From Roseburia sp. (GTDB lineage Bacteria; Bacillota; Clostridia; Lachnospirales; Lachnospiraceae): a stretch of DNA of 64,000 bases. A model generated the notes under the pieces. That model was not told the origin of the DNA and ran no database searches. It worked only from the letters and a program-made list of their open reading frames with translations. Where the stretch lies: assembly GCA_017937095.1 (NCBI GenBank), contig JAGBEG010000010.1:558001-622000 (forward strand). The letters are read 5' to 3'. Below, one piece after another: positions 1-64,000 of this stretch. How positions within the stretch are numbered: position 1 is the first letter of the stretch; every line of letters begins with the position of its first letter. The position numbers and the translations under genes were made by a program.

Positions 1-265
1 GCATCCGCTGCTGGGCGATACGCTCTACGCCTCTTCCCCGGATTCGTCTGCATTAGATTCGCCTGCACCGGATTCATCTGCATTGGATTCGTCTGCACAG
101 ATAAAGCGGCAGGCGCTTCACTCCTGCCGCTTATATTTTACACACCCCGTCACCGGGGCGGCGATAGATCTCACTGCTCCACTGCCTTCCGATATGGCTC
201 TGCTTTTTCCACGAGAAACGCCTTCTCGTACGGAATCTGCCCTTTTAACAGCTCCCCGCGGATAA
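1..265 (+). CDS. RluA-family RNA pseudouridine synthase, C-terminal end (5' partial)
   Basis: Reading from base 2, the frame opens with HPLLGDTLY and continues with RQALHSCRLYFTHPVTG and APLPSDM, the conserved C-terminal signature of RluA/RluD-type enzymes that isomerise uridine in rRNA or tRNA. The catalytic domain lies before the window. Between the two motifs is a run of four five-residue units (PDSSA, LDSPA, PDSSA, LDSSA) where most family members have only a short link. After SDM, where relatives usually end, the frame runs about 20 more residues to TAA at 263-265 and overlaps the 3' end of the convergent DUF5662 gene by 95 bp. This suggests loss of an earlier stop codon. Confidence 0.85.
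   Translation, partial: HPLLGDTLYASSPDSSALDSPAPDSSALDSSAQIKRQALHSCRLYFTHPVTGAAIDLTAPLPSDMALLFPRETPSRTESALLTAPRG
38..97 (+). repeat. Four-copy 15-bp tandem repeat inside the pseudouridine synthase gene
   Basis: Units at 38-52, 53-67, 68-82 and 83-97 share the pattern CCGGATTCGTCTGCA with a few substitutions. They alternate between units starting CCG and TTA/TTG, so the array may have grown by duplicating a 30-bp dimer. Because 15 is a multiple of three, copy-number change keeps the reading frame. Confidence 0.9.
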
Positions 266-779
266 AGGCGTTCGTCTCCTTTTCTCCCCGCGCCGCGAGC
301 ATATAGAGAAGAAGTTCAAGAAGCGCCTTTGTGTCCTCGTGAAGGATGTGAAATTTCTGCCCGTTCAGATAATAATCAAGTGCGCTGCGGTCGGTGTAAC
401 GCTCCTTCTGGTAATTCTTCGAAGCCGCCACGCGATCCACGTACATTTCCACTACATAGCGAACCGGCATCTTCATGCCGCACATCCCGCCGTGCTCCCC
501 GTCGTCTCCCGGCACTCCATAATCAATCCAGTACTCCATGTGGTGTTTGTTGCGCCCCTTGTGGTGCAGCCATGCCGAGGAATACCCCTTATCCTTGCGC
601 TCTGCGTTGTTCGGACTCATCGTGCCCTGATAATATTTGCATCCCACCAGAAACTCCGTCGGCGTATACTTTGACAGGTCATGAAGCAACCCCTGCTTAT
701 ATAATCCCACTGCAAAGCACCCCTTCATCACGAGATGCTTATGATGCGTAATCGTACAATAATGTTTCCAAGCTTTCAT
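171..779 (-). CDS. DUF5662 family protein
   Basis: This 202-residue protein has no signal peptide or membrane segment. The motifs HHKHLVMKGCF, GLLHDLSKYTPTEF and SSAWLHHKGRNKHH match what I remember of DUF5662, a family of unknown function common in Clostridia. The many His and Asp residues in LLHDLSK and WLHHKGRNKHH recall HD-type metal-binding proteins, but that is inference. It lies 9 bp downstream of the GH13-like gene on the same strand, so the two are probably cotranscribed. Its last 95 bp overlap the end of the convergent pseudouridine synthase frame. Confidence 0.85.
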   Translation of the reverse strand: MKAWKHYCTITHHKHLVMKGCFAVGLYKQGLLHDLSKYTPTEFLVGCKYYQGTMSPNNAERKDKGYSSAWLHHKGRNKHHMEYWIDYGVPGDDGEHGGMCGMKMPVRYVVEMYVDRVAASKNYQKERYTDRSALDYYLNGQKFHILHEDTKALLELLLYMLAARGEKETNAFIRGELLKGQIPYEKAFLVEKAEPYRKAVEQ

Positions 780-788
780 ATTTTTGAC

Positions 789-2660
789 CTATTTTCCTAC
801 CAATATTACGACAGCCTCTCCCTTTACGGCAATCTGGGCTTCCTCTATCCGTTCTTCCTCTGCAAGAAAAGGCTGCGCGCTGCGCGCCGTGTCCATGCAC
901 AGATACCAGCGGCGTTTGCCGGGAAGCTTCGGCAGCGCGAGGCGCGCCGTTCCCGTGTGGAAATTGTAGCCCACATAAATATCCGCATCCGCCGTGCCGT
1001 CCTCACGCTTCTCATAAGCGCCGCAGTACATCATCCCAACCGACTGCCGTTCTCTCGTCAGCGAAGAAATCCATGCATTCTCGCCGTGATATGACAGGTC
1101 CGGAAATCCCTTGCGCCCAGCGTCGTTAAGCGTCTTTGGCTCTTCCGCGGCAAGTACCGGATGTGCCTTTCGAAACGCGATCATTTCCCGTGTAAAATCC
1201 GTAAGCCACGCATAGGAACGGTTCCGCTTCCAGTTCACCCAGCCGATACGGTTGTCCTGACAGTATGCGTTGTTATTGCCCTCCTGTGAATTGCCCTGCT
1301 CGTCACCCTCGAACAGCAGCGGCACTCCCTGCCCCAGCATCAGAATCGCAATGGCATTGCGCATCTGTCGCTCTCTGATCTGGCGTACCAGACGGCGCAT
1401 ACTCCTTCCCTCAACCCCATAATTGCTGCTTAGATTCCAGTTGCTGCCGTCACAGTTGTCCTCTCCGTTTGCCTCGTTGTGCTTCTCCGCATAGCAGAAT
1501 AAATCGTTCAGCGTAAATCCGTTGTTATCCGCAATGTAATTCACAAATCCATGGTATCTGTGCTGCTTGCGCTGCTGGCAGGCGAATGCCTCTAAACTCC
1601 CGTTCATGTGATTTAACATCGCGCGCACCGGATAGAGATACTCGTCGCTGTATATGAACAGATGCGGGTAGCTGCATTTGCCCTCCAGAAGCATCGGATC
1701 ATATCCCGTATAAAAAATCTTCGTGCGTCGCAGCCACGCGTCCTGCGCAATCTGGGTAATCGGAAGCTTTTCCCCAAGCAGATGAAAGCCGTCCACATGA
1801 TATTCCCGCACCCAGTAGCGCAGCGCGTCGAGGATCATGTTCTGATTCTCACTTCCGGTAAAGTACATTTCCATCACGCACTCCATGCCGTTTGCATGAA
1901 GCTGCCTCACCAGTTCCTTCCACTCCCATGCCGCGTCTGCCGCTCCGGCGTAGGAAGCCTTTACCGCAAAATAATTTCCCGGCACATAGCCCCACAAATT
2001 GACCTTTTCGGAAGCTTCGGGCTGCTCCGGCGTAATCATGTCGCCTTCCTTTGCCTGCCATTTCAGATATTCCGGCAGCGCCGTCTGCTTCGGAAGCACA
2101 TTTTCCTCAAATTCGTATACCGGCATAAACTCTACAGTTGTAATGCCAAGTTCCTTAAGATAAGGAATCCGCTCCCTGACTGCCGCAAAGGTTCCTCTCC
2201 TGCTTCCACGGATGCCGGCATCCATCGAAAAGCCTCTCACATTTATCTTATACATCACCATTTCCCTGCGGGGAACCTCCGGCATTACATCCTCCTGCCA
2301 GTCGAAGTCACACGGCGCATAGCCGCCGCAGACCTGCCATGCGTACTTCGCCCTGCGCGGATCATTCCAGTGTTCCCTTCCCACAATCCTGCTCGCGTAG
2401 GAATCCGTCACAATCTGTCCGTTAATTTTATAATTGTATTTCAAACGTAAAGCGTCCAGACCATTAATGCAGACTGACCGGATCGCTCCTCTGCAGTACC
2501 TTTCCGGAACGGGAATCGTCTCCGTCACCTTATACTCCCTGTCGTAGAGAAGAATCTCACATTCATCCTCCTTCTCCGCCTCAAATGTAAAGATGACGCC
2601 GCCTTCTTTCACCTGTACGCCATACTCTTCATAATCGCCTTCTTTTATCGTGTAACCCAT
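789..2660 (-). CDS. GH13 glycogen-debranching/GlgX-like protein, probably catalytically inactive
   Basis: This 623-residue protein has the isoamylase/GlgX layout: an N-terminal beta domain (about 1-125), a TIM barrel (about 130-520) and a C-terminal beta domain. Family landmarks are VEFMPVYEFE (about 176-185), KHNEANGE (393-400) and VPLLFEGDE. The four catalytic regions are degraded. Region I reads VMEMYFTG (about 262-269) instead of a D..xNH type. Region II reads DGFHLLGE (290-297) where the family has DGFRFDLA, so the nucleophile Asp is Leu. Region III has no clear acid/base Glu. Region IV reads NYIADNNG (374-381) where the family has an HD pair. It may bind glycogen or starch without cleaving it. 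It is the first gene of a two-gene unit with the DUF5662 protein. Confidence 0.83.
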   Translation of the reverse strand: MGYTIKEGDYEEYGVQVKEGGVIFTFEAEKEDECEILLYDREYKVTETIPVPERYCRGAIRSVCINGLDALRLKYNYKINGQIVTDSYASRIVGREHWNDPRRAKYAWQVCGGYAPCDFDWQEDVMPEVPRREMVMYKINVRGFSMDAGIRGSRRGTFAAVRERIPYLKELGITTVEFMPVYEFEENVLPKQTALPEYLKWQAKEGDMITPEQPEASEKVNLWGYVPGNYFAVKASYAGAADAAWEWKELVRQLHANGMECVMEMYFTGSENQNMILDALRYWVREYHVDGFHLLGEKLPITQIAQDAWLRRTKIFYTGYDPMLLEGKCSYPHLFIYSDEYLYPVRAMLNHMNGSLEAFACQQRKQHRYHGFVNYIADNNGFTLNDLFCYAEKHNEANGEDNCDGSNWNLSSNYGVEGRSMRRLVRQIRERQMRNAIAILMLGQGVPLLFEGDEQGNSQEGNNNAYCQDNRIGWVNWKRNRSYAWLTDFTREMIAFRKAHPVLAAEEPKTLNDAGRKGFPDLSYHGENAWISSLTRERQSVGMMYCGAYEKREDGTADADIYVGYNFHTGTARLALPKLPGKRRWYLCMDTARSAQPFLAEEERIEEAQIAVKGEAVVILVGK

Positions 2661-2718
2661 GCTGCCATACCGCCTTTTGCATTCTTGTGCCTGTGTATAT
2701 TGTACTGATCCGCAACGT

Positions 2719-2945
2719 ATTTACCCCGCCGTGCGCAAGTTCGGGAGCAGAGCTCCCTCACGCGTCAGCTTTGCTGACGCTGGGGCTATTCGCCCTATCA
2801 GTCCTCACTGCAAATTTACCCCGCCGTGCGCAAGTTCGGGAGCAGAGCTCCCTCACTCGCGGGCGTTCGCCCTATCAGTCCGCAAAGATACAAATACCCA
2901 CGTGCAAGCACGGGTATTTGTATCTTTACGGACTGGCACGGCTCA
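2719..2945. repeat. Palindromic intergenic element, family 1, copy 1
   Basis: The stretch 2661-3204 holds no gene. It contains a 42-bp perfect direct repeat (2719-2760 and 2814-2855), each followed by a short variable part and CGCCCTATCAGTCC. Then comes a long hairpin with arms 2878-2899 and 2912-2933 (22 nt, one mismatch) around a 12-nt loop containing GTGCAAGCAC. The element ends GGCACGGCTCATT, whose GCACGGC complements the GCCGTGC at its start. A related copy lies at 47534-47740. The flanking 2950-3135 is A+T-rich with repeated GATTTTCTGGCTTT-like phrases and no gene I can support. Confidence 0.85.
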
Positions 2946-3135
2946 TTGCCTATGCGTACATTATACCTTTCCGGGGATTTTTTGTATAGTTTTTTATATC
3001 GGTTTTCTTTTGTAATTTCATTTTTGCGGCAGATTTTCTGGCTTTCCAAGTATTTTGAGTCTTTTTACGGATTTTCTGGCTTTCCCAGAAATATTTGGTC
3101 TTTTTACGGATTTTCTGCTTTTTTCCGGAATAGCC

Positions 3136-3165
3136 TTGTCCATTTCCCGGAATCTGTGTTATCAT
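3136..3165 (+). promoter_or_regulatory. Likely promoter of the DUF1292 gene
   Basis: TTGTCC at 3136-3141 and TATCAT at 3160-3165 are separated by 18 bp, about 40 bp before the start codon. The match is moderate. Confidence 0.5.
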
Positions 3166-3204
3166 ATAGAAACTATAATCTTTCACAATCAAAGGAGATT
3201 TACT

Positions 3205-3534
3205 ATGGCAGAGAATCGCCCGAACAATGCAGCAGACAACACAAGCGAGGACAGCGATATCATGGTGACCCTCGATCTCGACGACGGCAGTCAGGTGGAA
3301 TGTGAAATTCTCACTATCTTTTCCGTCGACGGTCAGGACTATATCGCGCTCCTTCCTCTGACAGAGGACGGGGAGCCGAACGAGGAAGGCGAAGTCTTCA
3401 TCTACCGTTACGCCGAGGATGCCGAGGGAAATCCATCCCTTGACAACATCACCGACGACGAGGAGTACGAAGCAGTTTCCGACCGTTTCGACGAATGGCT
3501 CGACGAGAACGAATTTAACGACATGGAGGATTAA
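3205..3534 (+). CDS. DUF1292 domain-containing protein
   Basis: This is a very acidic 109-residue protein. The core VTLDLDDGSQVECEIL, QDYIALLPL and EVFIYRY, followed by an EEYEAVSDRFDEW-type end, is typical of DUF1292 (YrzB-like), small cytosolic proteins of unknown role widespread in Firmicutes. The start is the ATG at 3205 because AAAGGAGA lies 7 bp upstream, so the longer upstream frame is not used. The last 20 bp overlap the 3' end of the convergent helicase gene. A family-1 repeat lies upstream. Confidence 0.9.
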   Translation: MAENRPNNAADNTSEDSDIMVTLDLDDGSQVECEILTIFSVDGQDYIALLPLTEDGEPNEEGEVFIYRYAEDAEGNPSLDNITDDEEYEAVSDRFDEWLDENEFNDMED

Positions 3535-5368
3535 CGCTCTCCCTTGTCTCCGCGATAAAGCGGGAAATATCTGCATCCTTCTGGTTCAACTGCTTGACCG
3601 AGAAGAGATGCAGATTTTTTTTCGCCCGCGTCATGCCGACATAGAACATTCGCCGCTCCTCCTCGATATCCTGATCTAAGACCGCTTTCTTATAGGGCAT
3701 CACACCCTCATTCACATCAATCAGGTACACTTCCTCATACTCCAGTCCCTTCGCACTGTGAAGCGTCGACAGCGCTACGCTCTCCGGCTGGTTCGCCTGC
3801 TCCTTATAGAGTTCTTCCAGTTCCTTTGCATATGCGTCAATATGGTCGAACCATGCATTGTAATCGTCGTACCCCTTTGTGCTCTCCTGCAGCTCGTCCA
3901 GCACCTCGTAGAGTTCATCTGCCCGGATGCGCCTGTAATCGGCATACTCCGCGCAGAACTCATCGTATCCGATTTTCTTGCGGATATAATTGATCGCCGC
4001 AAACGGGTTCATCCGCGTAAGCTGTTTGATATCATACTCCAGCGTCTCAATCCGCTCCGCGACCCATGGCTGTTCCTGCTCCCTGAAAAACCATTCCCAA
4101 ACATCGAACGCCACGGTCTCCTCGTCCAGCGACTCCCTGCTGATATAGCGCTTCGGGCGGTTCATAATCTGCAGGAAATCCTTGCGTTCCCTGCTTCCCA
4201 TAGCGATGCGGATATAGGCAAACATATCTTTTGCGATCCAGTGTTCGTAGAGATTCGGAATCCTGTCTCTCGTGGAAAACGGGATGTTGTATTCCATGAG
4301 CTGCTCCATCAGAAGCCTTGGCTGCGTGTTCGTGCGAAAGAGCACGGCAAACTCCCGGTAGCTTCTGCCCCGCTCTATGGCATCTGCAATATCACGGATA
4401 ATCCTTAAATTCTCCTCCCGCTGGCTCGCAAAGACCGCCGTCTCAACCTCTGTCTCCCGCTCCTTCGCCGCCAGAATCCGCTTCGAGAAACGCTCCCTGT
4501 TATGCGCAATCAGATTCTGCGCCGCATCGACCACGCACGCCTGCGAGCGGTAATTCGTATCAAGCAGCACCGTTCTGGTGTCCGGAATTTCCTTTGGAAA
4601 ACGCAGCATAAGCTCGGGTCTTGCCCCACGGAACCGGTAAATCGACTGATCGTCGTCTCCCACCGCAAACAGATTCCGCCGCTCCCCCGCGAGCAGCTTT
4701 ACGATTTCAAACTGAATCTGGTTGATATCCTGAAACTCATCAATTAATATGTACTGGTATTTCTTCTGCCATGCGCCAAGGATATCCTTCCGCTCCTTAA
4801 AAAGCTCCCACGTATATAAGAGCATATCCTCAAAATCAATCAGCCTGTGCTGGTAAAGATATTCATGGTACTCGTTGTAAAGCTTGCGGAACATCTCTTC
4901 CGCACAGTTCGTGGAGTAATAATTTGCCACCTGAATCCCTGTGTTCTTCACAAGTCCGATTTCCCCGAGGATCGCAGCAGCAAACTCCGCCTCGTCCTCA
5001 TACTCAAGGTGATGGCGCTTGATCAGCTCGCGCATACAGTTCATGCGCTGTTCCTCGCGCACAATATTTTCTGCGCGATAGTGATATGCATGTTTTAAAA
5101 TTGCGAAAAAAACGGCATGAAATGTGCCGAAGGTCACCGGATATGTCCCTCCTCCCATCAGGCGGAAAAAACGCTCCTTCATCTCGGCTGCCGCCGCTCT
5201 TGTAAATGTAATGACCAGAATATTCGCCGGATTGACGCCGTATTCTTTGATCAGATGCTTTGTGCGTTCCGTAATGACAAGGGTCTTGCCCGAACCGGGT
5301 CCGGCGAGGACAAGCATGGGACCATCCTTATGAAGGATGGCCTCACGCTGAGATGGGTTAAAACTCAT
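3515..5368 (-). CDS. UvrD/PcrA-like superfamily 1 ATP-dependent DNA helicase
   Basis: This 617-residue helicase has motif I GPGSGKT at 23-29, motif Ia TFTRAAAAEM, motif II DEFQD at 210-214, motif III GDDDQSIYRFRGA at 237-249, motif V TLHSAKGLEYEEVYLIDVNEG and motif VI RRMFYVGMTRAKKNL. It should translocate 3'-5' on single-stranded DNA and act in repair or replication restart. It is about 100 residues shorter than PcrA/UvrD, so it is a compact paralogue common in Clostridia and not necessarily PcrA. It starts 12 bp after the gltX stop codon on the same strand and is probably cotranscribed with it. Confidence 0.93.
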   Translation of the reverse strand: MSFNPSQREAILHKDGPMLVLAGPGSGKTLVITERTKHLIKEYGVNPANILVITFTRAAAAEMKERFFRLMGGGTYPVTFGTFHAVFFAILKHAYHYRAENIVREEQRMNCMRELIKRHHLEYEDEAEFAAAILGEIGLVKNTGIQVANYYSTNCAEEMFRKLYNEYHEYLYQHRLIDFEDMLLYTWELFKERKDILGAWQKKYQYILIDEFQDINQIQFEIVKLLAGERRNLFAVGDDDQSIYRFRGARPELMLRFPKEIPDTRTVLLDTNYRSQACVVDAAQNLIAHNRERFSKRILAAKERETEVETAVFASQREENLRIIRDIADAIERGRSYREFAVLFRTNTQPRLLMEQLMEYNIPFSTRDRIPNLYEHWIAKDMFAYIRIAMGSRERKDFLQIMNRPKRYISRESLDEETVAFDVWEWFFREQEQPWVAERIETLEYDIKQLTRMNPFAAINYIRKKIGYDEFCAEYADYRRIRADELYEVLDELQESTKGYDDYNAWFDHIDAYAKELEELYKEQANQPESVALSTLHSAKGLEYEEVYLIDVNEGVMPYKKAVLDQDIEEERRMFYVGMTRAKKNLHLFSVKQLNQKDADISRFIAETRESVNPPCR

Positions 5369-5380
5369 AGATTACCTCGA

Positions 5381-6835
5381 TTATTTCTGTAACATAGAAA
5401 TGCCTTTTTTGATTCTTGCGATGGATTCCTCCTTGCCGAGAACCTCCATCAATTCCGTTGCGCCGCCCGGCGTCATCTGCTTGCCGGAAACAGCCGTGCG
5501 TAACGGCCACATCACATAGCCGTTCTTGACGCCCTTCTCCCCGACATACTTAAGAAGCGTCTGATAGAGTGCGTCATTGCTGAAATCTTCCTGCGCCTCC
5601 AAGATCGGCAGCACATCACAAAGCACTGCAAGGGATGTCTCCTCCGTCGTCTTCATCTTCTTGTGCGTATACATTGCCGTATCATACTCCGGAAGCTCTT
5701 CAAAGAAATCAATGTGCTCCCTGATATCCGGGAATACTTCGATTCTGGTCTTGACCATTGCCGCGATTTTCTTAAGGTCCATATCCTTATGAATGACCTC
5801 ACGGATATACGGCTCCGCCATCTCATAGAAGCGTTCAAAATCCATCGCCTTGATATACTCGCCGTTCATCCACTTAAGCTTCGTGTAATCAAAGACCGCC
5901 GGGGATTTGCTGATTCTGTGATAGTCAAATTCCTTAATCAGCTCGTCCAGTGTAAAAATCTCACGGTTGTCCTCCGGGCTCCAGCCAAGCAGCGCAATAT
6001 AATTGACAACTGCCTCTGACAAAAATCCCTGCTCCAAAAGATCCTCAAAGGAAGAATGACCGCTGCGCTTGGAGAGCTTCTTGTGGTTCTCATCCGTGAT
6101 GAGCGGCAGATGAATGTACACCGGCGACTCCCAGCCGAACGCATCATAAAGGCGCTGGTACTTCGGCGCGGAGGAAAGATATTCATTTCCGCGTACCACA
6201 TGCGTGATATTCATGGTATGATCGTCTACGACATTCGCAAAATTATAGGTCGGATAGCCGTCAGACTTAATCAGGATCATATCGTCAAGCTCTGCGTTCT
6301 CCACGGTGATATCTCCGTAGAGCTCGTCGTGAAATGTTGTCGTTCCCTCATTCGGGATATTCTGGCGGATAACGAACGGCTTGCCAGCGGCAAGATTCGC
6401 CTCTACCTCCTCCTTACTGAGTGAAAGACAATGCTTATCGTAAAGTGTGATTTCTTTTCCTTCTACTACTTCTGTCTTAAGAGATGCAAGCCGCTCCTTA
6501 TCGCAGAAACAATAATATGCCTCTCCCTTATCGACCAGCTCCTTGGCGTACTTCATATAAATTCCGGTCTTCATGCGCTCGCTCTGCACATACGGACCAT
6601 AACCGCCGTCCTTATCCGGTCCCTCATCATGAACCAGTCCCGTCTCTGCCATTGTATGATATATGATATCCACAGCACCTTCCACATAACGTTCCTGATC
6701 CGTGTCCTCGATACGCAGCATAAATTCTCCTCCGGCATGCTTCGCGATCAAAAACTCATACAATGCGGAACGCAAATTTCCGACATGCATTCTGCCTGTC
6801 GGGCTCGGTGCAAATCTTGTTCTGACTTTACTCAT
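5381..6835 (-). CDS. gltX: Glutamate--tRNA ligase
   Basis: This is a 484-residue class I aminoacyl-tRNA synthetase that charges tRNA(Glu), and in many Firmicutes also tRNA(Gln), with glutamate. The N-terminus [22 protein letters not shown] carries the HIGH-type motif as HVGN (17-20), and HKKLSKRSG carries the KMSKS equivalent. Full length for the family. The leader contains a good promoter (6981-7009), a hairpin followed by a T run, and a degenerate family-2 repeat, all before the start codon, so leader-level control is possible. The helicase gene follows. Confidence 0.96.
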
Positions 6836-6896
6836 CTTAAACCTCTCTATACTTTCTTATCTTATTCCATAAATCTCTTTACCTTACAGGAAGCAT

Positions 6897-6941
6897 TTTC
6901 ACGCTTTGTAACAGCATGGCGCTCCCTATAGGGTCAAAAAG
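6897..6941. repeat. Degenerate copy of repeat family 2
   Basis: The stretch TTTTCACGCTTTGTAACAGC followed by CCCTATAGGGTCAAAAAG resembles one end of the elements at 50401-50489 and 58414-58501, which read TTTCACGCTTCACAGC and TTCCTATAGAGCAAAAAAG. Only about half the element is recognisable. It lies in the gltX leader. Confidence 0.5.
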
Positions 6942-6982
6942 CCTGCGGCACGCCATTTCTTTCCAGCGTAACCACAGGCTAT
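6932..6982 (-). terminator. Hairpin with T run in the gltX leader
   Basis: On the minus strand AGCCTGTGG pairs with CCGCAGGCT, with an inner CGC/GCG pair, followed by TTTTTG. It lies downstream of the chemoreceptor gene and could end its mRNA. It also lies just after the predicted gltX start of transcription, so it could act as an attenuator. Confidence 0.55.
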
Positions 6983-7009
6983 TATATAACAATTTGATAG
7001 GAATGACAA
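6981..7009 (-). promoter_or_regulatory. Promoter of gltX
   Basis: On the minus strand TTGTCA (7004-7009) and TATAAT (6981-6986) are separated by exactly 17 bp, a near-consensus sigma-A promoter. It sits between the chemoreceptor stop codon and gltX. Confidence 0.75.
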
Positions 7010-7026
7010 GTAAGCAAATCCGCTGC

Positions 7027-8760
7027 TTACAATTTCTTGAAAATTTCCGTCTCCTTCTTCAGGTCCGCTGCAATGAGCTGGTTTTCATCCATATGGCGGG
7101 TGATATTGTCCATATCGTTGACAAGTACCTGTGTGCTGTCCGCCGCATTGCTCACTCCGTTGACGCCCTCCTCGATTGCATGTGCAATCGTATTGATTGA
7201 ATCTGCAATCTCGGTCATCGTCTGCTGAAGCATATCCGTCTTCGCCGTAAATTCGCCCATGCTGCTCTCGATATAGGAAGCCTTCTCGCGATACTCGCCG
7301 CCGGCTGCCACAAACGACTCAAATTCCGGCAGAATCGCCTCGTTCATATACGTTACAAGTCCGTTCGCATGATCTGCCAGATTATGTACCGCACCGGTCA
7401 CAACGCCGTTGATCTGCTGAATACGGTTCGCCGCCTCCTGGCTCGCCGACGCAAGCTGGCTGATTTCCGTCGCCACGACTGCAAAGCCTCTTCCTGCCTC
7501 GCCTGCACGCGCCGCCTCGATGGAAGCGTTCAATGCAAGAAGGTTGGTCTGGCTTGCGATATTTAAGATATCGTCCGTCAGGCTGTTGACCTGATTAACA
7601 CTCTTGCTGTCCTCGATTGCCTGTCCGAGCACGGTGACGATCTCATTCACCTTTACGCTCGTGGACTCCATATTATTACGTGCAGAAGACTCAAGCGCAT
7701 CCGCGTGTTCCTTCATCTCTCTGGTGTACTCGTTGATCTCTGTCGTGCGGTCGGCGATCTGGTCGACCTCCTTCTTTACGGATTCGGTGTTGCTGTTAAT
7801 CAGGGATGCATTGGCTGACATCTCCTCCATCGTCGCCGAAAGCTCCTCGGTGAGCGCCGAGAGATCCGCCACACTGTTGTTGGAAGTCACAACGCTGTCG
7901 CGCACCTCGCCTACAACGACATCCATCTTTCTGGAATTGTCCACGATCATCTTAAGGATATCCTGCATCTTCTCCATGAAGACATTGATACCGCTGCCAA
8001 CTGCCGCGACCTCACGGTTCGCATGTACCGTTACACGTCTGGTAAGATCGCCCTCGCGCTGGTCGATATCATTGATGATATTCGTGATTTCTTTCTGCGT
8101 ATTTGCAAGCGGAAGAATGACAAGCTTAAATACACTGATCAGTGTCACAAGCAGGGCAACGATACTGATGACAATCGTCGCACCGCTCGTAACCAACGCG
8201 CTCGAATATACACTCTGAAGCTGTGTCTTCGCAACCTCCGCTTCCGCATTGACGCTCTCGCGCATCGCAGAAATACTGTCCTGCATCGCAGAGGAATAAT
8301 CTGCAATCGCACCGTTTGCCAGCGCATATGCCGCCTCGTTCTGGCTGTTCGCGCTGTATGCCATCAGATTTGCAAGCTCGTACTTCATTCCATCGTAATT
8401 TGCCACAAGGTTATCGTATTCCGCCTGATTATCGGCTGTGACATAGGTCTTGAAATCTTCGAGGTAGCCCTCTAATATCTCCTGCTCCCCGCGAATCCGC
8501 TCTACAAGCCCCATCATTGTCTCAAGATCGGTCGCGACGATATGGGACAGTCCGAGCTGATGAATATAGAGCGTTTCCTTCTGGATGTCCGCCAGCTCAG
8601 AGATGCAGGTCATATGACCGTTTGCAATCTGTGTCGCATTGTCATTGACCCTGCTTATATTCATGACCGCAAGAATGTTCGAAAGTACCGACACAACCCC
8701 CAGAATAAATACCGGTATCAGGATGATAATTTTCGTACTGATTCTTCCCTTTTTCTTCAT
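7027..8760 (-). CDS. Methyl-accepting chemotaxis protein
   Basis: This 577-residue chemoreceptor has a first membrane helix at about 9-32, an extracellular four-helix-bundle-like sensor domain (about 35-185), a second membrane helix (about 188-212), a HAMP linker (about 213-265) and a cytoplasmic coiled coil. The signalling tip is [21 protein letters not shown] at 401-421. It reports ligand binding to CheA/CheW. It lies 18 bp downstream of a sugar-binding lipoprotein gene that has no permease beside it, so the two may work as ligand-binding protein and receptor. No tethering CheR pentapeptide is seen at the C-terminus. Confidence 0.93.
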
Positions 8761-8778
8761 TATATGTCTCCTCCAGCT

Positions 8779-10086
8779 CTACTGTACAGTGGAAGCAGTG
8801 ATTCCGTTCACAAGCGTGTCCATCAGCTCCTGAAGATCTGCTCCCGTCGGATTGCCCGCTGCCATTGTATTTCCAAACTCCTGCGTCGGCGTCCAATAGC
8901 TGTTTCCGACACGCTGCAGTCTGCCGTACTGCGCCTGGGCAATGACTGCCTGAATCGCCGGAACATTCTTCACCGCATCGGAAGCTGCCGCATTCTTATT
9001 GGAAGGCCCCTGATCGCGTTCCATCAGACGAAGCGTCTGGTTCTCCTCGTTCGTCATCCAGTCCGCAAGCTTTGCCGCCCACTCCGGATACTGGCTGTAC
9101 GCATTGACGCCCAGCATCTTGTAGCCCGTAAAGGAAGACATCTGAACCTGCTGTCCGGCACAGGTATAGGTCGGAAGCTTGACCGCGCCGTAATCATCTC
9201 CCCATGCCTCCTTAATCTCCGCTGCATTCCAGACACCGCTGACTCCTGCAATCACGCTGCCGTCCTGTACGCCCGAAAGGAAAACGTCATCTGTCGCAGC
9301 CATAAATCCCGGATTGCCGGCAATCGCAAGCATTGCCTCCGCCACATCGACGCCCTTGATGCTGCCCTCTGTCGTATTCCAGTTACAGTAATTCGTCACA
9401 CCATCCTCGTTGACGCCGAAGTCCATTCCGGTATTCCCGAAAAACGCGTACAGATACCATCCCGAGCTCCAGTCCATCGTAACCTTCTTGTCGGCTGCCG
9501 CTGCCACTGCGAGTATCCCGTCCATCGTAGCAACGTCCTCCTCGGTAAAATAATCCTTATCATAATACAGGAAAAAACCGTTGTCCGCAGTCATTGGATA
9601 AGCATACAACGTATCTGCAACGGTCGCTGCCTCTACCGCTTCCTCGAGATTTGCCTCCCTGACTTCATCCGCATTGGGTACCGGCATAAGCGCTCCCGCC
9701 GCCACCATACTCGTGAGCTGATCGTCCGGCAATGGGAACACGTCCGCGCCATTATGAATATCACCAAGAAGATTGTTCTTCGTGTCCGCATCCGCTTTCT
9801 CTACGAGCTGGATATCAAACTCTGCCTGCCCCGCATACTCCTCCTTAAAGCTCTCGATCATCTGATTCAGAAGCTCAAAATTCGCCTCCTCTGCCCAGAC
9901 AGTCAGCGTGACAACACCGTCATCCGTCTGCTCTCCGGCTCCTTCCGCAAGCTCTGTTCCGCTCACAGATGCTTCCTGCGCACCGTTTACCGCTTCGCCC
10001 GCTGCATCCTCGTTCGCCCCGCAGCCGGAAAGCATCGTACCAATCAGCGCCATCGTCAAAATTCCCGCAACACTCTTTCTCTTCAT
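8779..10086 (-). CDS. Extracellular carbohydrate-binding lipoprotein (MalE-like)
   Basis: This 435-residue protein has a lipoprotein signal peptide with lipobox LSGC (Cys at about 22) and a low-complexity Ala/Glu-rich linker. Its body, VVTLTVWAEEANFELLNQMIESFKEE..., is typical of family 1 (maltose/maltodextrin-type) ABC solute-binding proteins. ADVFPLPDDQLTSMVAAGALMPV and the SSGWYLYAFFGNTG region fit this. No permease or ATPase gene is adjacent. The chemoreceptor follows 18 bp later, which suggests a role in sugar chemotaxis, shared use with a distant transporter, or both. A 12-bp perfect palindrome lies about 80 bp upstream of the start. Confidence 0.9.
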   Translation of the reverse strand: MKRKSVAGILTMALIGTMLSGCGANEDAAGEAVNGAQEASVSGTELAEGAGEQTDDGVVTLTVWAEEANFELLNQMIESFKEEYAGQAEFDIQLVEKADADTKNNLLGDIHNGADVFPLPDDQLTSMVAAGALMPVPNADEVREANLEEAVEAATVADTLYAYPMTADNGFFLYYDKDYFTEEDVATMDGILAVAAAADKKVTMDWSSGWYLYAFFGNTGMDFGVNEDGVTNYCNWNTTEGSIKGVDVAEAMLAIAGNPGFMAATDDVFLSGVQDGSVIAGVSGVWNAAEIKEAWGDDYGAVKLPTYTCAGQQVQMSSFTGYKMLGVNAYSQYPEWAAKLADWMTNEENQTLRLMERDQGPSNKNAAASDAVKNVPAIQAVIAQAQYGRLQRVGNSYWTPTQEFGNTMAAGNPTGADLQELMDTLVNGITASTVQ

Positions 10087-10166
10087 CTAAAAATCTCCCT
10101 TCCTGCCGTATACACTTGGTCTTCCCTGACTCATTACTTCTATTTTACTATAATTTTACAATATGC

Positions 10167-10178
10167 ACAACCGGTTGT
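10167..10178. promoter_or_regulatory. Palindromic operator candidate upstream of the binding-protein gene
   Basis: ACAACCGGTTGT is a perfect 12-bp palindrome of the kind bound by LacI-family repressors. On the minus strand it sits inside the spacer between TTGAAC and a TGTAAAAT box, a plausible but weak promoter for the sugar-binding lipoprotein and chemoreceptor genes. Confidence 0.45.
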
Positions 10179-10200
10179 TCAACATTTAGACAAAAAATGT

Positions 10201-10380
10201 TCATTTTCTGTTATTTTTGATTATTTTCGCTTTTTTATCGGGACAGGATGTGCAGAAACTGCCGCCACACCCGCCGCAACCCGCGCATTTCCCGCTCTTT
10301 TTCCTATTTCTGTAATACAGAAATACCAGGATCAGCCACAGCGCGACCAATCCCAGTATCATGATATCTGCGATCCCCAT
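10201..10380 (-). CDS. FeoB-associated Cys-rich membrane protein
   Basis: This 59-residue frame starts 3 bp after the feoB stop codon. It has one membrane helix (about 3-23, MGIADIMILGLVALWLILVF) followed by a basic linker and a cysteine cluster CAGCGGCGGSFCTSC, then a lysine-rich tail. This is the usual arrangement of the small proteins found next to feoB in Clostridia, which are thought to assist ferrous iron transfer after uptake. Its position as the third gene of the feo operon supports the call. Confidence 0.92.
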   Translation of the reverse strand: MGIADIMILGLVALWLILVFLYYRNRKKSGKCAGCGGCGGSFCTSCPDKKAKIIKNNRK

Positions 10381-10383
10381 ATT

Positions 10384-12390
10384 CTACAACAATAAGCCTC
10401 CCACCTGATAGACAAGAAATGCCGCAATCCACGCGACAACGCACTGAAGCACGACAACGCACACAGCACGCACACCGCTTCCCAGTTCGCGTTTTACCGC
10501 CGCAATCGCCGCAACGCATGGCGTGTATAAAAGCGTAAAGACCAGAAAGCTTGCTGCCGAAAGTCCGGTGAACATGCCGCCGAGCACCGTGCTTAAATCC
10601 GCCGTCGCCGTGCCCGTAAGAACACTTAAGGTACTGACAACCGCTTCCTTGGCTGAAAAGCCCGTAATCAGCGCCGTCGATACCCTCCAGTCAGAGAAAC
10701 CGAGCGGTGCAAAAACCGGTGCGATCCACTGTCCGACCAGCGCAAGCAGGCTGTCTCCGCTCTCCGCCACAACGTTGAATCTCGTATCGAACGTCTGCAA
10801 AAACCAGATGACGATTGTTGCAACGAAAATGATCGTAAATGCACGTTCCAGAAAGTCCTTCGCCTTATCCCACATCAACTGTCCCACGCTCTTTGCAGAC
10901 GGGAAACGGTAATTCGGCAGTTCCATCACGAACGGAATCGGATTTCCGCGGAACGCCGTATGATTTAAAATAAGCGCCGAGCCGATTCCGACAAGGATTC
11001 CCGCAACGTAGAGCACGATCATGACAACCGCTTCCTTTCCCGGGAAAAACGCCGCCGCAAACACCGCATAAATCGGAATTTTCGCAGAACAGCTCATATA
11101 TGGCGTCAGCATGATGGTCATCCTGCGGTCGCGCTCACTGGAGAGCGTCCGCGTCGCCATGACCGCCGGGACCGTACAGCCAAAGCCTATGAGCATCGGC
11201 ACGAAGCTTCTGCCCGAAAGTCCGATTTTCCGAAGCGGCTTATCCATAACGAACGCAACCCGCGCCATATAACCGGAATCCTCCAGAATCGACAAGAAGA
11301 AAAACAGCACTACAATAATCGGCAGAAAGCTCAATACGCTTCCGACTCCCGCAAAGACACCGTCGATGAGCAGGCTATGTACGACCGGATTGATTCCGTA
11401 GGCGGTAAGCCCTCTGTCACAGAGCGCCGTGAACGCATCAATGCCTGCGGCAAGCCAATCGCTTAATGCCGCGCCGACAACGCCAAAGGTCAGCCAGAAA
11501 ATCAGAAACATGATAAGCAGAAACATCGGTATCGCAAGATATTTGTTCGTCAGCACATTGTCGATTTTGACGCTTCGTATGTGTTCTTTGCTCTCCTGAC
11601 ATTTCTTGACGGTCTTTGCGCAGATTTTCTCGATAAAGGTATAGCGCATATCCGCAAGCGCTGCATTTCGGTCGAGTCCGCAGTCTTTCTCCATCTCTGC
11701 AATACTGTGCTCCATCATGGCGAGCTCGTTTTCAGACAATTCCAGCCGCTCTATGATATCCGTATCGTTCTCAACAATCTTTGTCGCCGCAAATCTCGGG
11801 GACATCCCGATATTTACCGCATGATCCTCAACCTGATGGGAAACCGCATGAATACAGCGGTGTACCGGTCCCTGTTCGCAGAAATCCATGACCTTGGGCG
11901 GTATCTTTTTCTTCGAGACATTGACAATTGCCTCGATCAGATCCTCGATTCCCTCATCCTTTGCCGCGCTGATCGGGATGACCGGAATCCCCAGTTCCTC
12001 AGACATCTTCTTATAATCAATCGACCCGCCGTTTCCGCGCACCTCATCCATCATATTGAGCGCGAGCACCATCGGTATATGCATCTCAAGAAGCTGCAGC
12101 GTCAGATACAGATTTCGTTCAATGTTCGTCGCATCCACGATATTGATAATTCCGTCCGGCTTCTCCCCAAGAATGAAATCCCTTGTGACAATCTCTTCAT
12201 TCGTATAGGGACGGATGGAATAAATGCCGGGAAGATCCACGACCGAGCAGTCCTTCGTCGACCGTATCTCTCCCATTTTCTGGTCTACGGTAACACCCGG
12301 GAAATTCCCCACATGCTGGTTTGCTCCTGTCAACTGGTTAAAAAGTGTTGTTTTTCCGCAATTCTGATTGCCTGCCAATGCAAAAATCAT
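10384..12390 (-). CDS. feoB: Ferrous iron transport protein B
   Basis: This 668-residue protein has an N-terminal GTPase domain: G1 GNQNCGKTT at 7-15, switch region GNFPGVTVDQ, G3 DLPGIYS and G4 NMMD. It is followed by a helical GDI-like part and a polytopic membrane domain with two Nucleoside-recognition/Gate-type halves, for example GFGCTVPAVMATRTL and SCSAKIPIYAVF. It imports Fe2+ across the cytoplasmic membrane. The ATG overlaps the feoA stop codon by 4 bp, so translation is coupled. The operon start has a Fur-type box. Confidence 0.97.
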   Translation of the reverse strand: MIFALAGNQNCGKTTLFNQLTGANQHVGNFPGVTVDQKMGEIRSTKDCSVVDLPGIYSIRPYTNEEIVTRDFILGEKPDGIINIVDATNIERNLYLTLQLLEMHIPMVLALNMMDEVRGNGGSIDYKKMSEELGIPVIPISAAKDEGIEDLIEAIVNVSKKKIPPKVMDFCEQGPVHRCIHAVSHQVEDHAVNIGMSPRFAATKIVENDTDIIERLELSENELAMMEHSIAEMEKDCGLDRNAALADMRYTFIEKICAKTVKKCQESKEHIRSVKIDNVLTNKYLAIPMFLLIMFLIFWLTFGVVGAALSDWLAAGIDAFTALCDRGLTAYGINPVVHSLLIDGVFAGVGSVLSFLPIIVVLFFFLSILEDSGYMARVAFVMDKPLRKIGLSGRSFVPMLIGFGCTVPAVMATRTLSSERDRRMTIMLTPYMSCSAKIPIYAVFAAAFFPGKEAVVMIVLYVAGILVGIGSALILNHTAFRGNPIPFVMELPNYRFPSAKSVGQLMWDKAKDFLERAFTIIFVATIVIWFLQTFDTRFNVVAESGDSLLALVGQWIAPVFAPLGFSDWRVSTALITGFSAKEAVVSTLSVLTGTATADLSTVLGGMFTGLSAASFLVFTLLYTPCVAAIAAVKRELGSGVRAVCVVVLQCVVAWIAAFLVYQVGGLLL

Positions 12391-12620
12391 GACTCTTCCT
12401 CCGGAACTACTTCTATTTTTGCCGCGTCCTCCCTGCGGACCGTAAGCTCGTAGCCGCGAAGCCTGATTTCAATGGGATCGCCCATCGGAGCCACCTTGCG
12501 CACCTCTACCCTCGTCTTCGGTATCAGTCCCATATCAAGGAATCTGCACCTGAGCGCGCCTTCTCCTCCCACGCTCTTAATCACTGCCTGCCTGCCAATC
12601 GGTAATTCTTCTAACGTCAT
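12387..12620 (-). CDS. feoA: Ferrous iron transport protein A
   Basis: This 77-residue SH3-like protein, with MTLEELPIGRQAVIKSV, CRFLDMGLIPKTRVEV and PIEIRLRGYELTVRREDA, matches FeoA, the cytosolic partner of FeoB. It is the first gene of the feo operon, with a promoter at 12683-12711 and a Fur-type box at 12658-12672, so iron repression is expected. Confidence 0.95.
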   Translation of the reverse strand: MTLEELPIGRQAVIKSVGGEGALRCRFLDMGLIPKTRVEVRKVAPMGDPIEIRLRGYELTVRREDAAKIEVVPEEES

Positions 12621-12657
12621 ATTTCATCCCCGTCTTTCTTTGGTCTGTTCTTCTTAT

Positions 12658-12672
12658 TGATAGTTATTCTCA
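12658..12672 (-). promoter_or_regulatory. Fur-type iron box of the feo operon
   Basis: On the minus strand TGAGAATAACTATCA matches the 7-1-7 Fur consensus TGATAATNATTATCA with two mismatches. It lies just downstream of the -10 box, where bound Fur would block initiation. Confidence 0.7.
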
Positions 12673-12682
12673 ACTAACGTAC

Positions 12683-12711
12683 ATACTAATACCCCCGTCC
12701 GACATTGTCAA
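12683..12711 (-). promoter_or_regulatory. Promoter of the feoA-feoB operon
   Basis: On the minus strand TTGACA (12706-12711), a 17-bp spacer and TAGTAT (12683-12688) form a near-consensus promoter. The Fur-type box follows immediately. Confidence 0.75.
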
Positions 12712-12747
12712 TGCCGGATATTCATTTATTTGACTTTTCTATAACGC

Positions 12748-12784
12748 AAAAAGGGCAGACGGATTCTATCTGCTCCATCTGCCC
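12748..12784 (-). terminator. Terminator of the cotJ operon
   Basis: On the minus strand GGGCAGA and TCTGCCC form a stem around a 17- to 18-nt loop, followed by TTTTTGCG. It lies 35 bp after the cotJC stop codon. Confidence 0.75.
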
Positions 12785-12819
12785 CTGTCACATTTCTTTT
12801 AAATTTTCTTATATCAGCA

Positions 12820-13446
12820 TTATCGTGTCTGATTGTCCGTATTGCCGCAGCCCGGGTCAAATTCCGGATTGCACATATAGAAGTTATTGCTGTCAAGCTC
12901 ATCCTGTACCATGCGAAGTCCTTCGCCGAAGCGCTGAAAATGCACGATCTCTCTCTGACGCAGGAAGCGGATCGGATCGCAGACCTCCGGGTCTTTGACC
13001 AGACGCAGGATATTATCGTAAGTCGTTCTCGCCTTCTGCTCCGCCGCCATGTCCTCGAACAGATCCGTAATGGCATCTCCTTTGGACTGAAATTCACATG
13101 CATTGAACGGAATCCCGCCCGCCGCCTGCGGCCAGATGCCTGCCGTGTGATCCACATAGTACGGAGCAAAGCCCGCCGCCTCAAGTTCTTCCGCACTAAG
13201 CCCCTTCGTGAGCTGTCTTACAATCGCGGCTATCATTTCGAGATGTGCAAGTTCTTCCGTTCCTATATCCGTAAGCAGTCCAGCCACCTTGCGGTACGGC
13301 ATACTGTAGCGCTGTGAAAGATAACGGAACGACGCGGCGGCTTCCCCGTCGGGACCTCCGTACTGGCTTATGATAATCTGCGCGATCTTCGCATTCGGCC
13401 GCGTGATATTGACCGGATACTGCAGTCTTCTCTCATAATTCCACAT
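12820..13446 (-). CDS. cotJC: Spore coat protein CotJC (manganese catalase family)
   Basis: This 208-residue ferritin-like protein begins MWNYERRLQYPVNITRPNAK and contains IISQYGGPDGEAAASFRYLSQRYSMP and TDIGTEELAHLEMI, the Mn-catalase-type di-metal motifs of CotJC. Known members sit in the spore coat. The start is at 13446, where the ATG overlaps the cotJB stop codon (TGATG); an in-frame ATG 48 bp further upstream would add residues not seen in the family. Last gene of cotJABC. Confidence 0.94.
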   Translation of the reverse strand: MWNYERRLQYPVNITRPNAKIAQIIISQYGGPDGEAAASFRYLSQRYSMPYRKVAGLLTDIGTEELAHLEMIAAIVRQLTKGLSAEELEAAGFAPYYVDHTAGIWPQAAGGIPFNACEFQSKGDAITDLFEDMAAEQKARTTYDNILRLVKDPEVCDPIRFLRQREIVHFQRFGEGLRMVQDELDSNNFYMCNPEFDPGCGNTDNQTR

Positions 13447-13712
13447 CAGCAGGCACCCCCTTCCCAGGGCAGCGGCTGCATTGCCCAGTTCCAATAGGTT
13501 CCGGGATTCGCCGTATCTATCGTGAGCGGACCATACTGCTGCGCATATGCCTCCAGCGCATTCCTGCGCAGTTCAGAATAATGTCTGAAGTACTTTAACG
13601 CCTCCTCATCCTTCGGGTGCGTGTCGAGATATTCCGTGATATCCACAACAGCAAAGCTTACCATGTTGATCCAGTGCATTAGCTGGCTCTGGTTCATCTG
13701 ATTCATCATCAT
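13446..13712 (-). CDS. cotJB: Spore coat protein CotJB
   Basis: This 88-residue protein has the CotJB features of a short N-terminal helix region, EYLDTHPKDEEALKYFRHY and the tryptophan-rich end TYWNWAMQPLPWEGGAC. GGGAGGGG lies 9 bp before the first of three consecutive ATG codons. It overlaps cotJA by an ATGA junction and cotJC by TGATG, so the three genes are translationally coupled. Confidence 0.93.
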   Translation of the reverse strand: MMMNQMNQSQLMHWINMVSFAVVDITEYLDTHPKDEEALKYFRHYSELRRNALEAYAQQYGPLTIDTANPGTYWNWAMQPLPWEGGAC

Positions 13713-13924
13713 CGTCTGCAGCCCCTCCCTTCCGCAAGGAACGGTTTATCCAGTTCCGGAAAGATGGTTCCTGTCTCCAACGCTTTGTCAGTCTCATAGA
13801 CCGTATGAAAATACTGCCACGGCACATATGCCATGCCCACCACAAAATCTGTCTTTCTATAAACTGCTTCCGGCTCCAGACCACAGCCGCCGCGCACATT
13901 CTGCGGCATATTATAATTCTTCAT
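13709..13924 (-). CDS. cotJA: Spore coat associated protein CotJA
   Basis: This 71-residue protein with AYVPWQYFHTVYETDKALETGTIFPELDKPF matches CotJA, first gene of the cotJABC spore-coat operon. In Bacillus this operon is made in the mother cell. I could not identify a convincing sigma-E promoter in the 63 bp upstream. Confidence 0.93.
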   Translation of the reverse strand: MKNYNMPQNVRGGCGLEPEAVYRKTDFVVGMAYVPWQYFHTVYETDKALETGTIFPELDKPFLAEGRGCRR

Positions 13925-13987
13925 GCAGTTCCCTTTCAGATATTCTATTCCATACTAATCTATGTTCTAAAATACCGATTGGTGATA

Positions 13988-15157
13988 TTATTCTGCCTCG
14001 CTTAATTTGTCAATCGCAAAAAGAATTTTCTCGACCTGCGGGCGCATTGTTCCCACCTTGTCAAGAAGCTGCTGTGCCTCCGCCTTCTGCTCCTTTACAA
14101 TGCCGAGGTTGTACTCGATCCTTTGGCGCAGCTTTTGTCTGCGTCCGATCAGCCCGTGCTTGACCTCTACCATCTCCTTGGGGTCGACAAGCGCTGCCGC
14201 CTGCGTGATCCACACCTGCGCGTCATAGAGACGGTATTTCGAGAGAATGCGCACCAGTCTGCCGTTAAAATATTCCAGATCCTCGTTCGTGCGCTGGTAC
14301 TTCTCGCGCTCTTTGACCGCTTCAAGATAATACTGCCACTGCTCCTCGAGTTCCCTCGCACTGCGCACATGATACTTCTCACGTGCATAATCAACGGCAT
14401 TCTCAATATTGACATACTTGATCTTCACCTTGTTCTGCAGGAGAATCGCACGGTTTAAATTGCGCTCGGCAGAAGCGATTTCAGAGCCGTCGCTCTGTAT
14501 TTTCAGATAAAGCGTGCACACAAGCACCGCCGTCACAAAAATCAATCCCATCCACCAGTAATAAAAATCCCTCTCCAAAATAATCTGCAGAATGACAAAC
14601 GCCACTGCGGCGGTCGCCGCAAGCCCGACGACAACGTAGAGCAGATTTTTGAGGCTCTTCTGCTGATGCCCCAGATATTCCCTGCGAAGATTCCATTCGG
14701 ACTTCTCGCGTTCCAGATACTTCATATCCTTCTTTAACGTATCGCGGTACATTTCATTTGCAGTAAACCGCCTTATCGCGTCCGGCATCCCCGCCTCCTG
14801 CTGCTCGATCTGCGCAAACTGGGCGTCGGAGAGCTTCTTCGCGGAATTTAAGAACTCCGTCCGCGCTGCATTCAACTGCACAACATTCGACGCGACGTCC
14901 GCAATCTGCTTTCGTTCCTCCCCCGGCATATCCTCCAGAAGCTGCACGTCATTGAGATAGGAGGTCACAAGGCGGTATTCCGCCTTCTCATCCTCAATTT
15001 CCTTTGTGACTTCAATCATCTGCTCTAAGCGTTCCACAACATACTGCTCGATCTTTCTGGTATTCTTGTAATCCTTTTCCGTTAAGACCGTCGCGCTCAG
15101 TTCCTCAAATTTACTTTCAAAATCTTTTTCTTTCTTTTTCTTCTTCCAAAAAAACAT
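13988..15157 (-). CDS. Membrane-anchored coiled-coil protein of the DUF5717/DUF5716 operon
   Basis: I do not recognise the family. The protein is about 389 residues long. It starts MFFWKKKKKEKDF, continues with predicted coiled coil (about 12-180), then has two adjacent membrane helices in the middle (about 182-203 and 207-227: LYVVVGLAATAAVAFVILQI and WWMGLIFVTAVLVCTLYL), and ends with a second long coiled coil to SEAE. Both coiled arms should therefore face the same side, probably the cytoplasm given the lysine-rich start. The start at 15157 is chosen because AAGGAAG is 6 bp upstream; the longest frame would use a TTG inside the previous gene. It is the last gene of a four-gene unit, with a 12-bp overlap allowed only for the longer start. 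Confidence 0.72.
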   Translation of the reverse strand: MFFWKKKKKEKDFESKFEELSATVLTEKDYKNTRKIEQYVVERLEQMIEVTKEIEDEKAEYRLVTSYLNDVQLLEDMPGEERKQIADVASNVVQLNAARTEFLNSAKKLSDAQFAQIEQQEAGMPDAIRRFTANEMYRDTLKKDMKYLEREKSEWNLRREYLGHQQKSLKNLLYVVVGLAATAAVAFVILQIILERDFYYWWMGLIFVTAVLVCTLYLKIQSDGSEIASAERNLNRAILLQNKVKIKYVNIENAVDYAREKYHVRSARELEEQWQYYLEAVKEREKYQRTNEDLEYFNGRLVRILSKYRLYDAQVWITQAAALVDPKEMVEVKHGLIGRRQKLRQRIEYNLGIVKEQKAEAQQLLDKVGTMRPQVEKILFAIDKLSEAE

Positions 15158-15168
15158 ATGCATCTTCC

Positions 15169-15981
15169 TTATATTCTGCAATTTTTCCGATATGAATCAA
15201 GCCACTGTTCCATAATCTCCTGAAGCTTTTGCATATCGCCTGCGGCAAACAGTGCGTCAAGCCGTTCCTCAAATTCCCTGATATTCTCCATCCGGCTGAT
15301 TTCGGAGAGACGACCGCCGATTTCCGCCGCTTCCTCCCCTGTAAGATGGCAGATTTCCGCCGCCTTTATGAACCCCTTTTCATCCCGCATACAGCGGTAT
15401 GCATAGAGGCATTCCCTGACAGACTCCGAATTGGCATTCATCTGATATGCGCGGAAAAAGCAGTCTGCCGCCTCCGGGAAAAGGAACAGGCTGGCATATG
15501 CCATTCCCATGTTATGCCAGACATTTCCCACAAGAATCTCGTTCTTCTCACCCTCTGTGTCCAGAAGCTTTCTGTATTCACGGATTGCACTCTCGTACCT
15601 GCCGTTTGCCGCGTAACGGTCTGCCCGTATCTTCTTACACTCGTATTCCGACTTATTCATAAGCGCCGCCAGCGCCGACGTAACCTGTTTTATCTGTTCC
15701 CTGTCACAATAGCCTGTTCCTGTTAATATGCATGTGACAAACTCCAGGAGCGTACCGCCCTTTCTTAGGATTTCACGAAGCCGCTCCGCCATATCCTTTT
15801 GCTTTCCTTCACGCTCGATCCACGCGCATAATTCCTCGTTCATGAAGTCCGCTTCCAGAAGGTACGCATTGTGCATAATATAATAACTCAGTTCCTCGAG
15901 GGAATAGACATTTAAGGACGCCTCGTCAATATAATAGGGAACCGCCGCCAGCATATGGCTGCACAAAATCAATTCTCCCAT
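15169..15981 (-). CDS. TPR-like helical protein of the DUF5717/DUF5716 operon
   Basis: I do not recognise a named family. This is a 270-residue soluble, all-helical protein. The segments YAANGRYESAIREYRKLLD, NVWHNMGMAYASLFLFPEAADCFFRAYQMN and SVRECLYAYRCM look like two to three tetratricopeptide repeats around residues 120-205. The N-terminal part (SLEELSYYIMHNAYLLEADFMNEEL) is a separate helical region. TPR proteins bind partner peptides, so an adaptor role is inferred. It starts 22 bp after the DUF5716 stop codon, with AAGGAAGAGG before its ATG. Confidence 0.75.
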   Translation of the reverse strand: MGELILCSHMLAAVPYYIDEASLNVYSLEELSYYIMHNAYLLEADFMNEELCAWIEREGKQKDMAERLREILRKGGTLLEFVTCILTGTGYCDREQIKQVTSALAALMNKSEYECKKIRADRYAANGRYESAIREYRKLLDTEGEKNEILVGNVWHNMGMAYASLFLFPEAADCFFRAYQMNANSESVRECLYAYRCMRDEKGFIKAAEICHLTGEEAAEIGGRLSEISRMENIREFEERLDALFAAGDMQKLQEIMEQWLDSYRKNCRI

Positions 15982-16002
15982 AGCCTCTTCCTTTCCGGCG
16001 CA

Positions 16003-17244
16003 TCACTGCGTGTCTCCGTCAAAATTCATCACATAATCCCAGACCTTGCCAGAGCCCGGAAACAGTTCTCCAAAGCCGAGATCCTTTAACTGTATCTGCA
16101 CCTTCGCATCGGACAGCGGCTTTGCCGTGATGCGAAGCCTGGTCGTCTTATCGGGACGCTCCGGCAGGTCGGAGAGCGTCAGCTTCTCAATCCTTGCCGT
16201 CCTGCTGTGCGGCGCCTGCAGCCAGAAATCGATTTCCGGCGTTCCCGAAAGAATGACTTCGCACCCGCCCACCGTCTCGTACCAGTTATCCCCCGCATTT
16301 ATCAGCGTAAAGAACTCCATCGTACCTCTGTTATATACCTTCAGGCTGACGTTGACCTTCATCTCATTCTCACCGAGATAAACATACGCCCATTCCTCCG
16401 GGTGTTCGCTTACCTCCGCTGCATAACATGCGCCCTTCGAATACATATTCTTACCGACGAATGCCCGCCTCCCCTTGCACAGAAAAGAAACCGAGCGCTT
16501 CAGCCAGTCGCCGTCAAAACCGTCGCCGATCAGATACGCGGAGGAGACGATACGTCCTCTGAAGCAGTCCTGTAAGACCTTTAAGAAATTCTCATCCCGC
16601 GCAGCGGCGGACAGCCTTCGTATCTCTTCCGTAAGTGTGATAAGCTGCGGCGATGTGCGCTGTTTCTTTTCAAGCCTGCAGCAACTGATATCCTCCCCGC
16701 GGTAATCAAAAAGGTACACATCGTGCAGTGTCAGCTCCGGCGCCTGATGATAGGCGAAATAATAGAAGCACTCCTTGCGGTCAAGTAACATCATCTGCTC
16801 CGCCTGAAGCCCGAGCTTTTCCGCAATCCCTGCAAACAACGTCATTGCCTCACGTGACAGCTCTTTCAGACAAATGACGAGTTTGTCCGGCAGCCGGACC
16901 GTTCCAAGTCCGCCCGCCATAAGCAGCAGCTTCTTTAAATAGAGCACAAGCAGTTCCTCTGCCGGGTACTTCTCCTCTTCCACAAAGACCATTTCCTGCT
17001 TTAATGCCCGTTCAAGCAGTCTGCCTACCGCCTCCTCCCCCTGACGGATGGAAAGCCTAAGCGCTTCCTCGCCGATGAACCACTGACCGATGCCCTTCTT
17101 CTTGGCGAGCAGTACCGGAATCTGATACACCTCGCTTCCCGCCACTGCCGAAATCGTCTGCGGCTCCCTGCTATTTACTTCATAACAACTGATAACGGCA
17201 TTGCAATCATCCAGATCGACGCCGATATAAAAACGATTCTCCAT
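16003..17244 (-). CDS. DUF5716 family protein with actin/Hsp70-like ATPase fold
   Basis: This 413-residue protein begins FYIGVDLDDCNAVISCYEV, which resembles the phosphate-1 loop of actin/Hsp70 ATPases (IGIDLGTTNS-type). VYLFDYRGEDISCCRLE resembles the phosphate-2 DxG strand, and SAYLIGDGFDGDWLKRSV the adenosine loop. The last about 120 residues (FTLINAGDNWYETVGGCEVIL, TTRLRITAKPLSDAKVQIQLKD) look like a beta domain, as in Hsp70 substrate-binding parts. From memory this corresponds to DUF5716. The ATG at 17244 is preferred over 17253 because of the AAGGA spacing. It lies between the DUF5717 and TPR genes. An ATP-driven chaperone or scaffold role is inference. Confidence 0.8.
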   Translation of the reverse strand: MENRFYIGVDLDDCNAVISCYEVNSREPQTISAVAGSEVYQIPVLLAKKKGIGQWFIGEEALRLSIRQGEEAVGRLLERALKQEMVFVEEEKYPAEELLVLYLKKLLLMAGGLGTVRLPDKLVICLKELSREAMTLFAGIAEKLGLQAEQMMLLDRKECFYYFAYHQAPELTLHDVYLFDYRGEDISCCRLEKKQRTSPQLITLTEEIRRLSAAARDENFLKVLQDCFRGRIVSSAYLIGDGFDGDWLKRSVSFLCKGRRAFVGKNMYSKGACYAAEVSEHPEEWAYVYLGENEMKVNVSLKVYNRGTMEFFTLINAGDNWYETVGGCEVILSGTPEIDFWLQAPHSRTARIEKLTLSDLPERPDKTTRLRITAKPLSDAKVQIQLKDLGFGELFPGSGKVWDYVMNFDGDTQ

Positions 17245-17263
17245 GCTCCTCATTCCTTACGCG

Positions 17264-20200
17264 CTACAGCAGTCTGAAAGCTTTCTCTGCCACCTGTGAC
17301 ATTCCATAGTAATCCTTCATCCCTGCCTTTAACTTCTCCCTGTCATCAAGCGTCATCAGAAGCCGCATCTCATTCAACCTGTCGTACCGTCCCTGACCGC
17401 CGTTCTCCAGAAGATCTCCGTTCGCGAGACATGCGCTCTCGCCAACCTGACTTTCGCCGCCGTCCTCCTCAGTGATATAGTACTGCACGCTCTCCCCGAA
17501 AAAGAGGATAAACTCCCTGACGTAAATTCCGTCGTACATCTCAGATAGCTCCGCCTCTTCGTAGACGTTCTCCCCCTCCATCCGAAAGTGCACCACAATA
17601 CGCTTACCGGGCGCAGCGTGATACTCTATAAAAAACTTATCGTGCAGATGATGCCTGCGCAGCAGCCCTTCTTCGAAGCTGCGGTAAAACGCAAAACAGA
17701 TATTCTTCGCCGTATACCGCCCAAGCAATCCGTCTGCGATCCGAAGCTCCTCCCCCGTAAGCGGCTTCTTTTCCGATAAATACTTTAGCAATCCGAGCCT
17801 GCACACACGGTTCTGTCCGCCTCCCGTTGCGATGCGCTCCTTTATCTGCAAAAACACATGTCCCGGAACGACCGCATCCTGCGTCAGATAGGCATGTGCA
17901 AAATAAGACAGATAGGCAAGGCAGACCTGTTCTCTTCCCCCGCCCGCATAGTAGCTGTCATAAATCTGCTCCGCATACGGCGTATAGTCCGTCGTATAGA
18001 GCATCTGCACAAGAATGCGCTCCTCCAGGTCATAAGTGTCAATCTGGAACTCTCCGGCGGCTCTCCATAGCTCCGCCATTGCTTTTGTCGGACCGTTATA
18101 GTACTTGCAGAGATAGATCAGCATCACGTCGTTGTATTTGCCGAGGGCGAATGTGCTCTCCGTAAGGCCGAGCAGGAAATCGTCTTCCTCATATCCAAGC
18201 TCCGTGACAGCATAGCTGCACAGTGCGACCCGTGCCGCCGCACCCAGATACTCATACCCGTCAAGCTGCACCATCTGATATGCCTTATCATACATATGGC
18301 AGTCCGTCAAAAACGTGACAAGCTGTCTTCGGACCGACACATCAGAGAATCCGTCCTCCGACTGTCCGAAGCAGTTCTTAAGCCCGCCCTCCGACTGCAT
18401 GAAATCATGTTTTCCGCTCTGATAATAACGGATCAGTTCTCCTGCCAGCTTCGCCTTGTAACGGCGGTTCAGCTTCCCGGACTGCAGCAGCGCAACCACA
18501 TACGCCCGTTCGTCCTCCCCCCAGCTCTCCCCGCCGCCTGCCGTACTCATATGATAGAGCATATAAGAAAATTCATCCGCAGCGAGCTGGCGCGCCTGTT
18601 CGATATAGCGCTCCTGACAGAGCATCTCCTCATCCTGATACATACCGCTGCCGCAGAAGCGGTTTCCTGTCGTATCTTCTAAGATAATACAGTAATTCGC
18701 CGTGTACGCCTTAAAATACGCCACGCCGTTTACGACCGGCACGCTCTGCGGCTTTACGAGTTCTTCATGCAGCACAATGGCACGCGCGATCCCGCCGCCT
18801 GGGCAGGTAAGCCTGTGTGTAAATAAAATCTCCGCCAGCGCATGCGCAAGTTCTTCATTTAAAATGCCGCGGTCTAACATCTCCGCGTAGAGAACCGCCA
18901 GATGCTCGTTGATATGCCCAGCCTCTATCTGCTCCATTGCAAACTGCTCCATCACGCGAAGATATTTCTGGTAGACCTCCGGCTGACGCTGCTTTGCCGC
19001 AATAATATTTACGAACAGAACCGCCTTCCCCGGATAGGAAAGTCCGCTGTCATACTGGAAATACATCTGGATCATCCGCGGCACACCGCCGACCTCCCCC
19101 GCGTCCAGCGACATCAGATACGCCTCATACAGACTGGTAATCCGAAGCTTCTGTTCAATGCCAAGCTCATACCAGCGGTGATACTTCGTCTCATAGCGCT
19201 GTCCCCGGATAAGATAGGTACAGATGACGGTAAGCATTTCCTCACCCGGGTCGACCTTATAACAAGCCTCAAGAATCCCGTAAATCTTCGGTTCAAATTC
19301 CCGAAGTCCCTGTACAATATGCATGACCTGTCTGGCAATCTCTTTGGTGACTGCGTCCTGTTTGATCGCCCACTGCAGTACCTTAAGTTCAAAGCTTCCC
19401 AGCTTCCCGAGCAGATACGGGTCCTGCCAGATCAGATAATACGCCTCCAGATACAGAAAAGGGCTCCGGCTGCCCTGTTCCACCCATCGTTCGATTGCCT
19501 TATACTTTCCCGAGTGATTCTGGTAATAGGATTCCTTTACAAACAACAGCACCCAGAACAGCAGGGAACTGTCCGGATTCTTCTTAAACAATAATTCGAT
19601 CTCATCCGCAAGCCTGTCCACATAGACCGGCTCGCGCTCCACCAGCGTGCACAGATACAGATAATACCCCCACTCGGGCGTCTCCCTGTCGATACAGTTC
19701 CGCTTGAAGTCGTCCATGATCCACGCCGCTTCCTGACGCTGCTTATTGACAAGCAGCGCCTGCGCCTTCATAAGCGGATACAGCATATTCTCCGGCGAAA
19801 GCGCCATCAGATGATCCAGAATCTCTACCGACTGGTTTGTCCAGACGCCTGTCACGATCTTCTTGAGACGGTAATCTATATAGAGCTGTGTGAGCCGCAT
19901 CCTGCCTGCCTGCATTTCCCGGTGCGCGGCAAAAGCCGTCCCCTTAACGCCCGATGCGCAGACCGAAAAGACAAGTGTCTCCCCCGGCAGCGCAAATATA
20001 AGACGCCCGAAATTCTTCCCTCCGTGCAGCGCCTCCGCGCGGATATAATACGAAAAGTTGCAGACACTTCCGATAAAGTCTTCCTCCGTCAGATGCGTCT
20101 TCTCCGGCACAAGAAAGTCCGCGTCCGACTGCACCCTGATATCCACATAGCCCCACTGGCTCTTGCGGATCGCCACGCTCTCCCTGCGGTCCTCCGTCAC

Positions 20201-20812
20201 ATCTGTATAGCTTGCCTCACCGCTCTCCAATGTGATATCGATCTTATGCTTGCGCCGGATGCCGATTAAGTATTCCTCGACCTTCTGCTCCGATGCTGCG
20301 CCCTCCGAAATTCCCTCGTAGAGCAGGCGTTCCCTCATCTCATCCGCCTTTATCACATTCACAAAGCTTCTCGAATAGAACAGGCGGTACGCCTCAGGCG
20401 CACTCTCCTTCGCGAGCAGTGCAAAATCGGAAAGGCTTTTGATCCGTCCCACAGACGTCTCCGCGTAAAGTCTGGAAATGGACGCAACAAAAGAAAGGTT
20501 ATATTCGCCCTGGTTGCAGATCACATAGAACTCACCTTTGACAATATCCCCTTCTACCAGTCCATTGCTGTGAAATTGATACCGAATCCGTACTTCTTCT
20601 CCCTCAAACTGCGGAGTCAGACATTCCATTCGCGAATCAGAAGTATAGATCATACCGCGAAACGGCACATGGTTTTCGCTCGTTATCACGAAATCCCCTG
20701 CGTAATCCCTGCCTTCTAATACTTCAATGTCAACCTTTTCCGTCGAAAATGAAAGGAGCGGTCTGGCGTATTCGAACTTTCCCCTTGCTAGCTGTTGTAT
20801 CCGTTTACGCAA
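17264..20812 (-). CDS. DUF5717 family giant solenoid protein
   Basis: This 1182-residue protein has no signal peptide or membrane helix. The N-terminal about 300 residues are beta-rich with repeated sandwich-like units (VDIEVLEGRDYAGDFVITSE, GLVEGDIVKGEFYVICNQGEYNLSFVASIS, GKNFGRLIFALPGETLVFSV). The middle (about 310-1000) is a long alpha solenoid of TPR-like pairs, for example ALSPENMLYPLMKAQALLVN. The C-terminus (RIVVHFRMEGENVYEEAELSEMYDGIYV) is again beta. From memory this is DUF5717, found beside DUF5716 in Lachnospiraceae. The start codon is TTG with AGGTG 6 bp upstream. A consensus promoter at 20862-20890 drives it. First gene of the four-gene operon. Confidence 0.8.
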   Translation of the reverse strand: MRKRIQQLARGKFEYARPLLSFSTEKVDIEVLEGRDYAGDFVITSENHVPFRGMIYTSDSRMECLTPQFEGEEVRIRYQFHSNGLVEGDIVKGEFYVICNQGEYNLSFVASISRLYAETSVGRIKSLSDFALLAKESAPEAYRLFYSRSFVNVIKADEMRERLLYEGISEGAASEQKVEEYLIGIRRKHKIDITLESGEASYTDVTEDRRESVAIRKSQWGYVDIRVQSDADFLVPEKTHLTEEDFIGSVCNFSYYIRAEALHGGKNFGRLIFALPGETLVFSVCASGVKGTAFAAHREMQAGRMRLTQLYIDYRLKKIVTGVWTNQSVEILDHLMALSPENMLYPLMKAQALLVNKQRQEAAWIMDDFKRNCIDRETPEWGYYLYLCTLVEREPVYVDRLADEIELLFKKNPDSSLLFWVLLFVKESYYQNHSGKYKAIERWVEQGSRSPFLYLEAYYLIWQDPYLLGKLGSFELKVLQWAIKQDAVTKEIARQVMHIVQGLREFEPKIYGILEACYKVDPGEEMLTVICTYLIRGQRYETKYHRWYELGIEQKLRITSLYEAYLMSLDAGEVGGVPRMIQMYFQYDSGLSYPGKAVLFVNIIAAKQRQPEVYQKYLRVMEQFAMEQIEAGHINEHLAVLYAEMLDRGILNEELAHALAEILFTHRLTCPGGGIARAIVLHEELVKPQSVPVVNGVAYFKAYTANYCIILEDTTGNRFCGSGMYQDEEMLCQERYIEQARQLAADEFSYMLYHMSTAGGGESWGEDERAYVVALLQSGKLNRRYKAKLAGELIRYYQSGKHDFMQSEGGLKNCFGQSEDGFSDVSVRRQLVTFLTDCHMYDKAYQMVQLDGYEYLGAAARVALCSYAVTELGYEEDDFLLGLTESTFALGKYNDVMLIYLCKYYNGPTKAMAELWRAAGEFQIDTYDLEERILVQMLYTTDYTPYAEQIYDSYYAGGGREQVCLAYLSYFAHAYLTQDAVVPGHVFLQIKERIATGGGQNRVCRLGLLKYLSEKKPLTGEELRIADGLLGRYTAKNICFAFYRSFEEGLLRRHHLHDKFFIEYHAAPGKRIVVHFRMEGENVYEEAELSEMYDGIYVREFILFFGESVQYYITEEDGGESQVGESACLANGDLLENGGQGRYDRLNEMRLLMTLDDREKLKAGMKDYYGMSQVAEKAFRLL

Positions 20813-20831
20813 ATCGACACCTGCTTTTCTA

Positions 20832-20859
20832 TTGCTTTTTTACCCGCAATGACTATAAT
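20832..20859 (+). promoter_or_regulatory. Promoter of the HisC/CobD-like aminotransferase
   Basis: TTGCTT (20832-20837), a 16-bp spacer and TATAAT (20854-20859) lie 30 bp before the start codon. Confidence 0.65.
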
Positions 20860-20861
20860 AG

Positions 20862-20890
20862 ATTATAAACTAATTTGGAGGAGTAATCAA
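20862..20890 (-). promoter_or_regulatory. Promoter of the DUF5717 operon
   Basis: On the minus strand TTGATT (20885-20890), 17 bp and TATAAT (20862-20867) form a strong promoter. Its -35 box covers the start region of the divergent aminotransferase gene, and the two -10 boxes are 2 bp apart, so the two promoters probably exclude each other. Confidence 0.65.
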
Positions 20891-21990
20891 TGATAAAACA
20901 CAAGGACCATTTTCATGGCAGCGATCTTGAAAAGATAGAAGAAATCTACGGCATAAAGAAAGAAGAAATCATCAGTTTTTCCGCGAATGTGAACCCGCTT
21001 GGCGTCTCGCCTCTGCTGCGCCGCACGCTCGCAGAGCAGATCGATGCGATTACGACCTATCCGGACCGGGAATATACCTCCCTGAGAAAGTGCATCGCCG
21101 CATACTGCGGCACGGAATACGAGAACGTCATTGTCGGCAACGGCTCGACGGAGCTAATCTCCCTGTTCATCCAGATCGAGCATCCGAAGAAGGCTCTCGT
21201 CATCGGACCTACCTACTCGGAATACGAGCGCGAGATTGCACTCGGCGGCGGAACCACGCTCTACTATCCGCTGCGCGAGAGCGACGACTTTCATCTGGAC
21301 ACGGAGGACTTCATTTCCCACTTAAACGAGAGCATTGACCTTCTTGTTATCTGCAACCCGAACAATCCGACCTCCTCCTGCATTACGAGAACGGAAATGC
21401 GCCATATCTTAGACGCATGCAAGCAGCACGATATCTATGTGATGGTCGATGAGACTTATGTGGAATTTGCCGATAATATGGACGAGATCTCGGCAGTCCC
21501 GCTGACCAACTATTACAACAATATCATCATCCTGCGCGGAACCTCCAAGTTCTTTGCCGCGCCCGGTCTGCGTCTCGGCTACGCCATCACCGGAAACCGC
21601 GACCTGATCAAGGCGATCAACACAAGAAAGAACCCATGGACGATCAACTCCCTTGCCGTCGTCGCAGGCGAGACGATGTTTCAGGATGCTTCCTATATCA
21701 GACAGACAAAGGAACTGATTTCCTCCGAGCGCGCGCGCATCTTAAAGATTTTCCGGGAGCGGACGGACTTTAAGGTATATGAGCCGAGCGCGAATTTCCT
21801 TCTGGTGCGCATCTTATCGGACGGGCTGACCTCACAGGAGCTGTTCGACCGTGCAATCCGCCGGAAGATGATGATCCGCGACTGCTCCACCTTCCCGTTT
21901 TTGGACAACAAATATATCCGCTTCTGCTTTATGAATCCAGAGGACAACGACAGGCTGATTTCCTGCCTGCTCGCAGATTCCTGCGGCTGA
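20890..21990 (+). CDS. PLP-dependent class I/II aminotransferase (HisC/CobD-like)
   Basis: This 366-residue enzyme begins KHKDHFHGSDLEKIEEIYGI and has SANVNPLG, VICNPNNPTSS, VDETYVEF and GTSKFFAAPGLRLGYAI, where the Lys of TSKF holds pyridoxal phosphate. The HGSDL start and SANVNPLG resemble threonine-phosphate decarboxylase CobD, while the rest also fits histidinol-phosphate aminotransferase. No histidine or cobalamin genes are adjacent, so the substrate is open. TTTGGAGGAG precedes the ATG. A terminator follows at 22031-22067. Confidence 0.88.
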   Translation: MIKHKDHFHGSDLEKIEEIYGIKKEEIISFSANVNPLGVSPLLRRTLAEQIDAITTYPDREYTSLRKCIAAYCGTEYENVIVGNGSTELISLFIQIEHPKKALVIGPTYSEYEREIALGGGTTLYYPLRESDDFHLDTEDFISHLNESIDLLVICNPNNPTSSCITRTEMRHILDACKQHDIYVMVDETYVEFADNMDEISAVPLTNYYNNIIILRGTSKFFAAPGLRLGYAITGNRDLIKAINTRKNPWTINSLAVVAGETMFQDASYIRQTKELISSERARILKIFRERTDFKVYEPSANFLLVRILSDGLTSQELFDRAIRRKMMIRDCSTFPFLDNKYIRFCFMNPEDNDRLISCLLADSCG

Positions 21991-22030
21991 TTCAGGCAGA
22001 ACCCTGTGTCGAAACAATTTACACAAGCAC

Positions 22031-22067
22031 AAACCCGGCAGAAAGCCTGTTGCCTTCTGCCGGGTTT
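22031..22067 (+). terminator. Bidirectional terminator after the aminotransferase gene
   Basis: AAACCCGGCAGAA (22031-22043) pairs perfectly with TTCTGCCGGGTTT (22055-22067), followed by TCTATTT. It separates the aminotransferase gene from the convergent chemoreceptor gene. Confidence 0.85.
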
Positions 22068-22101
22068 TCTATTTACTTCTATATACAACGCGTCCGTTCG
22101 T

Positions 22102-23604
22102 CTATGTATACTGCTTCATCTCATCTGTCCTGCCGCGAATCGTGCTGATCGCATCCTTGACATCCTCTGCATATGTCATATTCTGCTCGCTCATCTCACG
22201 TACCTGCTCCGCACTTGCCGTCACCTGCTCGGTCGCCGCCGACAACTGGGAAATATTCTCAACAATACGGTTATTGGAATCGGAGAGACCGCCGATCTGC
22301 CCGGCAATCTCATGGATATCTCCAATCAACTGTGACATATTGGTATTCAGTCTCTCAAAGGACTCCGCCGCCAGCATGATCTTCTCGTTCTGACCCTTTG
22401 TCGCTTCTACAGAGGATTCCACCGATTTCACGACCTCGGCGGCATTCTCATTCAGTTCACTGACAATCTTTGTTATCTCCTCCGTCGAATCCTTCGTCTG
22501 CTCTGCAAGCTGGCGAATCTGCTCTGCAACGACTGCAAATCCTCTTCCCGCCTCTCCTGCTCTCGCGCTCTCTATCGACGCATTCAATGCAAGCAGGTTC
22601 GTCTGATTCGAGATATTTAAAATCATGCCCGCAATCTCCTCAACCTCTCTGGTCTTATCCTGCAGCCGGCTCATGGATGCCGTCACCTCAAGATTGGTCT
22701 TTCCAATCTGCTCAGACTGGCTCTTTAGCTCCTCCATTACCTGCAGATTCTCCTGAATGCTCTCGTTGGAGTCCGTGGCAATATCCACCATCTGTCTGGA
22801 CCTTGCGCCCGTCTCCTCAATCGCGCTCTGAATACTCTGCGTCATATTGTTCTGTTCCTCAATGCTCTGTGCTGTCGTATTAGCTGCCGAAGCGATCTCC
22901 TTCATGCTCTGCGCCACGGATTCCGTCGCATTCACAAGCTCGTCCACCAGATTGCTGCTCTTTGTGGATTCATCCTGTACCGTTCTTGAGATATCAAGAA
23001 TCCCGTTGAGCATCGCTTTTTGCCTATCGCTCTGCTCCCCGGCAGAACCAAGCGCATGATCGCTGAACTCCTTGGCGATACTGCCGACCTTATAGAGCAC
23101 GAAGAACAACAGATACATACACAACACACGGCAAAGGGAATCCACATTCTGGATTCCTGTTCCTTTCAAAACACGCGCAATAAACACTAATGTAAAAATC
23201 ACTGCATAAGTAATGCAGCCCTGCCGGTATCTTTTCAAATCATAATACGGAATCTGAAGCGCAAGCACACCGATAAACGCAAAATAGATAAACTCTGCAT
23301 CCGTCTGCACCCCAAGCAAAAGAAATTCGATTGCCATACCGACCGACACAATGAGCTTAAGCTTCTCGTCCGCCTTGTTCCGAAAATAAACAACCAGATT
23401 TACCGCTGTAAATATAGCGACCAGTACAACGTTTCCGACAACTGTCGGTATCGCGATACTGGCTGTTTCAAGCTTAAACAGCAGATAAATAATGAACATT
23501 GCCCAAAGGCCTATCACTGCACCGATAAAAAATGCATTCATTTTGCTGTAACGTTCTGTCTTGTCATTGTAGCGAAACTTATTGCTTCCGGGGTTCTCAT
23601 TCAT
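22102..23604 (-). CDS. Methyl-accepting chemotaxis protein with polytopic membrane sensor
   Basis: This 500-residue chemoreceptor has five or six membrane helices in residues 22-175 instead of the usual two, no sizeable extracellular domain, no visible HAMP, and a cytoplasmic signalling coiled coil whose tip is [21 protein letters not shown] at 331-351. Such receptors usually sense membrane or intracellular signals; the ligand is unknown. CAGGAGG precedes the ATG. Monocistronic by position. Confidence 0.92.
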
Positions 23605-23698
23605 CTCACGTACCTCCTGCGCATTGCTGATTGTCTTATCTTTATAATATTACAATCTTGCATATTTTTCTACTATTTTCGCTCAAATGAGAATTTCT

Positions 23699-24817
23699 CT
23701 ACATAAACAGATTTTTCTCCGCTACATGAAGCAGTTCCACACAGCCATCCGTGCGGTACAGGCGGAAATTCTGCAAAAAACCGAGCGCCTCGTCATACAT
23801 CCGCTCATCCTGTTCATCCACAAGGCTGCCCTCCAGAAGATAGCTCATCCCATTGTGGTAATCTCTGCCGTCCTGCACGGTATACTCACGCCAGAGTTTT
23901 CGCCCTTCGCTCTTCTTTGCATTCTCCTCTTTCATCCGCTGCGCAAGGACACGGATTCCCGGCATTTCCCTTCCGCAGCAATGATTCCGGTACAGATAAA
24001 TGAAATGTCTCGGCGGTTCCCTGCTTAACGTCTTCATCCCGTACTGGTTGTCCGGATAGTTATCCTTCTGCTGCACCCAGACGAAGACGCTGTGATAATC
24101 AAGCCCGCCGACCGGAAAAAACTGCGTCCGCTCATGTATCTGTTCAAACGCGATCTCTTCCAGCCCGCATTCCGCAGAAATCCTGTCACAGAGCGCCCGA
24201 AACCTGCGCTGCATTTGTGCGCAGAGATAAAAGTACTCCGAATTGTAATACGTCGTACCTGCCCAGCGCAGACCACAGTTCTCCACAAGCGCGCGCCCTT
24301 CCCTCTCATTTGCCAGAACGCTCCCGCGTGCGTTGGCTCGCGCAAAAAATTCATAGAGCGTACTTAAGATCTCATGCTGCTTCTTCCCCGGCACGATGAC
24401 GCCGTCCTTTCGCTCAATGCATTTCTGATAGCACACGCCGAAAAGCTCGCCGACGCCGCGCTCGCCGAGCTTTCCTTCATAATAATCGCGCATAATGGCG
24501 TTTGAGATCAGATACAGCACGTTGGATTTCCAGTTTCCGACAAGGCGCACCGCTCCGATGATATCCTCATATTTCTCGCAGGCAAGCGCCCCGTCGTCCG
24601 GTTCTGATAATTCAAGTGTATCCCATCCCGGACGCACAAAGCTTTCTCCCCGGATCACATCTTCGCCTTTTTCCGCCTCGTCCTGCTCCCTTGCCTCTTT
24701 CAGCAGCGTTTCGATGAACCGCACGCTCCACTTCTTATCTCTGCCCTTCGCCGCAATCCTGCCCTTCTTTTGTTTGGGAAATACCTCCTCAACTGCCTTT
24801 AGCTTATTTGTTTCCAT
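23699..24817 (-). CDS. Hypothetical protein downstream of the FliD-like gene
   Basis: I do not recognise this family. It is a soluble protein of 372 residues with a basic N-terminus (KQKKGRIAAKGRDKKW) and aromatic-rich body, for example GTTYYNSEYFYLCAQMQRRF and GGLDYHSVFVWVQQKDNYPDNQYGM, without signal peptide, membrane helix or known catalytic motif. The ATG at 24817 is preferred to the GTG at 24820. It follows the FliD-like gene directly, the stop and start codons being adjacent, so it belongs to the LytTR operon. Function unknown. Confidence 0.7.
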   Translation of the reverse strand: METNKLKAVEEVFPKQKKGRIAAKGRDKKWSVRFIETLLKEAREQDEAEKGEDVIRGESFVRPGWDTLELSEPDDGALACEKYEDIIGAVRLVGNWKSNVLYLISNAIMRDYYEGKLGERGVGELFGVCYQKCIERKDGVIVPGKKQHEILSTLYEFFARANARGSVLANEREGRALVENCGLRWAGTTYYNSEYFYLCAQMQRRFRALCDRISAECGLEEIAFEQIHERTQFFPVGGLDYHSVFVWVQQKDNYPDNQYGMKTLSREPPRHFIYLYRNHCCGREMPGIRVLAQRMKEENAKKSEGRKLWREYTVQDGRDYHNGMSYLLEGSLVDEQDERMYDEALGFLQNFRLYRTDGCVELLHVAEKNLFM

Positions 24818-24819
24818 CA

Positions 24820-25605
24820 CTAACCCTTCGCCTGATAGCGCGCTCCTGTAATCGCATTGCCGGCGTCAGCCGATGCGTAACGGCTGTAATTCGTGCTCGT
24901 CATATAGCTTGTCTTCCGAAGCGTATCCGCCTGCTTTTTCGCGCTTGCTTCCACGCCCTCCGCGAGCGTCTTAAGCTTTGCCGCTGTGCCGTCCTTTGTG
25001 CCGAACAGCTTTTCTATTTCCGCTGTATCCGCCTCTTTCAGCTTCTTTCGGTCAAGCGCGATCGTTCCGTCTTCGCCAACTGTAATTCCGATATTCCGAA
25101 ACGCCGCCTGATGGTCTGTGAACACCTTCTTAAGATTCTTCACGGCCGACTCGTCCGTGACGCTGGCGGTGCTGTTAAGCTTCCTCACCGTGATATTATA
25201 ATCGTCCGCAAAGGCGGCAATCTCTGCCTCAAGCGCCTCTCTTGTCTTCTCATCCCCGCTGTAGAGGGATTCCTCACCGTCCGCCATCAGACGCTCCATA
25301 TGCGTTACAACTCTTCTTGCAGACACTTCGGCAATCCCGTAATCGTAGCTCTTGGTCTGGTTTGCCGCAAGCGTCTCCCCTGTCGTGCCGACCGACTGAT
25401 TCAGTTTACCAAGAATCTGCTGCAGCAGGCTGTCGCTCTTTGAGGTGACCCCGCTGCTTTTCGCCGATGTCCCGGTGGCGCGCGTCGAACCGCTTGTGCC
25501 TGTCCTCATCTTTGAGTGCGTTGACCATGCGCGCGTTTTTGCGATACGGCTCTCTCTCGCCTTTGAAATTGCCTCAAAGCTCCTGTTATAAATTCTCATA
25601 CTCAT
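24820..25605 (-). CDS. FliD-like (flagellar capping-type) orphan protein
   Basis: This 261-residue protein has a Ser/Thr-rich start (TGTSGSTRATGTSAKSSGVTSK) and a second half that reads like the C-terminal part of flagellar hook-associated protein FliD: FADDYNITVRKLN, AAFRNIGITVGEDGTIALDRKKLKEA and IEKLFGTKDGTAAKLKTLAEGV. The N-terminal D-domains of FliD are missing and no flagellar gene is adjacent. It lies 20 bp after a LytTR regulator gene and directly before an unknown gene. It may have been borrowed from a flagellar ancestor or be a surface protein. Moderate confidence. Confidence 0.65.
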   Translation of the reverse strand: MSMRIYNRSFEAISKARESRIAKTRAWSTHSKMRTGTSGSTRATGTSAKSSGVTSKSDSLLQQILGKLNQSVGTTGETLAANQTKSYDYGIAEVSARRVVTHMERLMADGEESLYSGDEKTREALEAEIAAFADDYNITVRKLNSTASVTDESAVKNLKKVFTDHQAAFRNIGITVGEDGTIALDRKKLKEADTAEIEKLFGTKDGTAAKLKTLAEGVEASAKKQADTLRKTSYMTSTNYSRYASADAGNAITGARYQAKG

Positions 25606-25625
25606 TTCCCCGCTTTCTTCTGCGC

Positions 25626-26201
25626 CTATTCCCTGCGCAGATATGCGGCGTAAGCAGCCGCAAATTCATTGTACTTCTGCTTTGACATCAGAATTGTCTC
25701 CCCGTTTTTTAACCGGATGCTCCCGGCTTCATAGCTTTTTACCGCCCCGAAATTCACCAGATATCCGCGGTGGCACCGGAAGAAGCGGCTGCCAAGCTCC
25801 GCCTCGGTCTCCTTCATCTTCGCATAATAGGCGATCTCCCCGCCCGGCATATGAAGCACGACCTTACGCCCCACGCTCTCGGCATAGAGAATCTTTTCCC
25901 GGTCAATGCGGTAATATCTGCCGTCCGCCCGGATCAGCAGCGGCTCTTTTTCCCTGGTAATGCTCTTTGAACTGCTCCCCGCCTCTACGCGTTCGAGCAG
26001 TTCCCGGCTGACCCATGCCGTCGCCTCCCGCTCCTTCTTTGCTTCGCTCTCAAGCAAAAGAATGTCATACGCCCGTCCATTCTCCGCCGGATTTTCTCTG
26101 CCGCCGAGTATATGTACCTTACTCTGCACATACGCGCCGTCATTTTCATCCAGACAGGCACGCACCAATGCCTCGTCTGCACACACTGCTATGTGTATCA
26201 C
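25626..26201 (-). CDS. LytTR-domain DNA-binding protein with degenerate receiver
   Basis: This 191-residue protein has a C-terminal LytTR domain (about 95-190: RIDREKILYAESVGRKVVLHM, FFRCHRGYLVNFGAVKSYEAGSIRLKNGETILMSKQKYNEF). The N-terminal about 80 residues resemble a receiver domain, but the phospho-acceptor strand reads ILLLESEAK with Glu where Asp is expected, so it may work without phosphorylation. No sensor kinase is adjacent. It heads a unit with the FliD-like and unknown genes downstream. Confidence 0.82.
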   Translation of the reverse strand: MIHIAVCADEALVRACLDENDGAYVQSKVHILGGRENPAENGRAYDILLLESEAKKEREATAWVSRELLERVEAGSSSKSITREKEPLLIRADGRYYRIDREKILYAESVGRKVVLHMPGGEIAYYAKMKETEAELGSRFFRCHRGYLVNFGAVKSYEAGSIRLKNGETILMSKQKYNEFAAAYAAYLRRE

Positions 26202-26335
26202 TCATATTCCTCCCCGATTCGGCATCCGTGCCCTGTATTTTTCCTCTATTATATATCGGCAAAAAAAGCCTGTTTTTGACAAATCGTAACGAAATGCACT
26301 GTTTTTGTAATCAAAATCCATTCACAAAAAAACTA

Positions 26336-26364
26336 TTGACATTTCGCATGTATCATTGTATTAT
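26336..26364 (+). promoter_or_regulatory. Promoter of the YtrA-ABC operon
   Basis: TTGACA (26336-26341), 17 bp and TATTAT (26359-26364) are near consensus. The regulator gene starts 37 bp further on, so autoregulation close to the start site is likely. Confidence 0.75.
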
Positions 26365-26400
26365 TCAATTAGTACAAATAAAGAGAAATGAGGTGAGTAA

Positions 26401-26772
26401 ATGGCATGGAATCTCGATTCAGACCGTCCGATCTTCCTGCAGATTGTAGAGCGCATTCAGACGGATATTGTCTCCGGGCGCTATCATGCAGGCGATAAGC
26501 TTCCAAGTGTCCGCGAACTCGCGGCGGAGGCAGCCGTCAACCCGAACACGATGCAGAAGGCATTCACAGAATTAGAGCGCATGGGACTTGTCTATTCCAA
26601 ACGGACCAGCGGGCGCTTTATCACGGAGGACTCTCATATGATTGAACAGTTAAAGACTTCTCTTGCAACGGAGAAGATTCAGGAATTTATCCGGCTGATG
26701 CAGCAGCTCGGCTTTGAAAATGAAGAAATACTTGCATTGATGCAGCAGACCATGAAAGGGGAGAAGTTATGA
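26401..26772 (+). CDS. GntR-family transcriptional regulator, YtrA type
   Basis: This 123-residue protein has an N-terminal winged helix typical of GntR proteins (PIFLQIVERIQTDIVSGRYHAGDKLPSVRELA, NPNTMQKAFTELERMGLVYSKRTSGRF) and only a short helical tail for dimerisation, which is the YtrA subtype. Such regulators repress the ABC transporter encoded behind them. The next gene overlaps by 4 bp. Confidence 0.92.
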   Translation: MAWNLDSDRPIFLQIVERIQTDIVSGRYHAGDKLPSVRELAAEAAVNPNTMQKAFTELERMGLVYSKRTSGRFITEDSHMIEQLKTSLATEKIQEFIRLMQQLGFENEEILALMQQTMKGEKL

Positions 26773-27467
26773 GCACCTTAGTAGAATGTAAGAACCTGAC
26801 AAAAAAGTACGGAAGCAGGACTGCAATTGACAATATCGATCTTGCCATTGAGAGCGGACATATTATCGGACTGCTCGGACCCAACGGCAGCGGCAAGACG
26901 ACGTTGATCAAAATGATGAACGGACTGCTCACGCCGACCTCGGGTTCTCTTTACATGAAGCAGAATCCGATCGGACCGACGAGCAAGAAACATATTTCCT
27001 ACCTGCCGGATCACACGTATCTGAATATGAATCAGCGCGTCAGGGATATCGTAAGCTACTTTGCCGATTTCTATGAGGATTTCGAACCCAAACGCGCCTA
27101 CGATATGTTAGAGAAGCTTTCCATCAACCCGGACGACAGGCTTCGCACCATGTCGAAGGGCACCAAGGAGAAGGTGCAGCTCATCCTTGTCATGAGCCGC
27201 CGGGCGGACCTTTATATCTTAGATGAACCGATTGCGGGCGTCGACCCCGCAGCCCGCGATTTTATCTTAAATATCATCCTCTCCAACTATGACCCGGAGG
27301 CTTCGATCCTGATATCCACGCATCTGATCGCGGATATCGAAAATATCTTAGACGAGGTCATCTTTATTCAGAACGGACAGATCCGCCTTACCGCTTCCGT
27401 GGACGACATCCGTGGAAATCAGGGCAAATCCGTCGACACACTTTTCAGGGAGGTATTCAGATGTTAG
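26769..27467 (+). CDS. ABC transporter ATP-binding protein (YtrB-like)
   Basis: This 232-residue ATPase has Walker A GPNGSGKTT (about 38-46), a divergent signature MSKGTKEKVQL in place of LSGGQ, and Walker B LYILDEPIAGVDP. The divergent signature is usual in YtrB/EcsA-type exporters that are controlled by a YtrA regulator and often relate to cell-envelope stress or antimicrobial peptides. It overlaps the permease gene by 7 bp. Confidence 0.92.
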   Translation: MSTLVECKNLTKKYGSRTAIDNIDLAIESGHIIGLLGPNGSGKTTLIKMMNGLLTPTSGSLYMKQNPIGPTSKKHISYLPDHTYLNMNQRVRDIVSYFADFYEDFEPKRAYDMLEKLSINPDDRLRTMSKGTKEKVQLILVMSRRADLYILDEPIAGVDPAARDFILNIILSNYDPEASILISTHLIADIENILDEVIFIQNGQIRLTASVDDIRGNQGKSVDTLFREVFRC

Positions 27468-28294
27468 GCAAATTATTTAAGTACGAATTTAAAAATACGG
27501 CAAAGGTAATGCTGCTGATCTATGCCGTCCTGATCGTCACCACATGCATCGGCACGCTGGCACTGCGAAGCACGATCCGTTTCGACAGCATCGGCGCAGA
27601 TCCCAGTCCGGTCGTCACAATGCTGATTGTCGGCGCCATCATCCTCTATATCTTAAGCCTTTTCGCATTTTTTATCGTTACCTACGTATATATGTGCATG
27701 CACTTTTATAAGACCATGTACTCTGCACAGGGCTATCTGACACACACGCTTCCGGTAAAACAGCTTACGACCTTCCATGTAAAGCTTGCGACCTCATTTG
27801 TCTGGATGTTCATCGCTCTGCTGCTGTTTATCGGCTCCGTCTTCGCCCTTTTAAACAGTGTGACCGACGGAGAGTTCTGGCAGATATTTTCGCAGGAATT
27901 TATAACGGGCTTTGACAGCGAGCTTGCGGCAATGGGCTTTCACACAGCCGGCCTGATCGCTCAGTTTCTTTTTTCCACTGTGCTCTCGTGCCTGACCTAT
28001 CTGCTGTGGGTATTTGCAAGTGCATCCATCGGACAGCTCTTCTCCTCGAACAAGGTACTTGCTTCCGTCGTAGCAGGCATCATACTTTACTTTATCAATC
28101 AGACGTTAAGTCTCATTGTACTGCTTGCCTCCGGGTATTTTAACACGATCTTCTCAGGCAGCGACGCAAATTCAGAAGTTGCTCTGATGAACAATTCACT
28201 TCTGAGTGCTAACAACATCTATGCCATTCTCGTTGTCATTGTACTGTACAGTATCTGCAATGTGATTGTGCGCAAACATATCAATCTCGAATAA
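27461..28294 (+). CDS. ABC transporter permease of the YtrA operon
   Basis: This 277-residue integral membrane protein has about six helices (VMLLIYAVLIVTTCIGTLAL, TMLIVGAIILYILSLFAFFIVTYVYM, FVWMFIALLLFIGSVFALL, FLFSTVLSCLTYLLWVF, VLASVVAGIILYFINQTLSLIVLL, IYAILVVIVLYSICNVIV) in the ABC-2-like arrangement. It should pair with the preceding ATPase. Substrate unknown. The operon ends at a strong terminator. Confidence 0.88.
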   Translation: MLGKLFKYEFKNTAKVMLLIYAVLIVTTCIGTLALRSTIRFDSIGADPSPVVTMLIVGAIILYILSLFAFFIVTYVYMCMHFYKTMYSAQGYLTHTLPVKQLTTFHVKLATSFVWMFIALLLFIGSVFALLNSVTDGEFWQIFSQEFITGFDSELAAMGFHTAGLIAQFLFSTVLSCLTYLLWVFASASIGQLFSSNKVLASVVAGIILYFINQTLSLIVLLASGYFNTIFSGSDANSEVALMNNSLLSANNIYAILVVIVLYSICNVIVRKHINLE

Positions 28295-28347
28295 AAACAG
28301 CCGCGCAAACGGCTGCCAGACTGCATGGCATGATTTAAGAGCATAAG

Positions 28348-28383
28348 AAATGCCGCATCCCAATCAACCGGGATGCGGCATTT
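28348..28383. terminator. Bidirectional terminator between the ABC permease and gltA/nfnB
   Basis: AAATGCCGCATCCC (28348-28361) pairs perfectly with GGGATGCGGCATTT (28370-28383), with T runs on both strands. Confidence 0.88.
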
Positions 28384-28394
28384 TGGTTATAATC

Positions 28395-29780
28395 TTATTT
28401 TGTGCGCAGATACTCGTCAATTCCCTTCGCAGCCGCTTTTCCTGCACCCATTGCAAGAATTACCGTCGCTGCTCCGGTCACCGCATCACCGCCGGCAAAT
28501 ACGCCCGGCTTGGAGGTCGCGCCGTTTGCTTCCTCCGCCACGATACACTTTCTGCGGTTGGTATCAAGCCCCTTTGTCGTTGAAGAAATCAGCGGATTCG
28601 GGGATGTTCCGAGCGACATGATAACGGTATCCGCCTCGATCTCATACTCGGAGCCCGGGATTTCCACCGGACTTCTTCTGCCTGACTCATCCGGCTCGCC
28701 AAGCTCCATCTTGATAATCTTCGCGCCCCTGACGCAGCCGTTCTCATCCACTAAAAGCTCCGTCGGATTCTGGAGCAGGTCAAAGATAATGCCCTCCTCC
28801 TTCGCGTGATGCACCTCTTCCTTACGTGCCGGAAGCTCTTCCTCGCCGCGCCGGTATACCACATGCACCTCCGCGCCGAGACGCTTTGCGGTTCTTGCCG
28901 CATCCATCGCCACGTTTCCGCCGCCGACAACGATAACCTTCTTTCCCGCTTTGATCGGGGTATCGTAATCCTCCAGAAATGCTTTCATCAGGTTATTTCT
29001 GGTAAGGAACTCGTTCGCGGAGAACACGCCCATTGCCTGCTCGCCCGGGATTCCCATGAATCTCGGAAGTCCTGCGCCCGATCCGATAAAGACCGCCTCA
29101 TAGCCTTCCTGCTCCATCAGCTCGTCGATCGTTACGGATTTTCCAATAACGACATTCGTCTCAATCTTGACGCCAAGCGCCTTCACATTCTCGACCTCCG
29201 CCGCAACGACCTTCTGCTTGGGCAGACGGAACTCCGGAATACCATATACAAGCACGCCGCCCGCTTCGTGCAGCGCCTCGAAAATCGTCACCTCATAACC
29301 AAGCTTTGCCAGATCGCCCGCACAGGTCAGACCCGCAGGACCGGAACCGATGACCGCCACCTTGTGACCGTTCGTCTCCTCGGCTTTCTTTGGCTTGATG
29401 CCGTGCTCTCTCGCCCAGTCAGCGACAAAACGCTCCAGCTTTCCGATGGAAACAGCCTCGCCCTTGATACCGCGGATGCATTTGCCCTCGCACTGATTTT
29501 CCTGCGGACATACACGACCGCAGACTGCCGGAAGTGCAGAAGACCTGCTGATGATCTGGTAAGCCTCTTCAAAGTTTCCTTCCTTTACCTGCGCGATAAA
29601 GCCCGGAATGTCGATCGATACCGGACATCCCTTCATACACTGTGCATTTTTGCAGTTCAAGCAGCGCGCTGCCTCTGCCATTGCTTCTTCTTCGTTATAT
29701 CCCAGACATACCTCTTCAAAGTTCGCCGCACGCACCTGTGGCTCCTGCTCACGAACCGGTACTCTTGTCATTACGTCCAT
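28395..29780 (-). CDS. gltA: NfnB-like large subunit (annotated type: NADPH-dependent glutamate synthase, homotetrameric)
   Basis: This 461-residue flavoprotein has an N-terminal cysteine cluster for 4Fe-4S centres (CLNCKNAQCMKGCPV and CGRVCPQENQCEGKC), an FAD site VIGSGPAGLTCAGDLAKLG and a second dinucleotide site VVGGGNVAMDAARTAKRLG. Databases name the family gltA, but no glutamate synthase large subunit is nearby, and the gene upstream encodes the matching small flavoprotein. That pairing is the NfnAB complex (ferredoxin:NADP oxidoreductase, electron bifurcating) or sulfide dehydrogenase SudAB. The start at 29780 has GGAGG 5 bp upstream. Cytosolic. Confidence 0.88.
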   Translation of the reverse strand: MDVMTRVPVREQEPQVRAANFEEVCLGYNEEEAMAEAARCLNCKNAQCMKGCPVSIDIPGFIAQVKEGNFEEAYQIISRSSALPAVCGRVCPQENQCEGKCIRGIKGEAVSIGKLERFVADWAREHGIKPKKAEETNGHKVAVIGSGPAGLTCAGDLAKLGYEVTIFEALHEAGGVLVYGIPEFRLPKQKVVAAEVENVKALGVKIETNVVIGKSVTIDELMEQEGYEAVFIGSGAGLPRFMGIPGEQAMGVFSANEFLTRNNLMKAFLEDYDTPIKAGKKVIVVGGGNVAMDAARTAKRLGAEVHVVYRRGEEELPARKEEVHHAKEEGIIFDLLQNPTELLVDENGCVRGAKIIKMELGEPDESGRRSPVEIPGSEYEIEADTVIMSLGTSPNPLISSTTKGLDTNRRKCIVAEEANGATSKPGVFAGGDAVTGAATVILAMGAGKAAAKGIDEYLRTK

Positions 29781-29896
29781 ATGAACCTCCATGCTCTCTT
29801 CACTATCATTTATTCTCCCATGAAGCTTTGCTCCATGCGCAACCTTCACCGTTCGTCAATCGTGCAGGCACGCTGACGCTCCTGCACGCATATATC

Positions 29897-30775
29897 TTAG
29901 CTGCACTGACCGCATCCGCCGTGATGTGTGTCGCCTTCCTGTAGCTTTAACATCGCCCTGCCCTCTTCGGTCTTGTACTGCTGCTGGCGCTTCATCGCCT
30001 GATCGAAATCTACCAGATGTCCGTCAAACTCCGGTCCGTCCACACATGCGAACTTCACTTCATCCCCGACAACGAGACGGCACGCACCGCACATACCGGT
30101 TCCGTCAACCATAATCGGATTCATGGAGACAATCGTATGTATTCCAAGCTCTTTTGTCAGCTTACAGACAAACTTCATCATGATCATCGGTCCGATCGCA
30201 ACGCAGTGGTCGTATCGCACGCCATCATCCCACAATGCCTGAAGCTGTGCCGTACCGGTACCATGGAAGCCATAGGAACCATCATCCGTTGTCACATAAA
30301 GATTCGTCGCTACCGCACGCATCTCATCCTCTAAGATCAGAAGCTCCTTATTTCTGGACCCCATGATAACGTCGCAGTCCACGCCGTGCTCATGCAGCCA
30401 TTTCACCTGCGGATAGACCGGAGCCGTTCCGACGCCGCCCGCAATAAATACGATCTTCTTTTTCTTAAGTGTCTCGATGTCCTCGCCGATTAAGTCGGAC
30501 GGACATCCAAGCGGTCCGACGAAATCAGCAAATGCATCTCCCGCCTCAAGCGATACCATACGCTCTGTGGACGCTCCCACGGTCTGGAATACAATTGTAA
30601 TTGTTCCTGCTTCTCTGTCATAATCGCAGATCGTAAGCGGAATACGCTCTCCATACTCATCCATCTTCACAATCACGAACTGCCCCGGCTCGCAGTACTG
30701 CGCTACACGCGGCGCTTTGACATCCATGAGATAAATCTTGTCTGCCAATTTCTCTTTCTTAACAATCGGATACAT
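29897..30775 (-). CDS. NfnA/SudB-like FAD/NAD-binding subunit
   Basis: This 292-residue protein has a ferredoxin-reductase-like FAD domain (AQYCEPGQFVIVKMDEYGERIPLTICD), an NAD domain (IVFIAGGVGTAPVYPQVKWL) and a cysteine set GTGMCGACRLVVG...FACVDGPEFDGH that holds a 2Fe-2S centre in NfnA. It is the sulfide/dihydroorotate dehydrogenase-like family. It precedes the gltA-type gene, matching nfnA-nfnB order, and the complex would exchange electrons between NADH, ferredoxin and NADP. The start at 30775 has AGGAGG at good spacing; the longer frame would start inside the leader. Confidence 0.88.
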   Translation of the reverse strand: MYPIVKKEKLADKIYLMDVKAPRVAQYCEPGQFVIVKMDEYGERIPLTICDYDREAGTITIVFQTVGASTERMVSLEAGDAFADFVGPLGCPSDLIGEDIETLKKKKIVFIAGGVGTAPVYPQVKWLHEHGVDCDVIMGSRNKELLILEDEMRAVATNLYVTTDDGSYGFHGTGTAQLQALWDDGVRYDHCVAIGPMIMMKFVCKLTKELGIHTIVSMNPIMVDGTGMCGACRLVVGDEVKFACVDGPEFDGHLVDFDQAMKRQQQYKTEEGRAMLKLQEGDTHHGGCGQCS

Positions 30776-30898
30776 AATTTCCTCCTCACATTCTGTGTGA
30801 TTCAAATCCCCTTCTGAACTGAACACAAACATATTACTCCCGCACAGTAAACCAGACATAAACTTCACGCCTGCGGGCATCTAATTTTATATAATAAA

Positions 30899-30929
30899 GG
30901 AAAAGCCGTCATATTTCAACGGCTTTTCC
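30899..30929 (-). terminator. Terminator of the trpXYZ operon
   Basis: GGAAAAGCCGT (30899-30909) pairs with ACGGCTTTTCC (30919-30929), lying 22 bp after the ATPase stop codon. On the minus strand it is followed by TTTATTATATAAAATT. Confidence 0.75.
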
Positions 30930-30950
30930 CATATTTTCTGTTTATAGCTG

Positions 30951-31781
30951 CTATTCTACCTTTGAAAAAAGAATCCTGTCGTTATCGAGCGCTTTTCCTG
31001 CACGGAGCGCGAACTGCTCTAAAAGATCGTCCACGGTCATCGCCGCGCGCTCCTCTCCCTCGACGTCAAGCACAATATTGCCCGCATCCATCATCAGCGT
31101 GCGGTTTCCGAGCGAAAGCGCCTGATGCATATTGTGAGTTACCATAAGACAGGTAATCTCCCGCTCTGCTACGATCTGCTTCGTGAGGGAGAGCACCTTC
31201 TCCGCCGTCGCCGGATCGAGCGCCGCCGTATGCTCGTCGAGCAGAAGAATCTTCGGCGTCACCATCGTCGCCATCAGAAGCGTCAGCGCCTGCCGCTGTC
31301 CGCCGGAGAGCAGACCGACCGGCTGTTTCATCCGGTCCTCGAGCCCCATATCAAGCAGGGAAAGCTGTTCTCTGAACTTCTTCTTGTCAGCCGCCTTAAT
31401 CCTGCTGAAATAAGCGTTCTTTGAGGTCGTCGTGCGCAGATAAGCGAGCGCCATATTCTCCTCGATCGTCATGTGCGGCGCCGTGCCCTTAAGCGGGTCC
31501 TGAAACAGATGACCGATGACCCTGCTGCGCACATGCTCCTTCTGGTAGGTGATATCTTCCCCGCCTAACATAATCAGTCCCTTATCCGGGAAAAACGCTC
31601 CGGTGATCGCATTAAAAAGGGTGGATTTTCCCGCGCCGTTGCTTCCGACAATCGTTGCAAAATCTCCCTTTTTCAAGGTGAGGCTCACACCGCCAAGCGC
31701 CCGTTTCTCATTGACCGTGCCGGGATTAAAGGTCTTTTCGACATTTTTCATAATGAGCATGGAATCCTTCTCGACTGCCAT
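30951..31781 (-). CDS. trpZ: Tryptophan-type ABC transporter ATP-binding protein
   Basis: This 276-residue ATPase has Walker A GSNGAGKST (about 38-46), signature LSGGQRQAL and Walker B ILLLDEHTAALDP. It is the third gene of a unit with a PF04392-type binding protein and a LivH-like permease behind a T-box with a UGG (Trp) specifier. The trpXYZ name follows from that control element. Confidence 0.87.
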   Translation of the reverse strand: MAVEKDSMLIMKNVEKTFNPGTVNEKRALGGVSLTLKKGDFATIVGSNGAGKSTLFNAITGAFFPDKGLIMLGGEDITYQKEHVRSRVIGHLFQDPLKGTAPHMTIEENMALAYLRTTTSKNAYFSRIKAADKKKFREQLSLLDMGLEDRMKQPVGLLSGGQRQALTLLMATMVTPKILLLDEHTAALDPATAEKVLSLTKQIVAEREITCLMVTHNMHQALSLGNRTLMMDAGNIVLDVEGEERAAMTVDDLLEQFALRAGKALDNDRILFSKVE

Positions 31782-31782
31782 A

Positions 31783-32763
31783 TCACGCCTCTCCTCCCTT
31801 TCCCGTCTGTTCTTCTCTTAACATTTCCTTTATGTACTGCTGATTCGTGATCCGCGCACTCCGCTTCTGCTGATGGAATGCGAACTGCTTCTTGATATAA
31901 GGAAACGCGATTGCCACCGCAACGATAATCGAGGACACAAGCTTTAAGCACTCCGCCGGAACGTTCAAACGCAGCGCCACCGCAACGATAAAGCGGTACA
32001 GGCAGCTTCCGAGAATGACGCCAGCGACGCGCTTTAACATATTTCCCTTGCCGATGATCGACTCGCCGATGATCAGGCTCGCCAGCGCAATCGTCACCAT
32101 ACCCGTCCCGAGGTTGATATCGCAGGACTTCTGATACTGCGCCAGAAGACCGCCGGAAAGTCCGGTGAGCGCATTTGCCACACACAGCCCAATGGTAATC
32201 ATCAGCCCGGTATTGATGCTCGAAGCGCGCACCATATCCGGGTTATCCCCGGTCGCCCGGATGGACAGTCCAAGTCTCGTATTTAAAAACAGCGAAATCA
32301 GCACTCCGACGAGAATGACGATCACTGCTGCCACGATCAGCTTATACCACGTACCCCCGATTGCCTCCTTCGCCCATGTAAAAACAGAATCGCAGGCGAA
32401 GAGGTTCATGTTGGACGCAAAGCCCATCACGGCAATATTGATCGTGTAAAGTCCTGTATTTACGATGATTCCCGCAAGAATCGACTGAATCCCAAGCTTT
32501 GTCTGCAAAAACGCCGTCACAAAGCCCGAGCAGACTCCCGCAGCCATCGCCGCAAAAAGCCCTAACACCGGATGCCCCGCCAATGTCACGGATGCGCAGA
32601 CCGCGCACCCGAGCGTAAAGCAGCCGTCCGTCGAGAGATCGGCAATATTTAAGATACTAAATGAGATAAAAAGCGCCAGTGCGACCAATGCGTAGATGAA
32701 GCCAAGCTCCAGGGCATTCTGCACGATGGATAAGGTGATGATGGAACCCATAATTTTCTCCAC
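31783..32763 (-). CDS. trpY: Tryptophan-type ABC transporter permease
   Basis: This 326-residue membrane protein has eight or more helices and the branched-chain/ribose-type permease features GLTGLSGGLLAQYQ and IADLSTDGCFTLGCAV. It should form the channel for the substrate delivered by the binding protein upstream. The stop codon is 1 bp from the ATPase start. Confidence 0.87.
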   Translation of the reverse strand: MEKIMGSIITLSIVQNALELGFIYALVALALFISFSILNIADLSTDGCFTLGCAVCASVTLAGHPVLGLFAAMAAGVCSGFVTAFLQTKLGIQSILAGIIVNTGLYTINIAVMGFASNMNLFACDSVFTWAKEAIGGTWYKLIVAAVIVILVGVLISLFLNTRLGLSIRATGDNPDMVRASSINTGLMITIGLCVANALTGLSGGLLAQYQKSCDINLGTGMVTIALASLIIGESIIGKGNMLKRVAGVILGSCLYRFIVAVALRLNVPAECLKLVSSIIVAVAIAFPYIKKQFAFHQQKRSARITNQQYIKEMLREEQTGKGGEA

Positions 32764-32794
32764 TTTTCTTTATATTATCTGAATAACTGTCTGC

Positions 32795-33928
32795 TTATTC
32801 AAAGTTCTCGGCTGTAACCGTTTCAAGCACCTGTGAACACATATCGGCGAACATGGAGTAATCCAGACCAATCGCCTCCGCTGTCTCCGTATTTACCATG
32901 GCGATGCCACGCTCTAATGTCTGAACCGGCGTCGCCGCAGGATCTGCACCATTTACCAGAATCTCCACTGCCATGTCCGCCGTCTTTGTTCCGAGGTCCT
33001 CGTAATTCACGCCGTAGCCGCAGAACGCGCCGTTTAAGGCAAAGGAATCCGCACCTGTGTAATGAGGAATCTTCGCATCAATGAACTTCTCAAAAATCGC
33101 AAGCTCTGCTGTCATGATCGTGTTGTCCTGCGGTGTAAATACCGCATCCACCCCCTCAGCGACCAGTGCGTCCGCAGCCGCCTGTACCTCCGCTGATGTT
33201 GTTCCTGTCTTCTCTACGTATGATATTCCCTTCTCGTCACAATATGCCTTCGCCGCATCAATCGCACTAAGCGAAGACGCCTGGCTCTTGTCATACAGAA
33301 GTCCGACCTTTGCCGTATCCGGATTTGCAGCGAGCATCAGGTCAAAAATCGCCGCTGTGTCAATCGCATCCGAGGTTCCGGTAATGTTTGCTCCCGGCGC
33401 GTTCATATCCGCCACAAGTCCTGCTCCGACCGGATCGGACACTGCGGAAAATACAATCGGAATCTGCTGCTCCTCCGTCGCACTCTGCATCACTACTGCG
33501 GTCGGCGTTGCGATTGGAATGATGATATCCACCTCGTCCGCAAGCAGATCCGCCGCAATCTGTGTCAGAATCGACTGGTCCGCCTGACCGTTGAAGGTAT
33601 AGTCTGCATAATCAAAGGTCACGCCAAGCTCTGCGCCTTTCGCGTCAAGCTCCGCCTCGATTGCTTTTTCAATCTGGTTTAAGGACGCATCATCCACATA
33701 CTGCACGATGCCGACCTTATAGACCGCGCCCGCCGCAGAATCCTGCTCTGCGCCCTGGGCCTGCGATTCCGTGGACGGTGCATCTGCTGTGCCGTCTGCA
33801 TCGCTGCCGGATGTGGACGAAAGCTCTGCTGTCGGTCCGTCCGAACCGTTGTCGCTTCCGCCGCAGCCTGCTACTGCCACTGCCGTCATTGCTGCCATAA
33901 GAATTGCTGCCATCATTTTTCTTTTCAT
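32795..33928 (-). CDS. trpX: Tryptophan-type ABC transporter substrate-binding lipoprotein
   Basis: This 377-residue protein starts MKRKMMAAILMAAMTAVAVAG with a lipobox ending in Cys (VAGC), then a Ser/Gly linker. The domain YKVGIVQYVDDASLNQ...NGQADQSILTQIAADLLADEVDIIIPIATPTA is typical of the ABC_sub_bind family. GGGAGG lies 8 bp before the ATG at 33928. The open frame continues upstream to 34192, but that part is the T-box leader and not coding. Confidence 0.9.
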   Translation of the reverse strand: MKRKMMAAILMAAMTAVAVAGCGGSDNGSDGPTAELSSTSGSDADGTADAPSTESQAQGAEQDSAAGAVYKVGIVQYVDDASLNQIEKAIEAELDAKGAELGVTFDYADYTFNGQADQSILTQIAADLLADEVDIIIPIATPTAVVMQSATEEQQIPIVFSAVSDPVGAGLVADMNAPGANITGTSDAIDTAAIFDLMLAANPDTAKVGLLYDKSQASSLSAIDAAKAYCDEKGISYVEKTGTTSAEVQAAADALVAEGVDAVFTPQDNTIMTAELAIFEKFIDAKIPHYTGADSFALNGAFCGYGVNYEDLGTKTADMAVEILVNGADPAATPVQTLERGIAMVNTETAEAIGLDYSMFADMCSQVLETVTAENFE

Positions 33929-33964
33929 AATAATATCCTCCCTGTTTTCCACTCTGTTTTGATA

Positions 33965-34236
33965 CAAAAAACCGCCCCAAGCTATTGCTTGAGACGGTAA
34001 TAAACTAATATTATCGCGGTACCACTCATCTTGACGAAACGTCCACTCTTTCATGTACCAGCATACATGCCGGATGGATAACGGGTCCGGTTCCCGGCGG
34101 CACCTACCAGAAGCTTCCTTCAGCCCGCCCTCGAAAGTCCATTCGACAACGCTCTTAATACTGCAATCCCACCGCCTGCAGCTCTCTGTCATCTCGAATC
34201 AGTGTCTACTACTCTTTCTCATCGGTTTGTCACTAT
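33965..34236 (-). promoter_or_regulatory. T-box riboswitch, tryptophan (UGG) specifier
   Basis: On the minus strand the leader has the T-box motif GAGTGGTACCGCG (34015-34027), AGAGAG and GGTGGGA elements of stem I, and a specifier TGG after GAA at 34139-34141. A terminator has arms 33971-33982 and 33987-33998 followed by TTTTTTG. UGG is the tryptophan codon. Uncharged tRNA(Trp) would stabilise the antiterminator and switch on the transporter genes. Confidence 0.9.
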
Positions 34237-34242
34237 GAAGAT

Positions 34243-34271
34243 ACTTTAATACATCAACGTATATTTGTCAA
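34243..34271 (-). promoter_or_regulatory. Promoter of the T-box-controlled operon
   Basis: TTGACA (34266-34271), 17 bp and TAAAGT (34243-34248) on the minus strand, placed just before the T-box RNA. Confidence 0.75.
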
Positions 34272-34290
34272 CCATAAATTTTATGGGGTT

Positions 34291-34782
34291 CTATTTATAA
34301 TAACCCCTGTGTACTTCAAGCGCTTTCTCCGCCAGGGAAGCATATGGTCCCTGCACTTTTATTCTCTTCATTCCGCCCGCAAATACCTCCTTTGCAGTCA
34401 TTGTAAACAATAATGTTTTGGGATTTTCCCCCTCTTCCTTCTGTACCAGCTCTATCATATCCGCTTCGGACATGGCATATACCACTCTTCCTACATTTCC
34501 CCAGAACACTGCGCCCGCACACATCGGACAGGGCTCACAGCTTGTATACATTGTACAGTTCCATAGAAAATCCTTATCATACTTTATCGACGCTCTTTCC
34601 ATTAAAACTGTCTCTGCATGCCCCGTGCACCGCCTTTCATCGCCCTGGACATTTCCCTGCTCAAGGATTATTTCTCCGTCCGGATCCACAAGAATGCATC
34701 CAAACGGAGAGTGTCCGTTTGCGCGTGATTTTGCCGATACCTCAATCGCCTTTTCTAAGTAATACTCGTCTGACTGCCACAT
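34291..34782 (-). CDS. Nucleoside deaminase (CMP/dCMP deaminase fold)
   Basis: This 163-residue zinc enzyme has the catalytic HAET (about residue 55, CTGHAETVLME) and the second zinc motif PCPMCAGAVFWGN. The C-terminal NPKTLLFTMTAKEVFAGGM and length fit guanine deaminase or other purine/cytosine deaminases, not the tRNA-editing TadA with certainty. It is the third gene behind the MerR-controlled promoter, after a cytidylate-kinase-like gene and a 110-bp gap. Confidence 0.88.
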   Translation of the reverse strand: MWQSDEYYLEKAIEVSAKSRANGHSPFGCILVDPDGEIILEQGNVQGDERRCTGHAETVLMERASIKYDKDFLWNCTMYTSCEPCPMCAGAVFWGNVGRVVYAMSEADMIELVQKEEGENPKTLLFTMTAKEVFAGGMKRIKVQGPYASLAEKALEVHRGYYK

Positions 34783-34892
34783 ATTTTATTCCCTCCATGC
34801 TTATATGTTTGAAGATGAAAACCTTTTCGCTTCCATCTGTTTAAAATACTTATACACAGGTGAATGCGTATAAATATTTCCATGCAAAATGA

Positions 34893-35504
34893 TTATTCGC
34901 CGAATTTTCTTCTGATAAAATCAACCAGATAGTCTGCTGTTCCTTCTATCCCCAAAACACTGCTGTTGATCAGAATGTCTTTATGCTTATTATCATTTGG
35001 AAGATATCCGGCATACTGCATATGATAGGAGTCTCTTGCTTCATCTACAGCGACGATCATTTTTTTCGCTTCCGCTTCTTCCATATGCAATGTTTCGATA
35101 CAATTCCTGACTCTGTCTTTAAACGGCGCATATATGAAAATATGTATGCTGTTTTCCACCTCAGATAAGGTAAAATCCGAACAGCGTCCGACAATAATGC
35201 ACGTCTCCCTTTCTGTGAGAAACGAAATGATATTTTGCTGCGCTTCAAAGATTTTGTCCTGCATCAGATCCGTACCCTTTCCAAGCGGATACATCATTCG
35301 CGCAAACGGACTTTTCTGCACCTTCTTTGCAGATTCCTCCATCTCGTCAATGACCGAAGTCGGTAGGTTGAGTTTTTTGGCAGCCTGCTCAACAATATCG
35401 CGGTCATAGTATTCAATCCCCAGCTTTTCTGCCATAAGCTTCGCAATCGGGCGTCCTAAACTGCCAAATTCTCTGGTTATCGTAACTACATATTTCTTAT
35501 TCAT
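34893..35504 (-). CDS. Cytidylate kinase-like family protein
   Basis: This 203-residue protein begins KYVVTITREFGSLGRPIAKLMAEKLGIEYYDRDIV, the P-loop region of the cytidylate-kinase-like family found in many Clostridia. CIIVGRCSDFTL and FIYAPFKDRVRNCIETLHMEEAEA are also typical. The substrate of these proteins is not established, and canonical Cmk is a different protein. GGAGG before the ATG at 35504 sets the start. It is 19 bp after the NhaC-like gene and visibly A+T-richer than genes further away. Confidence 0.85.
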   Translation of the reverse strand: MNKKYVVTITREFGSLGRPIAKLMAEKLGIEYYDRDIVEQAAKKLNLPTSVIDEMEESAKKVQKSPFARMMYPLGKGTDLMQDKIFEAQQNIISFLTERETCIIVGRCSDFTLSEVENSIHIFIYAPFKDRVRNCIETLHMEEAEAKKMIVAVDEARDSYHMQYAGYLPNDNKHKDILINSSVLGIEGTADYLVDFIRRKFGE

Positions 35505-35523
35505 GCTCTGAATCCTCCCTGCT

Positions 35524-36879
35524 CTATAACATAAATCCCATAATGAGATATCCAACGATACTGACGATGCCTGCGATCACCACATACGGCAACTGTGAAA
35601 GCGCATGATCCATATTTTCTATGCCGGACGCCTGCGATGACATTACAGTCACCTCACTATAGAAACATGCATGTCCGCCAAACGCACTTCCGGAAATAAT
35701 CGCAGCCATAATAAGGATCGGATTGGCACCTAAAGACGCTCCCATGCTCAATAATACCGGTGAGGCAACTGCACACATTCCCCAGACATTTGCTGTTGTA
35801 AAGGTAATCAGACATACAAAAATAAAAGTGATTACCGGAAGAATCTGCGGCGTCAGTATGGGCTGGGTGAGCTTTATCATAAAGTCGGTAAATCCGAGAA
35901 CCTCCGTCATCTGTTGGAAGCATACGGCTGCCACGATAAGTGTAATAATCGGAAACATATCCGCAAAACCTTTTACCAGTGTTTCAAAAAACTCCAGAAA
36001 ACTCATTGCTTTCGTCGACACATACAACACCATTGCCACAAGTATCGCTGCTACGATTGCGACGACCAGATCGGATGTAACGATTGTCACTGCAATCAGA
36101 ATACCCATTGGAATTATAAAATACCAGATGTTTCCGTCCTCTTCGTATCCGTCGCGATCAGACTGATTTAATTTTCTGCTTCCGTCATTGTACACTTTTC
36201 CGGTTTCCGCGACTCTTCTATAAGCGCTCTTCATACCGCCCAGTTTCGGCATAACGCCAAGAGAAAACAGAAACACGATGATAAGCGCAATAATGGGATA
36301 GATACTATATGGAATCGCATGAATATAAGCCTCGATCCCATTGCCGAACCCAAGTGCCGCAACACTGTCCTGCGAATAAAATATAGCCGCCAGAAATGCA
36401 GCCCAGGAAGAAAACGGCACAATCGCACAGACTGGGGCGCCCGTCGAATCAAGCATATATGCAAGAGATTCTCTCGGCAATTTGTTCTTGTCATATACAT
36501 TTTTCATGCAAGCCCCAATCGATAAGACATTCAAATAATCATCAATGAAAATCAGAATACCCATTATAAAAGTCGCTAATAAGGTTTTTCTTTCTGAATT
36601 ACAGTATTTTGATATAATCCGTGAAAACCCAAAGCTGCCCTTTGACGCCTGAAGCAGTGCAATCAGACTCCCAAATAAACCGCATACGCAAATTAAGTAC
36701 GTCTGGTCAGATACGACGCCTTCCAGAAGATAGACAAACTCCGAAAGGAACTGCGCCTTATATAAGATTACACATCCTATTATGGTAGCTCCGAATAAAA
36801 ATGGTTCACATTTTTTTGTTAAGATTGCACCTGCAATCAGAAACACAATCAACAATATAGAAATAATTCCGTATGTCAT
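35524..36879 (-). CDS. NhaC-family Na+/H+ antiporter-like transporter
   Basis: This is a polytopic membrane protein of 451 residues with about eleven helices. Motifs such as FIMGILIFIDDYLNVLSIGACM, STGAPVCAIVPFSSWAAFLAAIFY and GSAFGGHACFYSEVTVMSSQASG are those of the NhaC-type antiporter superfamily. It could exchange Na+ and H+ or carry an organic ion. GGAAGGAATC before the ATG at 36879 decides the start. It is first in the unit activated by the MerR regulator, with a 19-bp-spacer promoter upstream. Confidence 0.85.
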   Translation of the reverse strand: MTYGIISILLIVFLIAGAILTKKCEPFLFGATIIGCVILYKAQFLSEFVYLLEGVVSDQTYLICVCGLFGSLIALLQASKGSFGFSRIISKYCNSERKTLLATFIMGILIFIDDYLNVLSIGACMKNVYDKNKLPRESLAYMLDSTGAPVCAIVPFSSWAAFLAAIFYSQDSVAALGFGNGIEAYIHAIPYSIYPIIALIIVFLFSLGVMPKLGGMKSAYRRVAETGKVYNDGSRKLNQSDRDGYEEDGNIWYFIIPMGILIAVTIVTSDLVVAIVAAILVAMVLYVSTKAMSFLEFFETLVKGFADMFPIITLIVAAVCFQQMTEVLGFTDFMIKLTQPILTPQILPVITFIFVCLITFTTANVWGMCAVASPVLLSMGASLGANPILIMAAIISGSAFGGHACFYSEVTVMSSQASGIENMDHALSQLPYVVIAGIVSIVGYLIMGFML

Positions 36880-36997
36880 GATTCCTTCCGCCTTTCTCAT
36901 AAATTGCAGCGAGCCGAAACCCGCAAAAAAAGACAAAGACCTCCCGTTTGCCCGGCGCCTTTGCCCATCAGATGATAAATATTTATCTATGAAACAG

Positions 36998-37028
36998 ATT
37001 CTAAACCTTCGCCCAACGCGAAGGTCAA
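36998..37028 (-). promoter_or_regulatory. MerR-type promoter and operator
   Basis: On the minus strand TTGACC (37023-37028) and TAGAAT (36998-37003) are separated by 19 bp. The spacer holds a perfect inverted repeat ACCTTCGC / GCGAAGGT (37005-37012 and 37018-37025). An over-long spacer filled by a palindrome is the hallmark of promoters that MerR proteins activate by twisting the DNA. Confidence 0.8.
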
Positions 37029-37044
37029 TAGCTGATTTTGAAAA

Positions 37045-37073
37045 TTGACATTTTTTTATAACAGTGCTATGAT
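37045..37073 (+). promoter_or_regulatory. Promoter of the merR-like gene
   Basis: TTGACA (37045-37050), 17 bp and TATGAT (37068-37073). Confidence 0.72.
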
Positions 37074-37146
37074 TCAAATCATAAAATTTTGTCAAAGGCG
37101 GCATTCTGTATTGATTGATGCCGTCTTTCTGTATTATGGGGGTTCG

Positions 37147-37923
37147 ATGAAAAAAGAGAAATTTCCAATCGGTGATACGTCAAAAATGTTTGGTATCTCT
37201 GCCAACACTTTAAGATATTATGAAAAAATGGGCATACTCCATTCCATTCGGGATGAGAATAACAATTACAGATATTATGATTTAGCCGGAATAACGACTC
37301 TGCATTCCGTTATTTTCCTGCGGTCGCTTGGGTTACCAATCGAGAAAATCCAGAATTATTTTATAGATTCTGATGTTGCCGCTTTAAAAGAGGGCATAGC
37401 CCAAACCAAAACCGAACTTAAGGATCAAATCACCGAACTGCAGAAAAAGCTCCGTTATCTGACATATTTAAGCGAAGAAATCAGCAATATAGAAGCTCAT
37501 TTATCTCAAATCTGCATAAAAGAATCTCCGAAATGGTACATAGCTGCTCTTGCAGATGAATTGGATATAAAAAACTATATTTCCGAAAATATAGACACAT
37601 ATAACAAATTTTCATGTTTTACATATGCGACATTTATAATGAAATCCGGTTCCCTGCTGAATCGCAGCTACGATTATTCCGGCTATGGCGTTATCTTTGA
37701 ACCTTTGGCCGGCAATGATATTCCGAATTACCCTGTCATTGAACCGCGTAAATGTGTCTATTGCCCTTTTGTTGGAAATGAACAGGAAATTTTGGATCAT
37801 TATAATATAATAAACGACTGGATCAAAGAGCGTCACCTCGAAGTAAGCGGTGATGTAATAGAAAGGCTTATTATGAGCAGTGCCGAAAAATTATTTATAG
37901 AAATCTGGATTCCAATAAAATAG
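37147..37923 (+). CDS. MerR-family transcriptional regulator with effector-binding domain
   Basis: This 258-residue protein begins FPIGDTSKMFGISANTLRYYEKMGIL, the MerR helix-turn-helix, followed by a dimerisation coiled coil (about 85-120) and a C-terminal about 120 residues resembling the GyrI-like effector domain of BltR/BmrR-type drug sensors. The ATG at 37147 with GGGGG upstream is the family start; the longer frame begins inside the promoter. It is divergent from the transporter operon and its operator is visible between them. The gene is strikingly A+T-rich. Confidence 0.9.
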   Translation: MKKEKFPIGDTSKMFGISANTLRYYEKMGILHSIRDENNNYRYYDLAGITTLHSVIFLRSLGLPIEKIQNYFIDSDVAALKEGIAQTKTELKDQITELQKKLRYLTYLSEEISNIEAHLSQICIKESPKWYIAALADELDIKNYISENIDTYNKFSCFTYATFIMKSGSLLNRSYDYSGYGVIFEPLAGNDIPNYPVIEPRKCVYCPFVGNEQEILDHYNIINDWIKERHLEVSGDVIERLIMSSAEKLFIEIWIPIK

Positions 37924-37990
37924 GGGCTGACGCTTTAACGATTAAAAATCACATGAAACGGCAGCCCCGGTAAAACAGAAATCCGCTTTT

Positions 37991-39310
37991 CTACCAGCAG
38001 AGCGTCATGATAGAATGCGCTCCTATCTCCATATCACAAACGTTGTCACCCTCCGCAAGTGTAAAGCTCTTCGGCTGTTCCGTGCGGTTTAGAAGTACGA
38101 GCACTCTTCCGCCATCCGGGTTCACAAATCCGGCGGTCTCGATATCTCCTGTATACCGCGATACAAGCATTCTCTTTGCTCCCGGTCGAATGAAACGGCT
38201 GAAATGTCCGATGTAATAATAGGATAATTTCACATCGATCGCATCCGCCTTCGTATCGCACATCACCGGAGCGTCGCAGAAATTTTCCACATGGTTCGGA
38301 CCGCCCTTCTCATCCAGATAAATATTCCAGTCGAGATAAGCATTCATTCCGGCATTGAAGTTTCCGATCATATCATGGGCATACATCTCCGCATGATTGA
38401 TCTGGTTATCTGATGCAAAGCGGGAGTACTCCACGCATCCCTCGGTAAAGATCAACTCCTTATCCGGGAACTCATTCCGTGTCTGCTGCAATGCCTCGAA
38501 ATGGTCACCGGTATACCAGTGGAACGCAATTCCGTCAATCGCTTTCTTCGCATCCTCCGTCGCAAAGCTCTCTCTTGCCCGGTCTAAGACGCGTTCTTTG
38601 TTGTGATCCCACACATTAATCTTAACCTCATTATGTCCGGCTGCGTCCAGTTCCTTCCGCAGATATTCAGAGGCAAATTCCGCTTCCTCGGTTCCGGTAT
38701 ACAGACAGGAGTCCCATTTCTGTGTTGCATTCGGCTCATTCTGAACGGTCAGGCGGCTGACCTTAATTCCCTCTTTTTTGTATTCGGTCACATAACGGGC
38801 TACCATTTTCGCCCACATGCCGTAAAATTCCTTCTTTAATTTTCCTCCGTGATTCATCTCCCCGTTCGTCTTCATAAATGCCGGAGGGCTCCACGGAGAC
38901 GCCAGAAATACAATATCCTTTTCCGCCTTCTGTGCATCCTTTATCAGCGGAATGATATACTTTTTATCCCGCTCGATGTTAAAGCTAAGAAGCTCCTCAT
39001 CCGCCGCCTCCTCTATATATGCGTAATTTCCAAGGGCGAAGTCGCAGCTCTGGATATGGATTCTGCAGAAATTATATCGGTTTCCGTGTTCTCCGAAATA
39101 CAGCCCGAGCAGTTCTTTTTTCTTCTCCTCACTCATCTGTGCATAAGTATAAGCGGCGGCCTCGGTAATCGCCCCTCCCAATCCAAACACCTCCTGATAA
39201 GTTGTCTCCGGGTAGATTTTCACCTGCTTCATCTCGCTGCCGCCATTTACCACAAATTCTCTGCTCTCCTCTGCAAATGCCACGTTCTGATTTGTCGTAT
39301 AAGTCTTCAT
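37991..39310 (-). CDS. Glycoside hydrolase family 30 (glucosylceramidase-like)
   Basis: This 439-residue enzyme has no signal peptide, so it acts inside the cell. VFGLGGAITEAAAYTYAQMS is the GH30 start. The acid/base Glu is in VQNEP (about residue 192) and the nucleophile Glu in LIFTEGC (about 290). Members hydrolyse beta-glucosides, beta-xylosides or glucosylceramide. The ATG at 39310 has AGGAG 7 bp upstream. It is the last gene behind an LplABC-type uptake system, so it probably cleaves the imported oligosaccharide. Confidence 0.92.
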   Translation of the reverse strand: MKTYTTNQNVAFAEESREFVVNGGSEMKQVKIYPETTYQEVFGLGGAITEAAAYTYAQMSEEKKKELLGLYFGEHGNRYNFCRIHIQSCDFALGNYAYIEEAADEELLSFNIERDKKYIIPLIKDAQKAEKDIVFLASPWSPPAFMKTNGEMNHGGKLKKEFYGMWAKMVARYVTEYKKEGIKVSRLTVQNEPNATQKWDSCLYTGTEEAEFASEYLRKELDAAGHNEVKINVWDHNKERVLDRARESFATEDAKKAIDGIAFHWYTGDHFEALQQTRNEFPDKELIFTEGCVEYSRFASDNQINHAEMYAHDMIGNFNAGMNAYLDWNIYLDEKGGPNHVENFCDAPVMCDTKADAIDVKLSYYYIGHFSRFIRPGAKRMLVSRYTGDIETAGFVNPDGGRVLVLLNRTEQPKSFTLAEGDNVCDMEIGAHSIMTLCW

Positions 39311-39330
39311 GTTCATGCTCCTTTCAAAAA

Positions 39331-39371
39331 AAGGCTGTTGTCCGGAATATACAATCTTTCCAACAGCCTTT
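39331..39371 (-). terminator. Hairpin between the sugar-binding protein and GH30 genes
   Basis: AAGGCTGTTG (39331-39340) pairs perfectly with CAACAGCCTT (39361-39370), followed on the minus strand by TTTTTTT. It may partly terminate transcription so that GH30 is made in smaller amounts than the binding protein. Confidence 0.7.
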
Positions 39372-39383
39372 TCTTAGCCAATT

Positions 39384-41042
39384 CTATTCGTTCATGCCAA
39401 GTTTCTCTGCATTCTGCGCCATCTTTTCGCTGCGCACCGCTTTGATACTCTCCCAGTTATTGTCCGCAAGGAACTGCTTGTATTCCTCCAGGATCTGATC
39501 GAACTGCTCGTCATTTTCTGCACGGATCAACGCTACGAGTGTCGTTGACCATTTCGTTTTTATCGCACTGTAGGAACGCGCCTCCTCGCTTCCTGCATCC
39601 GGATCTGTGTTCTCCAAAATGAAATGCGGCACCAGTTTTCCCTGTCCCCATTCCTGCATCTGCTTGATGGAGTCCGGATAAGCATCATCGCTCAATGCCT
39701 TGTAGCGGTCATGACCGAACGGAATGAACTCACCGATACGGATTTCCTGTTTGAAACGGTCGTTATCGGTATCACGAAGTTCCTTCATTTCCGGTGTCAG
39801 CTCGTATTTTCCGTCCGCATTCACCGTATATGTCTCGCCCTCAATGCCATAATTCGTCAGAATCTGCCCTTCCTCATCCAGCAGATATGTATAAAGCTGA
39901 ATTGCCTTTGCAGGATCCGCACAGGTCTTGGATACATAAGTAATCATCCATCCGCTGATGCCTGCCTGATTTAAGGTCGGTGCATTTCCTACGGTACTCT
40001 GCGGACCGTCGATGGCAATATAAGCAGCATCCGGCTCGGCATTTGCAAATGTAGTGAGGAATCCCGACTGCTGCGGCGTTCCCTCCATCATGATACATGC
40101 ATATTTTCCGATGCTCTCTTTTTCCTGCCATGCGGTGTTGTCGTCCGTAAAGCTGTCGTCACTGATGCAGCCGTTCTTGTATGCGGTGTTGAAGGTTCTC
40201 ATCCAGGAAAGATAGTCCTCGTCTAAGTTTCTGTCATAGAAAGTGCCATCCTCATTTGCCAGCGGAACACCGATATAATCCTGGAACACGTCCCCAAGAG
40301 AGCTGGTTCCGTCAGTCTCAAAGTTGTTAAATCCAAACGGAATTAACTTGGGAAATTGTTCCTTGATCTGACTTAACACGTCTAAAAATTCCTCCTGCGT
40401 CTTCATAGACGGTTCACCAAGCGCCTCATAAACATCTTTGCGAATCACAAACGCGGTCTTTGCAAAAATGTCACCTCCGTCATAATCTTCCTGCGTATTC
40501 GAGTAATCCGGATAGCCATAAGTCTTTCCGTCCTCCAGTGCGAACCAGCTTAAGCTCTGATCGGATGCCACTTTATAGAAATACGGATCATAATTGTCTG
40601 CCAGATCCTGCAATGAATACGCCCATGTATCTGCTTTCTGTGCCACGGTGGAATTAGCGTCAAACACTGTCACAATATCCGGCATTTCGCCGCCCGCAAA
40701 AAAGGTATTCAGCTTTGTGTCGTCTCCCACGATGAACTCAATATCCACATTCAGATCCTCTTTCATCTTCTTGGTTACGACATCATTTCCCCAGTCGGTA
40801 TTCCACCATTCCGCATTGACATACCATGTCAGGGTCGTATTCTCCTTCGTATCCAGCTTCCACGCCGGTGTATTCTCATCCAGTGTGTATCGTCCTTCTT
40901 CCACAACACCGTCCTCTCCCGTCTGTGCCGCCGGACCGCCGGAAGATGTTTCCTTATCCCCACCACACGCTGTCAGACTGCCTGCCGCCAGTAAAACTGC
41001 CATTGCAAGACTCACATTACGTTTCCATAAATTCCTTCTCAT
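39384..41042 (-). CDS. LplA-like oligosaccharide-binding lipoprotein
   Basis: This 552-residue protein has a signal peptide and lipobox (LTAC) after MRRNLWKRNVSLAMAVLLAAG. The body TLTWYVNAEWWNTDWGNDVVTKKMKEDL, GGEMPDIV and the large size fit the LplA type of solute-binding proteins for complex oligosaccharides. The start at 41042 has AAGGAGA at 5 bp; the longer frame is not used. It lies between two permease genes and the GH30 gene. Confidence 0.92.
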   Translation of the reverse strand: MRRNLWKRNVSLAMAVLLAAGSLTACGGDKETSSGGPAAQTGEDGVVEEGRYTLDENTPAWKLDTKENTTLTWYVNAEWWNTDWGNDVVTKKMKEDLNVDIEFIVGDDTKLNTFFAGGEMPDIVTVFDANSTVAQKADTWAYSLQDLADNYDPYFYKVASDQSLSWFALEDGKTYGYPDYSNTQEDYDGGDIFAKTAFVIRKDVYEALGEPSMKTQEEFLDVLSQIKEQFPKLIPFGFNNFETDGTSSLGDVFQDYIGVPLANEDGTFYDRNLDEDYLSWMRTFNTAYKNGCISDDSFTDDNTAWQEKESIGKYACIMMEGTPQQSGFLTTFANAEPDAAYIAIDGPQSTVGNAPTLNQAGISGWMITYVSKTCADPAKAIQLYTYLLDEEGQILTNYGIEGETYTVNADGKYELTPEMKELRDTDNDRFKQEIRIGEFIPFGHDRYKALSDDAYPDSIKQMQEWGQGKLVPHFILENTDPDAGSEEARSYSAIKTKWSTTLVALIRAENDEQFDQILEEYKQFLADNNWESIKAVRSEKMAQNAEKLGMNE

Positions 41043-41132
41043 CTCTTTCTCCTTTTCCCTGATTAAATTGTTTTCATCGAATACCCCTCGATGGCCTATA
41101 TCAATAGATAACATTATCTAGTGATTTTCGCT

Positions 41133-42008
41133 TTATTCTTTTACCGCTCCAAGCATCATGCCGGATACAAAGTGCTTTTGAAGCAGCGGATAAATAATAA
41201 TGATCGGCACTGTCGTGACCACAATCGTCGCGAGCTGGATTCCCTTTGAGGTCGTGGACAATGCCACGTTTCCGATGCTGTTCATACTCTGTGCCTGTTG
41301 CTGCACAATGATTTCATACAGCTTCATCTGCACCGGATAGAGATTCTTATCCGTCATATACAGCTTTGCCGTCATAAAGTCGTTCCACTGGAACACACCA
41401 TTGAACAATGCAATCGTCGCCAACGCCGGCTTGGATAACGGCATTGCAATCGTAAGGAATGTCCTCCATACCCCTGCACCGTCAATTTTTGCCGCTTCCT
41501 CTAAGGAGGATGGCACCTGCCGGAAAAAATTCATCAGAATTACCACATCGTAGTAACTGAATAACTGCGGCAGAATATATACCCAGAAGCTGTTTAAAAG
41601 CCCTAACTGCTTCATCAAAAGATACGTCGGTATCATACCGCCGGAGAAAAACATTGTGATAACTCCCATCACCGTGTAAAGCTTTCTCCCCCGCAGATTC
41701 CGTTTACTGAGCGCATAGGCTACCATGGCGCAGAAAAACACATGCGTCACAACACCAATCAGTGTTTTCGCTACGGATATGCCAAACGCTTTCCAGATAC
41801 TGGTGTCCTTGAACACAGCTCTGTAATTGTCAAGAGACCATTTTTCCGGGAAAAAGATGAAATTTCCCTCCGCCAGTGCCCTGCTCTCTGCAAAGGAGGA
41901 CGCCACGACATTTAAAAGCGGCACTAAAATAATGATTGCGATGATCAGGATCAAGACCGTATTTACGATGTCAAACATCCGGTCACCCGTCAGTTTCTTT
42001 GTTTTCAT
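41133..42008 (-). CDS. Carbohydrate ABC transporter permease (LplC/YtcP-like)
   Basis: This 291-residue inner-membrane permease has six helices and the EAA motif EEAAKIDGAGVWRTFLTIAMPLSKPA. The ending KHFVSGMMLGAVKE is typical of the LplC/YtcP subgroup. It pairs with the other permease gene 36 bp upstream. No ATPase gene is present in the cluster, which is common because one shared MsmX-like ATPase serves several such systems. Confidence 0.93.
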   Translation of the reverse strand: MKTKKLTGDRMFDIVNTVLILIIAIIILVPLLNVVASSFAESRALAEGNFIFFPEKWSLDNYRAVFKDTSIWKAFGISVAKTLIGVVTHVFFCAMVAYALSKRNLRGRKLYTVMGVITMFFSGGMIPTYLLMKQLGLLNSFWVYILPQLFSYYDVVILMNFFRQVPSSLEEAAKIDGAGVWRTFLTIAMPLSKPALATIALFNGVFQWNDFMTAKLYMTDKNLYPVQMKLYEIIVQQQAQSMNSIGNVALSTTSKGIQLATIVVTTVPIIIIYPLLQKHFVSGMMLGAVKE

Positions 42009-42044
42009 TGTTCCCTCATTTCTGCATCGTCTGGGATGCCCCTG

Positions 42045-43001
42045 TTACAAAACGGATTCCTCGTTAATCTTTCCGGTAATCTTATTTGCCGTCACAAGCA
42101 GTATGACCGAAACTACGGATACCCCAAGTCCAACTGCCGTCGCATAGGAGAAATCTCCCTGTGTCAGACCCATACGATATACATAGGAATCAATAACCTC
42201 GGCTCTTGCCTGATTCTGCGAATTCATCAATACCAATGTCTGATCCAGATTCGATTTCAAAAGTCCGCTGACCGTCAGGATAAAGTTCAGACTGATGATT
42301 GTCCTCATAAGCGGCAAGGTGATACTGGTGATCTGTTTTAGCCTGCCGGCGCCATCAATTCTTGCCGCCTCATAATACGTCGGGTCAATTCCCGCCATGG
42401 TCGCAAGGTAGAGTACCGTTCCCCAGCCCGCCTCCTTCCATGTGTCGGAAAGAGAGGCAATCCACCAGTATTTTCCCGAATCCAAAAGAAAGTTTGTCGG
42501 ATTTTCCACAAGGCCCAGCCCCATTAGAATCTGATTCAATAATCCCGTAGTGGACAGCCAGTTAATCAACATTCCTCCCAGCACAATCCAGGAAAGGAAA
42601 TGCGGCAGATACGAAATCGTCTGTATCACCCGCTTAAATGGACCGTCCCTCAATTCATAAATCATAATGGACAACAAAATCGGCGTTGTAAAACCAATCA
42701 GAAGCTTTAGGAAACTAATCCCCAGCGTATTTACTACCGACTGCCAGAAGAATTTATCTCCCAGTACGATTTTAAAATTGTACCAGCCTACCCAGTCAGC
42801 AGAATCAATCGTGTCAATCACGGTATAGCTCTTAAATGCGATAGACAAACCATAAATCGGCATGTAGCAGAAAATAATCATAAAGATAATTCCCGGAAGA
42901 ACCATCATCTGAAGCGGTAGCTGCCTGCGGAAATCCTTTGCAAACAATTTTGCTTTTTCTCCTATGGAATTTCCGGTTCGTTTTTGTTCTGTTTTCTTCA
43001 T
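42045..43001 (-). CDS. Carbohydrate ABC transporter permease (LplB-like)
   Basis: This 318-residue permease has six helices, FSYLPHF-type ISYLPHFLSWIVLGGMLINWL and the EAA loop YEAARIDGAGRLKQITSITLPLM. It is the first gene of the sugar-uptake and GH30 operon. A promoter at 43046-43074 and an inverted repeat at 43078-43098 lie upstream. Confidence 0.93.
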   Translation of the reverse strand: MKKTEQKRTGNSIGEKAKLFAKDFRRQLPLQMMVLPGIIFMIIFCYMPIYGLSIAFKSYTVIDTIDSADWVGWYNFKIVLGDKFFWQSVVNTLGISFLKLLIGFTTPILLSIMIYELRDGPFKRVIQTISYLPHFLSWIVLGGMLINWLSTTGLLNQILMGLGLVENPTNFLLDSGKYWWIASLSDTWKEAGWGTVLYLATMAGIDPTYYEAARIDGAGRLKQITSITLPLMRTIISLNFILTVSGLLKSNLDQTLVLMNSQNQARAEVIDSYVYRMGLTQGDFSYATAVGLGVSVVSVILLVTANKITGKINEESVL

Positions 43002-43045
43002 ATAAAATCCCCCAAACCCTTGTTTTCTCTGTGTTTGTGTAATTT

Positions 43046-43074
43046 ATGATAACATCCGGGAGACTGCGCAACAA
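43046..43074 (-). promoter_or_regulatory. Promoter of the sugar-uptake operon
   Basis: On the minus strand TTGTTG (43069-43074), 17 bp and TATCAT (43046-43051). A perfect inverted repeat follows directly upstream of the -35 box, a usual place for an activator. Confidence 0.65.
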
Positions 43075-43077
43075 GCG

Positions 43078-43098
43078 CCTATGTTGTCTAAACATAGG
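43078..43098. promoter_or_regulatory. Inverted repeat, likely AraC-type regulator binding site
   Basis: CCTATGTT (43078-43085) and AACATAGG (43091-43098) form perfect 8-bp arms around GTCTA. It lies between the two divergent promoters. Confidence 0.6.
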
Positions 43099-43104
43099 TC
43101 AATA

Positions 43105-43133
43105 TTGCTTTTTTCTGTTTTATGTGATACACT
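43105..43133 (+). promoter_or_regulatory. Promoter of the AraC-type regulator gene
   Basis: TTGCTT (43105-43110), 17 bp and TACACT (43128-43133). Confidence 0.6.
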
Positions 43134-43185
43134 TTCGGTGGTTGCTGCTGCGAATTTACATTTCAAAAAAGGGTGGGATTTTGCT

Positions 43186-44040
43186 ATGGAAGACAAACGT
43201 CAGAAAAATCTGATATACGAAAATGACCGTATTACAGACGGTTTTGATATTTTTTTCTGGGTATTTAACGATGCGAGCAGTTTTGTTGCCACTCACTGGC
43301 ATACTGCGATTGAAATGATGTATATCATAGATGGAGAGGTCGATGTTATGATGAATAACCAGACCATTATCCTCGGTCCGGATGATGTTTTTCTAATAGA
43401 TTCCAAGGTAGCGCATTCCACAAAGTCCTTAAACGGAAATCATGCGATTCTTCTGCAGCTGCCCTATCCGTTTTTAAAGAAATATATCCCCGATATAGAC
43501 AAATACAATTTTGGTTTTGACTGTCACACAGATCATCCGATTCTTCAGACAAAGCTTACAAAGCTCAAAGAAGTGATTCATCAAATGCACATTGTCTACG
43601 AGGTCAATCCCAAGGGCGGACTGCTTCGCTTCAACAGCCTGCTGTTTGAGATGCTCTATCTGCTCTACCACAGCTTTGCCAGACCGATTGAGACTGCCCA
43701 GATAAAGCGTGATATCAAAAAAATCCAGCGCTTAGAACCGATTCTGCAATACTCAAATGACCATTATAACGAACCGATCACGTTATCGCAGATTGCCGGA
43801 ATCGCCTGCCTGCAGGAAGAATATTTCTGCCATTTTTTCAAAAAAAATATGGGAGTCACCTACCTTCAATATCTGAATGAAATCAGGCTCTCCCATATTT
43901 ATCATGATTTGACTTTCACCGATTATTCGCTCAAGCAGCTCTTAGAAATGCACGGTTTCACAAATTACAAGCTTTTCCGGAAAATGTTTTATGAACAGTT
44001 CCATATGACGCCCGGCGAATATCGGGCATCAAAAACATAA
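43186..44040 (+). CDS. AraC-family transcriptional regulator with cupin sensor domain
   Basis: This 284-residue protein has an N-terminal cupin-like domain (HWHTAIEMMYIIDGEVDVMM, DVFLIDSKVAHS) and a C-terminal AraC double helix-turn-helix (YNEPITLSQIAGIACLQEEYFCHFFKKNMGVTYLQYLNEIRL, GFTNYKLFRKMFYEQFHMTPGEYR). It probably activates the divergent sugar-uptake and GH30 operon when it binds sugar. The start at 43186 (after GGGTGGG) keeps the family N-terminus. Confidence 0.92.
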   Translation: MEDKRQKNLIYENDRITDGFDIFFWVFNDASSFVATHWHTAIEMMYIIDGEVDVMMNNQTIILGPDDVFLIDSKVAHSTKSLNGNHAILLQLPYPFLKKYIPDIDKYNFGFDCHTDHPILQTKLTKLKEVIHQMHIVYEVNPKGGLLRFNSLLFEMLYLLYHSFARPIETAQIKRDIKKIQRLEPILQYSNDHYNEPITLSQIAGIACLQEEYFCHFFKKNMGVTYLQYLNEIRLSHIYHDLTFTDYSLKQLLEMHGFTNYKLFRKMFYEQFHMTPGEYRASKT

Positions 44041-44982
44041 TTATGAAAAATATACCAGCTCATCCTCCGGCTTTTCCGCCGGGGTGATGGAAACCGGATA
44101 AAGCACCGGTCCCTTTCCCTTATACTCTTTTGCGAACTCCACCTTGATCTGTGCGGTAATGTGAATCCATGACTTGTGTGCAATCTCCTCCTCTTTCGGG
44201 TACTTGCACTTAAAGCCGATAAACGTCACATCCTCCACACAGCAGGTCATTGCGAAACGCCCCGGGACAAAAATTCCCTTCTTAAGCTTGTCCGGATTAT
44301 AGACAAGGGCGAGGAAGCTGACCTTCTTTCCCTCATATTTCTTCGGATTCTCCAGACAGTCCATATACCAGATCGCATAATCGGCATCGGTAATCTCGAT
44401 TTCGTCGCCCGAAATATCAAACGGGAGTTCCTCCTCGCGTTCGTCCAGCGTACCGTCCGCCCGCTCATAGACAAGCTGCGCTTTGCGGTTCAGCGCCTTG
44501 ACATTACGACGGAACTTTCCTTTGTCCGTATTGTCATCACAGCGGTTAAAGATTACCACATCCGCCTGGAACAACTGTTCCATGATCATTGCCCGCATAT
44601 TGCCAAGATACATCTCGAAGGTCGTTGCATCCACCGTCGCCAGCGACTGGATAATCGTCCATCCCTTTGGCAGTGCTGTCTCCATCAGCGTGTCCATTCC
44701 CCATGTACCGTTGTACTCCAGAAAAATCTGATCCGGAAGATACCTGGCATTGATCTCATTTAAGAACTCCGCTGTAAATTCCTCTTCCTTTTCCACCATG
44801 ACAAGGCTCGCATTGATGCGCTTTAATTCCGCTTCATCGTATTCTACATCGCCGTCTTCACAGCATAGGATCAAACTCTTGCCCTCTTCTGCAAAACCGT
44901 TTTCAAAAAGCGTTTCCTTTATCAGCGTCGTCTTACCGCTGTCCATGAAGCCGGTAAACAAATAAATTGGTATCTCCTGCAT
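44041..44982 (-). CDS. G3E-family GTPase fused to a YcgQ/DUF1980-like C-terminal domain
   Basis: This 313-residue protein has a CobW-like GTPase half with Walker A GFMDSGKT (11-18) and G4-like FNRCDD. It is followed by about 120 residues (KKVSFLALVYNPDKLKKGIFVPGRFAMTCCVEDVTFIGFKC and WIHITAQIKVEFAKEYKGKGPVLYPVSI). The latter resembles the TIGR03943/YcgQ (DUF1980) domain that in bacilli partners the YcgR permease. The classic CxCC metal motif is replaced by LILCCEDGD. It follows the His-rich G3E gene. A role in metal, probably zinc, handling is inferred. Confidence 0.78.
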   Translation of the reverse strand: MQEIPIYLFTGFMDSGKTTLIKETLFENGFAEEGKSLILCCEDGDVEYDEAELKRINASLVMVEKEEEFTAEFLNEINARYLPDQIFLEYNGTWGMDTLMETALPKGWTIIQSLATVDATTFEMYLGNMRAMIMEQLFQADVVIFNRCDDNTDKGKFRRNVKALNRKAQLVYERADGTLDEREEELPFDISGDEIEITDADYAIWYMDCLENPKKYEGKKVSFLALVYNPDKLKKGIFVPGRFAMTCCVEDVTFIGFKCKYPKEEEIAHKSWIHITAQIKVEFAKEYKGKGPVLYPVSITPAEKPEDELVYFS

Positions 44983-45038
44983 GTTCCATTCCTTTCCTTT
45001 TCACACACCGCACTAAGGCAGTGCCAAGCCCGTATACA

Positions 45039-46232
45039 CTAGGCAATTCCAAATAATTCTTCCAGTCTGTGCTCATCAATATCGGTTCCGATGACACAGA
45101 GACGTCCTGTATAATCCGGCTCGCCGTCGCGAAGCTCATACTCACCCGGTACCATATCAAAGTAGATCCAGGAACCGTTCTCGTCCTCGACCATGCCCTT
45201 GGCGCGCAGAATCGTTCCGTAATCGTCTGTCTCACAGAGCGTCTTTAACACGTCCTCAATCTTCTCACGTGTGAACTTATGCGGAGTCTCTCTGCCCCAG
45301 CTCGTGAACACCTCATCCGCATGATGGTGGTGGTGATGGTCGTGACAGCCGCAGGTGCAGTTCTCGTCGTGCTCATGATGATGCTCGTGCTCCTCGTGAT
45401 CGTGGTCGTGATGGTGCTCGTGCTCTTCATGATTGTGGTCGTGATGATGCTCATGCTCTTCATGATCGTGGTCGTGATGATGCTCATGCTCTTCATGATC
45501 GTGCTCGTGATGGTGCTCGTGCTCTTCATGATCGTGCTCATGCTCCTCGTGATCGTGGTCATGATGATGCTCATGCTCGTGTGCCTCGGCTTCTTCCTTC
45601 GCATGCTGCTCCGCCATAAGCTTCATCTCAAGAGAATCCTGTCCTTCAACGACCTTTAATATCTGCTCGCCGCGAATGGAATCCCATGGGGTCGTAATAA
45701 TTGCCGCCTTCGCATTCAATGCCTGAATCTGCTTCACACAGAGCTCCAACTGCTCCGGCGTCGCATTCTGGGTCCGGCTCAAGACGACTGTGGTCGCATA
45801 CTCAATCTGATTGTTGAAGAATTCGCCGAACGCCTTCATCTGCTTGCTCGCCTTAAGCGCATTCACAACTGTGACAAGACCGTTTAACTTAACGTTTTCT
45901 TCCTTCTCGATATCAATCACAGACTTCATAACATCGGAGAGCTTACCCACGCCGGACGGCTCGATTAAAATACGGTCCGGATGATATTTATCAATCACCT
46001 CATGCAGATTCTTTCCGAAATCTCCCACCAGCGAGCAGCAGATACAGCCGGAGTTCATCTCGGTAATCTGAATACCCGAATCCTTAAGGAAACCGCCGTC
46101 GATACCGACCTCACCAAACTCATTCTCGATTAAGACCAGCTTTTCCCCCACAAATACCTCATCGATCATTTTCTTGATGAACGTCGTCTTTCCCGCGCCC
46201 AAGAATCCAGAAATAATGTCTATCTTTGTCAT
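45039..46232 (-). CDS. CobW/ZNG1-like G3E GTPase with His-rich metal-binding segment
   Basis: This 397-residue protein has Walker A GFLGAGKTT (9-17), the metal motif GCICC (62-66) and a C-terminal CobW_C domain (FTREKIEDVLKTL, RAKGMVED, YTGRLCVIGTDIDEHRLEELF). Between them is a segment of about 90 residues made almost only of His, Glu and Asp, built from an 11-residue unit EEHEHHHDHDH. Proteins of this type store or insert Zn2+, Ni2+ or Co2+. The usual NKxD G4 motif reads SRTQ. I see no Zur box upstream. Likely cotranscribed with the fused G3E gene. Confidence 0.9.
   Translation of the reverse strand: MTKIDIISGFLGAGKTTFIKKMIDEVFVGEKLVLIENEFGEVGIDGGFLKDSGIQITEMNSGCICCSLVGDFGKNLHEVIDKYHPDRILIEPSGVGKLSDVMKSVIDIEKEENVKLNGLVTVVNALKASKQMKAFGEFFNNQIEYATTVVLSRTQNATPEQLELCVKQIQALNAKAAIITTPWDSIRGEQILKVVEGQDSLEMKLMAEQHAKEEAEAHEHEHHHDHDHEEHEHDHEEHEHHHEHDHEEHEHHHDHDHEEHEHHHDHNHEEHEHHHDHDHEEHEHHHEHDENCTCGCHDHHHHHHADEVFTSWGRETPHKFTREKIEDVLKTLCETDDYGTILRAKGMVEDENGSWIYFDMVPGEYELRDGEPDYTGRLCVIGTDIDEHRLEELFGIA
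45369..45584 (-). repeat. 33-bp tandem repeat encoding the His-rich segment
   Basis: About six imperfect 33-bp units encode EEHEHHHDHDH variants. The array can change length by 11 residues without a frameshift. Confidence 0.85.
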
Positions 46233-46350
46233 TGCTATCTCTTCCTTTCCATATTACACTGCATATTTCCAAAACATTTTTATTTTACTCGTTTTTCCTA
46301 TATTTTGCAAATATTCCAGACTATTTCATACTTTTTTTAGATTTGGCAGT

Positions 46351-47337
46351 TTAAATTCCATACTCCTCATACAGCTTTTCCCGAAATTCCTTCTCCTCTG
46401 TCGCACGGAGCAAAGCATCTGTGCGCGCCTCCTGCATCAGCCGCTTTGTCAGCAACGCAAACCGTTCTGTTCCCGTCTTGATCCCCTGCTCCATTCCTCT
46501 CTCAAGCCCCTGTTCCATTCCTTTCTCAAGTCCCTGTTCCATTCCTCTCTCAAGTCCCTGTTCCATTCCAATCTCCATGCCCTGCTCAAATGCCTCATCT
46601 GCCGCAATCTTTCTTTCATTCTCAATATGTGCCTGCTCATTATATTCTGTCAACAGCATAGAACGCACCTCCTCGCGGTTCTCCCGCAATACATTCTCTA
46701 AAATCCCATTCTGCACACATTCCTCCACCGCAAGGTCTATCGCCTGTTCCATACTATAATCCTTCCGCTGATATTCTCTTACCTTCTCCACAAAAATGGA
46801 ATACTCTTCCAGACGCCTGCATTTTTTAAGCAGTTCCTGATTGTGCCCCGCGTTGATGTTGATTAACGTTGCCCGGCAATCGAGATCCGCATCGTCAGCC
46901 CTGTATTTTTCAGGAAACGAATCATGCAGATACAGTGTCATGCGCTCCGGTTCTTCTTTTGTTCCGTTATAGAAAATTACGAACCTCGGCAAAGGCAGGG
47001 CAATTCTCCGGCTGCTGTACAGGTCTTCATGATTCACCAGCAGTTTCCTGTACAATGCCGCAAAATACAGCAATCCGCGAAGCGGAAGATTCGGTGACAT
47101 CGTACTCTGGTGCTCATAGAGATTTAACATCTCCTGCAGAAGAAACGAAATATCGTTCCTCATCCCCATGTATACGACATCCTCCAGCGTATTCACCACA
47201 ATATCTTCCGGATTGTCATACGCCGTATCGTTGAGTGCATTATACAGTTCCAGTAAATCCCGCTTCTCCCGGAAAATAAATTTGAACAGCCTGTCCTTAT
47301 ACTCCCGGTTGGTATTCGATTGTGTGCTTTGATTCAT
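46351..47337 (-). CDS. Rpn-type PD-(D/E)XK nuclease family protein
   Basis: This 328-residue protein begins NREYKDRLFKFIFREKRDLLELYNALN and contains MRNDISFLLQEMLNLYEHQST, the nuclease core of the recombination-promoting nuclease/putative transposase family. C-terminal to it is a run of GMEQGLERGMEQGLEKGMEQ repeats forming a charged helix. Relatives are abundant and length-variable in Lachnospiraceae. It stands alone between the G3E genes and a family-1 repeat. No terminal inverted repeats are seen, so a mobile element is not supported. Confidence 0.88.
   Translation of the reverse strand: MNQSTQSNTNREYKDRLFKFIFREKRDLLELYNALNDTAYDNPEDIVVNTLEDVVYMGMRNDISFLLQEMLNLYEHQSTMSPNLPLRGLLYFAALYRKLLVNHEDLYSSRRIALPLPRFVIFYNGTKEEPERMTLYLHDSFPEKYRADDADLDCRATLININAGHNQELLKKCRRLEEYSIFVEKVREYQRKDYSMEQAIDLAVEECVQNGILENVLRENREEVRSMLLTEYNEQAHIENERKIAADEAFEQGMEIGMEQGLERGMEQGLEKGMEQGLERGMEQGIKTGTERFALLTKRLMQEARTDALLRATEEKEFREKLYEEYGI
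46485..46580 (-). repeat. 24-bp tandem repeat in the Rpn-type nuclease gene
   Basis: Four units at 46485-46508, 46509-46532, 46533-46556 and 46557-46580 encode GMEQGLER/EK variants. The last unit is more diverged. Confidence 0.88.
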
Positions 47338-47533
47338 ATGGTTTCCTCCATTATAATTTTTTTCTTCTGCCTGTGCAATACAAAACTCTCTCTGTATCCT
47401 TGGAATATGCGGCGATGCGCCTGTGATAAAAAGACCAAGTAAAATTTAATAGAATAAATGGATATAAAAATAAGATATGTTGAATGTAACACAATTTTAT
47501 TAAAATTACAAGAATAATTTCCGTAATTCCTAC

Positions 47534-47740
47534 GCCGTGCTCCTGCACTCGTGAGCACAGCTCACTCGTTCAGGGGGCTTCGCCCTATCAGTCCGCTTTG
47601 ACGTATGTACGCCGCCGTGCTCCTGCACTCGTGAGCACAGCTCACTCGTTCAGGGGGCTTCGCCCTATCAGTCCGCAAAGAAACGAATATCCTTGTGCAA
47701 GCACGGATATTCGTTTCTTCACGTCCTGGCACGGCTCATT
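47534..47740. repeat. Palindromic intergenic element, family 1, copy 2
   Basis: The gap 47338-47738 contains no gene. A 63-bp perfect direct repeat (47534-47596 and 47614-47676) is followed by a hairpin with arms 47678-47692 and 47705-47719 around a 12-nt loop containing GTGCAAGCAC, then GGCACGGCTCATT. The layout matches 2719-2945, while the arm sequences differ by paired changes. It may end transcription of the ABC exporter gene that stops at 47739. Confidence 0.85.
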
Positions 47741-49475
47741 ATTTATGAAATTGCATTGTATAGAGTTTTTCGTAGATGCCGCCTTTTGCGAGGAGCTCGT
47801 CATGCGTTCCTTCTTCCTCGATTCCCTCCTCCGTGAGCACAAGAATACGCTCGGCGTTCTTAATCGTGGAAAGACGGTGTGCTATCACAAATGTGGTACG
47901 GTTCTTTGCGAGCTTCTCGAGGGAATCCTGCACGACTTTTTCACTCTCATTGTCGAGCGCGGACGTCGCCTCGTCAAAAATCAGGATCGGCGGATTCTTA
48001 AGGAATACGCGCGCAATGGAAAGGCGCTGCTTCTGACCGCCGGAAAGCTTAATGCCGCGCTGTCCGATGTCCGTCTCATAGCCCTGCGGCAGCGACATGA
48101 TAAATTCATGCGCATTCGCATTCTTCGCCGCCTCAATGACTTCCTCTCTGGTCGCGTCCGGTCTGCCGTAAAGAATATTGTCATAGACCGTTCCGACAAA
48201 CAGATAGACGTCCTGCTGTACGATTCCGATATGGTCGCGCAGGCTCTTTAGTGTAAGTCCCCGGATATCCTTTCCGTCGATCTTCACCGCGCCCTCCGTC
48301 ACATCATAGAAACGCGGAATGAGGGAACAGAGCGTGCTCTTTCCCGCCCCGGACGAGCCGACTAACGCCATGTACGCGCCCGCCGGCACATTCAGATTGA
48401 TGTGAGAGAGCACCTGCTCCGTGTTCTCCTCATACCGGAAGGACACATTTTCAAACGAAATATCACCCTTCACATCGCACAGTTCTACCGCATCCTCACT
48501 GTCCTTAATATCCGGCTCGATCGCCATAATCTCACAGAAGCGCTCAAAGCCGCTGTAACCGTTCTGGAACTGCTCGGTAAAATCAATCAGCGTCCGCACC
48601 GGATCGGTAAATACACTGATATAGAGCACGAAGGTAACGAGATCGCTGACATCCACACTTCCCTTCACAATCAAAAGCGTTCCCACCAGAATCACGTTTA
48701 CCTGAATCAGGGTCGTAAATGCGCCAAGTCCTGCCTGAAAAGATCCCATATAGTGATAACTGTTCTTCTTCGCGGAAAGGAATCCCGCATTTCCAATCTT
48801 AAATTTCTCCTTCTCGATCTCCTCGTTTGCAAAGGATTTCACAACACGGATTCCCGAGAGATTATCCTCAATCTGCGCGTTGATCTCCGCGATTTTCACA
48901 CGGTTCTGCCGGAACGCACGGCGCATTTTCCCATTGAGCCAGTATGCATACGCGAACATAAACGGCAGGACAGCAAACGCCGCAAATGCAAGCATTGGAT
49001 TGATATTCACCAGTATCACGAACGCTCCCACAATCTTGATGACAGACAGGATAATATTCTCCGGTCCATGGTGCATCAGCTCCGTAATGTCAAAGAGATC
49101 CGTCGTGATGCGGCTCATCAACTGCCCCACCTTCTGATTGTCATAGAACGCAAACGACAGCTTCTGTAAATGCTCGAAAATCTCCGCGCGCATGTTGTAC
49201 TCGATTTTCGCGCCCATCACATGCCCGTAATTTGAAATAAAGAACTTGCTGTAGCAGTCAATTGCCACCATTACGAAAAGAATGACCGCAATCACCTTAA
49301 TCTGCTGCAGAATGACCTCCGTCTCCTCATAGACCAGCGTATATGTCACATACCGGATGACAAGCGGAATTGCAAGCGCTACTCCCGCCGAGAGCATTGC
49401 AAAAAACATGTCCGCCCAGAAAACAGCGCGGTATGGCTTATAATACGATAACATTTTCTTTAAATTCCTGCTCAT
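47739..49475 (-). CDS. ABC transporter, fused permease and ATPase (multidrug/lipid exporter type)
   Basis: This 578-residue protein has six membrane helices (about 15-310) followed by an ATPase with Walker A GSSGAGKST, Q-loop IGIVQQDVYLF, signature LSGGQKQR and Walker B ILIFDEATSALD. It is the MsbA/BmrA type that works as a homodimer or with a second half; no second half is adjacent. Substrate unknown. The stop codon abuts the family-1 hairpin. Confidence 0.93.
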   Translation of the reverse strand: MSRNLKKMLSYYKPYRAVFWADMFFAMLSAGVALAIPLVIRYVTYTLVYEETEVILQQIKVIAVILFVMVAIDCYSKFFISNYGHVMGAKIEYNMRAEIFEHLQKLSFAFYDNQKVGQLMSRITTDLFDITELMHHGPENIILSVIKIVGAFVILVNINPMLAFAAFAVLPFMFAYAYWLNGKMRRAFRQNRVKIAEINAQIEDNLSGIRVVKSFANEEIEKEKFKIGNAGFLSAKKNSYHYMGSFQAGLGAFTTLIQVNVILVGTLLIVKGSVDVSDLVTFVLYISVFTDPVRTLIDFTEQFQNGYSGFERFCEIMAIEPDIKDSEDAVELCDVKGDISFENVSFRYEENTEQVLSHINLNVPAGAYMALVGSSGAGKSTLCSLIPRFYDVTEGAVKIDGKDIRGLTLKSLRDHIGIVQQDVYLFVGTVYDNILYGRPDATREEVIEAAKNANAHEFIMSLPQGYETDIGQRGIKLSGGQKQRLSIARVFLKNPPILIFDEATSALDNESEKVVQDSLEKLAKNRTTFVIAHRLSTIKNAERILVLTEEGIEEEGTHDELLAKGGIYEKLYTMQFHK

Positions 49476-49618
49476 ACTTCCTCTCCTTTTCCATCCTTCC
49501 GAAAACCTCTTTTTATTTTATCTGCTTCAAAAAAAATGTCAAGCAACATGCACCACAGGGCAAAAAAAGTGTTATACTTATTCATAATGATTGAATTTAC
49601 ACTAAGGAGGCAACCAAC

Positions 49619-50257
49619 ATGAACCCAAGACAAATGCATTATGAATCTCTTGCAGGCACAGTCATCGGAAATTTACAGAAACGCAACATGGATGCCTGCT
49701 ACTGCGCAACAGTAGAAGAGGCACAAAAGCTGGCGTTCTCCTATCTCAAGCCTGACTGCACCGTTTCCTTCGGCGGCTCCATGACCTTAGAGGACACAGG
49801 CATGCTCACCGCACTGCGCCATGACCCGAATATCCGACTGATCGACCGCGCCGCTGCCAAAACACAGGAAGCGACAAAACAGCTCTTTCACGATGCTCTC
49901 TCTGCTGATTTCTATTTTATGAGTACAAACGCAATCACAGTAAATGGCGAGCTTGTAAATATCGACGGCAACGGCAACCGCGTCGCTGCTTTAATTTACG
50001 GACCGGAGCATGTCATTATCATGGCAGGCATGAACAAAGTAGTGACAAATGTCGAGGAAGCTTTAAGCCGCGTGCATAACACAGCCACTCCGATGAACTG
50101 CAAGCGTCTCGGCAAGCATACCCCATGTGCTTCTACCGGAGTCTGTTCCGATTGTCTTTCTCCTGACTGCATCTGCAATCAGGTCGTCGTCACAAGACGA
50201 AGCGGCATTCCCGGACGTATCAAGGTAATTCTGATCGGAGAAGAACTCGGATATTAA
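49619..50257 (+). CDS. LUD-domain (lactate-utilisation-like) protein
   Basis: This 212-residue protein with VSFGGSMTLEDTGMLTAL, FYFMSTNAITVNGELVNIDGNGNRVAALIYGPEHVIIMAGMNKVV and a C-terminal cysteine group (PCASTGVCSDCLSPDCICNQ) is the single-domain LUD family (LutC/YkgG-like). Its cysteines could bind an iron-sulfur centre. No lactate genes are adjacent, so function is open. AAGGAGG precedes the ATG. Confidence 0.9.
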   Translation: MNPRQMHYESLAGTVIGNLQKRNMDACYCATVEEAQKLAFSYLKPDCTVSFGGSMTLEDTGMLTALRHDPNIRLIDRAAAKTQEATKQLFHDALSADFYFMSTNAITVNGELVNIDGNGNRVAALIYGPEHVIIMAGMNKVVTNVEEALSRVHNTATPMNCKRLGKHTPCASTGVCSDCLSPDCICNQVVVTRRSGIPGRIKVILIGEELGY

Positions 50258-50400
50258 AGCATTCCCCTGATCACTGAATGCTTCAGGTGAAACAAAGTGT
50301 GCTTCGCACACTCTCGCGAATTTGCTTCAACTTACATGAGGAGCACACTTTGCCGCGCCCGAGCGGTGCCGTTTACGGCTATCTTCCATTCCGCGAGGTG

Positions 50401-50489
50401 CGCATCCTGCCCGGCAGGGCTTTTTGCTCTATAGGAATCAACACTTTCACGCTTCACAGCAACGCGGTATTTCCTATAGAGCAAAAAAG
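50401..50489. repeat. Repeat family 2, copy 1
   Basis: TTTTTGCTCTATAGGAAT (50421-50438) and TTCCTATAGAGCAAAAAA (50471-50488) are imperfect terminal inverted repeats around a 32-bp middle. Outside lies the 13-bp palindrome CCTGCCCGGCAGG (50406-50418). The element is about 88 percent identical by eye to 58414-58501. It lies between the LUD gene and rpsU in an otherwise gene-free gap. Confidence 0.82.
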
Positions 50490-50515
50490 AGCTACCGCAT
50501 CGCGGTAGCTCTTTT
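50485..50515 (-). terminator. Terminator of rpsU
   Basis: AAAAGAGCTACCGC (50485-50498) pairs perfectly with GCGGTAGCTCTTTT (50502-50515) around a 3-nt loop, with A/T runs on both sides, 9 bp after the rpsU stop codon. Confidence 0.88.
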
Positions 50516-50523
50516 GGCACATA

Positions 50524-50700
50524 TTAATTGTACTTTCTTTTTCTAGCTGCTTCAGATTTCTTCTTACGCTTAACGCTTGGCTTCTCGTAGTGTTCTCTCT
50601 TACGAATCTCCTGCTGGATACCTGCCTTTGCGCAGTTTCTCTTAAAACGACGTAAAGCGCTGTCTAAAGTCTCGTTTTCTTTTACAATTACACTAGACAT
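50524..50700 (-). CDS. rpsU: 30S ribosomal protein S21
   Basis: This 58-residue basic protein reads [20 protein letters not shown] and ends EAARKRKYN, exactly the pattern of S21 in the small ribosomal subunit. GGAGGGAGG lies upstream of the ATG. Promoter at 50779-50806 and terminator at 50485-50515 make it a single-gene unit. Confidence 0.97.
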
Positions 50701-50778
50701 TATCTCACACCTAACCTCCCTCCAGTTGCGTATTGTGCATATTCAACTGTTTGGGTCATATTCATTGCACTATATAGC

Positions 50779-50806
50779 ATTATAACACATAATTTTTATC
50801 CGTCAA
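50779..50806 (-). promoter_or_regulatory. Promoter of rpsU
   Basis: On the minus strand TTGACG (50801-50806), 16 bp and TATAAT (50779-50784). Confidence 0.75.
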
Positions 50807-50846
50807 CCATTTTTCAAAAATTCAGAAAAATTCAGACAATTTTCTT

Positions 50847-52142
50847 CTATTTTACATCCAGCAAACGGAATTTACCTACCAGAGAATCCAGGGAATCTGC
50901 CTCTGCCGCAAGCTGTTCGCTTGTAGCGGAAGTCTCCTGTGACGCCGCCGAGTTGCTCTGGATGGTATCTCCGATCTGTTTTACGCCCTTTTCAATCTGC
51001 TTTACAGAGACAGCCTGATGGTCCGACGCCACACGGATATTTGCCACTTCCCCGATAATCGTATCCAATTCTGCCAGCACCTTATTCAAAGACTCTGCCG
51101 TCTTCTGCGTCACTTCGTTTCCGTAGCTGACCTCTTTCTGGTTTGCTTCAAGCAGCTTCTTGGAGGTCTCCGCTGAATTGGCGCTGTCCTCCGCCAACAT
51201 ACGTATCTGCTCCGCCACTACCGCAAAGCCACGTCCTGCCTCTCCGGCTCTCGCCGCCTCAATCGACGCGTTCAAAGACAAAAGATTCGTCTGGGAAGCG
51301 ATATTCTCAATCTGTCCAATCACCTGTTCCAGTTGCTGGGAAGTCGTCAGAATCCGTTCCATCGCCTGGGTCAGCTCCTCCATCTTTTTCTGGCTGTTAT
51401 TCGCCTCAGCGTCGACCTCCTTTGCCTTGTCATGTACGACATCCGTAGATTTGCTGTTTGCAACGACCTGATCCGTAACCGCTGTAACACTCGACACCAG
51501 ATTATCCACAGCCATTGCCTGATCCGTTGCTCCCTTCGCCAGATCCTGCGAGCTGAGCGCCAACTGCTCGGCTCCCGCCGCCACCTGATCCGAAGAGCTG
51601 CGAATCATCTGTAAGGTCTGGCTGACGTGCGTCACTGTATCGACGAGCCGCTCCATTACCAGACTAAATTCTCCAACATAAGCATCCTTGCATTTCGATT
51701 CCACCGTGTAGTTTCCCTTGGAGAACTCCTCCAATATGTAACTCAGATCCTCGATGATCTGGTTCAGCGTAAATGCCGTCTTGCGGAAACTATCCGCCAA
51801 CTGTCCCAGCTCATCCTCTCCATGATAATTTACCTCAACGTCCAAATTACCGCCGGATATCTCTTTTGCGACTCTTTCGAGTTCAATCACCGGTTCAACC
51901 ACGTATTCAGAAAGCTTCTTTGCCGTCTTCGCGGAAAGATTTATTGATACAAACGCTATGATCAGCAAGATTGCTACCGACACTGTCACATAGCCGACAA
52001 CTACGCTCTTTGGCAAAAACTGCGTCAAAATCAGCGCCAACGCCGCATAACAAACAGTTATCACAAAAAGCTTCAGTATATTGCCAAATGCCTCTTTTAC
52101 CCTTTTCTCGATTTTTCCTTCCTTCAATGTCTCTTTTGCCAT
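50847..52142 (-). CDS. Methyl-accepting chemotaxis protein without extracellular domain
   Basis: This 431-residue chemoreceptor has two closely spaced membrane helices (about 22-42 and 47-68) with only a few residues between them, a HAMP domain (about 70-125, [24 protein letters not shown]) and a signalling tip [21 protein letters not shown] at 281-301. Lacking an outside sensor, it probably reads cytoplasmic or membrane signals. The leader has a hairpin CATGTGG/CCACATG (52192-52220). Confidence 0.92.
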
Positions 52143-52293
52143 ATAACATCTCTCCTTTACAGCTTATAAAGTTTCGTAGTTTAAGAAAAGCCATGTGGCA
52201 AATAGTACCTTTACCACATGACTTAATATACACCATATCCCTGAAAAGTTCCATCATTTAACAAAATTTTAATAATACTGTAACAAAAGCGTT

Positions 52294-54954
52294 TTATGCA
52301 ATCTGACCTTCCAACGCCGTTTTCGCTTCTGCGATCGCATCCGGGATGCCTGCCGGGTTCTTGCCGCCTGCCTGCGCCATATTCGGACGTCCGCCGCCTC
52401 CTCCGCCGACCTTGCCCGCAATGCTCTTAATCAGATTGCCTGCATGTGCGCCGCGCGCCATCGCCCCGTCCGTTGCCATTGCGACCAGATTGACCTTGCC
52501 GTCCGCTGCAGATGCCAGTACAACAACACCTTCGCCCAGCTTGCCGCGGAGCTGATCGCCGAGATCTCTAAGACCGTTCATGTCAACGCCGTCAACGCTC
52601 ACTGCAAGCAGCTTCACGCCCTTTACCTCCACGACCTGATCCATAACATCGCCGAGCGCTTCCTTTGCCGCCTTGCTCTTTAAGGACTCGTTCTCACTTG
52701 TAAGCGCCTTGATTTCAGCCATCATATGCTGGATCTTCTCCACAAGAGTCGCCGGAGTTGCCTTTGCAGCCTTCGCAGCCGCTTCAAGCTCCTCCTCTTC
52801 CTTCTGGTAATATGCGAAAACATTATCGCCTGTCAGCGCCTCAATACGGCGCACGCCTGCCGCCACACCGCTCTCGGAAACAATCTTAAAGACCGCGATA
52901 TCTCCGGTATTCTTCACATGCGTACCGCCGCAGAACTCCTTGGAGAAGTCGCCCATGGATACGACACGGACCGTCTCGCCGTACTTCTCGCCGAACAGCG
53001 CCATCGCTCCGGTCTTCTTCGCTTCCTCTACGGTCATGATGTCTGTGCGGACCTCGATTCCCTCACTGATCTTCTCGTTGACCATCTGCTCGACCTTCTT
53101 TAATTCCTCCGGCGTCATTGCGGCAAAATGGCTGAAATCGAAACGGGTACGCTCGGAATCCTGATAGGAGCCTGCCTGCTCAACATGCGTGCCAAGCACC
53201 TCGCGAAGGGCTTTCTGGAGCAGATGCGTTGCGGAATGGTTCCGGCAGACTCTTGCACGCAGCTTCTCGTCGACCGAAAGCTCTGCCTCGTCTCCGTTCT
53301 TGATCATGCCGCTTGTCATCCTGCCGATATGACCGACCTTGCCGCCGAGCAGCTTTACGGTGTCCTCTACCTGGAATGTACCGCCTGCTGTGCGGATCAC
53401 GCCCTTATCGCCCTGCTGACCGCCCATGGTCGCATAGAAAGGCGTCTTCTCCGTGATAATCGTGCCGATTTCTCCGTCGGAGAGCGCTTCGACAATCTCT
53501 GTCTCCGTCGTCATCACCAGAACCTTCGACGTTACGTTCAATGCGTCATATCCGACAAATTCCGTCGTGATGGACGGGTCGATAGACTCGTAGACCGTCA
53601 CATCCGCGCCCATGTAGTTCGTCACCTTGCGCGCCTTACGCGCCTTTGTCCGCTGCTCCTCCATCGCTGCCGTAAAACCTGCCTCGTCGATGGTAAATCC
53701 CTTTTCCTCAAGAATTTCCTGCGTCAGGTCAAGCGGGAATCCATAGGTGTCATACAGCTTGAACGCATTCTCGCCGGAGAGCATCTTCTCTCCCTTCGCC
53801 ACCATCTCATCCTCCATATCGGAAAGGATGGAAAGTCCCTGATCGATCGTCTTATTGAAATTCTCTTCTTCCTGCGTCAGAACCTTGAAAATAAAATCCT
53901 GCTTCTCGATAAGCTCCGGATATCCGTCGCCGCTCTCCTTTATCACGGTAGCTGCAAGCGTCGCCATAAAGGTTCCCTCGATACCGAGCATTCTTCCGTG
54001 TCTCGCCGCGCGGCGGATGATACGGCGGAGCACATAGCCCCTACCCTCATTGGACGGCATGATACCGTCGGAAATCATAAATGTCGCGGAACGGATATGA
54101 TCGGTAATCAGACGGATGGAAACATCATCGAGCGCATCCTTCTGATAAGTCTTGCCGGACAACTCGCATACCTTATCACGGATCGCCTTCATTGTGTCGA
54201 TGTCAAAGACCGAATCCACATCCTGCATGACTACTGCAAGACGCTCAAGCCCCATACCTGTATCAATGTTCTTCTGCGCAAGCTCGGTATAGCCGCCCTT
54301 GCCGTCTCCCTCGAACTGTGTGAATACGTTGTTCCAGACCTCCATGAAACGGTCGCAGTCACAGCCGACCTTACAGTCCGGACGGCCGCAGCCATACTTC
54401 TCTCCGCGGTCATAGTAGATCTCAGAACACGGACCGCACGGACCGGCGCCGTGCTCCCAGAAATTGTCGCACTCTCCCGTCTCTGGGTCGCGGTAAAAAC
54501 GCGTAATGCGCTCCGCCGGAACCCCGATTTCCTGATTCCAGATCGTAAACGCCTCGTCGTCCTCCCCATAGATGGACGGATAAAGCCTGTCCTCTTCGAG
54601 TCCCAGCACCTTCGTCAGAAACTCCCAGGACCATGCAATCGCCTCATGCTTAAAATAATCACCGAATGAAAAGTTTCCGAGCATCTCAAAAAAGGTCAGA
54701 TGTCTCGCCGTCTTACCGACATTCTCAATATCTCCGGTACGGATACACTTCTGACATGTCGTCACTCTTCTTCTCGGCGGAATCTCCTGTCCTGTAAAAT
54801 ATGGCTTAAGCGGCGCCATACCTGCATTGATCAAAAGCAGACTGTTGTCATTGTGCGGCACCAGTGAAAAACTGTTCATCACAAGATGATCCTTGCTCTT
54901 AAAAAAATCCAGATACATCCTGCGAAGTTCATTCTCTCCATAAAACTTCTTCAC
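52294..54954 (-). CDS. alaS: Alanine--tRNA ligase
   Basis: This 886-residue class II synthetase has the N-terminal aminoacylation domain (ELRRMYLDFFKSKDHL, TFFEMLGNFSFGDYFK), the editing site NHSATHLLQKALR with CGGTHVKNTGD, and a glycine-rich C-terminal C-Ala domain (GGGGGRPNMAQAGG). The start is GTG at 54954, because TTGGAGGA lies 8 bp upstream; the longer frame would start on the TTG inside that ribosome-binding site. It follows a 50-residue membrane protein gene from a shared promoter. Confidence 0.97.
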   Translation of the reverse strand: MKKFYGENELRRMYLDFFKSKDHLVMNSFSLVPHNDNSLLLINAGMAPLKPYFTGQEIPPRRRVTTCQKCIRTGDIENVGKTARHLTFFEMLGNFSFGDYFKHEAIAWSWEFLTKVLGLEEDRLYPSIYGEDDEAFTIWNQEIGVPAERITRFYRDPETGECDNFWEHGAGPCGPCSEIYYDRGEKYGCGRPDCKVGCDCDRFMEVWNNVFTQFEGDGKGGYTELAQKNIDTGMGLERLAVVMQDVDSVFDIDTMKAIRDKVCELSGKTYQKDALDDVSIRLITDHIRSATFMISDGIMPSNEGRGYVLRRIIRRAARHGRMLGIEGTFMATLAATVIKESGDGYPELIEKQDFIFKVLTQEEENFNKTIDQGLSILSDMEDEMVAKGEKMLSGENAFKLYDTYGFPLDLTQEILEEKGFTIDEAGFTAAMEEQRTKARKARKVTNYMGADVTVYESIDPSITTEFVGYDALNVTSKVLVMTTETEIVEALSDGEIGTIITEKTPFYATMGGQQGDKGVIRTAGGTFQVEDTVKLLGGKVGHIGRMTSGMIKNGDEAELSVDEKLRARVCRNHSATHLLQKALREVLGTHVEQAGSYQDSERTRFDFSHFAAMTPEELKKVEQMVNEKISEGIEVRTDIMTVEEAKKTGAMALFGEKYGETVRVVSMGDFSKEFCGGTHVKNTGDIAVFKIVSESGVAAGVRRIEALTGDNVFAYYQKEEEELEAAAKAAKATPATLVEKIQHMMAEIKALTSENESLKSKAAKEALGDVMDQVVEVKGVKLLAVSVDGVDMNGLRDLGDQLRGKLGEGVVVLASAADGKVNLVAMATDGAMARGAHAGNLIKSIAGKVGGGGGGRPNMAQAGGKNPAGIPDAIAEAKTALEGQIA

Positions 54955-54993
54955 GACTACTTCCTCCAAAATGTCTCTTCTTATTGTAATATC

Positions 54994-55146
54994 TTATTCT
55001 GTCTTCTCGCTGCCTGCGGCTTCCTTCGCTTTCTTTGCCTCGCTGCTTGCGCTCCATTTCTTTCCGGCGAAAACACCGAGTGCCGCCACTGCCACCAAAA
55101 CCACGAAAATCAGTAAATAATGAACCAACCATCCCAAAAATGCCAT
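54994..55146 (-). CDS. Small single-span membrane protein upstream of alaS
   Basis: This 50-residue frame reads MAFLGWLVHYLLIFVVLVAV with one membrane helix (about 8-28), then a basic-acidic tail SASSEAKKAKEAAGSEKTE. It lies 39 bp upstream of alaS behind a promoter at 55226-55255. Similar small proteins beside alaS are familiar to me from Lachnospiraceae but have no assigned function. Confidence 0.75.
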   Translation of the reverse strand: MAFLGWLVHYLLIFVVLVAVAALGVFAGKKWSASSEAKKAKEAAGSEKTE

Positions 55147-55225
55147 AGCTCTGCCCTGCCTTTCTTCTCTCCTTCGTCTTTAAGGAGAAATCCTCCCTAA
55201 TGGCGAAAACTCCCATAACTAATTT

Positions 55226-55255
55226 AGTATAGCGCAACTGTTTTACTGTCGTCAA
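55226..55255 (-). promoter_or_regulatory. Promoter of the small membrane protein and alaS
   Basis: On the minus strand TTGACG (55250-55255), 18 bp and TATACT (55226-55231). No alanine T-box is present in the leader. Confidence 0.65.
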
Positions 55256-55287
55256 GTGCTCTCTTCCTATTCCGCCTGAATCTCTTT

Positions 55288-56043
55288 CTATTCCTCCTGA
55301 ATCGGGAAGACCTGATTCTCATGGACAATCTCAACGACCCTCTCCGCCATGGCAGCGTTGGAAATCTTCCTGCGATACTCCCGGATTCCGGCATAGTCCT
55401 GCCACATATGCATCGGAAAGACATAATCCGCATCCGTGTGCTCCAGAAAATAATCAAGCCCAGTGAACTGGTACTGCCCAAGCCTTGGGTCTGCCGGAAC
55501 GAACGCCAGATGAATTTTCTTATTTGAAAGCCGCCTGATCTGCCCGCGGTAATTGGACGCCATCATCCCGTTGATCAAATCGCCCGCGCCCTCCCATTGC
55601 CAATCGTTTAAGTCGCCTGCATGGTATAAGCCAACGCCGTTCGTCTCCACATAGAACGCCACACCGGCGTCCGTGGAGCGCAGCGTCTCGATATTCAGAT
55701 CGCCTGCCCTGTATTTCTCACAAGGGCTGACATAGAGAATCTTCTTTGAAATCTCCGCCGAAAATCCATGCTTTTCCAGAAAATGAGGACTCATCTTACA
55801 ATCCTTGGAAAAGATATAATGAATGTCGGAATACCTCTCCGCCCACCGGAGCACATCCATATCAAAATGGTCACGGTGCTTGTGGCTGGCAAACACATAA
55901 ACCGGCGTATCCGGTTCGTACTCAGGAAGCACGCCGCCAAAGTGATACCCCTCCATGCGGTCGCCGTTGAACCAGTCAAAAATCAGCACCTTCTCATCCA
56001 CCTCAACAAGAAAACAGCTATGATGTATAAAAATAACCTGCAT
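55288..56043 (-). CDS. MBL-fold metallo-hydrolase (UlaG-like)
   Basis: This 251-residue protein begins VIFIHHSCFLVEVDEKVLIFD and has the metal motif FASHKHRDHFD plus YHAGDLNDWQWEG and VFPMHMWQD, the UlaG/YycJ-like type of metallo-beta-lactamase fold. It is cytosolic. The substrate is unknown. It lies close to the purine-salvage genes but is separated from them by 56 bp. Confidence 0.9.
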   Translation of the reverse strand: MQVIFIHHSCFLVEVDEKVLIFDWFNGDRMEGYHFGGVLPEYEPDTPVYVFASHKHRDHFDMDVLRWAERYSDIHYIFSKDCKMSPHFLEKHGFSAEISKKILYVSPCEKYRAGDLNIETLRSTDAGVAFYVETNGVGLYHAGDLNDWQWEGAGDLINGMMASNYRGQIRRLSNKKIHLAFVPADPRLGQYQFTGLDYFLEHTDADYVFPMHMWQDYAGIREYRRKISNAAMAERVVEIVHENQVFPIQEE

Positions 56044-56099
56044 ATAAATTTCCTCAACCTAATAGTAAACAATGATGCGGCGTCTTAGTAATTCCCAGC

Positions 56100-57446
56100 T
56101 CACTGCATGCGGCGGATAATCTGATTCGCATGCGCATAAATCTCCTTCGGATCAAATCCGATTTCAAAATGATTCTCCTCATAGAGCACTTTGCCGTTAA
56201 TCATCGTCAGCTTCACGTTCTGCTTGCTGCCGCTGTAGACAAGATTCTTCACGATATTGTTCTCCGGCTGCATATTCGGCTGCTGCAAGTCGATCATGAT
56301 AAGATCCGCCTTCTTGCCGACTGCAAGGCTGTCACAGTCGTCTAACTGCATCGCGTGCGCGCCGCCTGCCGTTGCCATATAGAGAATCTCATCCGCGCAT
56401 ACACACTCCGCATCCATCTCGCGCACCTTTGCAAGCGTGGAAGTTAAGAACATCTCGCGGAACATATCCAGACAGTTGTTGCTCGCCGGACCGTCCGTAC
56501 CGATTGCCATAGAGATTCCCTCATCCACAAAACGCTTTGTCGGGCAGATCCCGGACGCAAGCTTCAGATTTGACGCAGGATTTGTCACTGCGGTAAGCTT
56601 TCTCTTCTTAAATATCTCAAAATCTGGCTCCTCCAACCATACGCAGTGATAACCGCCGCCGCCGTACTCATACATGCCAAGCGAATCCGTAAGCTGCGTC
56701 GGCGTCATGCCCCAGCGCTCCTTACACTCCGCCACCTCGCTCTTTGTCTCGGAGTTGTGCAGCCACACCGGGGATTTCAGCTTCTGCGCCAGTCCCGCAA
56801 CGCCCTCCATCAGTTCCTTAGACGTCGTATACTCCGCATGGAAGCCCACGATAAAAGAGGTAAGATCGCTCATCTCATTGACAATGTGGTAATTCTCCTC
56901 CATCAGCTCAACTGTACCGCCGAAATTGTTAAGACCGCTCGTCTGCACCGTACGGAAGCCCGTATCTACAGACGCTTTCGCATTCACCGGCGGGAAGAAG
57001 TACATATCAAAATTCGATGTGATACCGCTGGTCAGATACTCCATAATGCCTAAAATATTCAGCCAGTACACATCGTCCTCCGTGAGCTGCCCCTCCTTCG
57101 GGAACACCTGCTGATACAGCCAGTCCTGCAGCGGAAGATCGTCCGCATAGGAACGCAAAAAAGTCATTGCCGTGTGCGTGTGGGCATTCTTAAAGCCCGG
57201 CATCAGAAGATTCCCCTGTACGTCAATCTCCCTGTCCCACACGATAGCGTCCGCATCTGTCGCAATTTCCGGCGCTGTCTGCGGTTCCTGCCCCGAAAGC
57301 CCACGGGCGGATGCCGCATCCTCCGCTCTGCCGTCACCGATGTAGCAGATCGTATCTCCCTTCACCCAGAGTTCTCCCTCTGTAATCTCAAACTTATGAT
57401 TGTCTGCGAGTTTCAAAATCTTCGCATTATAAAACCGTGTATTCAT
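56100..57446 (-). CDS. Amidohydrolase, MtaD/5'-deoxyadenosine deaminase type
   Basis: This 448-residue metal enzyme has the N-terminal metal site NAHTHTAMTFLRSYADDLPLQDWL, a later His in WLHNSETKSEV and the catalytic Asp in AIGTDGPASNNCLDMFREM. These are the motifs of adenosine/S-adenosylhomocysteine/5'-deoxyadenosine deaminases. It starts 22 bp after the purine-nucleoside phosphorylase gene, so a purine-salvage unit is likely. The ATG at 57446 (GGAG 7 bp upstream) gives the family N-terminus. Confidence 0.9.
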   Translation of the reverse strand: MNTRFYNAKILKLADNHKFEITEGELWVKGDTICYIGDGRAEDAASARGLSGQEPQTAPEIATDADAIVWDREIDVQGNLLMPGFKNAHTHTAMTFLRSYADDLPLQDWLYQQVFPKEGQLTEDDVYWLNILGIMEYLTSGITSNFDMYFFPPVNAKASVDTGFRTVQTSGLNNFGGTVELMEENYHIVNEMSDLTSFIVGFHAEYTTSKELMEGVAGLAQKLKSPVWLHNSETKSEVAECKERWGMTPTQLTDSLGMYEYGGGGYHCVWLEEPDFEIFKKRKLTAVTNPASNLKLASGICPTKRFVDEGISMAIGTDGPASNNCLDMFREMFLTSTLAKVREMDAECVCADEILYMATAGGAHAMQLDDCDSLAVGKKADLIMIDLQQPNMQPENNIVKNLVYSGSKQNVKLTMINGKVLYEENHFEIGFDPKEIYAHANQIIRRMQ

Positions 57447-57468
57447 ATCATTTCTCCATTCGTTTCGT

Positions 57469-58308
57469 TTACTCTGCATTCTCTCTTCCGATTCCCAGAA
57501 TCGTCTCCGTCACGAGCGCCTTGAACTTCGGAGCGACCGCATCGGCAGCCTCCTGCACCTCCTTATGAGAAAGCGGTTTAGCCGAAATACCGCACGCAAG
57601 ATTGGAAATACAGGAAATTCCAACAATCCGCATCCCCATATGTCTCGCCGCAATCGCCTCGCACGCCGTGCTCATGCCGACAGCATCCGCGCCGAGCGTC
57701 CGGCACATTGCAACCTCCTTCGGCGACTCATACTGCGGACCGGAAAGCTGCAAATAAGTGCCCTCTTTTAAGTCGATTCCAAGCTCAACTGCCGCTTTCT
57801 TTACAATCCCGCGAAGCGCCGGATCATAAATCTCGCTCATATCCGGGAAGCGGACGCCAAGCTCGTCGATATTCGCCCCGCGAAGCGGCGACGGCACGAA
57901 GCTTGCGATCTGATCCTTAATCAGCATAAAATCACCCGGCTTCATTCCAAGCTGGATGCCGCCTGCCGCATTCGTAAGAAACAGCACCTTCGCCCCCATC
58001 AGCTTCATCAGGCGCGCCGGAAGTACGACGTCCGACATCTCATACCCTTCATAGTAATGCACTCTTCCCTGCATACACACGACCGGAACCTCGCCGACAT
58101 AGCCGAAAATAAATTTCCCCGCATGCCCCGGCACCGTAGAGACCGGAAAGCCCTCGATCTCGTGATAATCGAGCGTTGCCTCCACACGGATATCCTTCGC
58201 GTAATCGCCAAGCCCCGAGCCTAATACGAGCGCGACCTCCGGTGTAAAATCAATCTTTGCCTTATAGCTCTCATAGCATTGCAGCAGCTTTTCATATAAC
58301 GGATTCAT
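57469..58308 (-). CDS. Purine-nucleoside phosphorylase (class I, trimeric type)
   Basis: This 279-residue enzyme has LVLGSGLGDYAKDI, VPGHAGKFIFG, GRVHYYEGY and LFLTNAAGGI, the signatures of class I purine-nucleoside phosphorylases that split guanosine, inosine and their deoxy forms with phosphate. Cytosolic. It precedes the adenosine-type deaminase gene, matching a nucleoside salvage route. Confidence 0.95.
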   Translation of the reverse strand: MNPLYEKLLQCYESYKAKIDFTPEVALVLGSGLGDYAKDIRVEATLDYHEIEGFPVSTVPGHAGKFIFGYVGEVPVVCMQGRVHYYEGYEMSDVVLPARLMKLMGAKVLFLTNAAGGIQLGMKPGDFMLIKDQIASFVPSPLRGANIDELGVRFPDMSEIYDPALRGIVKKAAVELGIDLKEGTYLQLSGPQYESPKEVAMCRTLGADAVGMSTACEAIAARHMGMRIVGISCISNLACGISAKPLSHKEVQEAADAVAPKFKALVTETILGIGRENAE

Positions 58309-58413
58309 CCCCTGTTCTCCCTTCCTTCACGCCTCCCGATTGGCGCAATCAAAATCTTTAAAACAATTAAACTCAGTATATCCGAAAAAAAGGAATTTGA
58401 CAACCGGAAAGGA

Positions 58414-58501
58414 CGCATCCTGCCCGACAGGGCTTTTACTCTATAGGAATCAGCACTTTCACACTTTACAACAACACGGTATTTCCTATAGAGCAAAAAA
58501 G
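58414..58501. repeat. Repeat family 2, copy 2
   Basis: CTATAGGAAT and ATTTCCTATAGAGCAAAAAA are the inverted ends, as in 50401-50489. The 10-bp sequence GACGCATCCT stands at both borders (58412-58421 and 58501-58510), the right one reaching the stop codon of the YczE/YitT gene. Confidence 0.82.
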
Positions 58502-58508
58502 ACGCATC

Positions 58509-59159
58509 CTACGCTTCCATGCCGAGCATGGGACGTATGCGCTCTCCGACCCACGAGATCACCGGTCCCAATGTAAAACCCATCACAATCGTGACAATTC
58601 CGATATGTGCGCCGAACAAATACGCAATCACAATGACAAGCAGATCATATGCACAGCGCACGACCCTGTAAGGAAATCTTGTCTGCGCCTTGTGGACAAT
58701 CGCCGGAAGTGCATCATAGGGCGACGTTCCCAACTCCACGTCAATGTAGACCGCGACCGCCACGATAAACAGCGCCAGCGCCGGAATCAACACCGCAATG
58801 CGTACTCCCATGGAATCAAACAGTCCTTCCGGAAGCATTCCATCCCACAGCCATGAAAAGAAATCAACGGAATATCCCACCAGAAACATGTTGGCGAGCA
58901 TCCCGAAACCGATGTACTCTCTTCCCCATAGAATCACGAAAATAAAAAGGATGCAGTTAAAAAAAGCCTGCCAGCTTCCAAGGCTTACGCCGAGCTTTGA
59001 CGCTACCGCAAGATTCAGGCTTGTGCAGGGATCCGTTCCCATGTCCACCAGTACAAGCCATGACAGTGCAAAGCCCATTGTAATCACCGCAAGAATCACC
59101 GTAATCAGACGCTTTGTAAAATTCTCTTTCCGATACATCCCCTTTATAAAATCCTTCAT
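58509..59159 (-). CDS. YczE/YyaS/YitT family membrane protein
   Basis: This 216-residue protein with five or six membrane helices has GTDPCTSLNLAVASKLGVSLGSWQAFFN and ELGTSPYDALPAIVH, two internal repeats with the GTDP/GTSP motif of this family. The function is not established. It ends at the border of a family-2 repeat. Confidence 0.9.
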   Translation of the reverse strand: MKDFIKGMYRKENFTKRLITVILAVITMGFALSWLVLVDMGTDPCTSLNLAVASKLGVSLGSWQAFFNCILFIFVILWGREYIGFGMLANMFLVGYSVDFFSWLWDGMLPEGLFDSMGVRIAVLIPALALFIVAVAVYIDVELGTSPYDALPAIVHKAQTRFPYRVVRCAYDLLVIVIAYLFGAHIGIVTIVMGFTLGPVISWVGERIRPMLGMEA

Positions 59160-59214
59160 CTTCCCTCACCGTTTTTCATAGATTTGTCACCTCATCATAC
59201 CATACCATCTCTCT

Positions 59215-59245
59215 AAAAAAAAGAGCTTCGCCGCTCTTCTTATTT
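59215..59245. terminator. Terminator-like hairpin between divergent genes
   Basis: AAGAGC (59221-59226) pairs with GCTCTT (59233-59238) with A and T runs on both sides. It lies upstream of the YczE/YitT gene and before the + strand gene at 59297, so it does not follow a known gene; its direction is unclear. Confidence 0.5.
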
Positions 59246-59296
59246 TTTTCCCGTTTCGGACGATATATGTGATAGAACCTTTCACAGGAGGAACTT

Positions 59297-59881
59297 ATGC
59301 ATACTTTCCATTTACACGGCTTAAACCGCGTCCTGCACCCCGGGCGGGACAACAAGACCGCCACAGAGCGCGTCATAAACAATCTTGGCAAATCAAATCT
59401 CGGACTGCACCGGCAAGAAGCGACGGCAGCCACTACGCTTGACAGCTTTACCATCACGCAGAATATCTCCGAACTTCTCAGCCCCGCCTGCGGCATGACC
59501 GAGGAAGAGAAATCCTCCTATCTCGCAAAGATCATGGCAAAATTAAAGAGCGGCAAGCGGCTGACCGCAGAGGAAATGCGCTTTCTGCAGGCGGAGGACC
59601 CGCAGCTTTACCAGCAGGCAGCGCGCGTACAGACCATGCGGGATTCCTTAGAAGCCCGTCTTTCTTCGTGTTCCTCCAAGGAAGAGGCGGAGACGATCTA
59701 TGCTGATGCACTCTCCCACATTGGTGATGATGATCCGATGAAGAAGTATATCGTCGCAGCCTGCGACGATGCGATGAAAGAGTTCCGGAAATCTGACGAC
59801 TATCAGTCACTTCCTGAGACGGAGAAGGACGCCGCAGAATCCGACAGGCATCCGTCAATTTCTGACGCGGAGAAACCATAA
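59297..59881 (+). CDS. Hypothetical helical protein
   Basis: This is a 194-residue soluble protein not recognised by me. It has a helical, charged middle (MTEEEKSSYLAKIMAKLKSGKRLTAEEMRFLQAEDPQLYQQA) and an acidic C-terminus. GGAGGAACTT before the ATG gives a clear start. It is A+T-poor like its neighbours and has no signal peptide or membrane segment. Confidence 0.7.
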   Translation: MHTFHLHGLNRVLHPGRDNKTATERVINNLGKSNLGLHRQEATAATTLDSFTITQNISELLSPACGMTEEEKSSYLAKIMAKLKSGKRLTAEEMRFLQAEDPQLYQQAARVQTMRDSLEARLSSCSSKEEAETIYADALSHIGDDDPMKKYIVAACDDAMKEFRKSDDYQSLPETEKDAAESDRHPSISDAEKP

Positions 59882-60169
59882 GTAAAATGCATAATTCCCT
59901 TTTCCCTCATATACGCAGTAGTCCTCACAGCAAATCCGCCATACATCTTCACAAAAGCGCTCAAATTCATACGCACAGGCTGGCGTTTTCTCTAAAATCG
60001 TGTTTCGCCTTGATATCGCAATCGCAATATGTTCGCTTATCAGCGGAAACGTATGGAAACTCCGGCAGCTTTTTTGCCCTCTTACTCGGTCTGGTTATTG
60101 GATTTGCACGCACCCTGTCATAATCGAGCAATTTTTTTATATGCTTTTTGTTGTTTGCATCATAACACT

Positions 60170-60289
60170 TTAAAAAGCTTCCACCTCATCCATAAAGCGG
60201 TAAAATTCCTCTATTCTCTCATCATCCTTACAATATCCGATTCCGCTTTTCACATATTCCAGAAAGACGTTTTTATAATCTTCGTTCAT
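60170..60289 (-). CDS. Small protein coupled to the metallophosphoesterase gene
   Basis: This 39-residue frame, MNEDYKNVFLEYVKSGIGYC followed by a charged helix, begins with an ATG that overlaps the metallophosphoesterase stop codon by 4 bp (ATGA). Coupling and a helical, charged composition favour a real gene. The 59882-60169 stretch next to it holds no other gene I can support. Confidence 0.55.
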   Translation of the reverse strand: MNEDYKNVFLEYVKSGIGYCKDDERIEEFYRFMDEVEAF

Positions 60290-60828
60290 TGCCGCAGTTC
60301 CTCTCCCATCGCAAAAAATTCCAAAATCTCCTCAATGCTGACAGGACACATGTTATTCGCATCGACTCCGACGTCATAACGGCGGATTCCCTGTTCGAGA
60401 TTGCGGTAATTATAGTCTGCGTGGTTGTGCTGATGTCCATGCAGATGAAATGCGCCGCGATAAAAGCCCTTCCATTCCTCAATCGGGTAATGAAACAGAA
60501 TAAATTCGTTGTTCTGGTATTTTAATTCGTGATAATCCTTAATCCATTCAAAAATATACTTGTCAAATTCTTTCTGCTCCGCAAAGCGGTCATGATTTCC
60601 CTTCACCAGATACTTGCGCCCCTTAAGCCGGCTTAACGCCTCCGTCGCATAAGAAGCGCCCTTCATCGTCACATCGCCCAGAATATAGACCTCGTCAGCC
60701 GCACCGACCTTTCGATTCCAGTTCTCTATCAGGACCTGATTCATTTTTTCCGCATTCGGAAACGGGCGGTTTACATGCTGAATTACTTTGTCGTGGTAAA
60801 AGTGCAGATCAGCCGTAAAATATATCAT
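60286..60828 (-). CDS. Calcineurin-like metallophosphoesterase
   Basis: This 180-residue enzyme has the metal motifs DLHFYHDKVI (7-16), GDVTMKG, GNHD and HGHQHNH, the signature of a two-metal phosphoesterase. The substrate is unknown. It overlaps the SMI1/KNR4 gene by 4 bp and the 39-residue gene by 4 bp. Confidence 0.93.
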   Translation of the reverse strand: MIYFTADLHFYHDKVIQHVNRPFPNAEKMNQVLIENWNRKVGAADEVYILGDVTMKGASYATEALSRLKGRKYLVKGNHDRFAEQKEFDKYIFEWIKDYHELKYQNNEFILFHYPIEEWKGFYRGAFHLHGHQHNHADYNYRNLEQGIRRYDVGVDANNMCPVSIEEILEFFAMGEELRQ

Positions 60829-61421
60829 AGTGATACCTCGCTTAAAAAATCATACCCCCACCTCATCAGCTTTTGCAGATACTCCTCAAAGCTGTCCGCA
60901 ATGACCCAAAGTTCATCGGGGTCATGCAGATACCGCACGATTTGTCCCTTTTTCCCCTTGGACGACGGGGAAAAGTCAATAAATAACTGCGAGGATCCTC
61001 CATTGTTCATGCAGTCGGAAAAATGCAGCCAGCACAGCCCGCGCGCGTTGTCCGTTATCCGCTCGTCAATCGAAACGGCGTCGCCAAATTTCCTATTTAC
61101 AAAATCAAACAGCCATTCCATATCCTCTTTCTCTGTCATCTGCTCCGCAGACAGCAGATAATAAGGATATCCTTCCACATCCGAGCCGAGAAAATAGAGC
61201 GCAGTCCGTTCTCCCGCATACTCCCTGTGATATGTACCGTCCACATAGTTCAATAACTCTATCAGACAATCCGGCGTTTCGGGATAAGCCGTCCGCAGCT
61301 TTTCGATATCCGCCCTGTCTGCGCCATGCGCAATGCGCTCAAAATGCGCCCACTTTTCTCCTGCTCCGCTGTCAGCGTATGCCTTTTTCAGACCTGTTAT
61401 ATAGTTCTGTACCGTATCCAT
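60825..61421 (-). CDS. SMI1/KNR4 family protein
   Basis: This 198-residue protein has IEKLRTAYPETPDCLIELLNYVDGTYH, LYFLGSDVEGYPYYLLS and SSQLFIDFSPSSKGKKGQIVRYLHDPDELWVIADSFEEYL, typical of SMI1/KNR4 (SUKH) proteins, which often serve as immunity proteins. TGGGGGTT 5 bp upstream favours the ATG at 61421 over 61433. No polymorphic toxin is visible beside it. It is coupled to the metallophosphoesterase gene. Confidence 0.85.
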   Translation of the reverse strand: MDTVQNYITGLKKAYADSGAGEKWAHFERIAHGADRADIEKLRTAYPETPDCLIELLNYVDGTYHREYAGERTALYFLGSDVEGYPYYLLSAEQMTEKEDMEWLFDFVNRKFGDAVSIDERITDNARGLCWLHFSDCMNNGGSSQLFIDFSPSSKGKKGQIVRYLHDPDELWVIADSFEEYLQKLMRWGYDFLSEVSL

Positions 61422-61440
61422 GATAACCCCCATTTCTGAC

Positions 61441-62352
61441 TCAGATTCTATATTTCATTTCCTGTATCTCATAAGGAATGTTCTGCCCGTCCAGCAACCG
61501 CAACACATGCCCGCAGACCTCCCCGCGTCCGGTTTCAAGCCTTACCCGGTTCCCGTTTCGTAACTGACATTCCAAAACACCGACCGGGATTGCCTCAGAG
61601 GCAATTTTCTTATCATAATAAAATATGTAATGAACGATAAGCTCACGCGGAATTGCGACCGCCTCAAACCTGATATCGGAAAGTCTGCCGATCATGTACT
61701 CGTCCGTCAGTATACACAGACCTGCATAACCGATAACGCCCCTTTGTACACTTCTCTCGACCGATGCAATATATGCGGCTTCATCTTCCATATCCAGATA
61801 CCGCTTCGTATATTGAAGTATTCTCTTCTCAAAACGATGCCGCCGCCACAGGTTATTTCCGAGAAAATGTCCTCCGAAAAGCATGGCAAGCGAAACTGCT
61901 GCGATTCCAAGAATAAGCGGCTTATTACTGCCTTTAAAGAACAGACACAGTGCAAAAAATATTGTGACTGCAGACCATATGGTGTCCCATATCACGATGC
62001 CGTTTTTCTGCGACAGAATATGAAGCGCAGCATTAAGCGTTGTGATGGAATCTTCCTCCCTCTTATTCCGGCTCTCCTTCACATCTGCGACCCATTTCAG
62101 AAATCTGCCAAAGAAAACCGCCCCATGCTTATGCAGCCACGCAAGGAATACAAGCGCCCAGAACATAGACCAGCATATCAGCATTTGTTCGACGTCATCT
62201 GACGTTCTGTCTGATTTCAGAAGATACCACAAAAAAACGCCGCCCGAGACAAGACATAGAACGATGAGCAGTGCATTCAGTACGATTTGCCCGGTTTTTA
62301 TTTCGATCCGGTGAAGCTTCTTTAAAAATTTCTGTTCCTTATCTTCCTTCAT
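61441..62352 (-). CDS. Hypothetical membrane protein
   Basis: This 303-residue protein has four membrane helices (two near 24-70 with QIVLNALLIVLCLVSGGVFLWYLL and LICWSMFWALVFLAWLHKHG, and two near 120-165) and a C-terminal soluble part of about 120 residues beginning YIASVERSVQRGVIG. It ends in a PH-like or beta-rich domain (RFEAVAIPRELIVHYIFYYDKK, GNRVRLETGRGEV). I do not recognise the family. It lies between the SseB-like and SMI1 genes. Confidence 0.78.
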   Translation of the reverse strand: MKEDKEQKFLKKLHRIEIKTGQIVLNALLIVLCLVSGGVFLWYLLKSDRTSDDVEQMLICWSMFWALVFLAWLHKHGAVFFGRFLKWVADVKESRNKREEDSITTLNAALHILSQKNGIVIWDTIWSAVTIFFALCLFFKGSNKPLILGIAAVSLAMLFGGHFLGNNLWRRHRFEKRILQYTKRYLDMEDEAAYIASVERSVQRGVIGYAGLCILTDEYMIGRLSDIRFEAVAIPRELIVHYIFYYDKKIASEAIPVGVLECQLRNGNRVRLETGRGEVCGHVLRLLDGQNIPYEIQEMKYRI

Positions 62353-62376
62353 GTTCTTCCTGTTCCTTTTGTACGC

Positions 62377-62727
62377 TTAATAACATTCCCAGCCGTCATA
62401 GCACTCACGCAGTCTTTTCCAGTCTGTATACATGATTACGGCGTCTCTGTCATACTTTCCCTTCATGGTTGCAAGTGCAAATTCCGTCCCGCTTTTTAAG
62501 GTAATGCTGCCTGCGGCGTCCGGCGGCTCGGGAAAATTCGCTCCCGCCTTCATGGGAACAAGGAATTTCACCCTCACAATCTCCTGCGACATAAAACGGT
62601 AATAAAGACTGTAAATCGTTTTCTCATCCTCCGTTTCAATCCTTGGAAACTGCGCCATCAGAAGCATCCAACGCATCAGGGCAGGATTTGTATTTATAAT
62701 TATAGCAAAAAGAGCCTCAAAAGTCAT
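62377..62727 (-). CDS. SseB-like N-terminal domain protein
   Basis: This frame of up to 116 residues has NPALMRWMLLMAQFP, EKTIYSLYYRFMSQEIVRVKFLVPM and a C-terminal AVIMYTDWKRLRECY that resemble the SseB N-terminal domain. The first ATG lies inside a strong minus-strand terminator hairpin, so the real start may be one of the in-frame Met codons at 62676, 62667 or 62658. No good ribosome-binding site is present at any of them. It may be a 5'-truncated gene. Confidence 0.65.
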   Translation of the reverse strand: MTFEALFAIIINTNPALMRWMLLMAQFPRIETEDEKTIYSLYYRFMSQEIVRVKFLVPMKAGANFPEPPDAAGSITLKSGTEFALATMKGKYDRDAVIMYTDWKRLRECYDGWECY

Positions 62728-62755
62728 TTCTTTAATGACTTTTCAGACTCTTCTC
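62705..62755 (-). terminator. Terminator of the lipoprotein gene, overlapping the SseB-like start
   Basis: On the + strand the arms are 62711-62728 and 62734-62751, about 18 bp with a few mismatches and a 5-nt loop. On the minus strand the stem is followed by TTTTTGC. It lies about 64 bp after the lipoprotein stop codon. Confidence 0.78.
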
Positions 62756-62818
62756 TGTAACAGTTCAACTGCTACGTTGTTTTGACATATTTTGCTTTTT
62801 GGACGTAAAAGCCGCGTT

Positions 62819-63685
62819 TTATTTCAGTTTGGAATATGCCTCTATATATGCATTCTCCGTATCAGACCGTGAAGGAACAATATGCAGCTCGTCCGCCTCC
62901 AAATACTCTGTACCGATATAATATAAATCGTAGACCTGTTCGTCCATTACCGCAAATTCCAGACTGTAATCTCCGTAATAATAGTACAGGTAACTGCTCA
63001 GGCTTCCATTGACATAAAAGCAGGGCGGTCCATAGGCTTCGATCAGCGACTCCACATCAAGATAATAATTTCCCGCATCGGTTTCCACTCCCTCAAGCCC
63101 CAGGCTCTCCAGAAGCAGCTTCGCCTCATAGGTGCTTGAGCCGGACAACCCAAGGGTTCCTATCTTGCTTTCTTTGATTGGCTTGCAGTCACGCTCCGCC
63201 TCCTGATCCAGATTATACATTGTAAGCTGTTTTACAACCTCAATTTTAACCAGACCGCCATCCTCTTCTCTCCAGATACGCTGTTCACTCTGCTCATCAT
63301 CATCGTTTAAAAAACCTGTTTCGTATTGCTCCTTTGCCGACTCCAGCTCACCATAATGCAGACCGCCATCGCAGTAAATCCCGACCGCCTGCAGGCTGCT
63401 CACCGTCATGGGGAGCGTCACCTCGACGCCGTCAAGCATAAGCTTTCCGTCAAATTTGGACGGATCAAACTGTGTGGTGTCGAACCACCACTCGTCGCCC
63501 TTCTTTCCGAAAAGTTCCGAAGCCGTTTGATCCTCTGTGCTTCCTTTTTCGCTGCTTACCGACGGCTCCTGTGTCTGTGTCTGTGCGCCTGCCTCATCTG
63601 CGCCTTCGTCCGCACATCCGCCTGTTCCAAGACCAAGCGCCGCTGTCAGACATACGGCAATTACTTTTCCTGTTCCTTTTCTCAT
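62819..63685 (-). CDS. Hypothetical lipoprotein
   Basis: This 288-residue protein starts MRKGTGKVIAVCLTAALGLGTGGCADE with a lipoprotein signal peptide (lipobox GGC). A Glu/Gln-rich linker follows (GADEAGAQTQTQEPSVSSEK), then a globular part WWFDTTQFDPSKFDGKLMLDGVEVTLPMTVSSL. I do not recognise the family. The start at 63685 has AGGAGG 6 bp upstream; a longer frame is not used. Upstream are direct repeats that may be a LytTR site. Confidence 0.8.
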   Translation of the reverse strand: MRKGTGKVIAVCLTAALGLGTGGCADEGADEAGAQTQTQEPSVSSEKGSTEDQTASELFGKKGDEWWFDTTQFDPSKFDGKLMLDGVEVTLPMTVSSLQAVGIYCDGGLHYGELESAKEQYETGFLNDDDEQSEQRIWREEDGGLVKIEVVKQLTMYNLDQEAERDCKPIKESKIGTLGLSGSSTYEAKLLLESLGLEGVETDAGNYYLDVESLIEAYGPPCFYVNGSLSSYLYYYYGDYSLEFAVMDEQVYDLYYIGTEYLEADELHIVPSRSDTENAYIEAYSKLK

Positions 63686-63771
63686 AGCTTCCTCCTGTTT
63701 TTCTGATTTTTGGCAAATCAATGCTCTATCGACCCCATACTAACACCGATTTGACTTTCCGGCACATTTTT

Positions 63772-63801
63772 GCGTAAGCGAAGACTTTTTTGGCGTAAGC
63801 G
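63772..63801. promoter_or_regulatory. Pair of direct repeats, possible LytTR operator
   Basis: GCGTAAGCG occurs at 63772-63780 and 63793-63801, 21 bp apart centre to centre, which is two DNA turns and the spacing typical of LytTR binding sites. They lie between the lipoprotein gene and the response regulator gene that begins at 63922. Confidence 0.5.
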
Positions 63802-63855
63802 TTTTCTATGTTATATCTGCGCCGTTTTGGCATATCGGCGGAGGAATTTTCCTGC

Positions 63856-63884
63856 TTGCCTATTTCCGAAATGCATAGTACAAT
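63856..63884 (+). promoter_or_regulatory. Promoter of the response regulator gene
   Basis: TTGCCT (63856-63861), 17 bp and TACAAT (63879-63884), 37 bp before the ATG. Confidence 0.6.
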
Positions 63885-63921
63885 CTTGGTTGACTTTTTT
63901 GACAAAGGAGAATATTTCTTC

Positions 63922-64000
63922 ATGAAAATCGCAATATGTGAGGACGAGGAGGTCATGGCAAAAAAGCTTTGGAATTTGTTTGTTGATGATCCCGCAGCGG
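63922..64000 (+). CDS. Response regulator, N-terminal end (3' partial)
   Basis: MKIAICEDEEVMAKKLWNLF is the start of a receiver domain with the acidic pair EDEE. AAAGGAG lies 11 bp upstream. The rest lies beyond the window, so the output domain is not visible. LytTR/AgrA-type regulators often start this way, and the direct repeats upstream fit that, but other output domains are possible. Confidence 0.7.
   Translation, partial: MKIAICEDEEVMAKKLWNLFVDDPAA

Follow-up and report, generated by a model that had tools for sequence, protein, structure and literature searches.

A near-universal Lachnospiraceae operon with a probable pseudo-Hsp70 is best read as a reduced form of a larger Hsp70 machine

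Which function unites four adjacent genes in a Roseburia sp. genome, two of which encode proteins of the DUF5716 and DUF5717 families, and does any of them drive an ATP-dependent process? The genes lie on contig JAGBEG010000010.1, within a stretch of 64,000 nucleotides that was analysed as a whole and is called the window below. An original prediction, made from the sequence alone, saw in them an undescribed operon whose actin/Hsp70-like ATPase, peptide-binding repeats and membrane anchor suggested a chaperone, assembly or cytoskeleton-like machine at the membrane. Our analysis points to a reduced descendant, specific to Lachnospiraceae, of a larger Hsp70 machine, in which DUF5716 would be an ATP-independent peptide-binding subunit that DUF5717 and the TPR protein keep in place; we put the probability of this reading at about 0.6.

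The ORF list of the window confirms the four genes at their predicted places (Table 1). They are separated by 10, 21 and 11 bp, in keeping with a same-strand, operon-like cluster. The last of these gaps assumes that the coiled-coil gene starts at ATG 15157, which alignment with homologues makes likelier than the listed TTG start at 15181 that overlaps the TPR gene. Pfam assigns the DUF5717 protein to DUF5717_N (PF18984; E = 1.6e-275, 916.7 bits against a gathering cut-off of 25) and DUF5717 (PF18983; 9.5e-102, 340.7 against 25), the DUF5716 protein to DUF5716_C (PF18980; 7.4e-103, 344 against 34.7) and the TPR protein to TPR_14 (6e-7, 30 against 23.5) and TPR_2 (27.7 against 27). The promoter-consensus scan found 8 such sites in the region against 6.5 by chance (sd 2.7), so that only its position favours the candidate promoter. 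The nearest contig, from a metagenome-assembled genome named R. hominis, is 88% identical in DUF5716.

Table 1. Features of the operon and its upstream side, in window coordinates.
Feature	Position	Strand	Description
DUF5717 protein	17264..20812	-	1182 aa; probable cytosolic scaffold; ORF, Pfam, AlphaFold2 model, fold searches
DUF5716 protein	16003..17253	-	416 aa; degenerate Hsp70: nucleotide-binding domain without IIB region, beta substrate-binding domain, no lid
TPR protein	15169..15981	-	270 aa; conserved N-terminal region with YSLEEL motif; Pfam TPR_14, alignment
Membrane coiled-coil protein	13988..~15157	-	389 aa; two helical arms flanking a transmembrane hairpin; hydropathy, homologues
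Candidate promoter TTGATT-17-TATAAT	20862..20890	-	immediately upstream of DUF5717
Aminotransferase	20890..21990	+	divergent from the operon and outside it; syntenic landmark common to the larger operons

For all counts the family and order are taken, from the names of relatives, as Lachnospiraceae and Lachnospirales. Of the 299 genomes of the family (298 genera), 293 encode DUF5716_C and likewise 293 encode DUF5717; both are present in 292 and neither in 5, and the 2 with one alone are 67-68% complete. Three genomes of the family that are at least 90% complete (G511, G573 and G580) contain neither. The DUF5717, DUF5716 and TPR genes are contiguous, in this order and on one strand in 79 of 79 genera, with median gaps of 17 and -4 bp, and an order held so consistently is not due to chance. 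In the 80th genus (L186) DUF5717 is missing at a contig end; DUF5716 and the TPR gene are found in 80 of 80. These genera (L128-L207) were drawn from the 150 best-scoring places in the family, a bias partly offset by 20 low-scoring genera, all of which have DUF5716 and the TPR gene, with DUF5717 ahead in 19 (in L228 the contig ends). For the alignments, 80 of 93 relatives were kept: that of DUF5716 (A1) comprises 78 of 80 loci, without the frameshifted L070 and the cut L080, A2 70 of 79 rows, A3 56 of 76 full-length TPR proteins and A4 51 of 69 full-length coiled-coil proteins, each with the window added. The prediction that the genes stay together across Lachnospiraceae is thus borne out decisively for the co-occurrence of the two DUF families and for the three-gene order, and fails for the membrane gene, which a profile search around the locus finds in 38 of 80 genera and which has no match anywhere in the other 42. 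A four-gene core was rejected on the same grounds; an empty result would by itself prove nothing, but a profile made from the same alignment does recover the gene in the 38. The absences correspond to 6 changes on the DUF5717 tree, and we regard the coiled-coil protein, missing from so many genera, as an accessory subunit.

Turning to the DUF5716 protein, its model (pLDDT 90) matches the Hsp70 fold over the full length and, like DnaK (PF00012), consists of a nucleotide-binding domain (NBD) followed by a beta substrate-binding domain, so that the predicted actin/Hsp70-type fold holds up in both model and fold search. Among the structural matches listed are the Ssz1 structures 6sr6 and 4gni; that a family does not appear in these lists, or in those for DUF5717, does not rule it out. 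Unlike DnaK, the chain stops right after the beta domain and has no helical lid; opposite DnaK 200-305 (106 residues), which we take as subdomain IIB, 35 residues are left and the IIB-equivalent region is gone; and both phosphate motifs, the GTT and GGGT loops of phosphate-1 and phosphate-2, are missing from the family in an alignment of 79 sequences. With these motifs and IIB lost, DUF5716 does not resemble an ATPase and, as judged from sequence and model, is probably a pseudo-Hsp70. Several low-scoring genera have a DUF5716 also devoid of the IB region, according to profile ranges and a reading of the sequences. The profile ranges had first suggested loss of a whole NBD lobe in the divergent genera; this was rejected, as the sequences keep the first strands and lack IB.

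At the level of profiles, with a DnaK side of two sequences, the support for a relation between DUF5716 and DnaK is modest but collinear (probabilities 61% and 11%); the beta domain matches whole DnaK at E = 0.015, and no match in register was obtained for lobe II. The DUF5716 profile matches DnaK-sized proteins at E values of 1e-7 to 1e-4 per genome. In the opposite direction, the PF00012 profile run over the window genome at E up to 10 does not retrieve the DUF5716 locus, and a Pfam scan of the protein gives DUF5716_C alone above cut-off, HSP70 (PF00012) not reaching its own. Searches of the PDB returned weak matches, to a designed oligomer for the sequence (E = 0.073) and to DnaK for the profile (E = 0.18).

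Relatives in other families of the order link the operon to a richer set of chaperone genes. Earlier samples, with 10 of 291, 2 of 199 and 6 of 196 genomes matching and all matches in the same family, had given the impression of a family-restricted system because they contained few members of the order. A search of the order with PF18984 refutes it: 46 of 86 genomes match, 8 of 8 in the family and 38 of 78 in others. We fetched 36 of these 38 loci (G820 and G848 were left out), and downstream DNA for 20 of the 36. DUF5717 is split into two open reading frames in 27 of 36 loci, an Ig protein of ~400 aa and a solenoid protein of ~900 aa; in the other 9 one frame was matched, in at least one case owing to a contig end. 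The recurring order is Ig, solenoid, Hsp70-A (~558 aa), a GrpE-type protein (~279-645 aa), Hsp70-B (~523 aa), Hsp70-C (~546 aa), Hsp70-D (~691 aa), a TPR homologue and sometimes a coiled-coil homologue. The GrpE domain of the GrpE-type protein lies at its C-terminal end; three of these proteins were tested against Pfam, with E = 7e-11, 5e-12 and 1e-8. Counted as presence within the stretch and not as strict order, the 20 loci read on both sides contain Hsp70-A, the GrpE-type gene, Hsp70-C and Hsp70-D (fragmented in G778) in 19 cases each, Hsp70-B in 20, the TPR gene in 16 and the coiled-coil gene in 5. A pattern check found no J-domain gene in these 20 stretches. The exception is G788, without Hsp70-A, the GrpE-type gene, Hsp70-C, Hsp70-D and a detectable TPR gene. 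Its locus (L297, 5816-10912) holds Ig, solenoid and Hsp70-B alone, apparently a second, independent reduction in another family.

The four Hsp70 classes differ in their ATP set (phosphate-1, K70, E171 and phosphate-2), which is intact in 30 of 30 Hsp70-A, 21 of 21 Hsp70-C, 20 of 21 Hsp70-D (the single exception is a broken frame) and 0 of 26 Hsp70-B proteins. These counts are from frames of at least 400 aa, one per genome, assigned by best profile score. The profiles were built from pattern-picked sets, the first Hsp70-A, C and D sets having been chosen by phosphate-1 patterns and Hsp70-B purged of intact rows, so that the first counts were partly circular; the recount agrees with them. At the position aligned with the DnaK linker, none of the linker sequences listed for Hsp70-A, C and D (from L251 and L278, among others) agrees with it despite intact ATP motifs, and interdomain allostery in these proteins may hence differ.

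As to the partners of DUF5716 in the window operon, the TPR protein is fused to it in a single frame in two low-scoring genera (L214 of G525, 9334-11385, 684 aa; L222 of G553, 5077-7245, 723 aa), and PHROGs gives one match in the TPR region, of unknown function (E = 3.7e-5). Hydropathy of the 387-aa translation of the coiled-coil protein puts two central membrane helices at 170-188 and 200-218; most of the 52 aligned sequences have the same pair and some one stretch there, no Pfam family scores above cut-off, and a PDB search gave nothing at 0.1. The two central membrane helices between long arms that the original prediction described are thus supported by hydropathy, yet as a membrane anchor the protein is dispensable. 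DUF5717 is modelled by AlphaFold2 (pLDDT 87.4, pTM 0.60) with two PapD/ASH-like Ig domains at about 20-125 and 190-290, a TPR-like alpha solenoid at 292-663, a beta insert at 665-729, a second solenoid at 733-1053 and a third beta sandwich at 1059-1130; a PDB search gave a weak match (BamD, E = 0.04). From this model and the hydropathy of homologues, among other evidence, DUF5717 is a probable cytosolic scaffold. In L217, L224, L223 and L221, DUF5716 is partly without the IB region and DUF5717 lacks stretches of its N-terminal Ig part, which hints, from sequence, that these two parts touch; L216 is a counter-example, with an IB-poor DUF5716 and a complete DUF5717.

A degenerate actin-like ATPase encoded next to a solenoid and a coiled-coil membrane protein, in an operon near-universal in its family, would also suit a cytoskeletal or envelope scaffold. 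The fold of DUF5716 would then be structural, and the task of the operon would be to place proteins of the envelope or of division, not to handle clients. Degenerate actin-like proteins serve as structural units in secretion and division machines, and the best fold matches of the DUF5717 Ig domains are axonemal scaffold chains. We nevertheless regard this explanation as unlikely, as both the beta substrate-binding domain and the presence of GrpE and Hsp70 genes in the operons of other families speak for chaperone chemistry, and the genome contains an 828-aa frame that matches the FtsA profile as well as a protein that we take for MreB-like. The same FtsA-profile match weakens the idea of an FtsA replacement.

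In the preferred reading, that of a reduced Hsp70 machine, DUF5717, DUF5716 and the TPR protein would assemble into a complex in the cytosol, with DUF5716 held and positioned by the other two. Without cycling ATP itself, DUF5716 would bind extended client segments, and these clients would be kept for assembly or handed to the general DnaK, perhaps also to HtpG. Where present, the coiled-coil protein may anchor this complex to the membrane on its cytoplasmic side. The general DnaK could supply the catalysis; the window genome encodes it elsewhere, along with a second DnaK-like protein and a protein recognized by its sequence as DnaJ. The htpG and dnaK-dnaJ genes that precede the operon in a few genera, described below, are context in favour of this reading. 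DUF5716 itself would act as a non-catalytic, lidless peptide-binding subunit in the manner of yeast Ssz1, to all appearance the best precedent by analogy. Ssz1, a member of the ribosome-associated complex, is lidless, performs no hydrolysis, has an altered linker and a beta domain complemented by a partner, binds ATP, and hands nascent chains to a catalytic Hsp70 (PMC7083937). In DUF5716 the absence of a lid and the loss of motifs are read from sequence and model. The Ssz1 partner is a J-protein at the ribosome, whereas DUF5716 has Ig/solenoid and TPR proteins as neighbours and an operon without a J-protein.

Dependence on general chaperones could also take the form of control, with DUF5716 as a co-chaperone or decoy that docks on DnaK, GrpE or HtpG and sets their activity. 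The family operon is indeed devoid of catalytic Hsp70s and of the GrpE-type gene, with DnaK and DnaJ encoded elsewhere, and general chaperone genes lie directly upstream in two separate clades: htpG, co-directional, in 4 of 80 genera and L075 (L132, L163, L188, L192 and L075), and dnaK-dnaJ, in the same direction, in L019 and L068. Hsp90 was confirmed by Pfam for L075 and L137 and the other htpG genes were recognized by cluster or first residues; DnaJ was identified by Pfam, and the genes ahead of dnaK-dnaJ we take for hrcA and grpE. Such neighbourhoods are rare, and being confined to one clade each they represent at most two events. Moreover, no CIRCE-like element was found in 150 upstream regions, duplicates included, which leaves control by HrcA unsupported. 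A regulatory role is in our view rather improbable.

The membrane machine first supposed, a chaperone or assembly device run by ATP, would have DUF5716 as its motor. This would be in line with its Hsp70 fold and with part of the ATP-binding residues: all 79 sequences begin phosphate-1 with D or E, D183 (the DnaK D194 position by alignment) is D in 61, and residue 82, our guess for the K70 position, is K or R in 65. Given the phosphate-1 residue and residue 82, and the fact that Ssz1 binds ATP, DUF5716 may still bind nucleotide. However, with the GTT and GGGT loops and IIB gone, the IB region absent as well in several low-scoring genera and the membrane protein missing from 42 of 80 genera, ATPase activity is doubtful and a motor very unlikely.

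The origin of DUF5716 is indicated by bridging relatives. The Hsp70-B of L251 scores above cut-off in Pfam for HSP70 as well as for DUF5716_C, and that of L242 (G778) for DUF5716_C only (E = 3e-74). In a tree of 51 sequences, with 8-12 rows per Hsp70 class, 11 of the family and long rows such as L270 placed unsurely, Hsp70-B and DUF5716 are united in a single group (100/100), inside which the window family is placed beside L242 (100/97); the other genes are still encoded in the genome of L242. Taken together, fold search, weak collinear profiles, bridging relatives and tree indicate, from sequences and models, that DUF5716 is specifically Hsp70-derived, and the chaperone flavour of the original prediction was right in kind. 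Since Hsp70-B groups with DUF5716 and no Hsp70-B has an intact ATP set, the pseudo-Hsp70 state probably predates the family. Hsp70-B keeps the IIB region (median 105 residues), which is lost in DUF5716; we infer from the sequences that IIB and the catalytic partners were lost later, on the branch to Lachnospiraceae. The small and larger forms are further tied together by a shared divergent aminotransferase gene (Aminotran_1_2 by Pfam in the L002 copy; presumably of HisC/CobD type), a member of whose cluster lies beside the operon in 41 of 80 genera and homologues of which lie upstream, at 34 to 1861 bp, in 13 of 37 other-family loci. That the small operon is instead ancestral and was enlarged by other families, as the absence of a DUF5717 match in about half of their genomes (40 of 78) might suggest, is highly improbable given the nesting of DUF5716 beside L242 and the IIB region of Hsp70-B.

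The window operon is hence best read as a reduced form of an undescribed multi-Hsp70 machine. More tentatively, and at somewhat less than even odds, the four Hsp70s of other families (three ATP-intact, one pseudo), the GrpE-fused factor and the Ig, solenoid and TPR proteins may form one machine for dedicated clients, of which Lachnospiraceae would have kept the pseudo-Hsp70 scaffold as core ATP-independent component. The larger operons resemble a two-gene operon of Myxococcus xanthus, in which the specialised Hsp70 paralogue DnaK2 stands together with its own GrpE-type exchange factor; the part of that source available mentions no pseudo-Hsp70 or Ig/solenoid protein there (PMC11019930). The Pfam entries DUF5716_C, DUF5717_N and DUF5717, of which the window proteins are members, carry no assigned function, and narrow word searches of open-licence literature with partial listings returned no account of an Hsp70 origin of DUF5716/DUF5717, of the operon or of a four-Hsp70 operon, and no usable essential-gene data for the family, in agreement with the original view that the cluster has no described function; the single paper that names DUF5716, PMC8115291, is unrelated as far as its passage on the family shows. 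A defence origin is unsupported, as no PADLOC model matched at E = 0.01.

With these results two DUF families gain a fold and an origin, and a near-universal system of a very common gut bacterial family is identified. If our reading is true, DUF5716 would be a bacterial Hsp70 in which substrate binding has outlived the ATP cycle. A natural series, from four Hsp70s with an exchange factor to one pseudo-Hsp70 and on to forms without the IB region, would then allow a direct test of the need for ATP in Hsp70 work.

Two further neighbours deserve mention. In 5 of 80 genera (e.g. L206, 1796-4108) the genes upstream of the operon include, at a distance of two to five genes, one for Lon protease, another proteostasis neighbour. 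Just downstream of the operon in the window (12820-13712, minus strand) are genes that resemble the spore-coat genes cotJC and cotJB; a Mn_catalase Pfam match was obtained for 3 of 69 neighbour proteins, and the position of these genes beside the operon varies across loci.
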